From the IMG/VR virus record IMGVR_UViG_3300021962_000209, positions 1-43,154 of that record: 43,154 nucleotides of DNA; one strand, written 5' to 3'. Both the position numbers and the translations under genes were made by a program. The notes beneath the pieces were generated by a model that searched no databases, was not told the origin of the DNA, and saw nothing but the letters and a program-made list of their open reading frames with translations. This DNA is from a virus. Shown piece by piece: positions 1 through 43,154 of this stretch (the first letter of the stretch is position 1; each line of letters opens with the position of its first letter).

Positions 1-1005
1 TGAATACACCCAATTTGAACCATTATAATATAAATTTTGACCATTATATAAATATGCGTTTGATTGACTTCCAATAAACCCTCCTTTATATTCTGCAATT
101 GCAAACCCACTTCCCCACGCAGAAGGGGTTACTCCTAGTCCTAAATTACCAGAGGCATCTAAACGCATTCTCTCTGCATCACTACCAACATTAAATGTCA
201 TATAATCGTTTCCGTAAACCGCAGCTGCAATAGATGACTTAATAGCCCCTGATGATGCAAAACCTATTTTTGCAACTTGAACACCTGCCGCAGTTGAACT
301 ATTATTTACATATAACGGAACAGTTGTACCACTTCCATTTAAATTAAAATATCCAGAACCACCTTCAACTTGTAACTTATATGCTGGGGAAGAAGTACCA
401 ATGCCTAACCCTGTAGAGGTAAGACGCATTTGCTCGGCTGCATTTTGAACAAAAACTAAAGGCACATTCGTTATTGCACCTATTTCTACCGCATTATCAG
501 ATGCCTCAAACTTTGCAATTTGTGTTGCGTTATCATTAGAATAAAACCTTAATGTGCCACTATTTGCAGTTGCTCTACCTCTTATTTTGATAGAACTTCC
601 CCCAGCATTACTACTAACTTCTAATGGGAAACTTGCATCTGTAATGTTAATTCCTATACTTCCACCATTGTCATAAATTACACTATTTCCTATTGCACTT
701 GAACTTGTAAACTTGGGTATATAGTTGGTAGTACCTGTTCCTGTAATTTGATTTGCAGGAGTAGTACCACTTGTGCCAGAGGTTCCAGAAGTACCTGAAG
801 ATCCACTAGTACCAGATGTTCCTGAAGTTCCAGAGGTGCCGCTAAGACCCCCATAAGGAAGTGAATTCCAAGCAGTTACACCATCACCAATTTTAAATAA
901 ATCAGTATCTGTTTCAAATCCTAATTCTCCATCTAAAAGAACAGGATTAGAGGAAGTCCAAGTTGCTGCTAACCCTCTTCTAAATTGAAATATCCCGTAA
1001 CTCAT
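1..1005 (-). CDS. Tail fibre with Mtd-type N-terminus (C-terminus cut by window edge)
   Basis: Open reading frame that starts at the ATG at 1005 and runs without a stop for 335 codons to the window edge, so the C-terminus is missing. Residues about 7-50 (QFRRGLAATWTSSNP, then ETDTDLFKIGDGVTAWNSLP) match the N-terminal domain of major tropism determinant-type phage fibres. A short collagen-like SGT block follows at about 53-80. The rest is beta-rich fibre body with typical phrases such as IPKFTSSSAIGNS and GLGIGTSSPAYKLQV. It starts 7 bp after the stop of the collagen-like gene and is probably co-transcribed with it. Likely role: host-binding fibre or its shaft. A C-terminal chaperone or peptidase domain may lie beyond the edge. 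Confident that it is a fibre; the receptor is unknown. Confidence 0.85.
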   Translation of the reverse strand, partial: MSYGIFQFRRGLAATWTSSNPVLLDGELGFETDTDLFKIGDGVTAWNSLPYGGLSGTSGTSGTSGTSGSSGTSGTSGTSGTTPANQITGTGTTNYIPKFTSSSAIGNSVIYDNGGSIGINITDASFPLEVSSNAGGSSIKIRGRATANSGTLRFYSNDNATQIAKFEASDNAVEIGAITNVPLVFVQNAAEQMRLTSTGLGIGTSSPAYKLQVEGGSGYFNLNGSGTTVPLYVNNSSTAAGVQVAKIGFASSGAIKSSIAAAVYGNDYMTFNVGSDAERMRLDASGNLGLGVTPSAWGSGFAIAEYKGGFIGSQSNAYLYNGQNLYYNGSNWVYS

Positions 1006-1012
1006 ATATTTT

Positions 1013-3508
1013 TTAATTTACACTTCCAAAATCAATTTTAAACAATCCAGCTATAGACATAGATGGTGTTCCTCCATCAACATTGAAGTAGTTTATATTT
1101 GTTGTTTCACCAGAAGTCCCACTCGTACCAGAGGTTCCAGAAGACCCTGAGGAACCTGCTGTACCAGATGTACCCGTTGTTCCAGATGTTCCTGTGGTGC
1201 CTGAAGATCCAGAGCTGCCACTAGTTCCACTAGTACCGCTGGTTCCTCCTGTTCCATTGGTACCAGATGTACCAGCTGTTCCACTTGTTCCTGAGCTTCC
1301 TGCTGTACCTGAGCTACCAGCAGTGCCACTAGACCCTGATGTGCCAGAGGTGCCACTTGTACCATTCACTCCTGATGTACCAGAAGTGCCTGACACTCCG
1401 CTAGTTCCAGAGGTGCCTGTTGTACCACTAGTCCCTGTAGTGCCCGATGTACCACTTGTTCCTGTTGTACCACTAGATCCAGAGGTGCCAGAGGTTCCTG
1501 GACTTCCTGCTGTTCCACTAGTACCAGAACTACCACTTGTTCCAGAAGACCCACTTGTTCCACTAGTACCACCAGTGCCATCTGTACCTGATGTACCTGA
1601 TGTACCTCGTGTACCACTACTACCACTAGACCCACTTGTACCAGATGTACCTGTTGTTCCACTTGATCCACTAGATCCTGAGGTGCCACTAGTACCACTT
1701 GTACCACCTGATCCATCAGTTCCTGATGTTCCAGATGATCCACTAGTAGCGCTAGTACCTGAAGACCCTGAGGTGCCTGTAGTTCCTGATGTACCACTAG
1801 TGCCATCTATACCACTAGAACCAGAGGTTCCAGACGTACCAGAGGTGCCTGTTGTACCAGAGGTTCCAGAAGTTCCAGATGTACCTGTGCTGCCCGATGT
1901 ACCAGATGTAGCAGATGTTCCACTGGTACCTGACGTACCATTAGAACCATCTCCTCCTGTTGCACCATCTAGGTTTACAAACCATGAACTGTATGTTCCA
2001 CTTCCCACCTGTGTAATGGTGATGAATGATAAACTACCTGTAAGAGGATTGTAGGATGTCACCTCAGCCTCTTGGTAATTCGTTGCATCGTAGGCAATTA
2101 TAATAGACTGAGCCACTGTATAGGCTAATCCTGTTCCTACAGTGATTGTACCTGGGTTACCAGCAGCTTGTAATGTATATGTTGTGCTTGATGTAGTGGC
2201 ATATCTATCCCCACTCAAGCCAGAGCTTCCTGATGTACCAGTGGTTCCACTAGTTCCAGACGTGCCTGATGTAGCACTTGTACCACTTGTTCCACTTGTT
2301 GCACTGGTTCCTGATGTTCCACTTGTTCCTCCAGATCCATCAGTGCCACTAGTCCCAGCTGTACCACTGGTGCCAGATGTTCCTGTGGTGCCACTACTTC
2401 CTGATGTTCCACTGGTTCCACTTGAACCTCCTGTACCATCTGTTGCAGACGTACCACTTGTGCCACTAGAGCCTGAAGATCCTGATGTACCTGTGGTTCC
2501 AGAAGTTCCTGTTGTACCAGAACTACCACTGGTGGCACTTGTACCACTAGTGCCAGATGTGCCTCCAGAACCATCTGTTCCAGAAGAGCCTGAAGTTCCT
2601 GAGGTGGCTGATGTACCTGATGTTCCGCTTGTTCCACCTGTACCATCAGTTCCAGAGGTTCCAGAAGACCCTGAGCTTCCACTAGTTGCAGAGGTACCTG
2701 ATGTACCTGTGGTACCAGACGTACCACTTGTAGCACTAGTTCCTGAGGACCCAGAGCTACCAGAAGTTCCAGAGGTTCCACCACTACCATCTGTACCAGA
2801 AGTGCCACTTGTCCCACTGGTTCCACTAGACCCACTTGTGCCTGTAGTACCACTGCTTCCACTTGTAGCTGATGTTCCTGAGGTTCCAGATGTACCTCCT
2901 GTTCCGTCTGTAGCGCTAGTACCAGAAGTTCCACTAGTTGCACTAGTACCAGATGTTCCTGATGTACCAGTGGAGCCAGAAGTACCTGATGTACCTGTGG
3001 TACCAGATGTGCCCGTTGTACCAGAGGTACCAGACGTTCCTGTTGTACCACTTGTGCCTGATGTAGCAGATGTACCTGATGTTCCAGATGTGCCTGTAGT
3101 TCCAGAACTGCCTGATGTACCACTAGTTGCAGAAGTTCCAGAAGTACCACTTGTACCGCTAGTTCCTCCACTACCATCTGTGCCTGACGTACCACTAGTA
3201 CCTGTTGTTCCACTAGTACCAGCTGTGCCTGAAGTACCACTGGTACCTGTTGTACCAGAGGTTCCTGTAGTTCCGCTTGTTCCTGAAGTGCCTGAAGTAC
3301 CTGCAGTGCCACTTGTACCAGCAGTTCCAGAGGTACCACTGGTTCCAGATGTACCCACCTCAGCTAAGGCAGCATCCAGTTTCTCGATAACCACCTGCAG
3401 GTTGTCGTTAGTATTAACACCAGAATACACCAAATTGGGGCCTTCATAGAAAACACAGGCCGCATTTAGTATAATTGGACATTTAGGAGGGGCACAAAGA
3501 ACATTCAT
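1013..3508 (-). CDS. Collagen-like (Gly-Thr-Ser repeat) fibre protein, 831 aa
   Basis: Fibrous virion adhesion protein. Residues 1-17 are a short Cys-containing leader. Residues 18-50 are a module (FYEGPNLVYSGVNTNDNL, then EKLD) shared with three other proteins here. Two long blocks of Gly-X-Y triplets, mostly G-T-S, G-S-S and G-T-A, occupy about 52-427 and 516-795. Between them is a globular insert (about 428-515; YATTSSTTYTLQ, YDATNYQEAEVTSYNP, SSWFVNLDGA), a type also seen in other phage fibres. The C-terminal 35 residues (NYFNVDGGTPSMSIAGLFKI) look like a folded tip. The Gly-X-Y pattern implies a trimeric collagen-like rod without hydroxyproline. The family is known in phages of Bacteroidota; the receptor and attachment point are inferred. 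Confidence 0.85.
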   Translation of the reverse strand: MNVLCAPPKCPIILNAACVFYEGPNLVYSGVNTNDNLQVVIEKLDAALAEVGTSGTSGTSGTAGTSGTAGTSGTSGTSGTTGTSGTTGTSGTSGTAGTSGTTGTSGTSGTDGSGGTSGTSGTSGTSATSGTSGSSGTTGTSGTSGTSATSGTSGTTGTSGTSGTTGTSGTTGTSGTSGSTGTSGTSGTSATSGTSGTSATDGTGGTSGTSGTSATSGSSGTTGTSGSSGTSGTSGTSGTDGSGGTSGTSGSSGSSGTSATSGTSGTTGTSGTSATSGSSGSSGTSGTDGTGGTSGTSGTSATSGTSGSSGTDGSGGTSGTSGTSATSGSSGTTGTSGTTGTSGSSGSSGTSGTSATDGTGGSSGTSGTSGSSGTTGTSGTSGTAGTSGTDGSGGTSGTSGTSATSGTSGTSATSGTSGTSGTTGTSGSSGLSGDRYATTSSTTYTLQAAGNPGTITVGTGLAYTVAQSIIIAYDATNYQEAEVTSYNPLTGSLSFITITQVGSGTYSSWFVNLDGATGGDGSNGTSGTSGTSATSGTSGSTGTSGTSGTSGTTGTSGTSGTSGSSGIDGTSGTSGTTGTSGSSGTSATSGSSGTSGTDGSGGTSGTSGTSGSSGSSGTTGTSGTSGSSGSSGTRGTSGTSGTDGTGGTSGTSGSSGTSGSSGTSGTAGSPGTSGTSGSSGTTGTSGTSGTTGTSGTTGTSGTSGVSGTSGTSGVNGTSGTSGTSGSSGTAGSSGTAGSSGTSGTAGTSGTNGTGGTSGTSGTSGSSGSSGTTGTSGTTGTSGTAGSSGSSGTSGTSGTSGETTNINYFNVDGGTPSMSIAGLFKIDFGSVN
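1110..1948 (-). repeat. Collagen-like SGT repeat block B
   Basis: Nine-nucleotide-periodic coding repeat for Gly-Thr/Ser-Ser/Thr/Ala triplets. The periodicity is strong in protein but weak in DNA, because Gly, Thr and Ser codons are mixed from triplet to triplet. It also creates artificial open frames on other frames and on the plus strand (runs of V-P-x-V-P). Confidence 0.85.
2225..3352 (-). repeat. Collagen-like SGT repeat block A
   Basis: Second and longer run of the same Gly-X-Y coding triplets, separated from block B by about 90 codons of non-repetitive globular sequence. D-G-S-G-G and D-G-T-G-G interruptions recur at irregular spacing and may act as hinges or kinks in the rod. Confidence 0.85.
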
Positions 3509-3529
3509 GCTCTATAGGATGTGTATGGA

Positions 3530-3925
3530 TTAATGAACTATTTTTAGCGTATCACCAGTGCGATACACTTGTCCAACAGTGAGTCCGCCTAATAATGCAG
3601 CAGCGTTATCAGCGTATACAGGAGCTCCTGTGGTGGGAATGGTGAGCACAAGTTTCCAGTCAGCAGCTCCCAGTCCTGTTGTAGCAGCATGGAAGAGCTT
3701 GGGGAAAGGAGTTGTGTTTACATAAAGCTGTCCTACATAGACAGCACTGTTTGTAGGTCCTGTCACCCCTGTAACAGGAACAAGATTAGCATCAATTTTT
3801 TGGAGTGCAACTTCCAGAGAATCAAGGGGTTGTATATCTGTATTAGGCAGATATTCTCCATTGTAAAGAATACATAAAGCATTCTCATACGTAGCACATG
3901 TGGGGCAAATAGCAGCGGTTCTCAT
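3530..3925 (-). CDS. Small virion-associated protein with shared N-terminal docking module, 131 aa
   Basis: Begins with a C-P-x-C leader, followed at residues 18-50 by the module shared with the collagen-like, collar and 103-residue proteins (ILYNGEYLPNTDIQPLDSLE, then QKID). The C-terminal half is a different small domain that ends YADNAAALLGGLTVGQVYRT...KIVH, a tail segment I recognise from hypothetical phage structural proteins. The ATG at 3925 is chosen over an in-frame TTG at 3934 because it is the first ATG and sits just after a candidate promoter. It opens the fibre group that continues with the collagen-like gene 21 bp downstream. Function is not known; a minor decoration or fibre-adaptor protein is the best inference. 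Confidence 0.75.
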   Translation of the reverse strand: MRTAAICPTCATYENALCILYNGEYLPNTDIQPLDSLEVALQKIDANLVPVTGVTGPTNSAVYVGQLYVNTTPFPKLFHAATTGLGAADWKLVLTIPTTGAPVYADNAAALLGGLTVGQVYRTGDTLKIVH

Positions 3926-3931
3926 AGTGAG

Positions 3932-3962
3932 CAAAGTTAGTTAATTAGTATTAATATTCAAT
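3932..3962 (-). promoter_or_regulatory. Candidate Bacteroidota-type promoter for the fibre genes
   Basis: On the minus strand, ATTG (3962-3959) is followed by exactly 19 bases and then TAACTTTG (3939-3932). This fits the TTTG-N19-21-TAnnTTTG promoter described for Bacteroides primary sigma factor. The -7 box lies only 6 bases before the ATG at 3925, so the transcript would be nearly leaderless. The region is AT-rich, so a chance match is possible. Confidence 0.4.
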
Positions 3963-3968
3963 GAGTTA

Positions 3969-3983
3969 GAGGAAAAATTCCTC
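3969..3983 (-). other. Small hairpin in the gap after the nuclease-domain giant gene
   Basis: Perfect inverted repeat GAGGAA-aaa-TTCCTC in the 72-base gap between the stop of the 1,694-residue gene and the next start. On the minus strand it has no clear U-run after it, so it is at best a weak terminator or RNA-end stabiliser. Confidence 0.3.
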
Positions 3984-3997
3984 ATAATATAGCGTTA

Positions 3998-6900
3998 TCA
4001 TCTCCTTGTTTCCTTCTGGATGGTTACATCATATTCCTTAGCAAACTCAGAGTCAAGGATGGCCATATAGGTGATGAGAGATTTTGTTACGGGGAACATC
4101 TTAGCTAGGTTCTTTACAGGCTGTGCTTTCTTTCTCACCTCATCCATTGTTAAATCTGGGTTGGATGTATCCACACCTGTGGTTTCCATTATGAAATGGC
4201 TACCAAATCTACTTGCATCAGAGAAGATACCTAGTGCTGGGAATGCAGAACCACTTAGTATTTTCTGGAACTCTACAGGATTGTAGAAGAAAGAAAGCTC
4301 ACTAATGAATCTATCTACAACACGCTGGGCATATCTGTGGAAGTTTTTATCAGCCTTATCATCGTCATCATCTGGAGCTACAAACCCAAGAGCCATCATA
4401 GCACCCAGTAGAGATAGACCAATTGCAAACTCCTTCATTTGATTACGAAGGTTGGTTCTAATCAAATCAATGAATTGATCCCTATCCATTTCAAGAGGCT
4501 TTCCTGTACGCTTCTCATAGGTGGTAGAGAAGTCCTCATACATCTTATCTAGCACAGCAAGCCCTTTATCATTGAGAGACAATATGTTATAGATGTTAGA
4601 GTTCATGTCTCTAAGTGATGTACCCACTACATATGCCCAAAGTCTGATTCTACCAATGTCATATTTCTCTCCTGTGGTTTGTCCTTTCTCATCTATTTCT
4701 ACAGAGAAGTCATCACTCACCTTTCTAAACTCACCAAAGCGTGTATCCACCAGCTTAGGAATCCAGTTCTTAAATACCATCATAGACCTAGTCCACACAT
4801 TCATGCTCATACGGTTGACATCACTATCAGATAGTCCACCTGTAGCATTTCTAGAAATACGTCTAGTGAGATTGGTAAGTCGTTGAATCTCAGTGTTATT
4901 GGTTAAATCAAGCCCAGGAATGACAAGCTTTCCATCTTCTAGTTTCTTTGTAGCACTAATAGATCTTGTCTTCTTTAGCTCTTCTATTTCCTGTTTTATT
5001 TTAGGAGCCACCTCTCTATACTTAGCAGCAGAGGCATATCTATCTTTATACTTGTTCTTTACAAACTCATTGATGCTTACAATCTTTCCATTCTCCACCA
5101 TCATGTTATCCAGAAGGGTGAGGAATATAGACTTCTCCATGTGTTGTTCTGGTTCTCTCATGAACACCATTAGGAAGTCTGAGAAGCTAGATCTTGTTAG
5201 TCTTGTAAGACCAGCAGCTTTTAGTTTCTCATAGTTGGGATCATCTTTTAGAGGTAGGAATGTATCAATAAGCTGAAGGAACATGTCACGCTCCTCATCA
5301 TTTTTAAACTTATTTCCCACCAGCTTCAGCTCATTAGCTCCCACCTCTCTAGCATTAAAATATGTACCAGCCTGTGTAGCAATCTGGATGTTACTACCAA
5401 ATGCGTTCACAGCACCTGATACAAACTCAAGCCCAAGAGCTTTTAATTGGAAAGCCCTGTTTGCAGCATCCATGGTTTTCACCAGAGATGTAGCAGATGG
5501 GTTTTCTTCAGGTTTAAATATCTCTCTACCAGCAACCCTGTTAATAGCTGTCTTTACAAAGTTGGTCACCTTTCCTATACCTAGAGGGGTGTCACTATCA
5601 GAGAGAGGATATTTCTGCTCATAAAGCAAAGCACGAAGGAAGTCATTGAACATCTTAGTGTTCTCTTCATTCCCTTTAAGTTCTTCAGGTTTTCCATTTA
5701 CAAACACCACATCTCCAGTTCTGTTTGTATTTAAGTGGCTCTTGAAGGTTTCAATAGTTTTAACCAAATTAAGCTGACCTTCCACTTCAGACAAATACTT
5801 ATACTTCTCCATGTGGTTGATGTATAAGATCATGTTCTTAAACACGTCCTCACTTACATCAGAATAATCATTTACACCACTTTCTGTTTTTGTGAAGTCA
5901 TAAGAGTAGTATTTGGGAATAGCGTTCTCCAGTTCACCTGTAAGTTCATTCACCTTTCCATATCCCACATCATCTGCTTTAATATCTAAAGCATCTTTCC
6001 AGTTGGATATTGCTGACAAACTAAAGTCCCAAGCTAGGCTTTCAGCCATGCTCTTTCTTACAAAGGGTAGGAATGTAGAGGCTACACGATTACTGATATA
6101 TCCAGATTCTTTAGCCTTCTGGTTCATCTTAGTGATGAAATTGTAAAGATCATTAAGCTCTGAGTCCTTGAGGATTTCTTTATATTCCTCTGTGTACCAA
6201 TCAGTTTTGGGATGTCTTTTGAGAATAGGATTGTTCCAGCCATTAAATCCTGGAAAATCCAAATCATATTTCTGTTTCTCTTCTTCTATAAGCTTGTCTA
6301 GTAGTGCAGGATTGTCATCATACAGCTTTTCAATTCTTGCGATTCTGTTAGTTAGCATCTTATCAGCCTCAGCTTTGTAAGCTGCTACATCCACATTGTT
6401 CTTCACCCAAGCTATATCACCCTGACCTGTGCTAGCCATTTCATCTAGCTTTGTGTAAAACTCTCTTCTAAACTTGTATACAAGCTTATTTACCAAATTG
6501 TTTTCCTTATCTCTTTGGTAGATTTTCTGTACAAACTTTCGTGTATCTCCACCTCTATCAACAATCCTTTTCCTTATAGCCATTAGTTCATCCACCTCTC
6601 CTATAGCATCTCTAGAAGCTCTACCCTTTGCATTTGTAACAAGCTTGTAGAGGATTTGTAAAGAAGCAAGAGGGAGTTCTGAAATGCCTCTGAATGTGGA
6701 AGATAAACCCTTGATAACTGCCTCAGCACTAAGGAGTCCTGAAACTAGGTTACGCTGTCCAATATGTTTGTCAGCAAACTTTTGAGAAGCTTCTTTTATG
6801 TCAGCTCTAGAAAGCCTAATAGAACGGGCTTGTGTAGAGATTTGCTCTAACAAATCCTTTCTAAATTGTACATCCTGTTTAGCTTCATCAGTGGTGGCAT

Positions 6901-9082
6901 CAGCTTCCATCTCTTTTGTATACACCAGGTCAGCCACTAAGTCATCTATTCCACCAAACACTTCTGCTAAAGCTAGATACTCTCTCATGTCATCAGAAAA
7001 CTCAGATAGTTCTTTGTTCTCAGAATCTTCTGACAGAGCTGGTCTATCCTTGTAAATAGTGTTATAATCATTTAGGATTTGCTCACCTTGTTTTTTCATC
7101 AGGGTGATGAGGTCTACAAGAGGAGCAATGTTCATAGCTGTTTGAGCAGCACGGATGGATTGTTTTAAGGCATTAAGACGATCACTCTTAAACTCACGTT
7201 CATCCTCATCTGTCACCACCTTTTTAGAAATCTGTCTGTACACAGCATTTAACATACCTAGAAGTCTGTCTAGGTTTTTATATCCTGTAGACTCAGTTTC
7301 TTCTGATACAGGCACCAAACGAAGGTCTTCTATCTCTGCTGTGTTTACAGAACCTATTGCTATTCCAGTCATAATAATGGGAGAGTTTTCCACCTTTGGA
7401 TTTTCTTTCTTCACATCCATTAAAATAGGAATAGCTCTGTTTAATCCAAACTCTTTTATCCCATAGTTGTCACGCAGGATTTCCTTATATCTAGTGAGCT
7501 GGATGTTGTAAGCTCCTTGCTTATACCAGGTGACATCCTTTGCACCCTTAGCTAGGCTCATAAACTTCCAGTCAAAGATGTTAGCCTTACCATTTTCTTC
7601 TAAAATTAGAAGGTCAACAGTACCAGCCTCTTTCTCTTTATTATCAAATATAAACACCTCAGAGAACACCAGTGGATTCTTACCATCTTTTGTAAAGCTA
7701 GCTATGAGGTCAGTGTAATACTTCTCTAGCTTTTGGTACACCTCTTCATCAACAGGATCAAGTCTTTCAAAGCGTTCTCCAGGAACATCTCTTCTTGTAC
7801 CATCCTCATTGAAATATCTAAGGTGGATGTCTTCAAAGAACTTGTGTCCTTTAACACCCTGTTGTCTTTTAAACTCGTTAAACTTCTTCTCTTCTTCTGT
7901 AAACACCTTATCCCCAAAACGTTGCTTATACCAAGCTTTTACACGGTCTGTCACCCTTTTAAGTACACGAGACCATGAACCATCAGGCTGTTTTATTTCG
8001 TAATAGTTATTAGCTTCTTCTGTATCAAGTAGTAGAGGGTCAGCAGTTTCCTTAGTTTCCACCACCTTTTTCAGGTTGTCTTTTGTCTGTAACAAGCTTT
8101 GCTGTACATCCTTTTGAATATCAGAGAGTTGGAAATAGATTTCACCCTCTGTCATATCAATCATATTCCCTTCCACCTCACCAGCCATGATTTTAGCAGC
8201 TGTGTCTTGGAACAAAGAGATGTCAGATTTCAAATACAAACCTCTAATAAACTGTAATATCTTAGCCCAGAAGTTTGCCACTAAAGACCTGTTCTCTTCT
8301 TTCAACAGCTCAGGGAACATCTCTTCATTAGTTCCACCATTTATAATGAGCTCAGTAATTAGCTTATCTACAGCCTCTTTCTTTATTTTACGGATGTTAG
8401 GCTTACCATCAGCTGTCTGGTAGTTCTTATTGTTTCTATACTGGTCTAATGTGTATTTGTATATCTTGAATCTATCAATCTTAGATATCATTTCGTTGAT
8501 GAGCTGTGGGTTGGTTTGCTCCACCATCTGTGTAGCAATGTGTACAAGTTCTTCTACAATTGCTACATCCTCTTTACCCTCAGCAATAGCTATCACCTTT
8601 CTCATAGCATCTGCCACACCATTCACACCCTTTACATCAATGCCTGTTTGTTTAGAATAGGTGCTAAGATCGGTGATAGATATACCCATTTGTGCAGCAA
8701 GCTTTTTCACCTTCTCAGTGAGCTCTTTAGGAATAGGAGCAATAGGAATAACAGGCTCTTGGTTATAGATGTCTATGGGAGCATCTCCATCATAAAGGTC
8801 ATTTATATCATCTTCTGATAATCCAGTGGTTTGGAAGTTGTCATGCTTTTTCTGAAGCTCTTCAAACATTTCCTCGTTAGGAATAGCTTTCACCCTATCA
8901 TTGATTAGCCTTTCTGTAGTGAATAGTTTACCACTATTTTTCACTCCATACTTATTTCTGGCTAAGTCAGATAGTTTATTGTTCTCAAAGAAGAACATGG
9001 CATTTGTGACAAACATATTGTCATCAATATATCCTTTCTTCTTTAAGTGGTTAATTGCGTTTATTTGAACGTTACAAGCCAT
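3998..9082 (-). CDS. Giant virion cargo-type protein with degenerate zincin segment and PD-(D/E)XK nuclease domain, 1,694 aa
   Basis: Probably a packaged protein ejected with the genome, judged by its place directly after the polymerase protein. Residues about 160-320 look like a zincin domain that has lost its active site: E177-E178-L-V-H181 stands where HExxH would be, with later helices paralleling those of the real zincin in the neighbouring giant protein. Residues about 400-560 hold a PD-(D/E)XK nuclease pattern: E475, D490 (GTVD), D504-W-K506, then a conserved-looking Q...Y...Q-L-T-R-Y helix. The remainder is mostly charged helical sequence. Near the C-terminus a hydrophobic stretch (LSLLGAMMALGFV) precedes a run of five Asp and may insert in a membrane. 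Starts at ATG 9082, 12 bp after the preceding stop. Nuclease activity and target are inferred. Confidence 0.75.
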   Translation of the reverse strand: MACNVQINAINHLKKKGYIDDNMFVTNAMFFFENNKLSDLARNKYGVKNSGKLFTTERLINDRVKAIPNEEMFEELQKKHDNFQTTGLSEDDINDLYDGDAPIDIYNQEPVIPIAPIPKELTEKVKKLAAQMGISITDLSTYSKQTGIDVKGVNGVADAMRKVIAIAEGKEDVAIVEELVHIATQMVEQTNPQLINEMISKIDRFKIYKYTLDQYRNNKNYQTADGKPNIRKIKKEAVDKLITELIINGGTNEEMFPELLKEENRSLVANFWAKILQFIRGLYLKSDISLFQDTAAKIMAGEVEGNMIDMTEGEIYFQLSDIQKDVQQSLLQTKDNLKKVVETKETADPLLLDTEEANNYYEIKQPDGSWSRVLKRVTDRVKAWYKQRFGDKVFTEEEKKFNEFKRQQGVKGHKFFEDIHLRYFNEDGTRRDVPGERFERLDPVDEEVYQKLEKYYTDLIASFTKDGKNPLVFSEVFIFDNKEKEAGTVDLLILEENGKANIFDWKFMSLAKGAKDVTWYKQGAYNIQLTRYKEILRDNYGIKEFGLNRAIPILMDVKKENPKVENSPIIMTGIAIGSVNTAEIEDLRLVPVSEETESTGYKNLDRLLGMLNAVYRQISKKVVTDEDEREFKSDRLNALKQSIRAAQTAMNIAPLVDLITLMKKQGEQILNDYNTIYKDRPALSEDSENKELSEFSDDMREYLALAEVFGGIDDLVADLVYTKEMEADATTDEAKQDVQFRKDLLEQISTQARSIRLSRADIKEASQKFADKHIGQRNLVSGLLSAEAVIKGLSSTFRGISELPLASLQILYKLVTNAKGRASRDAIGEVDELMAIRKRIVDRGGDTRKFVQKIYQRDKENNLVNKLVYKFRREFYTKLDEMASTGQGDIAWVKNNVDVAAYKAEADKMLTNRIARIEKLYDDNPALLDKLIEEEKQKYDLDFPGFNGWNNPILKRHPKTDWYTEEYKEILKDSELNDLYNFITKMNQKAKESGYISNRVASTFLPFVRKSMAESLAWDFSLSAISNWKDALDIKADDVGYGKVNELTGELENAIPKYYSYDFTKTESGVNDYSDVSEDVFKNMILYINHMEKYKYLSEVEGQLNLVKTIETFKSHLNTNRTGDVVFVNGKPEELKGNEENTKMFNDFLRALLYEQKYPLSDSDTPLGIGKVTNFVKTAINRVAGREIFKPEENPSATSLVKTMDAANRAFQLKALGLEFVSGAVNAFGSNIQIATQAGTYFNAREVGANELKLVGNKFKNDEERDMFLQLIDTFLPLKDDPNYEKLKAAGLTRLTRSSFSDFLMVFMREPEQHMEKSIFLTLLDNMMVENGKIVSINEFVKNKYKDRYASAAKYREVAPKIKQEIEELKKTRSISATKKLEDGKLVIPGLDLTNNTEIQRLTNLTRRISRNATGGLSDSDVNRMSMNVWTRSMMVFKNWIPKLVDTRFGEFRKVSDDFSVEIDEKGQTTGEKYDIGRIRLWAYVVGTSLRDMNSNIYNILSLNDKGLAVLDKMYEDFSTTYEKRTGKPLEMDRDQFIDLIRTNLRNQMKEFAIGLSLLGAMMALGFVAPDDDDDKADKNFHRYAQRVVDRFISELSFFYNPVEFQKILSGSAFPALGIFSDASRFGSHFIMETTGVDTSNPDLTMDEVRKKAQPVKNLAKMFPVTKSLITYMAILDSEFAKEYDVTIQKETRR

Positions 9083-9094
9083 TAAATATTAGTT

Positions 9095-12000
9095 TTAGCA
9101 TGTGAATGGGTCTGCACCTTGAATATCACTAATGTCATATACATAAAGTTTTCCCCTACCATTTATCCAATCTCTAACCATTTGATAGGAAAGTTCTTCA
9201 GCAGAGGTAACACCTTCTGACTGTAGCATAGCTTCTTTACCACCAGCTTCATCAACAGTGAGTAAACCTCTATTAGTAACCATATATTCTTTATTACCAA
9301 TTCTTCTTATCTCACTTTGACCAACAGGGATATTAATTCTTTCACTTTCTGATGTAGATCTTACAGTGGTAGTTTTCAATCCCTGTTCAATCTTTTCCAC
9401 ATTCTGAGGTTGCATTGTAATACCCTTCACACGTGTGCCTGTACCTCTTTGTGTTGTTCTACTAGGCTTCTTTTCAAACTCAGAGATTATGGCATTATCA
9501 TCTATACCATCTGTCTTAATAAAGCCATTATTAATATCAGATGTATGTTCTACATCCCAAAACTCGTTAGCTCTATATCCATCACCCCATGCATTTACAG
9601 CCTTGTAGATGAAATACTTTCCACCGTTCTTATCATTGTGCAACAAAGGATTACCAAAGTTGTCATACACCTTCTTGAATAGTCCCTTCTGAATGAATGA
9701 ATAGTCACCCTCTTTACGCATCTGGGCTTTCTTCTTAGCTGCTGTAAGTCCATCAGCTTTCTCTTGTTCTGTTAGAAGCTCAGCAGCTCCCTTTTCCCAT
9801 CTGTAAACAATATAATCATATCTACCTTCAGATCTATAGATGGATCTAGAAACCACTGGAGGGATGGTTCCTTTTTCTACAGCCTCTCTTACAGGCTTAG
9901 GAAGGAACTTCATGGATGGGTTGTATACAGGACCAGCTGCAGTTTCTATAGTGTTAGCCATTACATATGGTACAATATCATCATTGTTCCAGTTGTTTCT
10001 TTGGAACACTCCCATTGTTTGGAAGTTTTCCAGATTGGGTATAGCCTCTAGTCTAGACAGGGTTTGGTTGTAGATTCTCTCAAAGTCTTCATATGGAAGA
10101 ACAGAGGTGAATGATATAGGTGATGAAGATAGACCGCTTTGTAAAATAGCAAGAGATACTAGTCTGTCATACAGAGGGCTCTTGTCTTTAAAATAATCCC
10201 TAAGCTCACGGAAAGCATAGATGATGTTATTTTGGTCGTAGGTTCTATTATCCATTCCCTTCACCTTCAAGTTGTTAGGAAGGTTTTGTCCCACTTTTTT
10301 GGATGGATCACCTGATACAATATTAACAACATAGTTGTTATGTAGAGGATGGGAAGGATTTGCTTTTACATCATTTACAAATGACAGCATCTCTGTAGCC
10401 ACCCCACCATCGTTTAAAAGAATCTCTTGAATCTCAAGATTTAGATTTTGGTCTATCTGTACAGCATAGTCAAATAAGTCATTCACTGCCTTACGAGCAA
10501 GCTTTACAAACTCTCTGTCAGACATAGAGGTTGCATAAGGAGCAATTATACCATGAATAATTGCTCTCACTCTAGGCTTGTCAGAGAGAAGCAGTTGTGC
10601 AAATGCATTTCTTGTGTCCTTCATTATTTCAGCTAGCTCTCCTATAAATGCATTTTCCATAAGCTCTTCAACAGAAGAGATGATGGTGTTTTGAGCTTTC
10701 TGAAGCTGTATCTCTTTCTTTAACACCAGATAGGGATCATTTAGTGTTGCTGTATCCCAGTTAGTTCCTTGTGTAACATGGAACAGGTGTTCAGCCATTT
10801 TAGCATATTTCAAGAACTCCTTTAGAATAATAGCTTGTTCAAGTTTTTCATCCTTGCTCATTTGTCTTGTAGGCATTCCTACATTTCTTTTAAGCACTGC
10901 TTTGGAAGGAATAGTTCCTTCGTTTAGTTGCTGCATGATGGCATCATGTTCCTCTTTAGTTGTGGCTTTAGGAAGATAGCTTTCCATCACATCATTATAG
11001 ATGCCATCATTAAACACGTAAGAATATCCAGCGTTCTCAATGCTACGAAGATAGTTACGGACGGATGTTTGGTTCATGAAATAAGAAACAGTGTCAATAG
11101 GCACACCAATCTTAACCAGGAACAACCATGTGCTAGCCACGTTTGGTGTAGCACCAAGTTCCATAATCCATGGGCCCTTAGAGATGTCCACATATCCATC
11201 AATAAACTGACCAATGATATCAGAGATGTCTTTCCCATCAGCATTCTGAATGCCAGAGAGCATAGCCACACTACCCTTTCCTTCTACATCAATAGAGTTG
11301 TATTTATCAAACTTAATGGTGCCATCACCCAACCAGAACTGATCTGCAAGAGGAAGGTTCTCCAATCTATTGCGATCAATATATATAAGCTGACGCTGGT
11401 TCAAAGAGTGGTTGGTTTGAGCCACAGCTGCAATACCAATAGCATATTTACCTCTTACAAAGGCATGACGCAATCTTGACATGAATGTTCTATCAAGCAT
11501 GTTTCCAGGATCATTATAGTCAAAGGTACCACCTGTTGTTTTATTAGCTACAAATCTTGCCAAGTCTTTTAACTGTTCTGCAGAGTTGGGAGAAGTGAGT
11601 CTTATAAAGTTGGCCTTAGTTTCTACAAGGTTTTGGAAAGAGTCAATGTATTGATTCTCAAGGCTTTTCTTATAGAGGTTGTTTATAATCTGGTCTCTCA
11701 CCTTTATACCTCTAGTGAAGTCACGCACTATTTCTTCTACAGAGAATAGCTGTCCTACGCCCATAAGCTTCTTCATAAGCTGAGCAGTATTAGACTCATC
11801 ATTCATGAAGTCTTCAGCAGCAATCAGCTCTTCATCAATATATCTATTTAATTGCTTCTCTTGCTCTTTTGAAAGGAACTCTCCTTTGTCAAACATTTCT
11901 CCTAGCTTCTCAATAGCTTCTTGCTTATTAGCAAAAGAAGGAACAAGCTTTGGCTTACCATCTTTAACATATACGTTCTTCAGATAGATGGAAAGTTTAT

Positions 12001-15000
12001 CTATGTCAAAGTCAGATCCCACTTTCTTTACAATCTCTGAAGGAACCACCACACTATCTCCCATTCCTTTAGGAAGGAACTTTGCAATACGGAATGATTC
12101 AATAGAATTTTGTTTCTGTGTGGGTATACGGAAAGCTACACCAGCTAGAGCTGCAAGTTGTTTCTTACCCTCTTCAGTGTTATTGAAATAATCCATCAAC
12201 TGATCATCTGTGAGATCACTGTCAAACCATCTAGCCACCATTATCTCACAATAACGCTTACCATCTTCACCCTCATAAAACTTAAGCAGGTCAGAGGTGT
12301 AAGCCATCTTACCATTTATCTCTGTTGGTTTTATACGATTGGATTCAAACAGGGATGAAGGGATTTGCACCTTCAAGCCACCATTCACCTTAGGAGATAC
12401 AATGTTCTTATCAGCTATTGAATATAGAATGTTTCTAATCTGTTGGTAGGCAGGGGTGGCTTCTAGCACAGCTTTACCTTCCAAGAATCCCTGAAGGGCA
12501 TCACTGATGTTATCATTCACCTCTCTTTTTAAGATTTCACTACGTAGGGTGGCAACAGCTTTATCTTTGTTTTCCACCTCAAACCTCTTTTTAGTGACAT
12601 CATCTACATCCTTGAAGGTTATCTCTTTTATACCAAGTCTGTCTAATGTGTTTAGATATCCTTCTTTTGTAAGTTCTTCTAGGAGCTTTTGGTTTCTTTT
12701 TATCTCAGCATAGATGGTAGATCTATTTTCTCTTTCTTCCTCAGAAGCTAAACTCATCCAGGCTTTGTAGCGTTGGTCAATTGTTTTGCTTGGGAAGAAG
12801 TCAACAGGTACACCTGCTTCCAGGAGGTCCATTGTTACCAGCTTAGTGGGCTGGCTACCTCTAGTTACTAGATTGTCTTCTTTAGAAGGCACCTCAGATT
12901 GTACGCTCATGATGGAGAATGGCACATTAGTGATGATTTCACTCTTGCTATCATTGAACTCACCATTCTCATTGTACACATCTTGTGCACCTACAGATCC
13001 CACCTTTCTACCACTGTTAAACACCACATAATCAATGTCTTCCTCATCCATCTTCTCATCTAGTTTTAATAGATTAGCGTCAGGATTGAGTTCCTTGATG
13101 AGGCGATAGGATAGAACATACAAGGCAAACTTGTCTAGCACTATCTCATTATAGGGCTGTCCATTTGCTTTGTTACCAGATACAATAGGTTTGAGGTTTA
13201 CATATGCACTTTGTACATTAGGATTGCCCTCTCTTAATATTCTTTCTTCATCAGAGCTTAAACCTAGTCCTTTATCTCTTTTCTTCCAAGCCATGTCATA
13301 TTTATACTGACGCTCCTCATCACTATTCCATTTACCAGCTCTGATTCTGAAGTTACGATTGGCTTTCATATTGATGATACCAGCACCATCTGTTTCATCA
13401 TACACTCCATAGTTTAACAATTTGTTGTATGCCTGAACATCTTTATAAGGAACTGTACGGAAATAGTCTCTTGTAAAGTTGGTGTATGCTACATCTCCAG
13501 GACTATATCCCTTATTCCACACAGAATTGTATACACCATTCATTGTGGGGGAATTATTAACAATAGCCTGACGAGGGGAGTTGAAACTCTTTGTACGTTT
13601 TAGCTCCTCTTTGTATTGGTAGGGATCTCCATATGCTAGCTTGTGAAGCTCAATATTAGCAATAATGTAATTAATGCTAAGCATGTCAATGTGCCTGTTG
13701 TAATCATTTTCATTCATCACTCTAGGTAAGCTGAGACCATTTGTTTCAATACCCACTGATGTAGATTTTGCAACTCCATAACTATCAAGTAGTTCTTTGG
13801 TGTTTGCAGATCTTCCATCAATGAAGGCATCAATAGCAGCTCTAATTCTTTGTCCATAATCTTCCCCATCAAACATTGCTTCAGGGGCACTAGTGGTGTC
13901 AGCAACAATCTCATCATGTAAACTTTCTCCTAGAATAGACTTAAAGAAGCGAAGGTCTGTACGCTTTCTATCTCCTAGCTTTACAAAAGGACGATTGGGA
14001 TCTCTACCCACCTTCATCTCAGAAATAAAATAGTCTCTGAAAATATTATACACATCTCCTCTTCCTCTAGATAGGGAAGTGAGAGATATGACATTTCCCA
14101 TCTTAAGCATCCATTCTAGAGAAGCATCTCCAGGTACAAGGTTTAGATAGTAGCCTGCTAAGTTGAGATTGATTTCCTGTGCAACACGTTCTTTATAAGT
14201 GAGTTGTGCAGATTCTTTGTTTCTTCCGTTTTGCTCATTCAAGGTGCCACCAACATATCCCACCCTCATTATTTGGTCTTTTCTAGCATCAGACTTAGGT
14301 AGTCCATCACTAGCAAAGAGCTGTTTAATCATAACAGATCCCTGAGTGAAATCATCACTAAGTAGGTATTCATATTGTGTACCAGCCAAACTATCTTTAT
14401 CTAGTCTCTTGAGCTGAGATAGGAAGTTGTATAGGTCATACACAGCGTTAGGGCCTAAGAAGGATTGTACACGCTCACCGCTGAGGTTGAAATAGGTGCT
14501 GTCAAACTGTGGGTTAGAAATCTTAGCCTTGAATAGAGCAAGCTCTAATAAACGGTTGCTAATATCTAGTGACTTACCAGAGAACGTAGCAATCTTTCTA
14601 CCCTCAATAATACTCTTCTTAATACCCTGTACAGACTCTCTAAACTCTTGTAAGTCATTAGGACTTAGTGATTGTATTTCTTTGGTGCTAAATGATATGC
14701 CCATTTCCTCTAGGAAGTTGGATAGCTCAGCAGGAGTTTCTGTTCTCTTACCTCTTGCCTTTGCAACATCTCCTACAAATACATTACTCTTAGTGTCATA
14801 TTTGAAATAGCCCTTACCATTCTTAGCATATTGAGTGATGCTATCAATGTAGTCAGCTCTAAGTTGAACAGCTGCATTAGATAGGTTAGCATCCCCAACC
14901 ACCACTGTACCATCTTCTAGAATAAATACATTCTTCACCTCAGGGTCTTGCTTCTTAAAGGTTTGCCAGAAACCTCCTATAAGCTGAGAAGCAGCTTCTG

Positions 15001-18000
15001 TATTTACATTACTAAAGTTTAACCCAGGAATATCCCATGGTGACTTAGTGAGTCTCTTATATAAAACTCTGTAGTTGCGATCATTAGCAGCCATTACACG
15101 TAGTTTCTCTAGCATATCTTCTATGCTAATAGCATCATGAACATTGTTCATTACGCTAATATATGTTTGGCTGATGGGTAGCAGTTGTGTACCACCAATA
15201 GAAGAAGGAACAGGTTTACCATTTGCATCAACAATAGGAATGGTGGCAAGCAGAAGCTTAATAGCTCCATTAGCTTTTCTAAATCCATCTATTTTCTCAG
15301 CAGAAGCAAAGTCACTTTCTTTAATCTTATTCTCATCAGTTCTTTGCATGTCATCATTCTCATCAAATGTGATGGAATAAGCATTTAGATATTCCTCATG
15401 ACGCTTAACTATATCATCCCATTGATTATCAATGTGTTGCATCAACTCTGTTGTAGAGGTGATGATGGGATCAACGTTCTCTTGTGTGCGCAGTCCTTGT
15501 TTTACAAACTCTTGAGCTACATCAATCTTTCTACCCACCTTCTGTAATAGCTGGGTTTTGATGGTGTCATACAACTCCTTCCTATTTATTTTAGGTATGG
15601 AGAATAGTCCCTCATCTGTATTGATAAAGTTTCCAAGAGTGAGATAGGTCATCTCATTAATAATCTCAGACCTTTGTTTGTCAGTGATGCCCACTAAGCT
15701 AAACTCACTATCTGATGTAGCAAATGCATCCTCTATATCAATCACACCCTCTTTAGCATAAGCTAGAGAGGCGTAATTAGGAGAGTAGTTTTTGTAATAT
15801 CCATTACCTATTTTCTTAAATAGTTCCTCAGTATTAGTGGCTGCTTTAGGACCAACAAAGAATTCCTTAATAAACTTCACTAGGTCAGCAAACAGCTTTA
15901 CAATAAAAGGTCTACCATCTTTAGGTTTAGCAGGAATCTTACCCTCTTGTACATAATCTCTGAACTCTTCAGCCAGCTTTTCTTCAAGCTGGTCATCTGT
16001 AGCCTCAGAATATTTAACATCTTGTCTAGACTTTTTATCAAAGAATGAACCACCTCTTTTTCTAAGTTCATTCATAACTGCCTCACGCTCAGCACTATCT
16101 GCAAACATTCTCCATACAGCATGGAACACCTCATGGTAGGCTGTACCCACCTCAGCATTTGTGTATATATAGATGGCTCCATCTCTGTACATACCCCATG
16201 CTTGTCTACCATTAGTGGCTTGAATAACATTCTTTACACGGTAGACAGGAATGTTAGGGAGGTTAGCCTTTATAAATGCTTCCACCTTATTCCAATCCTC
16301 ACGCTGATATTGATCTATCTCACTTCCAATCATCTCACGTAAAGCCTCATCATTTGTATCTGCTAGCCTGATGTTGATAGCATCCATCACATTATCATTG
16401 ATGGGCTGTCCTAAGTTCTGGGAAGCAGCTTGAATAGCAGGAGCTGTTCCACCAATCACCACAGGAGCCATCTCTATTTTGATTCTATCAAGCTCAGGGG
16501 CTATAGCATTGAATATGATTTTCTTAAGCTCTATCTCTGGGTTCTTTCCAGCTCTCTCCATTATTCCAGCCACCTCAGCATAGTCACCACTTTGCGTTCC
16601 CAGAATAATCTTCTGGTTGATGGTTTCCATTGTGACATCTTCTGGAGCTTTGAAATTAATCACCTTACCACCAGGAGATACATATTTGTTGATGGTTCTA
16701 CCATCAAGAATATATGTAGGAGCAGGAGGTGCTGTTGGTGCAGCTTGAGGAGCTGTGGGAGCAGGAGCTGCATTTCTTTGTACACCAGCAGCTGTAATCA
16801 CAGTGGATGATATAGGTGTTGCAGGTTTAGCTGGTTTAGGAATAACAAAGTCATCAGCTGTATCTGCTGTATAGAAATAGATGCCCATTCTATTCATTAC
16901 ATCATCACTAGTCTTAGGCACCATAGGTGTTGATAGAGGTAGGTCTTCACCACTTCTCTTACCACCATTTGGGTTCTTATTAGACAGCAGATAGGTTTGA
17001 TAGTTGGGCCATATTCTACTTTCTACAGATCCATCCTCAGCAACAGAGGTGATCTCTTCGTAGGGTTCATTTAAATTCTTGGCTATAGAAGAGTTGATGT
17101 TGTTGTACATCTTTTGTAGCTGCTCTATAATAGCAGCTTTGTTCTCTTCTAGTCCTATAGGTGTCATGGAGAAGTCCTTACCAGCTTCTTTCAAACTAAG
17201 CATTAGTCTTCTTCCTGTACCATCTTTCTCCCAGAACACACTGTTATATCCAGCAGGTTTTCTTACACCAGCTTGTGTGGTGGGAATACCCCAATAAACA
17301 ATAGACCTTAACCAGGTGAGTAGACGTACAGATTTATCTGATGTCACCCATTCATCTACATTCTGCATGTTCTTAGACAGTTGCAGAAGTGCTTGGTAGA
17401 TGGTCTCAGCTTCTTTCTTTGTTAGATTGCGGTTTCTTAGCTTTACCAGTCCATTAGGGAGATTGAGGAATGGTTTACCCATTGGGTTACTAAAGCTAAC
17501 AGTGCCCTTAGTTTGTTTCTCATTATCTTTTGGAATGAAAATAAGAGGGTCTCTTTCTAGCTGTGCTGCTGTAATAAGTCCAGCATCCTCTACAGATGTC
17601 TTAGTGTTCCAATCTGTATTACCATCAGCATCTTTAACGTATAAAGGAATACCAAATGAAGCACCTATAGTGTGACGCTCATTTAGATTGGGATTAGCAA
17701 TCACTCCATTTCTCCACTCTTTATATTGCTTTGTAACAGCTTCTATTACATTATCAGGAGTGCCCTCTCTGAACATGCTCTTTCCACCAAACTCCTCACT
17801 CCATGTAAGGCTAGCTGTGGGGAACACTTGATATATAGCACTATTTAATTTATCAGAACCTTCAGGTAGAGGATTACCATCCACTCCTACAAGGTTACCA
17901 GCATCATCCACCATTACAAGAGTAATGATGTCATCTTTGCTAATTGTTTCATCAATGTTTCCCTGAACATCCAATCTTAAATGTTCTGTTAGTCCAGGGA

Positions 18001-20959
18001 TGAGTTGGTCCTCATTCTTTGAGGTGACATACACCCCACGAATATTTTTTCTATTTGGAAGACTTTCTAAATCAAGACCAAATTTATTAGCTCTCATCTG
18101 ATGAGGCTTTCCTCTCATTACACCAGCTGTAGCACGTGGAAGGATTTCTGTAGACTTCTTAGGATCAGCCTCATAGGTTTTAACAAACTCTGCAGTTTGT
18201 ACAGTTTCTCTATCCTGTGTATTAAGAGCCTGGTCAATCACCTTTGCATTACGCATTGCTTTTTGTTCCTGCTCTCTTTGCTCTACAAGCTTTTGAGATA
18301 GCTTATCAAACTCAGTTTCCACCTCATCCATTAACTCACTGTTATTCAATGAGTTAACAAAGTCAATAGGAGATGTGTTTTCAGGCACCTTTACATCTGT
18401 GTGTTTCTTTCTACTAAGAACATTGTTAATAGCGTTCTCAAGTGTTTTATTTAGTTCATCTACACCTATAGGCGCATCTGACAAATCAAATTGTTTGAAC
18501 TCTTGAGGAGTGAGATATTCTATATTACCATTTGGCATTAACACCTCAAATTCTCCACCTAAGGTTTGGGAGAGCACACGTAGCTTTGGAGCCACTTGTA
18601 TAGTGTTTCCTTGTCTTGAGAATGGCTTTTTGAGATAGTAGTCCTCACCCACCTCTAATTTCTTAGTGATGATTTTACCAGGTTTGTTAGGATCTACTTG
18701 TTCTACACTAACAGCTAGTTCTTCTGTAGATCCAAAAGGGAATGCTTTCTTATCGTAAAAATCTTTAGGATTGTTCTTGATGGTGTCATATTCTTGCAAG
18801 AACTGATTCCTATCCAAGCTCATATCAATGATGTCTATTAAATTTTGCTTCAAATCGCTCTTAACATCAGAAAGCACATTCATATCATTGATGGCATCTA
18901 TTGCTTTACTAGTGGCTTCTTTGTTTGGTTTTTTATCCACTACAATGCTGTCAATTATATCATTGACATTCACACCACGCAGATTCAACTGGTCAGCTAG
19001 CTTTGGAATACGTGTGTCATAATCAGCCACCTTTGTAGCTGCATACACCATTTGATCCATTACAGCAGGAGTGTATACAAGGTTTCCTTCCTTGTTCACA
19101 ATACTACCATAGCGAAGATTGAGAGATTGATAAAGGGATTTTACATTGTCTGCAGTTTTCTCTAGGTTGAGAATTCTTTGCATATAGGCTTCTCTACTAT
19201 CTGTAGGAAGAGCCTTTCCTTCTGCTTGCAATTGTGCAAATCCTTCAGGAGTGGCAGCTAGTTGTTTGTAGTCTGCTATATCTTGCATCACCAAATCATA
19301 CCTACCATATTTGATTCTAGGAGATAGGTAGTTGATGATGTAGTCTGTTTCCTTATCCTTACTTCCTTTAACATCACCCTTCTTCAGCAGTTCTTCTCTT
19401 TCTTGCTGAAGAACAGTTCCACGGTTGACAGAATCAATAGTTTCTTTTGTGAAATCAGAAAGTTCGTATCTATTGAATGCTTGGATAGCATCTGCTGTAT
19501 TTCTGCTCTTAGCAGCGTTTTCAACATATCTACCTCTAGCTTGCATAAGGGCTCCAGACAATCCACCAATTAGGACATTCTCCATACCCTCGTTTGTACC
19601 AAGGGTTTCTGTAATACCCTCACTCAAAGACTCAAGCCATGATGTAGCTTGTCCTCTGTATTTCTTATTGTAATAGTCTTGTGTAGTTTTAGTGATGGCA
19701 AACTGAGCACCTTCTTCAAATGCTTCTGAAGCAGAGAATGTATAAGGTCTTATCTTATCTAGCGTGGATACAAGTTTTCCTCCTGTGGTGGTGATAGCCT
19801 TTTCAGCATATCTACCAGTGGCATCTTTTGCTACATCTCTAATCTCTCTAGTGAGAGAGTTGATGATTCCTTTCTCACCTGTGTATGTAGAACCTAATAT
19901 TTTAGGAAACTGTATATAGTTGGTTACAGAAAGTAAACCCACATTAGTTAAGAATGAGGAGTTACCCACATTATCAGCTAATGCATTAATCTTTTCAAGA
20001 TCAGCACCTTTAGGATCTAGTCCATTATTCTCTTCTCTATACTTCTGTATTAGATTATCTCTGTATTCATTGAGATTGTGGTAGGCTTCAAAACCAGCCT
20101 CACCTGTTGTAGCAAGTCCTGCTACAAGTGCTCTTCCTCCAGGGTTGAGAAGATTGTAAGAAGATAGAAACTTATCAGAAAGTGATCTCACCTTCCCATA
20201 TGTTTCAGCCACTTTATTAGCAGCAAGCAGTCCTTGTTCTGTAGCAGCCAAAGTTTCAGCAGCTTTACCTACAGAAAACAAACGTGCTGTAAGAGGGAGG
20301 GCTTTTAGTCCAGCTGTAAATACACCTCCTGATAGAGCAGCACCTGCTGCAAATCCCATATTCTTAACTATACCATTCCAGAAGAAGTTGGCTGTAAATA
20401 GTTTATCAGGAGAATACCAACTAGCGTTCTTTTCAACATCTGTATAATAGTTGGGAAGAACATTCTCAGCAGCTTTGTTTATTTCATCTAGTCTTCTGTT
20501 AAAACCATTGTCATAGAAAGAAGCTGCTCTTCCATCTCCAATAGCACGAACCATTCCATTTAATAGTCCAAATGTAGATTGTAGAAGAGTGGTGCCTGTT
20601 AAGAGCAAACCCTTACCAACACTATTCACCATCTTAGAAGTCCATCCCTGTCCCTGTGCATATGCATCTTCGTTATTATAATCTCCAGGAATGAAGAAGT
20701 TGTAACGATTGGAAGTGAGCTCTGATAAAGGGCGTGGGATAGATCCACCTGTCATCTTACCATCAGATCCTGTTTTACTAAGAAGATAGTTCTCTAAAGA
20801 TGTGAGGGCAGATGGGGCAGGTTCTGTACTCTCAGAAGGCATTCCAAGAGCAGGGGACCTATAGGCAATGTTAGGTAGGCTAGACATATCCCTTTCAGGA
20901 TTATATCCACCAAACTGTTTCTCCAGTTCAAGTCTGTCTAATAAGGGTGTATCAGGCAT
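9095..20959 (-). CDS. Giant virion protein: zincin-like metalloprotease + crAss-type single-chain RNA polymerase + ASCH-like C-terminus, 3,954 aa
   Basis: The largest gene here. The N-terminal 1,000 residues are helical, with glycine- and alanine-rich hydrophobic segments near 115-140 and 195-230. An Ala/Pro linker lies near 1,390-1,410. H1609-E-V-F-H1613 in the context TAYHEVFHAVW, followed by E-K-L-A-E-E-F-R near 1,655, is a gluzincin-type metalloprotease signature. R2944-I-P-T...S-I-x-x-F...F-L-P precedes D2983-F-D-I-D2987; this matches the RAPTLHR...NADFDGD catalytic block of multisubunit RNA polymerase beta-prime and the DFDID form in crAss-like virion polymerases. The last 100 residues (QNVEKIEQGLKTTTVRS) resemble an ASCH domain. 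In relatives the polymerase is packaged and transcribes early genes after ejection. ATG 20959 is preferred over the TTG before it. The protease may process this protein or the other cargo; that is inference. Confidence 0.85.
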   Translation of the reverse strand: MPDTPLLDRLELEKQFGGYNPERDMSSLPNIAYRSPALGMPSESTEPAPSALTSLENYLLSKTGSDGKMTGGSIPRPLSELTSNRYNFFIPGDYNNEDAYAQGQGWTSKMVNSVGKGLLLTGTTLLQSTFGLLNGMVRAIGDGRAASFYDNGFNRRLDEINKAAENVLPNYYTDVEKNASWYSPDKLFTANFFWNGIVKNMGFAAGAALSGGVFTAGLKALPLTARLFSVGKAAETLAATEQGLLAANKVAETYGKVRSLSDKFLSSYNLLNPGGRALVAGLATTGEAGFEAYHNLNEYRDNLIQKYREENNGLDPKGADLEKINALADNVGNSSFLTNVGLLSVTNYIQFPKILGSTYTGEKGIINSLTREIRDVAKDATGRYAEKAITTTGGKLVSTLDKIRPYTFSASEAFEEGAQFAITKTTQDYYNKKYRGQATSWLESLSEGITETLGTNEGMENVLIGGLSGALMQARGRYVENAAKSRNTADAIQAFNRYELSDFTKETIDSVNRGTVLQQEREELLKKGDVKGSKDKETDYIINYLSPRIKYGRYDLVMQDIADYKQLAATPEGFAQLQAEGKALPTDSREAYMQRILNLEKTADNVKSLYQSLNLRYGSIVNKEGNLVYTPAVMDQMVYAATKVADYDTRIPKLADQLNLRGVNVNDIIDSIVVDKKPNKEATSKAIDAINDMNVLSDVKSDLKQNLIDIIDMSLDRNQFLQEYDTIKNNPKDFYDKKAFPFGSTEELAVSVEQVDPNKPGKIITKKLEVGEDYYLKKPFSRQGNTIQVAPKLRVLSQTLGGEFEVLMPNGNIEYLTPQEFKQFDLSDAPIGVDELNKTLENAINNVLSRKKHTDVKVPENTSPIDFVNSLNNSELMDEVETEFDKLSQKLVEQREQEQKAMRNAKVIDQALNTQDRETVQTAEFVKTYEADPKKSTEILPRATAGVMRGKPHQMRANKFGLDLESLPNRKNIRGVYVTSKNEDQLIPGLTEHLRLDVQGNIDETISKDDIITLVMVDDAGNLVGVDGNPLPEGSDKLNSAIYQVFPTASLTWSEEFGGKSMFREGTPDNVIEAVTKQYKEWRNGVIANPNLNERHTIGASFGIPLYVKDADGNTDWNTKTSVEDAGLITAAQLERDPLIFIPKDNEKQTKGTVSFSNPMGKPFLNLPNGLVKLRNRNLTKKEAETIYQALLQLSKNMQNVDEWVTSDKSVRLLTWLRSIVYWGIPTTQAGVRKPAGYNSVFWEKDGTGRRLMLSLKEAGKDFSMTPIGLEENKAAIIEQLQKMYNNINSSIAKNLNEPYEEITSVAEDGSVESRIWPNYQTYLLSNKNPNGGKRSGEDLPLSTPMVPKTSDDVMNRMGIYFYTADTADDFVIPKPAKPATPISSTVITAAGVQRNAAPAPTAPQAAPTAPPAPTYILDGRTINKYVSPGGKVINFKAPEDVTMETINQKIILGTQSGDYAEVAGIMERAGKNPEIELKKIIFNAIAPELDRIKIEMAPVVIGGTAPAIQAASQNLGQPINDNVMDAINIRLADTNDEALREMIGSEIDQYQREDWNKVEAFIKANLPNIPVYRVKNVIQATNGRQAWGMYRDGAIYIYTNAEVGTAYHEVFHAVWRMFADSAEREAVMNELRKRGGSFFDKKSRQDVKYSEATDDQLEEKLAEEFRDYVQEGKIPAKPKDGRPFIVKLFADLVKFIKEFFVGPKAATNTEELFKKIGNGYYKNYSPNYASLAYAKEGVIDIEDAFATSDSEFSLVGITDKQRSEIINEMTYLTLGNFINTDEGLFSIPKINRKELYDTIKTQLLQKVGRKIDVAQEFVKQGLRTQENVDPIITSTTELMQHIDNQWDDIVKRHEEYLNAYSITFDENDDMQRTDENKIKESDFASAEKIDGFRKANGAIKLLLATIPIVDANGKPVPSSIGGTQLLPISQTYISVMNNVHDAISIEDMLEKLRVMAANDRNYRVLYKRLTKSPWDIPGLNFSNVNTEAASQLIGGFWQTFKKQDPEVKNVFILEDGTVVVGDANLSNAAVQLRADYIDSITQYAKNGKGYFKYDTKSNVFVGDVAKARGKRTETPAELSNFLEEMGISFSTKEIQSLSPNDLQEFRESVQGIKKSIIEGRKIATFSGKSLDISNRLLELALFKAKISNPQFDSTYFNLSGERVQSFLGPNAVYDLYNFLSQLKRLDKDSLAGTQYEYLLSDDFTQGSVMIKQLFASDGLPKSDARKDQIMRVGYVGGTLNEQNGRNKESAQLTYKERVAQEINLNLAGYYLNLVPGDASLEWMLKMGNVISLTSLSRGRGDVYNIFRDYFISEMKVGRDPNRPFVKLGDRKRTDLRFFKSILGESLHDEIVADTTSAPEAMFDGEDYGQRIRAAIDAFIDGRSANTKELLDSYGVAKSTSVGIETNGLSLPRVMNENDYNRHIDMLSINYIIANIELHKLAYGDPYQYKEELKRTKSFNSPRQAIVNNSPTMNGVYNSVWNKGYSPGDVAYTNFTRDYFRTVPYKDVQAYNKLLNYGVYDETDGAGIINMKANRNFRIRAGKWNSDEERQYKYDMAWKKRDKGLGLSSDEERILREGNPNVQSAYVNLKPIVSGNKANGQPYNEIVLDKFALYVLSYRLIKELNPDANLLKLDEKMDEEDIDYVVFNSGRKVGSVGAQDVYNENGEFNDSKSEIITNVPFSIMSVQSEVPSKEDNLVTRGSQPTKLVTMDLLEAGVPVDFFPSKTIDQRYKAWMSLASEEERENRSTIYAEIKRNQKLLEELTKEGYLNTLDRLGIKEITFKDVDDVTKKRFEVENKDKAVATLRSEILKREVNDNISDALQGFLEGKAVLEATPAYQQIRNILYSIADKNIVSPKVNGGLKVQIPSSLFESNRIKPTEINGKMAYTSDLLKFYEGEDGKRYCEIMVARWFDSDLTDDQLMDYFNNTEEGKKQLAALAGVAFRIPTQKQNSIESFRIAKFLPKGMGDSVVVPSEIVKKVGSDFDIDKLSIYLKNVYVKDGKPKLVPSFANKQEAIEKLGEMFDKGEFLSKEQEKQLNRYIDEELIAAEDFMNDESNTAQLMKKLMGVGQLFSVEEIVRDFTRGIKVRDQIINNLYKKSLENQYIDSFQNLVETKANFIRLTSPNSAEQLKDLARFVANKTTGGTFDYNDPGNMLDRTFMSRLRHAFVRGKYAIGIAAVAQTNHSLNQRQLIYIDRNRLENLPLADQFWLGDGTIKFDKYNSIDVEGKGSVAMLSGIQNADGKDISDIIGQFIDGYVDISKGPWIMELGATPNVASTWLFLVKIGVPIDTVSYFMNQTSVRNYLRSIENAGYSYVFNDGIYNDVMESYLPKATTKEEHDAIMQQLNEGTIPSKAVLKRNVGMPTRQMSKDEKLEQAIILKEFLKYAKMAEHLFHVTQGTNWDTATLNDPYLVLKKEIQLQKAQNTIISSVEELMENAFIGELAEIMKDTRNAFAQLLLSDKPRVRAIIHGIIAPYATSMSDREFVKLARKAVNDLFDYAVQIDQNLNLEIQEILLNDGGVATEMLSFVNDVKANPSHPLHNNYVVNIVSGDPSKKVGQNLPNNLKVKGMDNRTYDQNNIIYAFRELRDYFKDKSPLYDRLVSLAILQSGLSSSPISFTSVLPYEDFERIYNQTLSRLEAIPNLENFQTMGVFQRNNWNNDDIVPYVMANTIETAAGPVYNPSMKFLPKPVREAVEKGTIPPVVSRSIYRSEGRYDYIVYRWEKGAAELLTEQEKADGLTAAKKKAQMRKEGDYSFIQKGLFKKVYDNFGNPLLHNDKNGGKYFIYKAVNAWGDGYRANEFWDVEHTSDINNGFIKTDGIDDNAIISEFEKKPSRTTQRGTGTRVKGITMQPQNVEKIEQGLKTTTVRSTSESERINIPVGQSEIRRIGNKEYMVTNRGLLTVDEAGGKEAMLQSEGVTSAEELSYQMVRDWINGRGKLYVYDISDIQGADPFTC

Positions 20960-20970
20960 CAATAATCCGT

Positions 20971-23541
20971 TTAAGGTATTTTAGAAGCTTCCTTCATAAG
21001 TTTTAACTCTGCAGCTGTAGGAGGTCTTTCGTTGATTAGTTCAAATATAGCAGCATCATTTAAGCTGCCCATAGCAGCTGCAAGCTTTTCTTTTTGCATA
21101 AGTCCTCCACGAGGATAGGAAACATCATTCACCCATTGTTTTCTTAGAGGATCAAACACTGCAAGTTTATACCCATACAGTCCTCCAGATTGTATAATGT
21201 TTCCCTTCACACCATAAATATCAATACTAGGAAAATCTATAGATGATAGATAGGAATTATTAGCATTAGTGGGACCAGGAGCAGTGGCAGTGCTCACTCC
21301 TCCAGTTTTTGAAAGTTGTGAAAGATAGGGTTGTACAGCTTTCACTTCTGGAGCAGATTCAAAAGCAGCATTCCCAAAATAATTCACCTTGATTTCAGGG
21401 GTTATTTTGAACTTCATACTTTTTCCATCCTTTCCTGAAACAGTCACTTCATATAAAGCAGGCTGTAACTCAGTGCCTTCTATAACACGAATCACTCCAG
21501 ATAGAGAAGGATCTGCTGCCAACTCTCTAGCTTTTTGTGATGTAAACTCTGGAGAGTTAGCTAGTCCTCCTGGTACATCAGCATTAGTGGCTAAACCACC
21601 AAGAAGAGTGACAAGCTGTTGTCTAAGCTCAGGCTTATAAGAATCAATACCATATGACATTGCTTGAGAACCTTGCATTCTATTTAGCAATATTTCATTA
21701 GCTCTAATAACCCTTTCGTTTAATTTAGCCTGGTAAGGAAGATTTACTTTCTCTTTATAGAAGCCTAGGTTTTGTCTCATACCAAGTTCTCCACTATCTA
21801 GCTTTCCACCTTGTGATTCTTTCTTTAAAATATTATACAACAAAAGCTCTTTACCATTTAAATTTTGTTGAGCCTTTTCATCATCAAATAGGTTACTACC
21901 TGTTGTTCCCATAGTGGCAGATCCACCACTACCCACTCTTATTAGAAATTCTGGATACTTCTGGTTAAACTGCACTAGCTCTTGTGGTGTGAATGAATAT
22001 CCCTTGTATGTAACAGTGGGAGATCCTGGAGGAATTAAACTTTCTATTTTTCCTTTTTCAGCATCCACTTGATTATAGATGTTACCAAGAAGAGCCTCAT
22101 TAGATTTTATAAGTCTTGTAAGGTTTTCTGTAGCAACAAAGTGTTGAGCAAGTACAGGATCTACACCTTTAGGATTTCTTTCCCAAGCAGCTTTTTGATC
22201 TGCTAGCCATGTAACATCCTTGCCCATATATTCAGGGCGATTTAAAAGAGAAGCTTCATCATTTACTAATTGTTTCTTATCAGTTTCAATTAGTTTCACT
22301 AAATTAGTCATGTTGTAGGTTCCAATCTCCTCAGTGGTAGCTCCTCCTGCAACACCTCCTTTTCCTCCAATACCAAGCTTTGATTGTTCTATTTCAAGCT
22401 TTGCTCTTTCTATTGCCATCTTTTCTCCATGCTGTCTATTTTCCTCTTCATACTTCTCTTTGTCAAAAGTTAGTCTATCTCTAAACTGTTGAGCAGCAAC
22501 ATATGGACTATTCTCATATGTTTTGGAAGTTTCTGTAAAGCTGAAGGCGCTAGCAAAGTTGTTTAAGTTGTTGATTGTCTGTAGTCTAGATTTTGCAGAT
22601 TCTACATCTCCACTAGCAAATGATTTAGAAACACCAGAATATTCTTCTTTAGTTCTTTCAATCATTTTTTTCAACATGTCAATTTTACCATCTATCTCAG
22701 TTTTCTGAGCAGTGGATTGAGTTTGGTATTTAGAAGCATCAAGAGTTTTTATTTGACTCATATACTTCTCCACCTTCTCACTATACTGACTGTTTATATC
22801 ATTTACAAACTGTTCAGGGGTAACATTAGAATAGTTGTATCTACCATCTATTTCCATTTGCTTAAATGCATTAGGAGATAGTCCCACTAGTAAAGCCTGT
22901 TGTAAACGCTCAGGAGAAATACCTTCTAGCTTCTGTCTTGTAATAGCATCTGTTATTGTAAGGTTGCCTTTATTATCCACTCTAAAAGCATCATCTGTTA
23001 TAGTGGAATCTTTTGTAAGAGCTTTTAATACATCAACAGCTTCCTTTCTCCAATTGGTGTATGGTGTGAACCTGCCATTAAAAGAAACATTTAAGTCATT
23101 GCTATTCAACCACTTAGAAGCTTGGTCTCTAAAATCCCATTCATTTGATGTACCAGATTTACCCTCTTTTCTAGCTGCATCTATTTCTTCTAAACTCTTT
23201 CTATAGAGCTTTGTAGAGGATACAGCATTTAGAATGTAAGGGTCTTTGGTTAACTGTGTCACCATCCCCCCTACAGAATTAACTAGTTGGAAGTTAGAGA
23301 AGTCTCCACTAGCCACATTTCTTAGGTTGTTACCAAGCTGGTTAAACTTTGATTGTAGATAGGCCTTATCAACAGGTCTAGCCACCTCTAATCCAGAAAG
23401 ACTGTCCAAATAGGTTTGTATCCTTTGGACACCTTCCTCATAGCGCTTTTGTTTTTCCATGCCCACTTGGACCATGGCTTCCACAGGAAGCTGGTCAATG
23501 TAGGGGTTAAACTTGGGTATTATGTCTGTATAAGAAGCCAT
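20971..23541 (-). CDS. crAss-like virion cargo/structural protein, 856 aa
   Basis: The N-terminus (PKFNPYIDQLPVEAMVQVGM, then KQKRYEEGVQRIQ) is a recognisable signature of an internal virion protein family in crAss-like and flavobacterial phages. Residues about 1-450 are mostly predicted helix, with a Glu/Lys/Arg-rich coiled-coil stretch near 365-400 and earlier near 265-310. A Gly-rich break (GIGGKGGVAGGATTEE) near 395-410 separates a second half that is more mixed and contains beta-like segments near 690-800. No enzyme motif was found. It sits immediately before the polymerase giant (11-bp gap) and after an 86-bp gap that holds a candidate promoter. By context it is a cargo or tail-barrel protein packaged next to the polymerase; the precise role is unknown. 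Confidence 0.75.
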   Translation of the reverse strand: MASYTDIIPKFNPYIDQLPVEAMVQVGMEKQKRYEEGVQRIQTYLDSLSGLEVARPVDKAYLQSKFNQLGNNLRNVASGDFSNFQLVNSVGGMVTQLTKDPYILNAVSSTKLYRKSLEEIDAARKEGKSGTSNEWDFRDQASKWLNSNDLNVSFNGRFTPYTNWRKEAVDVLKALTKDSTITDDAFRVDNKGNLTITDAITRQKLEGISPERLQQALLVGLSPNAFKQMEIDGRYNYSNVTPEQFVNDINSQYSEKVEKYMSQIKTLDASKYQTQSTAQKTEIDGKIDMLKKMIERTKEEYSGVSKSFASGDVESAKSRLQTINNLNNFASAFSFTETSKTYENSPYVAAQQFRDRLTFDKEKYEEENRQHGEKMAIERAKLEIEQSKLGIGGKGGVAGGATTEEIGTYNMTNLVKLIETDKKQLVNDEASLLNRPEYMGKDVTWLADQKAAWERNPKGVDPVLAQHFVATENLTRLIKSNEALLGNIYNQVDAEKGKIESLIPPGSPTVTYKGYSFTPQELVQFNQKYPEFLIRVGSGGSATMGTTGSNLFDDEKAQQNLNGKELLLYNILKKESQGGKLDSGELGMRQNLGFYKEKVNLPYQAKLNERVIRANEILLNRMQGSQAMSYGIDSYKPELRQQLVTLLGGLATNADVPGGLANSPEFTSQKARELAADPSLSGVIRVIEGTELQPALYEVTVSGKDGKSMKFKITPEIKVNYFGNAAFESAPEVKAVQPYLSQLSKTGGVSTATAPGPTNANNSYLSSIDFPSIDIYGVKGNIIQSGGLYGYKLAVFDPLRKQWVNDVSYPRGGLMQKEKLAAAMGSLNDAAIFELINERPPTAAELKLMKEASKIP

Positions 23542-23555
23542 AGCGCATTAAGTTA

Positions 23556-23586
23556 CAAATGTAATATGAAAAATTATATCTTCCAA
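23556..23586 (-). promoter_or_regulatory. Candidate Bacteroidota-type promoter before the 856-aa gene
   Basis: Minus-strand TTG (23586-23584) is followed by 20 bases and TACATTTG (23563-23556), 14 bases before the ATG at 23541. The -7 box is inside a perfect 12-base palindrome, TTACAAATGTAA. The surrounding 86-bp gap is one of the few breaks in an otherwise closely packed gene group. The element is AT-rich and unproven. Confidence 0.35.
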
Positions 23587-23614
23587 GAGGAATAACGAAT
23601 TTTGGTAAATCACT

Positions 23615-23627
23615 CTAACTGAGTTAG
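23615..23627. other. 13-base perfect dyad next to the 1,109-aa gene stop
   Basis: CTAACT-g-AGTTAG lies directly after the stop codon of the upstream gene. No U-run follows on the minus strand. It could be a weak RNA hairpin or a protein-binding dyad; the sequence alone cannot say which. Confidence 0.3.
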
Positions 23628-26600
23628 TTATAGATTTTTTATAGCCTTTGCTATATTAGCTCCTCTCTTTCCTTTTTTATTACCCGTAGGTGCTGTAGGA
23701 CTAGGAGCTTCAGGGTTTCCAATATCACTGTAAATCAAGTTTCCTTGATCATCATATGATGCCACTAGTCCTGGAACTGTAGGAAGATTGAACGTAGGAG
23801 TAGGGTTTACATTAATAGCTCTAAATCCAGGAGTGAATCTGTAATTGAACATGTTCTCCATAACAGCATATTGTCTTTGTCTGTTTAGGTTTTGAGCATA
23901 TTTAGATGATATGGAGTTGAGAGCTTCCTGTGTTGTAGCCTTAGTGTTAGAAAGAGCTTTAGCTTGTCTTTCTGCTTGACGATCAAGGATTTGTAAATTA
24001 GCAAGCTTAGCTTGATTAAGAATGTCTCTGTTCTCTTTATACACAGTGTCCTTCTTAGCTTGGTTCAGTCTAAACTGCTCACCCAACACTCTTTGATTAG
24101 CTGAATACTTCTGAGCATTTAACATAGAGAGTGCCTCAGGGTTGTATCCTGTAAGTCTTTGTGTAGAATTGTAATCAGCCTGATTAGCATTTAGAATATC
24201 TTGTAGGGATATGTCATATGGAGTGCTGAGCTCAGGGATGTATTTTTGAGCATATACAGGCTCCACCTGATTTTGAGAAAGAGCATACATCTCACCCAAT
24301 AGCTGGTTAGGATCAAGAGGTTGCATTCTTCTACGTGTTAGAATAGGAACCAAATCTCTAAGACCAGCAGGAATAGGATCTGGTTGTACAGGAGGGATGT
24401 TAAATGAAACAGGTCCTCTACCCTTAGGTTCTTCTTTCTTACCACCAAGACCTACAGTTTTAAGTCCTTCTTCTGTAGCTTTAGTGGTGGTGGCAAGAGA
24501 AGTGAGGCGTGGGAAGCGGTAGTCCCATAATCCATCATTAAACTGCTCAAATAGTCTGTCAGCATCTAGAGCAATTTGATTAGCTCCTGGTCCATAAAGT
24601 CTTTTTCCTTTGTTAGTTAGAGGAACAGAACGTAAGTAGGAAGTGAGTTCACTAGCTACAGATGGATTCTTTTTAGCCTCTCCTACAATCCACTTCTGTA
24701 GCTCATCAATGTTTTCTGCTCCTTTATATCCAAACTGTTTGTAATAGTTAGTGATGTCACTTACATTTTGGAAGTTTCTTCCTGTTCCACCTATTGTAAT
24801 ATTGGGGTAGATGGAAGAAGCTTTCTTTCTAAAATCATCTGCTAAAGGTGTGCCCTTGTCATATCCAAAATGGATGTGGGGACCTGTAGCTCCTGTTTTC
24901 TCCTGAACAGTGGGGTCATATTCATTAATAGCTGTGATGTCGTTTTGCAATAGATAGGATGCAATCTCTGGGTCTTTCAAAATAGCATCATATGCGCCAC
25001 CCTTCAAATCTGGGAAAACAACATCCATAGCTTGTCCAGAAGCATGTCTAGATTCTCTTCCTCCAGCAGTTTGACTACCAGGTCTCATACCACTTGTAGC
25101 TTGTACATTATATCCTTTCTGATTCAAAAGCTCTAGGAGATTAAGAATCTTTGGATCAACATTTCTAAGAGCAGCTCTAGCTGACATGCTTCTACCAGCT
25201 TGAGCTTTAGGAATACTAGCTCCTTTCTGAGCTAACACTCTTCCATCATCTGTAACGTTTAGCAAGCCTTCTTCTTTGCTATCATTAATAGCATTCTGAA
25301 GAGCTGCAGCATTTTGTTTCTTTTCTGCCAAGTCTTTAAGTTTTGCGTTAGCACCTTGAATGTTTGCTTGTAGGGTTCCAAAAGCAAGCTTATCAAAAGA
25401 TGATTGTACATTTAATTCATCAAGTTTATCCACTGACTTCTCAATCAACTTGTTCTGCTTGTTTTCTTGTTTAGATAGATCAGCCACATAGGTTTTGAAC
25501 TTCTTACCCTTAGCTTTAGAATCTGCTAACATATCTGCAAATGAATTTGTGATTTTGATGTTTCCAAACACTGTGAGATTGGATTCACCACTTGTACCAT
25601 CTTGTAGCTTTACAGCAGGTTCTCCACGCTCCACCTCTACAGGATTCTCACCATAGGTGATACCAATTCCTGTATTTCCTTTTCCATCAGATTCATCGTG
25701 AGACTGTCCTCTGAACATGATGGTTTCTCCTCCCTCAGGAAGGTAGGGATTTTGAGATAGGGTTTCAGCATATCCACCCCAGTGTGTCTCAAGCTCTCCA
25801 CCCATTTGCATAGCTGGTCTTTCTGTAGACATAGCTGCAGCACTAGGAGGTGTATACTCTTTCAGGTGACCACCAGCTCTGAGCATATCAGCATCTGTTG
25901 GGGGCTTGAGAAGGTCTTTCAACTTATGCTCTCCAAAGGATGCAATCACCTGTGGTTGCCATGTGTGGCTCACCCACTTGTAAGGAGAAACATCCCCACC
26001 ATCTTGCACATTAGCACTAAACATTGTTTGAAAATTAGATCCCATCTGCTGACCTAAAATATTTCCTAAATTCCTATTACTTACATCTTGGTAGGCTTTT
26101 ATCTTCTCTTCACTTCTATCAACCAATCCACCAAGTCCACTTCCTAAAAGTCCTCCTATAGCACCACCAACAGGTCCTCCAAAAGCTGTACCAATTGCTG
26201 ATCCAATTCCCTTACCTATCTTATTACCAGCTTCTGGTGTGTTTCCTTGAATAATTTGATTAAGAGAACCCATCATAGAACTACCTGCATCACCTTGTAG
26301 AAATGTTTCAAGTCCAGTGGCTGCTCTAGGAAGTTTACCACCTCTCATGTATTGTTTTACATCTTGGTTATCATTTAATGGCTCATATCCTAGGTCTGTA
26401 TATAAAGTGCCAGGATTGTACATGTTCTGAATCTCTGTAGGATTGCCACCAATCATCGCACCATCTTGAGCAAGTATATTTGTGCCTACACCATAAGAAG
26501 GAAACATTTGTTCTGGTTGAAATTCTACATCTTCTGGTCTAACATATTGACGCTTAAGAGGTTGCTTAGGTGTGCTCATTGCAGCAGCAGATTGAACACC

Positions 26601-26957
26601 TGTAAGCTCTTTCATTTGTCTAGCACTACGTACAGCATCTCTTTGATCTTTAATCATACTAACACCTTCTATAAAATCTACACCAGCTTGTATATAAGGA
26701 GCAGCACCAACAGGAGTTTTCATAGCTGATGGTGTAGCACTAGGTTTGATAGTTTGAGCAGGAGAAGTTTTATCTAATAATACATCTCTAGTGGGAATTT
26801 GTATTCTAGGTAGACCACCAGTAGGTATATTTCTACCAACCTGGGCTTTCCTAAACTCCTTTCCGTGTTTAGCCATAAAAGCTTCTTCTGTAGGAAACTT
26901 CTCATAGAATTCCTTTTCAGATTTAACACCAGCGATTTTGAGCATCTGTTTTTTCAT
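23628..26957 (-). CDS. Virion cargo protein with M15-type cell-wall peptidase domain and glycine-zipper segment, 1,109 aa
   Basis: The N-terminus (KIAGVKSEKEFYEKFPTEEA) is a signature I associate with large internal proteins of crAss-like phages. Residues about 245-280 form a glycine-zipper run (GKGIGSAIGTAFGG, AIGGLLGSGLGGL) suited to membrane insertion. Residues about 590-720 hold a peptidase M15/VanY-type domain: H638-A-S-G-Q-A-M-D645 and H694-I-H696 supply the expected zinc ligands. Such domains cleave peptidoglycan stem peptides. Four A-Q-x-G motifs (near 38, 162, 574 and 583) punctuate flexible stretches. The C-terminal 250 residues are Gln/Asn-rich coiled-coil and end in a basic segment. 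Only 1 bp separates it from the preceding gene's stop. Likely role: opening wall and membrane during genome ejection. Confidence 0.8.
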   Translation of the reverse strand: MKKQMLKIAGVKSEKEFYEKFPTEEAFMAKHGKEFRKAQVGRNIPTGGLPRIQIPTRDVLLDKTSPAQTIKPSATPSAMKTPVGAAPYIQAGVDFIEGVSMIKDQRDAVRSARQMKELTGVQSAAAMSTPKQPLKRQYVRPEDVEFQPEQMFPSYGVGTNILAQDGAMIGGNPTEIQNMYNPGTLYTDLGYEPLNDNQDVKQYMRGGKLPRAATGLETFLQGDAGSSMMGSLNQIIQGNTPEAGNKIGKGIGSAIGTAFGGPVGGAIGGLLGSGLGGLVDRSEEKIKAYQDVSNRNLGNILGQQMGSNFQTMFSANVQDGGDVSPYKWVSHTWQPQVIASFGEHKLKDLLKPPTDADMLRAGGHLKEYTPPSAAAMSTERPAMQMGGELETHWGGYAETLSQNPYLPEGGETIMFRGQSHDESDGKGNTGIGITYGENPVEVERGEPAVKLQDGTSGESNLTVFGNIKITNSFADMLADSKAKGKKFKTYVADLSKQENKQNKLIEKSVDKLDELNVQSSFDKLAFGTLQANIQGANAKLKDLAEKKQNAAALQNAINDSKEEGLLNVTDDGRVLAQKGASIPKAQAGRSMSARAALRNVDPKILNLLELLNQKGYNVQATSGMRPGSQTAGGRESRHASGQAMDVVFPDLKGGAYDAILKDPEIASYLLQNDITAINEYDPTVQEKTGATGPHIHFGYDKGTPLADDFRKKASSIYPNITIGGTGRNFQNVSDITNYYKQFGYKGAENIDELQKWIVGEAKKNPSVASELTSYLRSVPLTNKGKRLYGPGANQIALDADRLFEQFNDGLWDYRFPRLTSLATTTKATEEGLKTVGLGGKKEEPKGRGPVSFNIPPVQPDPIPAGLRDLVPILTRRRMQPLDPNQLLGEMYALSQNQVEPVYAQKYIPELSTPYDISLQDILNANQADYNSTQRLTGYNPEALSMLNAQKYSANQRVLGEQFRLNQAKKDTVYKENRDILNQAKLANLQILDRQAERQAKALSNTKATTQEALNSISSKYAQNLNRQRQYAVMENMFNYRFTPGFRAINVNPTPTFNLPTVPGLVASYDDQGNLIYSDIGNPEAPSPTAPTGNKKGKRGANIAKAIKNL

Positions 26958-26958
26958 G

Positions 26959-29900
26959 TTATTGGTATTTATCTAACCATCCACCCTTGGTTGGTTTGTT
27001 ATAGTTTGTAAAGTTAAGTGATTGGTCCAGCTTCTCAATAGGTTGAGCATCAGCATTATTCACACCACCATTCCTCTGTTTCTTCTTGCTCTCAATAAAC
27101 TTCTTTCCGTATTCAGGAACACCCATCCTCTCATAGTCTTCAGGCTTCACAAATACAGTGTCTCCTTGTGGTGTTTTATATCCTACAAACGCAGCACCTC
27201 CACCATATGGAGTGGGAGCAAATACAGAAGATCCTTGGAAGTAGTCTGTTAAAACGGGTTTAGGTTGTTCCGTTTTTATTGTTTCTACTGGTAACTCTTT
27301 AACCTTTTTACTAACATAACGATTAAACAAACCACGTGAACGAGGATCATCTTCAGAATATGGATGTTTAGGTTTTGCTTTTATATCCTTTGAGCTATAT
27401 ATTTTATCACCCTTCTGAGCTACAGGATACTCTGTTACATATTCACCATCAAATTCATAATCCTCTCCAGGCTCCATATATTGTACATCTCCTGTATCAG
27501 ATATACCAATGAGTGGTTCATACACTCCCTCCATAGTGATGTCTGTGGATGGGATGATAACAGGATTGCCCCAGTTCTCAGGGTTCCAATATCCCATAGG
27601 ATCTACATTACCACCATCTTGAAGTTGCATTCCAGGACGCATTCTATTTACATAACGTCTAATTTGTTCCATACTTAGAGGCTGTACATCTTCTTGTTCA
27701 AAAGATGTAATATTAGAAGTTGTAGGACGTGTTGTCAATCTCATTTCCCTTGGTGCTCCTCCTCCCTGTGGAATAAGTCCTATTAAAGGTCTTTGTATTC
27801 CTGATACATCATTTAACCTAGCTGCTGGTATATTGCTTCCTATTGCTCTGTTAACATCGCTAATAGCTGAGTTAGCCATCTTGCTCTCAATCATTAGATT
27901 CTTTAACAATCTAGGATTGATGGGATCACGATAGGCTAACACTAAATTTAAATCATCTTGGTTTAATGTTGATAGATTACGTTTACCAAGTGTTTGTTGA
28001 ACCCTATCAAGATATTGTTGTCTTACATCATTTGCCTGAACAATACCAGCAGACTCATTTGCATAGCTTGGAAAAATACTACCTATATCATTGGACATTG
28101 GTACAGGTGTGGCATTTAATCTCTCAGCCATTGGTACTGCTCTCATGGCCATTTCATAACTGTCAGCACTCATGCTTCCTGATCCAATAAATGTCTTACC
28201 TATATTACTAGGGTCTCCAAACACCTCGCTTCTTCTTTCAAGTATTCTTCTTGAAACATCATCTTTAGCTGCAGCTCTTTGAGCTTCTGTAGGTAAACTA
28301 CTATAAGGTCTTCTGAATAGAGTGGGAAATATATCATTTGCACCACTTATATTGCCACGATACATAGAATATGCATCACTTAATTCAAACTGCTGACGAG
28401 CATCCTTTGCTTTTACTGCCATATCTACTACACTCCTTCTAAGTTGATTTCCCAGAAAGTTTGATCCAAAACGTGGTTCTCCAAGAACACCTCTCAATCT
28501 TAAAGCCTCAGGGATATCTCTATAGTTTTCTGCTAGTGAAAATAGGTCTCTTGCTGCTGTATACTCAGCTATGGGATTAGCCACTGTTGATCCTCTACGT
28601 GTATCATAAAGGGTGTTTAACATCTGAATCTTTTGATTCTCTGGAATGTTAAGACCATATAAGAATGGCACAACATCTCTTGCAGATAGGTTCTGAGTGT
28701 TTTCAAGTAGCCATTGAGCAGAACGTGGATTATCTCTAAATCCAGTTGTTCTTCCTACATCTATTGCAACATCTCCAAGCTCTTTTATGTAATTACGTTG
28801 TTGTTTTGTAAAAGACACCTTAGAGGGATCCACTTCTGTTAACACCCTTGCCATCTCATCAATGGTTTGCATTGGGAGATTTGGATTAGTGATGGCTGCT
28901 GCGTAAGCAGGATCTGCTTGAGCTAGTCCTCTAGTGGAAGCTATTTGCTCACCTACGTTTCTAAATGCTTCTCTAGCTGCTGGTGTTTCTATTAATTCTT
29001 TAACACGGTTTACACTCTCTGTAAAAGTTGAAACATTAATTGGATCAACTGTGCCTGATTTTTTATAGAAAAGTAGGGGTGCAGCTGTCATAGCTTTTAA
29101 TCCTACACCTTTTGACATTAGTCCTAACCCTTTCAATCCTCCAACAACTCCCTTTGTCAAAGCTGCAGGTGCTCCTACATCAGCAACATCTATTACATCA
29201 GATAGGACATTTGTTGCTCCTTCTGCTACACCTTGTAAGCTTCCTCGTGTGAATGGTTCTACATAACGCTGTTGAGGAAACATAACATTGGAAGCCACTG
29301 CGCCTGGGGCTGTCATTATGTCTCTAGCAATGTTCATAGCAGTTCCTAAAACTGGTACATCATTGCTATAGTCGTAGTTTCTTAAAAGGTTCTTACCTCT
29401 TAACATTCTGGTTTTCAGAGAGTTATCACTAGCCAAATCACGTTGTTCCTCTAAAGAAAGTTCTGGGTTGTAATTAGGATTGTTCTCTATTAGAGTTTTT
29501 GTAACGTTCTCATATTTAACAGCATCAGAAACATGCTTTGGCCATTTAGAAGGATCTTTAGCTAATTGTTTAAGTTCTTTGTCATCGTATAGTTTAAGAG
29601 CAGGATTGCTTCTTAAAGCTTCATATGTAGTGTTAGCTTTCTCTTGTTTATCTCTTTGCTGAGTGGCTGCAATGTTTGCAGACATTCTAGGATCTATCTT
29701 AGGACCTCTTAAATCTCCTGTAGCTCTAGGAATAAGTTTTAAACCATCTTGACTAATAGTCTTAGGTCTGAAATCTAGTCCTTCTTGATAGTATTTCATC
29801 TCCTGTCCATTCTGTGCACTAGCCTTGGTCTTCTTAGCATAAGGACCATTAGATGGAGCAGGGTTGATTGTACGTGCGTACATCATTCCTGTAGCACCAG

Positions 29901-30987
29901 GAAGGTTACCACCCATAGCAAACTGTCCACCCCATGCAGGACTGTAGTTACGTCCTTTTGTGTTATATCCTAGTCCTACAAATCCAGGAGGTAGGCTTAC
30001 ATCAGAGTTGTTAGCATTAGGTTTTGTTCCGTAGTTATCTTGCTTCTTTTGCTTTAACACTAGTCCTCCTTGCTCATACTTATCTAACCATCCACCATTC
30101 TCATTCTTAGGAAGATTCATAAATTCCAACGGAGAAATTTTGTAGTCTTTAGGATATTCTCTTACTAGTTCTTTATATTTTTCTTTAGCCTTGCTTTTCA
30201 GGAAATCTTCATACGTCTTAAATTTAGCCATTTCTGATTTAGAAACATAAGGACTTGCACTACTTTTCCACTCAGATCCTCCAGGTACATTTTTAAACTC
30301 TTTAACATGACTCTTTCTCATGTCAAATAAAACAGACTCTGGATTTAACTTTTGTAAATTTATCACAGGTTCGGGATGAATACCATGATAAAGTCTCATA
30401 TCTTCTTCTAAAGCTTGTTGAGCCTTGTACCTTTTTAAATCTTCTGGTGAGAATCTCCAAGCTTCATTATCTCTTAATGCCTCTCTAGTCTTACTGAAGC
30501 GATCAATATTACGTTTAGAACTAATGTATCCTTCAGTCATTGCCTTTTCAGCCCTAGGATCAGTCAGCAAATCTGATGTGTATACTACAGATTTTTTACC
30601 AGCACTACTGGCAGCTTTTGTAGCTTTTGTAGCTTTTGATGCTTTTCCTGCTAGTCCTGCTCCTAAAAGATTTACAGGATCAAGAAGGATGTCTGTAGCT
30701 ATTGCACCAGCTTTGTTCTTGATTCCTATAGCTTCAGAAGGAGTTTGATACTCTCCTGTAAATAGTTTTGTAATAGCTCTTTGAGGAAAGGCAAGTGCAT
30801 CAGATAGTCTATCCATCATATTAGAGGGAAGAGCTGTAAGCATTGTTCCAATCTGTGCCTTGTAGGGCTCAGCTCCTCCAGCAATAGCACCAAAGAACTT
30901 ACGTTGCTTCTCAGTGAGAGGCTTCCCATGCACGCTCTTGTCGTGTAGGATTTTCCTTGCTTTTTTGGATGTGAGCTTCTTTGCCAT
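26959..30987 (-). CDS. Large virion cargo-type protein, 1,342 aa
   Basis: Begins with a basic motif (KKARKILHDKSVHGKPLTEK, then QRKFFGAIAGG) that I recognise from the starts of large structural proteins in crAss-like and related marine phages. Several low-complexity linkers with A-Q-x-G (near 44, 389 and 1,189) or L-Q-D-G-G separate more folded parts. Hydrophobic, glycine-rich helices lie near 95-130 and 600-645. The heptapeptide GGWLDKY occurs near residue 296 and again at the extreme C-terminus, encoded by a 17-bp exact direct repeat. No catalytic motif was found. Its ATG shares one base with the preceding stop (TAATG), which suggests coupled translation. A packaged, ejected protein is the best inference. 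Confidence 0.75.
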   Translation of the reverse strand: MAKKLTSKKARKILHDKSVHGKPLTEKQRKFFGAIAGGAEPYKAQIGTMLTALPSNMMDRLSDALAFPQRAITKLFTGEYQTPSEAIGIKNKAGAIATDILLDPVNLLGAGLAGKASKATKATKAASSAGKKSVVYTSDLLTDPRAEKAMTEGYISSKRNIDRFSKTREALRDNEAWRFSPEDLKRYKAQQALEEDMRLYHGIHPEPVINLQKLNPESVLFDMRKSHVKEFKNVPGGSEWKSSASPYVSKSEMAKFKTYEDFLKSKAKEKYKELVREYPKDYKISPLEFMNLPKNENGGWLDKYEQGGLVLKQKKQDNYGTKPNANNSDVSLPPGFVGLGYNTKGRNYSPAWGGQFAMGGNLPGATGMMYARTINPAPSNGPYAKKTKASAQNGQEMKYYQEGLDFRPKTISQDGLKLIPRATGDLRGPKIDPRMSANIAATQQRDKQEKANTTYEALRSNPALKLYDDKELKQLAKDPSKWPKHVSDAVKYENVTKTLIENNPNYNPELSLEEQRDLASDNSLKTRMLRGKNLLRNYDYSNDVPVLGTAMNIARDIMTAPGAVASNVMFPQQRYVEPFTRGSLQGVAEGATNVLSDVIDVADVGAPAALTKGVVGGLKGLGLMSKGVGLKAMTAAPLLFYKKSGTVDPINVSTFTESVNRVKELIETPAAREAFRNVGEQIASTRGLAQADPAYAAAITNPNLPMQTIDEMARVLTEVDPSKVSFTKQQRNYIKELGDVAIDVGRTTGFRDNPRSAQWLLENTQNLSARDVVPFLYGLNIPENQKIQMLNTLYDTRRGSTVANPIAEYTAARDLFSLAENYRDIPEALRLRGVLGEPRFGSNFLGNQLRRSVVDMAVKAKDARQQFELSDAYSMYRGNISGANDIFPTLFRRPYSSLPTEAQRAAAKDDVSRRILERRSEVFGDPSNIGKTFIGSGSMSADSYEMAMRAVPMAERLNATPVPMSNDIGSIFPSYANESAGIVQANDVRQQYLDRVQQTLGKRNLSTLNQDDLNLVLAYRDPINPRLLKNLMIESKMANSAISDVNRAIGSNIPAARLNDVSGIQRPLIGLIPQGGGAPREMRLTTRPTTSNITSFEQEDVQPLSMEQIRRYVNRMRPGMQLQDGGNVDPMGYWNPENWGNPVIIPSTDITMEGVYEPLIGISDTGDVQYMEPGEDYEFDGEYVTEYPVAQKGDKIYSSKDIKAKPKHPYSEDDPRSRGLFNRYVSKKVKELPVETIKTEQPKPVLTDYFQGSSVFAPTPYGGGAAFVGYKTPQGDTVFVKPEDYERMGVPEYGKKFIESKKKQRNGGVNNADAQPIEKLDQSLNFTNYNKPTKGGWLDKYQ
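26969..26985 (-). repeat. 17-bp direct repeat, copy at the gene's 3' end
   Basis: ttatctaaccatccacc on the plus strand; it encodes the core of GGWLDKY at the C-terminus of the 1,342-residue protein. The identical copy lies at 30080-30096 in the same gene. Confidence 0.7.
30080..30096 (-). repeat. 17-bp direct repeat, internal copy
   Basis: Identical to 26969-26985 and in the same reading frame, encoding GGWLDKY near residue 296. Recombination between the copies would remove about 3.1 kb, that is, nearly the whole central protein, in frame. Confidence 0.7.
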
Positions 30988-31853
30988 TATTTATAAGAGA
31001 TTTGGGCAGGTGTAAAGATGAATTGGCTAACCAGATGCACATCAGACTTATTATCCAATATGTGCCTCACCTTCAGGTCTTTAGCTCTTAGAGGTTCCTT
31101 CTTGAAGGATCTCTTACCATAGTCCATATTAACCTGGTTTACCACCTTATCCAAGGATAGAGATTCACAAGTGGTTAGGAACAGTGGAATAGATTTATTC
31201 TTTACCAGTGACCAGAAGGTGTTATACTGGTAGAAGTTATCACTCTTTGTGAATGTAATTGTTTTACTCTCAGTGTTATATATAGGATATTTTAAGTATT
31301 CGTTGAGGTTGTTGATGGGCTTTGGAACCAGTTCAAGCACACCTGTGCTTTGCTGACCGTTGTATAATACAGCTTTGTTAAACCATTCATTGTCAACCTC
31401 AATCCTATCGTTATCATTAAATACACCAGTAGTAGATAAAAAGTACCTATAAGCCTTGGTGTAGTCTTTAACACATTGAAGAATCTCATCATAATAGGAA
31501 TAGCTGAACGGATACTCAATAATATAGGGTTCGATGTTTCCATAAAATTTGTTGTAATTTACCACATCTGTCAAGTGTCTCCATACACAAGAGCTAAGCT
31601 TTTGTGTAAACGTGAGGGTCACTTGCTCATCAGGTGTCACCTGAGAGATGGGGAAGTTGATAACTTTCTTACAAGCACCCACCGACTGAATGATAATCAC
31701 TGTAGCATCATCAGCCACACTATAGCTCACCCCTTCTATTAGCACACTCTTGGGCACATTTGTAGCTATAACATTTCCAAGGTTGTCAGAAATATTAAAG
31801 GGCCCAGATTTGGGGGAAGCTTTGGTGAGTTTTATATACACTACTTGTGCCAT
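30987..31853 (-). CDS. Tail-associated protein with N-terminal GPFN module, 288 aa
   Basis: The start is placed at the ATG at 31853 (MAQVVYIKLTK). An upstream in-frame ATG at 31946 would overlap the muzzle gene by 86 bases and add residues with no family resemblance. Residues 1-70 form a small beta module (LTKASPKSGPFNISDNLG, V-x-K-S-V-L-I-E-G, ACKK) that is also the body of the 85-residue protein at 40951-41208. The remaining 220 residues (VWRHLTDVVNYNKFYGNIEP, then YPFSYSYYDEI) look like a folded structural domain with no motif I can name. It starts 7 bp after the muzzle stop and ends in a TAATG overlap with the next gene. Probably a muzzle partner or tail-tip component. Confidence 0.75.
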   Translation of the reverse strand: MAQVVYIKLTKASPKSGPFNISDNLGNVIATNVPKSVLIEGVSYSVADDATVIIIQSVGACKKVINFPISQVTPDEQVTLTFTQKLSSCVWRHLTDVVNYNKFYGNIEPYIIEYPFSYSYYDEILQCVKDYTKAYRYFLSTTGVFNDNDRIEVDNEWFNKAVLYNGQQSTGVLELVPKPINNLNEYLKYPIYNTESKTITFTKSDNFYQYNTFWSLVKNKSIPLFLTTCESLSLDKVVNQVNMDYGKRSFKKEPLRAKDLKVRHILDNKSDVHLVSQFIFTPAQISYK

Positions 31854-31860
31854 GTTCAAT

Positions 31861-32680
31861 TTATAAAGGTGGAAGTGTTGTTGTTGTAGTGGTGGTGCCA
31901 CATGTATTTCCACAATAATCACCCTGTGTAGCTGTTCCAAATCCAAATGTAAATGTTACACTACCCTCAACAGCGCATAGTATGTTATAACTTCCATCAA
32001 CACCTATGCTATCAGTTTGTGTAAATCCTTGACAATCAATCCATTGGAACGTAGCTCCTAGCTCAGAAGTGACAGTGTATTCATAACAATCATCACAACC
32101 AGGAGCTAGTGTAGTGGTGGTAGTGGTTGTACACTCTTCACAATCTGAATCTTGTGTACAAGGTGTTCCACAGAGTGTAATAATCACTCCAGGATCAGAA
32201 TAAGGAACTATCTGTGTGCTAACACATATGTTGATAACTTGTCCTGCTTCTACAGGAGTGTAAGATAGCTGACTAGCATCACACTTGTAAGAAGCTACAA
32301 GGTGAGTGATTTCATTAGAATTGTATACAACATAACACTCACAAGGATAGGCAGTTGTTGTTGTAGTGGTTGTGCTTGTACTAGTGGTGGTGGTTGTGGT
32401 TATTTCACAAGCCTCACCCTCTAGGTCACAACCAGTGAAAGCTGTTGTGGTGGTAGTAGTAGTGATGCATCCTGAACCAACTAATGTTACATTTAGTCCT
32501 TTAGCTGCAGCATATATCTCATCTCCACATACACAAACTGTTTGAATTTCACCGCCTATAATAGGAGTGCTGTTCTGTGGTTGATTGTTGCAATCTATAT
32601 AGTCATAATAAAGTGTCTCAGAAGATTGATTCTCAACAGAATATGTAGTGCACTCACACTCAAATTGTGTTGTTGTAGTG
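31861..32680 (-). repeat. Poly-Thr linkers and Cys-rich modules in the muzzle C-terminus
   Basis: Six Thr tracts alternate with Cys-rich modules. Three modules share a plan: C-x-C or C-D-D-C, then Y-x-V, then Y/W-x-x-C (for example YIDC, WIDC, SYKC), then G-x-x-x-x-[IV]-C. A fourth (AFTGCDLEGEACEI) is a short remnant. Thr codons are mixed ACC/ACT/ACA, giving GGT/TGT/AGT-rich plus-strand DNA. Confidence 0.85.
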
Positions 32681-35600
32681 GTGGTTGTATTAGGAACAGG
32701 ATTACCCACTACAGCCTCAAAGTCAGCACAGCAATCATTCACTCCTGAATAGAAGAAGTTGTTCTCAGCTATATAGAAGTTAGGAATGTAGCTATGGAAG
32801 CTTATCCAGCTCTTAGTGTTGAAGTTGAAAGACAGGGTCCAGCTCTTGTTACAGAAGTATTCTGAGTCTGTCAGATACACCTGCTTTCTAATAATCTCTG
32901 TGCCATCACAGCATTCCACCTCTTCTTCTAGATAGAAGTTGAAGTCTGTGTCATCATAAACAATATTATTCAGCTTAGGGATGTAGTCAAGCTTAGTAAT
33001 GATGACACGGTCAAACTTGCTATCATACACACCATGGAGTCCTACACCATTGAAATGGTTATCCACATCCACTTTAGGGAAGTAACGCAAGATTTCAAAA
33101 GCTAGATGGTCTGTAAAGAACCTGTTCATTCCTGATCCAAATGCTGACAAGTCTTGCACCTGATTACCAGCAATAAGAAACACTTGTCCACGCTTAGCAT
33201 CTATTGTTATCTGTCCTTGTGGTATCTTCAGAAGCATCTTGTTTTGAGAGCCCACATATCCTAAATCAGTTTCTGCAAAGTCAATAGGAGGAGCACTTGT
33301 AAACAAAGAAGGATTACCTATATAGGCAGCCTGTGGATTGCTAGTGTTGATAGTGAGAAGCGTGTTGTATAACAAGCTCTTGTTCTCAAAACGAGCTAGA
33401 ATAGCCTTGTTCTGTATACCATCTAAGCTCACTAGAGGTCCATAGTTCTGAGGGAAGTCAAAGAAAGAAGAAGCTCTATAAATCAACCAGTTGTTTGCAT
33501 TTGGTGATGTGGTGAGTTCTTGGCTATCAGAATAGATGGTTCTGAATGGGAAGTTGGTGAAACATACACTCTTCCAATCATAAGGAAGATGGGTGAATGT
33601 ATTTTCTTTATTTTGCTTAGAGAATGTAGTGTTATAATAATAGGTGTTATCCTGAGCAATAGACACATAGTCTTCTTGCACCCAATCATCAGGAATACCT
33701 GTACTTACGTGAGGCCAGAAGTCACCTTCTCTATTGTTAAATGCTTGACGTAGATCAACATTGTAGGAGCTCTCACAATAGAAATAAGGCACACCATACG
33801 CAAACAAATACATCTTACCATCATAATATGTTCTACCAGGACTGGTGATAGGAGTTTGACTATTAGGACAGTCTAGGTTGTTAGCCTTAATAGATATGAA
33901 GTTTGTAAGTGTTTGTGGTCCAGCCACTGCTGTTGTAAGAATAGAACGTCCTGAGTGCCAGTATACAGGATAGGCTACATTACCTATTTCATCAAAGAAT
34001 ATATCACTATCATCAGGAGCATTCACACGGTTATCTATAAAGAAAGGCAGTTTGGTCTTGAAAGCAAACTTGCTGATAAATGTATCTCCTCCAAAGAATG
34101 TAGCTACAATAGGACCTGTGAGAGGAGTGATGTCTCTTTGGAATCCTGTATCCACTGTGTCATAAGAATACATCTGTCCATATTGATTGACAAATATGTT
34201 CTTAAGAGATCCATAATAAGAGATGACACTTATATACTGTTCTTGAGCAGGGGTGCCACATGTTCCAGACTCACTAAGAGTTGTTCTAGATCTATCGTTT
34301 ACAAGTCCTGAGATGGTAGGAGTTTGGTTAGGGAAAGGAAGAGCTGGTCTGTTTGACTTAGTCTTTAGATAGACAGAACTCTCTCTGCTCCAGTTGTTTA
34401 CATTCTTATCATCACCCACTCCCTGCACACCAGGAATTAGATATTGTTTTAATTCTAGCTCACGCTGCTTCACTCCTAATCCATTGTTAATCAAGTTACT
34501 ATAGTCATAGCTTGCTATAGAATTGTAGGAATAAGCGTAGTTGCGTCTAGTGATACCATTTACATAAATAGTTAGATAGGCTTGATAGGCAGCAAATAAT
34601 GCTGATGCATTGTAGTCAGTGGTGATAGCTGCTATATTGTTTGCACTGTTTAGTGCATCTTGTTGAGCCTCAGCACTTAGCAGTCTGTACATTGCATTCT
34701 TCTGCACTTGTACAAAATGGGATTTTCCAGCACCAAATATTACGTTCTCTAGTTTTAAAACGCCTCCTAAGAAAGGTTGACCAAATGAGGTTTCTGGAGA
34801 GTTGAATACATGTCTGTATTTAGATGAAGGATCATCAAAAGCATCTAGTTTGTCTGGATAACAATCGTTAATTCCCACTGAACGTACATACTCCACTTTA
34901 AATGTTGTACCTGTGCCTAGATTGCTTTGAGCAAATGTAGGTGGTGTAAGCGATGCAATTAAAAAAGAATAGCTACCTGATCCACCAGTGTCTGTTGTTA
35001 CATACTGATTATTTAAGTCAAGAGGCTCATTTAAGAATAAACCACAGCATGGATTTGTATTATTGAGTGCACAATATTTAGTCCATCCATCAATATCAGT
35101 GGACATACTATATCCCGTAGGAGCAGCAATAACATTTCCTTGAGTTAAACCACATCTGGAAATTGGCCAAACTAGTCTAAATACAACAGTTTGTGGCGTA
35201 GAAGGAACTAAATCAATTGTGATCTTATATACATTATAAGTGTTTGATCCCATTGCTCCATCAGCACCTCCATTAAACTTTGGTGCAGGATAGTCCAAAG
35301 CACAAAGTTTGATGATGGTTTTCACCTCTGATGGAAGAATAGTTCTACTAGCTATCTCTCCTGTATAACAGTCAATGTAATCAATTGTACCAGGTGCTGT
35401 AGGGTAGATACTAAAGTTTCTACATATAGATGTATTACTTGTCGCAGCAAGAGGAATGGTGTAAGCATTGCTCTTTTCAAGTAAGAATGGATCTTGTCTT
35501 AGGTCATTGTAAGGATAGTTGGGGAAATAGTATTCTGTACCCTCTCTATCATACTTACCTACGTTTCTAAGGATACCCTTAGCTACAATAGATTTGTTTG

Positions 35601-37329
35601 TGCTTCTATCACCACGTATAATCTTAAAGCCAGCTATCTCACTTTTTTGTTCAGCAGTGAGATTGGAAGAGTTGATTAGAGATTGCACCTGCTGTACATC
35701 TATTCTTACACCCAGTGGGAATACAGCATCTTTCTGCATCACCATTGAGTTTTCTCCTGTAAATAAAGCAGACTCAAATATAGGGCTCACCAGCACATCT
35801 GGGAACTTATGGTGTCTGATGGGTTGACCAGCTAAGTTTCCCCATAATTCTTCATTACAAGGGTATTCTTCTGTAGATTGCCAGTAGCTAAATTCACCAT
35901 TCTGGTAAGGTCCTTTGTAATCTACAGCAGGAGAATATCCTGGAGAGAATCCTGTAACAGTGGCTGTGTTGTATATCTTCCAATAAGGGCTAGTGTTTGC
36001 AATAGGATCTTCAGGATCACCTATGAAATCATCATTTGCTGTAGAAACAGGAAATAGATCATTAGCATTAGCAAGTCTTCCTGGGATGTGAAATCCATCA
36101 GTTTGTTTACCGTTCTTAAGAAGGAACACTAATTCAAATGCATACACCTCATCTCTTAAATAGCCTCTGAGGTTGGTGGCATTAAACTCATCCGCATAGG
36201 TTTCTGTATTAGGAATCCTATAAGTTTCCCATTGAAGAGTGACACCACTAGCAATTTGCTGGTAGTTGATTCTTTCTATGGAGGTGAGTTGGTCCCACAC
36301 TAATACATCACGTACAGCTGTAACATCTTGAGCCACCTCATAATAAGGAAACTTCTCAAAGATGTCATTCACTGTTAAGCGAATATCAGTTTTGTTTTGA
36401 CCTGTGTAAGTGATCACCTGTGATAGGGTGTCAATGAAATAAGTGCCTATGAGCTCAACAGAGGTGATACCATTTATGGTTTTAATCACTGCTATGTTGA
36501 AATGCTGATAGAGTCCAGATCCTTCTAAGTTGCTGACAGTGAGTTCAATAGACCTACCTACAGGATAGTTGAAATTGGGAGTGGTTAGACTTGGATCAGC
36601 AACAGGAGTGGGATTGGTCACTGAGTAATATGATGTAAGAGGATTACCATTAGCATCACAATACTGAATAGCAAATTGGTATGTACCAGCAATAAGCTCA
36701 CCCCCTGTAGTGATGTTAGTCACTTCAAGCTGGGGAACCTGAAAGTTGGGCTGTACATTTAGTCCGTTACAATCTATTTGGTCACTGTATATAGGATCAC
36801 AGGCTGGTGTTCCTGATATAAGAATATAGGGAAGATTCTCAGGATTTAGGTCAATATATCTTCTGGGATTGAGACCATCTGTCCAATACACTTCTGTATT
36901 ACACTCTGTGATTCTGTGGACAGCCTTATGAATAGGATGGTCAATGTTAAAATTGAGACAAGGAGCATTTACATATGTATGATAGATGCAGTCGTTATTA
37001 TCCATATACCCAATCTCAGAACCACCTGTGTCAGGATTGGTAATAAAGAATACATGTTTATTTCTTTCTGGAATGAAATGCTCACCAATAAGCACATATC
37101 CATCAGGGAAGCTAAGACAGAATACATTCCCTGGCTCATTCTGATAGTTAACAGAATTTGAGTCAAAGTTCTCAACAGCAGCATTCAATGCATACGTTAG
37201 CTGACCTTTGGGAATCTGCGTAACAGATTGATCCATGTTAAGGCCAACGGTAGCATTGTTAGATTCTTGGACAACATTACTTCTGTTGGCACCAAGAATG
37301 TTTTTTATTTGTTCTAATTCATCTGCCAT
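31861..37329 (-). CDS. Muzzle/nozzle-type tail protein with poly-Thr-linked Cys-rich C-terminal modules, 1,822 aa
   Basis: Residues about 25-170 carry the recognisable start of the crAss-like muzzle (P22 gp10/T7 gp12-like nozzle) family: QIPKGQLTYALNAAVEN, YQNEPGN, IGEHFIPERNKHVFF, then HPIHKAVHRITEC and YWTDGLNPRRYID. Repeated beta-rich segments up to about residue 1,540 fit a beta-propeller-type tail tube end. The last 270 residues differ: Cys-containing modules separated by six runs of 6-7 Thr, with the protein ending CGTTTTTTTLPPL. Its position between a ring-type gene (6-bp gap) and the GPFN-module gene (7-bp gap) fits a distal tail protein. The muzzle assignment is from family resemblance; the surface exposure of the C-terminal modules is inferred. 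Confidence 0.8.
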   Translation of the reverse strand: MADELEQIKNILGANRSNVVQESNNATVGLNMDQSVTQIPKGQLTYALNAAVENFDSNSVNYQNEPGNVFCLSFPDGYVLIGEHFIPERNKHVFFITNPDTGGSEIGYMDNNDCIYHTYVNAPCLNFNIDHPIHKAVHRITECNTEVYWTDGLNPRRYIDLNPENLPYILISGTPACDPIYSDQIDCNGLNVQPNFQVPQLEVTNITTGGELIAGTYQFAIQYCDANGNPLTSYYSVTNPTPVADPSLTTPNFNYPVGRSIELTVSNLEGSGLYQHFNIAVIKTINGITSVELIGTYFIDTLSQVITYTGQNKTDIRLTVNDIFEKFPYYEVAQDVTAVRDVLVWDQLTSIERINYQQIASGVTLQWETYRIPNTETYADEFNATNLRGYLRDEVYAFELVFLLKNGKQTDGFHIPGRLANANDLFPVSTANDDFIGDPEDPIANTSPYWKIYNTATVTGFSPGYSPAVDYKGPYQNGEFSYWQSTEEYPCNEELWGNLAGQPIRHHKFPDVLVSPIFESALFTGENSMVMQKDAVFPLGVRIDVQQVQSLINSSNLTAEQKSEIAGFKIIRGDRSTNKSIVAKGILRNVGKYDREGTEYYFPNYPYNDLRQDPFLLEKSNAYTIPLAATSNTSICRNFSIYPTAPGTIDYIDCYTGEIASRTILPSEVKTIIKLCALDYPAPKFNGGADGAMGSNTYNVYKITIDLVPSTPQTVVFRLVWPISRCGLTQGNVIAAPTGYSMSTDIDGWTKYCALNNTNPCCGLFLNEPLDLNNQYVTTDTGGSGSYSFLIASLTPPTFAQSNLGTGTTFKVEYVRSVGINDCYPDKLDAFDDPSSKYRHVFNSPETSFGQPFLGGVLKLENVIFGAGKSHFVQVQKNAMYRLLSAEAQQDALNSANNIAAITTDYNASALFAAYQAYLTIYVNGITRRNYAYSYNSIASYDYSNLINNGLGVKQRELELKQYLIPGVQGVGDDKNVNNWSRESSVYLKTKSNRPALPFPNQTPTISGLVNDRSRTTLSESGTCGTPAQEQYISVISYYGSLKNIFVNQYGQMYSYDTVDTGFQRDITPLTGPIVATFFGGDTFISKFAFKTKLPFFIDNRVNAPDDSDIFFDEIGNVAYPVYWHSGRSILTTAVAGPQTLTNFISIKANNLDCPNSQTPITSPGRTYYDGKMYLFAYGVPYFYCESSYNVDLRQAFNNREGDFWPHVSTGIPDDWVQEDYVSIAQDNTYYYNTTFSKQNKENTFTHLPYDWKSVCFTNFPFRTIYSDSQELTTSPNANNWLIYRASSFFDFPQNYGPLVSLDGIQNKAILARFENKSLLYNTLLTINTSNPQAAYIGNPSLFTSAPPIDFAETDLGYVGSQNKMLLKIPQGQITIDAKRGQVFLIAGNQVQDLSAFGSGMNRFFTDHLAFEILRYFPKVDVDNHFNGVGLHGVYDSKFDRVIITKLDYIPKLNNIVYDDTDFNFYLEEEVECCDGTEIIRKQVYLTDSEYFCNKSWTLSFNFNTKSWISFHSYIPNFYIAENNFFYSGVNDCCADFEAVVGNPVPNTTTTTTTQFECECTTYSVENQSSETLYYDYIDCNNQPQNSTPIIGGEIQTVCVCGDEIYAAAKGLNVTLVGSGCITTTTTTTAFTGCDLEGEACEITTTTTTSTSTTTTTTTAYPCECYVVYNSNEITHLVASYKCDASQLSYTPVEAGQVINICVSTQIVPYSDPGVIITLCGTPCTQDSDCEECTTTTTTTLAPGCDDCYEYTVTSELGATFQWIDCQGFTQTDSIGVDGSYNILCAVEGSVTFTFGFGTATQGDYCGNTCGTTTTTTTLPPL

Positions 37330-37335
37330 TTCCTA

Positions 37336-38310
37336 TTAGTTATTACGTCTCCAACCATATCTATTAGTACGATTGGGGAGTTCATACATATTAAATCTGT
37401 TAAGGTCATTCTTGATTCTACGTTGCTTAGTCCAAGCATCTTGCTTCTTAATCTCAATATCAGCCATGATGAATGCTTCTTCAGCCTGTTGTTTGTAGAA
37501 GGCTAGCTTTGATTGAAGCTGATTAAAGGTTTCATCATTGGTCTGGTTGGTGAGAGTTTCAATCACCTTATATTTGATGAAAGCCTCAATATATTCTCTA
37601 ATACGATAGTTGTCAGGAATTAGCTGATTTCCATTAGGATCATAGTCTGTAGCATAGAACAATAGATGCACAATTCCATTACGGAAGTTGGTAACAAACT
37701 TATTGTCTCTAATATCAAATGAGTCATATCCAGCAGATCCTGGTGTAAACTCATGTAAAGGAGGAGCTTCTTGATAAAACTCCCAGTTGTTTGTATAATC
37801 TACACCACAGTTCTTCCTAGCAGAAATGTTTCCTGGTTTTAATAGGTATTCTCTTCTGTATTGAACAGCAGCAGTGTTGTTAGACTTATAGACAGCCTGA
37901 ATAATAGCAGGCATACAATTCCCATCACACTGTGGATTTTGACATCCAGGGTTGTTACAAGGGGTGCCTCCAATAGTGAGTGGGGAGATTTGAATAGTAG
38001 TGTGTGTAGAAGCTTGAGAATAGAAAGAATTAGCTGACTGATAGGGGTAACCATTCACTGCTGTACACATCCAAGCTTCACGTACAGCAAAGAAGTTATC
38101 TGGTAGCCTAGCTTCATAGTCAGATATGTTGAGAATGTCTTCAGCAATTACATAGGTGGTTCTACCCAGCTTTCTAAGACACTTGTCCAGATAGGTGGGG
38201 AACATTAGATCATCAACAGCACCAGTATCAAAATAGCTCTTAAACTCCTCTTTTACAATAGAGTAGGTGGGCTCTGGGCTGGTGAAGTTGTATTTATAGT
38301 AGTATGACAT
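37336..38310 (-). CDS. Tail ring/connector-type structural protein, 324 aa
   Basis: Located directly before the muzzle gene with a 6-bp gap, where crAss-like phages encode ring or tail-tubular proteins. The N-terminal 80 residues (YLDKCLRKLGRTTYVIAEDI, then ARLPDNFFAVREAW) resemble that structural family. Residues 118-132 contain C118-x4-C123-x4-C128-x3-C132 (PCNNPGCQNPQCDGNC), a compact four-Cys cluster that could bind zinc or form disulfides. The C-terminal 100 residues are helical and strongly charged (FNQLQSKLAFYKQQAEEAF), suggesting an alpha-helical bundle like that in P22 gp4-type connectors. No enzyme motif. Assignment rests on position and overall resemblance, not on a diagnostic motif. 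Confidence 0.65.
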   Translation of the reverse strand: MSYYYKYNFTSPEPTYSIVKEEFKSYFDTGAVDDLMFPTYLDKCLRKLGRTTYVIAEDILNISDYEARLPDNFFAVREAWMCTAVNGYPYQSANSFYSQASTHTTIQISPLTIGGTPCNNPGCQNPQCDGNCMPAIIQAVYKSNNTAAVQYRREYLLKPGNISARKNCGVDYTNNWEFYQEAPPLHEFTPGSAGYDSFDIRDNKFVTNFRNGIVHLLFYATDYDPNGNQLIPDNYRIREYIEAFIKYKVIETLTNQTNDETFNQLQSKLAFYKQQAEEAFIMADIEIKKQDAWTKQRRIKNDLNRFNMYELPNRTNRYGWRRNN

Positions 38311-38316
38311 AGTGTA

Positions 38317-38793
38317 TTATCTTTTCCATTCACGATAGATTTGCTGATACTTGTCATTGGTTTTCAAGTAGTGTGACAAAAGTCTGGAGGTGGTTCTAGA
38401 GGGTTTGAAATACCAAAGCTCACCGTGTTTTAATCTGTGAGAGTTTTTAAACCACATCCATCCAAAGAAATATCCTTCTGTATGGAAGTTGAAATTGTAG
38501 ATGATTTTACCCTTCTCTTTTGTCTTTTTCCAATCTACAGGCAGGTTGACAAACTCTTTACCATCTACTCCCTTCATCTTTCTACGCTTCTTCTTATTGA
38601 TGGAGAACTCACCAAACCCAAAAGGGAGCTTTGCTTTCTCCCCAGTTTCTAGAATGTATTCCTTAAAAGCGTCTGTAAAAGAATAGATGATGTTTCTCCA
38701 CTCATCAAATGTAAGTTTGATGGAGGGGTGCTTCTTACAGAAATTGTTGTAGTTTTCTTTGCTTGAACTTCTCCAATCTACCTTTATTCGCAT
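38317..38793 (-). CDS. IHF/HU-like small basic protein, 158 aa
   Basis: Strongly basic. Residues about 28-65 follow the HU/IHF plan: helix (FTDAFKEYILETGEKAKL) then FGFGEFSINKKKRRK at 58-72, equivalent to the GFGtFxv turn of HU proteins. The usual DNA-gripping arm region is longer and aromatic (YNFNFHTEGYFFGWMWF), and the C-terminal FKPSRTTSRLLSHYL resembles the terminal helix region. crAss-like genomes commonly carry IHF-like genes among the tail genes. It overlaps the preceding stop by one base (TAATG) and is 6 bp from the next gene. It could be a DNA-binding packaging factor or a virion ring component built on this fold; both are inference. Confidence 0.55.
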   Translation of the reverse strand: MRIKVDWRSSSKENYNNFCKKHPSIKLTFDEWRNIIYSFTDAFKEYILETGEKAKLPFGFGEFSINKKKRRKMKGVDGKEFVNLPVDWKKTKEKGKIIYNFNFHTEGYFFGWMWFKNSHRLKHGELWYFKPSRTTSRLLSHYLKTNDKYQQIYREWKR

Positions 38794-39521
38794 TAATTGG
38801 TTGGTTTAGTATTGGGGGCCTGACCATCAATACCTTCTGCTGTCATATCTGTCTTGAGTGAGAAATATGTAGCCAGAAGCTTTTGAGAGGTGAGCTCCAA
38901 TACCTGCTTCTCCAGATAGCCTGGAAGAGCAAACTCCTTGTCTAGTGGATTAACACATAGTTGTTCCACTGTATACTGAGGAGTACCGCAACCACAAGCT
39001 GGATAGAGTATTTCATTAGGAACATCCTCCTCAAACAGAGCCACTAGTCTGATAGCCTGTAGAAGCGGATTGCTCACATATAGATAGCCATTGCTTATCC
39101 AATAATACTCTTCCTTCTTAATGATGGGAAGTTTTAGAAGATTTATATACCTATTGATGGTTATTTCCTTCAGCTTTTTTCCTTGTCCACTCATTGCATT
39201 AATTGAGTAGACACCCTGTATTACATATTGGTAATTACCCTCAGAAATACGAGGAAGTTTGTATTTGCTCCTAGCCACTGAGCAAGGGTCAACATATTCA
39301 CAACATTCGGAAATAGGAACCTCTATCATCTCCAGACAAGGAATAGTGGTGAACAGAGTGTCTGTTGCCCACAACTTTCTGAGGTTGGTTTCCCTTTTGA
39401 GAAGCAAAAGAGAATTGTTCCTAATTTCAGAAGCAATAGCCCTGTCCGTAATCAAGCTATCTGTAGACAGAAGCTTGTGGGCAGAGCGTACATCTGAAAC
39501 TAATTTCCTTAACGTGGCCAT
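38793..39521 (-). CDS. Probable tail ring/structural protein, 242 aa
   Basis: Lies between the phosphoesterase and IHF-like genes, sharing single-base TAATG overlaps with both, so translation is probably coupled. Residues 1-60 are helical (LRKLVSDVRSAHKLLSTDSL, KRETNLRKLWA). The middle is beta-rich and contains a Cys group (SECCEYVDPCSVARSKYKLP). A second Cys pair occurs in PACGCGTP near 170-180, followed by a helical C-terminus. The general pattern is that of small structural proteins located before the tail genes in crAss-like phages. No catalytic motif was found. Function as a tail ring or connector is inferred from position only. Confidence 0.6.
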   Translation of the reverse strand: MATLRKLVSDVRSAHKLLSTDSLITDRAIASEIRNNSLLLLKRETNLRKLWATDTLFTTIPCLEMIEVPISECCEYVDPCSVARSKYKLPRISEGNYQYVIQGVYSINAMSGQGKKLKEITINRYINLLKLPIIKKEEYYWISNGYLYVSNPLLQAIRLVALFEEDVPNEILYPACGCGTPQYTVEQLCVNPLDKEFALPGYLEKQVLELTSQKLLATYFSLKTDMTAEGIDGQAPNTKPTN

Positions 39522-40771
39522 TATATATACTGTTTGAAAATGTTTGTCATTCCATTAATTTGGTCTATGAGAAAGCCAGTCACCTCACCTTTAGAAACTG
39601 TATATCCATTTTTATCATCCCATCCACTCTTTGCTGTAGAGAAAGCTGGAAGCTGGTAAAACTTGATACCATTGAAATCTAAGCTCATCTCATGATGTTT
39701 GTCTCCTGTGAAGATGTAGAAGTGATCATGGTCTGACCAATCACTCTTATATTCCATAGGAAACAAGTTAGCAAGCTTGGCAGGTTTAAGAGCATCTCCA
39801 TGGTTGAACATCATTGCTGAGTATCCATAGCTCACATACTTTCTATACCTAGGAGAGATGTCAAAAACTAAACGTTCTTCATTTCTGAAATAAGTTTGTA
39901 ACCAGCTAGCTAGATGCCAGCCTACAAACTCATCATGGTTACCAGCTACAAAAATCACCTCAACATTTATTGCTTTTTGAAGAAGCAGGTTGATGACACT
40001 TATTTCATGTTCACATATAGCTTGGAAAGCGCTGTGATAGGAAAGAATGTTCTGTTGAGGAGTGCCCTTTGTAGTGGTGTTGGTGAACTCACTGTTAAAC
40101 TCGTCTGACCCAATAATGTATTTAATATCTGTTAGATTGTTAGCTAGGGAGGCTTGATTTAGAATAACATCCACCTTTTGAATGAAATTGTTAAATCTCT
40201 TCTCAATGTTGTTATCTCCTCCTATGTCCAGTTTGTTTAAATGGGAGTCTTGTTTATTGATTATTAAACAGGAGTCTTTCTTATCTAAATCAAACTCAGG
40301 ACCTACTATCTGGGATGAACAGGGTTCATATGTGCTTAAGAAAGAAACAAAGCTATCTTGGAATATCTGTTCATCTTTCTTTTTGCCCAACCAAGCCTTC
40401 ACTTGGTAGTGAGGCTGGTCAGCATTTCCCCAGTAGTTTTGGACGTATTTAGTTATTTCCCACTTGTCTGTATCTATCTTACATTTCTCAATAAGTTCTT
40501 CTAAACTCTTGATTTCTTCCTTTGAGTTGAACACCACCTCACCTGTTCCCTTCTGTACATCTTCAAAGAACCTTACCACTTGGTCTTCTAGGTCTCCAAT
40601 GTAGTTCCCCACCTCTGCCTCATTTCTAGTATCTTCCGAGTTTTTTATCTCTCTCAGCAGTTCATCCACCTCAGCTTCTTTAATGTTTAGCTTTTCTGCA
40701 TAGAACTTTTTGCTCTTCTTCCAGTGAAGCATTTGCTCCAGCTGTTGCAGAAGGGATTGATTTTCAGGCAT
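39521..40771 (-). CDS. Metallophosphoesterase with N-terminal helix-turn-helix-like region, 416 aa
   Basis: Calcineurin-like phosphoesterase. Motifs in order: D175-S-H177, G221-S-D-E-F-N226, G277-N-H279-D280, N323-H324-G-D and G356-D-K-H359-H, which correspond to the DxH, GDxxN, GNHD/E, H and GHxH metal-binding blocks. The second block has Ser in place of the usual first Asp (GSDEFN), so one metal ligand may come from a neighbouring residue. Residues 15-50 (WKKSKKFYAEKLNIKEAEVD) look like a helix-turn-helix DNA-binding element. About 110 residues of charged helix separate this from the catalytic core. Homologous enzymes hydrolyse phosphodiesters in nucleic acids or nucleotides. It is the first gene after a terminator and overlaps the next start (TAATG). 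Substrate unknown. Confidence 0.8.
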   Translation of the reverse strand: MPENQSLLQQLEQMLHWKKSKKFYAEKLNIKEAEVDELLREIKNSEDTRNEAEVGNYIGDLEDQVVRFFEDVQKGTGEVVFNSKEEIKSLEELIEKCKIDTDKWEITKYVQNYWGNADQPHYQVKAWLGKKKDEQIFQDSFVSFLSTYEPCSSQIVGPEFDLDKKDSCLIINKQDSHLNKLDIGGDNNIEKRFNNFIQKVDVILNQASLANNLTDIKYIIGSDEFNSEFTNTTTKGTPQQNILSYHSAFQAICEHEISVINLLLQKAINVEVIFVAGNHDEFVGWHLASWLQTYFRNEERLVFDISPRYRKYVSYGYSAMMFNHGDALKPAKLANLFPMEYKSDWSDHDHFYIFTGDKHHEMSLDFNGIKFYQLPAFSTAKSGWDDKNGYTVSKGEVTGFLIDQINGMTNIFKQYI

Positions 40772-40827
40772 TTACGTTTTGATTTAGTTAAAATTGCAGT
40801 AAAGGTAGGAAACTTTTTGATATTTCC

Positions 40828-40864
40828 CAAAATTATCCAAACATTTTTCGTTATCCATGATAAC
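40828..40864 (-). promoter_or_regulatory. Candidate -7 box and 15-base dyad upstream of the phosphoesterase gene
   Basis: In the 180-bp gap, minus-strand TAATTTTG (40835-40828) matches the TAnnTTTG -7 box, 57 bases before the ATG at 40771. A hyphenated dyad GTTATC-cat-GATAAC occupies 40850-40864, about where the -33 element should be; no TTG is found at the expected spacing. The dyad could be an operator for a phage or host activator or repressor. Confidence 0.35.
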
Positions 40865-40880
40865 ATTTTTGGTTATAAAT

Positions 40881-40911
40881 AAAAACTCCCCAGGGTAGAA
40901 ACCCCAGGGAG
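40881..40911 (-). terminator. Intrinsic terminator after the 85-aa gene
   Basis: On the minus strand, CTCCCTGGGG-TTTCTA-CCCTGGGGAG forms a 10-bp stem (two G-T wobbles) with a 6-base loop, followed at once by TTTTTATTTAT. It lies 40 bases after the stop of the 85-residue gene and before the phosphoesterase gene, so it ends the fibre-type transcript. Confidence 0.75.
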
Positions 40912-40939
40912 AAGCCCTGAAAACCAACAAACAGGGCTT
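40912..40939. terminator. Second hairpin in tandem with the terminator
   Basis: AAGCCCTG (40912-40919) pairs with CAGGGCTT (40932-40939) around a 12-base loop. A run of T follows on the plus strand; on the minus strand it precedes the main terminator hairpin. It may stabilise the RNA end or block antisense transcription. Confidence 0.5.
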
Positions 40940-40950
40940 TTTGATAGCCT

Positions 40951-41208
40951 TTACATTATCATAGTGGTGGTTGTGGTTGTACACTCCACTATACTAATGT
41001 CAATATAATTTGTGCATACGGGAGGATTGTCAGACATCACCCTAATGATAGTGGTTCCATTAGGAACTAATACACTTGTATACCCAGCTAACAGAGCTGC
41101 TTTAGAAACACCTGTTTCAAAGGCTGATGTATATCCATCCACATCTGAATACAGGTTAAAAGGTCCTGTATCAGATCCAGCTACAGTGAGAGTTATTACT
41201 ACAATCAT
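40951..41208 (-). CDS. Small GPFN-module protein ending in poly-Thr, 85 aa
   Basis: Single small beta module (VVITLTVAGSDTGPFNLYSD, then V-S-K-A-A-L-L-A-G, VCTNYIDISI) followed by CTTTTTTMIM and the stop. The module matches the first 70 residues of the 288-residue tail protein, including LT, GPFN, V-x-K-x-x-L-x-x-G and the late Cys-x-x-x-I. The ATG overlaps the stop of the preceding gene as ATGA, so translation is probably coupled. It is the last gene before the terminator hairpins. No signal peptide. Likely a virion-surface decoration module; function unknown. Confidence 0.7.
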   Translation of the reverse strand: MIVVITLTVAGSDTGPFNLYSDVDGYTSAFETGVSKAALLAGYTSVLVPNGTTIIRVMSDNPPVCTNYIDISIVECTTTTTTMIM

Positions 41209-41516
41209 AATAAAGTGGTGGTAGTGGTTGTTGTTGGTAAGCAGCCATTTACAAGCTCACAGAACTGAACGTGGAATGTGGGATTTACACGAAGAAGGAT
41301 GAGAATAGTGTTCAGAATGTATTCTGGACATATCTTAGAATCTATCTTCTCTAGAGCAATATCAAGGGAATCTCCTGTATTTACACCAGAGCATGGAAGG
41401 TTGTTCCCATTGTAGATAATTTGACTAGCATCTAGACAAACTGGAGGACAAGGACCCATTCCTTCTGGGTATACAGGCCCTGTCTGATAACAGGGCATTC
41501 CTGGTAAACAAGCCAT
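41205..41516 (-). CDS. Small Cys-rich protein with docking module and poly-Thr tail, 103 aa
   Basis: The leader is rich in Cys, Pro and Gly (CLPGMPC, GPCPPVC). Residues 31-62 are the shared module (SQIIYNGNNLPCSGVNTGDS, then ALEKID), the clearest of the four copies in this window. A short hydrophobic helix (YILNTILILLRV) follows, and the protein ends CLPTTTTTTTLL. The stop overlaps the next start (ATGA). It begins 11 bp after the collar-fibre stop. It looks like an adaptor: docking module at one end, poly-Thr linker at the other. No enzyme motif. Role inferred. Confidence 0.7.
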   Translation of the reverse strand: MACLPGMPCYQTGPVYPEGMGPCPPVCLDASQIIYNGNNLPCSGVNTGDSLDIALEKIDSKICPEYILNTILILLRVNPTFHVQFCELVNGCLPTTTTTTTLL

Positions 41517-41527
41517 TTATAATTAGT

Positions 41528-42673
41528 TTATGGGATGTACATAATATAGTAGCAAGCAAGAACAGGTGGGATGTTATTATGAGACTGGCCACCTCCTGTA
41601 GAATTATTATTCACACCTACAAATATTCCTGTTGTTTTTGTTTCACTTAATCCAAGAGTGGGTAAATTATTGCTACCTGTCATTCTATAAGACAAATCAG
41701 TTTCTAAATCATGTCTAAAATCAATGAATGTAGAAGGTGTTACATCAGGAGCAGATGAGCCACTAGCAATAGCACCAACAAGTAGGTGGTTGTGTCCAGG
41801 ATCTACAAGAGTGGTGTTAGCAACGTGTGTGTGGGCAGGAATCTGTGGAGTGGTAAGTGTAATAGTGTTAGCACCTGTGGTAGTGTTGAGAGCATAGTTG
41901 GGGTTACCAGCTACACCAGGATCAACCACTGGACTAAGAGCTCCACCACCTGGAACAGCTTGAATAGCTCCTACAGGAATTCTTCCACGCTTATCAGGAG
42001 TGCCATTAGCACCATTACATAGATAGATGTCTTCAAACCCATTAGCAGGGATACCTATACCAGCACCATCAAAGTTGCTGAGAGATCCATAGTATTCCAC
42101 CACTGTATAAGGAACCATTCTATCCTTGTATTGTGTTACACCAGGAGCTGGTGTACAAGCTGCTACAAGAGCACAGAGCTCTGATTTCTTTACATAGTTG
42201 GTTTCAACATCCACTACAAAAGCATCAAAATTACCTTCTAGTAAGCAGAGCTTTGTAATGACAGCCTGAAGAATAGCGTGTGTGCCAGAGTTAGCATTTA
42301 CACCTGAAAGACAATCTACATCATAAGGCCCTTCTAAAGCTGCTAAATCTGCTACAATAGCATCCACTTGCTCCTGTAAATCACAGGCAGCTTTAATAAG
42401 AGCTATAAACAGATCAAGAGCTGTAAGGTCTTGACAGTCAGGTAGATACTGTTGAACAAGTTCACATATAATATCAGGATCAATAACTGGCTTGATTCCT
42501 GTAGCATCTAATGTAGAAGTGAGAAATCCAATAAGAGTTTGTTCTACATAAGAAAGGGAATCTCCAGTTTGGATTCCTAAGAGTGGAACATTCACTCCTG
42601 TATATTTGACGCACTGATCTGATACTATCTCAGCGCAACCATTAAAGCAATTTGAACAGTTTGAGGAGGACAT
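41528..42673 (-). CDS. Tail-collar domain fibre protein, 381 aa
   Basis: The N-terminus begins with CSNCFNGC and a diverged copy of the shared module at 21-50 (CVKYTGVNVPLLGIQTGDSL). Residues about 70-170 are helical with scattered Cys. From about 190 onward it matches phage tail-collar/microcystin-dependent proteins: LSNFDGAGIGIPANGFEDIY, PDKRGRIPVG, then TLTTPQIPAHTHV, VDPGHNH, and the terminal GGGQSHNNIPPVLACYYIMY. In known fibres this domain forms a trimeric, His-coordinated tip (H-x-H motifs bind metal in T4 short fibre). Likely a host-adhesion fibre attached through its N-terminal module. Starts 10 bp after the 42-residue gene. Confidence 0.85.
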   Translation of the reverse strand: MSSSNCSNCFNGCAEIVSDQCVKYTGVNVPLLGIQTGDSLSYVEQTLIGFLTSTLDATGIKPVIDPDIICELVQQYLPDCQDLTALDLFIALIKAACDLQEQVDAIVADLAALEGPYDVDCLSGVNANSGTHAILQAVITKLCLLEGNFDAFVVDVETNYVKKSELCALVAACTPAPGVTQYKDRMVPYTVVEYYGSLSNFDGAGIGIPANGFEDIYLCNGANGTPDKRGRIPVGAIQAVPGGGALSPVVDPGVAGNPNYALNTTTGANTITLTTPQIPAHTHVANTTLVDPGHNHLLVGAIASGSSAPDVTPSTFIDFRHDLETDLSYRMTGSNNLPTLGLSETKTTGIFVGVNNNSTGGGQSHNNIPPVLACYYIMYIP

Positions 42674-42683
42674 TTATTTAGGT

Positions 42684-42812
42684 TTATGTGTGAGGAAAAA
42701 GAAGAGTGGTTGTGGTGGTAGTGGTTGATAGACAATCTGTTGGTATGCAGTTGTTTGGATAGTAAACTGTTACTATCACAGGGTCTCCACAAGGATCGTA
42801 ATAGCAGTTCAT
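42684..42812 (-). CDS. Tiny Cys-rich protein with poly-Thr tail, 42 aa
   Basis: A short gene easily missed by length filters. ATG at 42812 overlaps the stop of the upstream gene as ATGA. It encodes MNCYYDPCGDPVIVTVYYPN, then NCIPTDCLS, seven Thr, and LLFPHT. Four Cys residues in 27 suggest a disulfide- or metal-stabilised mini-module. The poly-Thr end and the C-x-x-Thr7-L-L junction match the 103-residue protein (CLPTTTTTTTLL), which supports the frame as real. It fills an otherwise empty gap between two genes and is followed by the collar fibre after 10 bp. Confidence 0.65.
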   Translation of the reverse strand: MNCYYDPCGDPVIVTVYYPNNCIPTDCLSTTTTTTTLLFPHT

Positions 42813-43135
42813 TTGCTTATCAACAGTTTAACCCTACTAGCAATCATCTCCACAGTATACATCTTTGCATAATTTGGATTGCAAAACTTATACGTGAGGA
42901 TTCTTTTGTAATTCAGCAGGTCTAATATAGCTCCTGCTGGAACAGGTTGATTTAAAATAAATACAACGTTATTGTACAGATTTCCAGCTAGTTGCTTAAG
43001 CTTGCAATCAATGTCATTAAGCAACGCGGGAATTGTGGAACATTCTGGATAGTTGATTAATCTGGGAGTTAACATATCGTTTAAAGTTTTGTACGCCTTT
43101 ACTTGCAGCTGCATTACATGCTGCACAAAGACCAT
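42809..43135 (-). CDS. Small protein of unknown function, 108 aa
   Basis: Complete within the window: an in-frame TGA lies two codons upstream of the ATG at 43135. It is basic and mixed in structure: residues 8-50 are probably helical (KAYKTLNDMLTPRLINYPEC, then LLNDIDCKLKQLAG), the centre is hydrophobic (NNVVFILNQPVPAGAILDLL), and the end is basic (MIASRVKLLISK). No poly-Thr tail and no copy of the docking module. A start a few codons later (second Met at residue 8) is possible. It overlaps the 42-residue gene by the ATGA junction. I do not recognise the family; a small structural or chaperone protein is plausible from context. Confidence 0.6.
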   Translation of the reverse strand: MVFVQHVMQLQVKAYKTLNDMLTPRLINYPECSTIPALLNDIDCKLKQLAGNLYNNVVFILNQPVPAGAILDLLNYKRILTYKFCNPNYAKMYTVEMIASRVKLLISK

Positions 43136-43154
43136 TAATCAATTGACAACCACA

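Follow-up and report, generated by a model that had tools for sequence, protein, structure and literature searches.

The locus considered here is most closely related to the large cargo proteins of crAss-like phages, among them gp47, gp50 and gp49 of PhicrAss001. All three have been found in virions by mass spectrometry, in a study that set reduced virions beside untreated ones, and all three were left unresolved by cryo-EM of the particle (PMC10172136). They are encoded by separate genes on two strands, and gp47 ends in a zincin with the motif HEAFH. In phi14:2, the source of the solved polymerase (gp66, PDB 6VR4), the polymerase is likewise a separate protein, of 2,180 amino acids, and its gp47-like neighbour, g067, has no HExxH. 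Fusions of these units are also known. Suoliviridae cr50_1, cr118_1, cr1_1, cr52_1 and cr4_1 have one-chain proteins of 4,464-4,946 amino acids (4,774 for cr50_1 gp59, 4,946 for cr118_1 and 4,551 for cr1_1), in which an HEAxH zincin is followed by DFDxD and after which comes a gp49-like gene. In the Intestiviridae LMMB (MT006214) and crAss002 it is the other joint, gp50-gp49, that is fused, with the zincin staying with gp47; GenBank already names the zincin there, the cargo block of LMMB including both an 'RNAP associated protein/zincin protease fusion protein' and an 'RNAP catalytic subunit/RNAP subunit fusion protein'. Published crAss polymerases reach about 6,000 amino acids (PMC10136315; PMC7886860). 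The virion RNA polymerase of phage N4 (gp50, 3,500 amino acids) is also a giant ejected polymerase with an HExxH domain and no cysteine (PMC12633501, PMC5512222), but it is a T7-like single-subunit enzyme of unrelated fold that makes up a single car, with no terminal cysteine. How hundreds of kDa of enzyme are sent in order through a channel narrower than 50 Å is an open question (PMC10172136, PMC12633501).

The giant cargo protein and its neighbours

The window, by which we mean the whole 43-kb virus record analysed (43,154 nucleotides), has a crAss-like gene order: an IHF-like protein (38317), tail proteins (37336), a large structural protein of 1,822 amino acids (31861), three cysteine-free proteins (20971-30987), the giant protein, a protein of 1,694 amino acids and tail-fibre genes. 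A place behind genes of these kinds (IHF, tail tubular, large structural, cargo) is where a crAss-like virion RNA polymerase is expected. The giant is encoded on the minus strand (9095-20959) by a single open frame that runs from an ATG through 3,954 codons to a stop, with zero internal stops, as an earlier note made from the sequence had described it, and since an identical protein (100%) occurs in a second IMG/VR assembly (L001, a 71-kb contig), the length of the frame is not due to an assembly error. The motif positions given in that note are exact: HEVFH at aa 1609-1613 (16121-16135) and the catalytic motif DFDID at aa 2983-2987 (11999-12013) lie in this one frame, and the conserved block ahead of the latter begins 39 residues before it, with RIPT at aa 2944-2947 (12119-12130). 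No relative was found by DNA searches of phage records and genome contigs, nor did tblastn match the neighbouring 1,694-aa protein to anything in phages; scans with crAss001 gp50, cr50_1 gp59 and crAss002 gp33 returned few loci.

A virion RNA polymerase core related to gp50 and gp66 occupies about aa 2271-3470 (10550-14149). A phmmer search of the PDB matched a single entry, 6VR4 (E=3e-15; aa 2808-3302 of the giant), and placed GSDFDIDK of the giant on GSDFDIDK of the solved enzyme; a 17-sequence family profile matched 6VR4 at E=1e-26, and an AF2 model of aa 2330-3430, of moderate confidence (mean pLDDT 66), had 6VR4 as its sole significant PDB match (E=2e-18, TMq 0.44). DFD-D is invariant among the family members aligned. 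Residues 658-1655 of phi14:2 g066 align with aa 2271-3301 of the giant, and crAss001 gp50 aligns with aa 2500-3337. The polymerase is thus of the type known from crAss-like virions, as had been proposed; an N4-type, T7-like single-subunit polymerase was also considered and was rejected, the giant matching 6VR4 only.

The N-terminal region is gp47-like (aa 86-529, 19373-20704; phrog_32390, E=1e-22), with homology to about aa 740: crAss001 gp47 aligns with aa 104-738 (E=2e-32), and its zincin (HEAFH), at the C end, gives a second alignment with aa 1488-1703. Judged by these alignments, the giant is a fusion of the gp47 unit, carrying its zincin at the C end, with the gp50 virion RNA polymerase of crAss-like phages, and the earlier reading of a crAss-type polymerase and a zincin in one chain is upheld. 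Because one-chain giants exist in Suoliviridae, at about 22% identity, and fusions are named in GenBank, the chain is a member of an architecture that is already known. By homology, the giant would be carried in the capsid and leave it together with the DNA, its polymerase transcribing early genes, as others have shown for the ejected polymerase of phi14:2.

Next to the giant on the minus strand lies the gene for the 1,694-aa protein (3998-9082), which is gp49-like (phrog_298, E=1e-5; cr108_1 gp52, E=1e-10; a weak match to crAss001 gp49) and contains a PD-(D/E)XK-like exonuclease region (aa 327-544) and a zincin-like EExxH motif (aa 177-181). On the other side, also on the minus strand, are the three proteins of 856, 1,109 and 1,342 amino acids (20971-30987), which have zero cysteines and are probably other ejected cargo; their counterparts in relatives likewise lack cysteine, with few exceptions. 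Part of the 1,109-aa protein is endolysin-like (phrog_894) and resembles a D-Ala-D-Ala peptidase. The virion proteins encoded at 31861-37329 and by nearby structural genes have long threonine runs (TTTTTTT), and these same structural and tail proteins are rich in cysteine (2-3%), in contrast to the adjoining cysteine-free cargo.

The ASCH-like signature that the note claimed for the chain found no profile support. What is present is a motif only, TMQPQNVEKI..G.KTTTVR (aa ~3845-3867), in a window-specific insertion (aa ~3840-3950, 9110-9442) that has no Pfam match up to E=10. Relatives lack this block, among them L116, whose C end is likewise DPFTC. The giant of L139 has, just ahead of its terminal DPFPC, an insertion of a different kind with the SLOG-like stretch TGGQTGFDEAG, placed as the ASCH-like block is in the window, and the two sequences suggest a swappable slot preceding the terminal cysteine.

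The zincin-like domain

The zincin-like domain spans about aa 1554-1700 (15860-16300). Across 23 aligned family members there is no variation at His1609, Glu1610 or, downstream, Glu1660. The AF2 model (mean pLDDT 66, core 80-94) runs from a helix through three strands to the HExxH helix, followed further on by a helix with Glu1660, which is the topology described for polyvalent-protein zincins by Iyer et al. 2017 (PMC5512222). Foldseek among viral models matched the domain to crAss-like giants and to one named polyvalent-protein domain; against the PDB there was no match by sequence or by fold. At the last position of the motif 60 of 81 giants have Glu (HExxE) and the other 21 His (HExxH), with no other residue in any of them, so that HExxH, although present in the window itself, is not conserved across the family as a polyvalent-protein zincin would require. 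In this mixture the clade of the window differs from the Suoliviridae giants, all of which have HExxH (some of these giants are recoded). A switch between His (CAT/CAC) and Glu (GAA/GAG) needs two base substitutions, no Gln or Asp intermediates occur, and switching took place at least 4, at least 7 and at least 10 times on three quick trees with long branches. The gp49-like proteins share a conserved EExxH at the position of an HExxH in cr1_1 and cr4_1; as read from the sequences, this is another zincin-like domain, in which Glu has taken the place of the first His.

Because only His or Glu occurs and the catalytic Glu is kept, this strict choice speaks for a retained metal site over decay; the same sequence pattern gives no support to an indispensable classic zinc protease. 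We put at only a little under even the chance that the domain is structural or metal-binding and no protease, with Glu able to stand in for the His ligand. The restriction of the second ligand to two residues through repeated two-base changes, at least ten on one tree, and the EExxH of the gp49-like neighbour speak for this; against it, the trees were quick ones with long branches, and the invariance of Glu1610 in both forms means that catalysis with an H/E/E site is possible. A structural zincin is compatible with the coupling of cargo proteins that is proposed below.

Cysteines at the ends of cargo proteins

All the giants have a cysteine at or close to their C end, as became apparent when that end was examined for ASCH. 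The giant of the window has two cysteines in 3,954 amino acids, one of which is its last residue (Cys3954, 9098-9100), and several relatives, each more than 4,000 residues long, have just one. In the neighbouring 1,694-aa protein Cys3 (9074-9076) is the sole cysteine. The codons of Cys3954 and Cys3, the upstream and downstream halves of the junction pair, lie 21 bases apart (9074-9100). Suoliviridae giants and the gp49-like gene beside them have such a terminal pair as well. In PhicrAss001, where nothing is fused, there are two pairs: the lone cysteine of gp47 (Cys2339) is 3 from its end, that of gp49 is at residue 5, and gp50 has, besides an internal cysteine, one close to either end (Cys5 and Cys2404). 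In phi14:2, g067 ends in a cysteine, g066 (2,180 residues) has cysteines at residues 3 and 2179 and no others, and g065 has one at residue 3. Each joint in the order gp47, gp50, gp49 thus has a cysteine on both sides, regardless of gene order or strand, the order of the units having been taken from fusions in other phages and not from cysteine positions.

Stated as a rule, where consecutive cargo proteins are encoded by separate genes there is a cysteine in the last 10 amino acids of the upstream protein and in the first 8 of the downstream one. Across 44 genomes with 54 junctions, this was so for the upstream cysteine in 54/54 and for the downstream cysteine in 54/54, while the outer ends of the trains had a cysteine in 0/88 cases and the inner cysteine content was 0.06%. 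Loci collected after the rule had been stated gave 56/56 junctions, and 58/58 with cr272_1 and cr109_1, which obey it in spite of stop-codon recoding; since the loci are related, the events counted are not independent and the Fisher value for the 54 junctions overstates the case, so that more weight falls on the contrasts of fission and fusion given below. The window follows the same pattern, with Cys3954 and Cys3 at its junction and none at the outer ends. Among ordinary proteins of these loci, 16% have a cysteine in the first 8 amino acids and 11% in the last 10. Chance or composition as the source of the terminal cysteines is rejected by this background, by the bare outer ends and by the later loci. 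In every train the number of C-end cysteines equals the number of N-end cysteines and tracks the number of gene breaks.

The counts include the trains of phi17:2 and Lbo-JY46, which were set by gene order partly after the cysteines had been seen and with gp37 (119 amino acids) skipped, and two starts placed downstream of the annotated or first ATG, by some 32 codons in crAss002_gp33 (supported by L059) and by some 11 codons in L017. They leave out the end cysteines of csAssE-Sib (2208/2208; 5 and 751/752), for which the third partner was not identified.

The sequences around the terminal cysteine are diverse (the last nine residues of 81 giants form 69 distinct strings), the cysteine is displaced by a few residues from one protein to another and both cysteine codons are used, which argues that the thiol itself is conserved; homology of the end sequences as the cause is rejected by the same diversity. 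Many giants share a G[YW]T..E stretch ahead of the terminal cysteine.

The number of cysteines changes where the number of chains does. In two loci, L007 and L033, the gp49-like gene is split in two and a new cysteine stands on either side of the break: the first piece has cysteines at both ends (4 and 519 of 525; 3 and 420 of 421, respectively), and the second piece has one at residue 3. The break in L033 (24310-25016) holds a gene for a GIY-YIG-like endonuclease; that in L007 lies at 24343-24351. In L032, which is 91% identical to L033 downstream of the break, the gene is unsplit and there is Cys3 only in 2,150 amino acids. Fused joints lack the pair, at gp50-gp49 in LMMB and crAss002, at gp47-gp50 in the clade of the window, and in Suoliviridae and FpV4. 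In cr108_1 a group I intron (Rfam RF00028, E=2e-18) interrupts the polymerase gene within DFDID and there is no cysteine at the split, in keeping with the fact that an intron breaks the gene and not the protein. L054 is broken at the same motif and likewise has no pair; its break and that of the cr116_1 polymerase gene, which has an extra ORF, are probably introns too, with no match for either in Rfam. Breaks within or just after the DFDID codons lie at 23375-23693 in L039, 19411-20509 in L054 and 17521-18362 in L064.

In N4, whose 3,500-aa polymerase is a single car, the polymerase and its two companions have zero cysteines, and avoidance of cysteine therefore fits ejected proteins in general; the end pairs would be an addition in phages with several large cars.

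Proposed coupling of the cargo and its alternatives

We consider it fairly probable that gp47, gp50 and gp49 form a cargo train joined either by fusion or by terminal cysteines. The three would be arranged head to tail and would enter the cell joined and in order. A joint would be made by gene fusion in some phages (gp47-gp50 in the window and in Suoliviridae, gp50-gp49 in Intestiviridae) and, where the genes are separate, by pairing of the C-end cysteine of the upstream protein with the N-end cysteine of the downstream one, the remainder of each chain being so nearly free of cysteine that only the right ends could pair. Pairing is the simplest reading of the C-end and N-end cysteines, because these are equal in number and follow the breaks. 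The chemistry is likely that of a disulfide, which would form in the virion and be reduced in the host cytoplasm, releasing the enzymes. Such a bond would keep the cargo ordered during threading and free the enzymes afterwards, and with cysteine avoided elsewhere, chains that have to unfold would not form wrong pairs. Inter-subunit disulfides are present in the tail and portal vertex of PhicrAss001 virions (PMC10172136). The fullest form of this proposal, in which capsids are loaded with a disulfide-joined covalent train that passes through the tail as a single polymer and is taken apart by the reducing conditions of the cytoplasm, fusion being interchangeable with cysteine coupling, seems to us an even bet.

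It is unlikely, by comparison, that the terminal cysteines are unpaired and that each anchors its own end to a virion part (portal, tail barrel or C1) or to a packaging factor. Anchoring would accord with the disulfides formed by the tail and portal-vertex proteins of PhicrAss001 (PMC10172136) and with the cysteine-rich tail proteins of the window, but it does not predict the gain of two cysteines on fission and the loss of two on fusion; the outer ends of the train never carry a cysteine, and the number of cysteines tracks gene breaks, recent ones included.

Paired end thiols might also join the chains by way of a shared metal ion, or lead to their ligation into one peptide chain, which we regard as quite improbable. 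Either would be expected to leave the same sequence pattern. The gut, moreover, is anoxic, which counts in favour of these routes and was counted against disulfide formation. One cysteine per side is, however, few for a metal site; native ligation needs the N-terminal residue, whereas the downstream cysteine is residue 3-6 after Met; and no intein-like motif was seen at the ends. The separation of PhicrAss001 gp47, gp49 and gp50 on a reducing SDS gel speaks against a peptide bond (PMC6235969).

The earlier note had raised the possibility that the zincin makes the giant cut itself or its neighbours after packaging. The domain does stand at the end of the gp47 unit, directly ahead of the fused polymerase, with its three key residues invariant and a zincin topology in the AF2 model, and Iyer et al. 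2017 proposed autoproteolysis by such polyvalent-protein zincins, the N4 polymerase included (PMC5512222). The zincin is, however, absent from the gp47 unit of three Steigviridae (phi14:2 g067, DAC15 gp78 and cr116_1 gp47), phi14:2 among them being the source of the solved polymerase, and the same domain ends a separate gp47 in phages that have no junction to cut. Reducing gels of PhicrAss001 virions gave bands that included 150, 270 and >300 kDa, with gp47, gp49 and gp50 identified as high-molecular-weight virion proteins (PMC6235969); the full-length masses are 262.5, 154.5 and 276.9 kDa, respectively (PMC10172136), so that the cargo bands are close to full-length sizes although the zincin of gp47 is intact (HEAFH). 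With HExxE in 60 of the 81 giants of the clade, and the N4 polymerase packaged unprocessed (PMC5512222), cleavage of the giant or its neighbours by the internal zincin, whether after packaging or in the host cell, is very unlikely; the giant is most likely not a self-cutting polyprotein, and the zincin may cut something else. A protein that cuts itself thus gives way to one that would be kept joined until it is inside the cell.

The cysteine rule is very regular and, to our knowledge, unreported; a literature search limited to open-access papers found none that mentions cargo cysteines. Cysteines at the joints without exception, in about a hundred related phages, and their near-absence elsewhere, point to a redox-switchable mechanical coupling, of which we found no description in that literature. 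Replacement of the bond by fusion would also suggest why giant polymerase fusions keep arising. The rule predicts, further, which phage proteins are ejected together. Terminal cysteines with no identified partner occur in cr8_1 gp90 (L061), FpV4 gp30 (L045) and crAss002 gp30 (L043), in proteins of 861 amino acids in LMMB (L042), 674 in Lbo (L068) and 1,088 in L009, and in the 752-aa protein of csAssE (L069); these virion-block proteins are perhaps further couplings.
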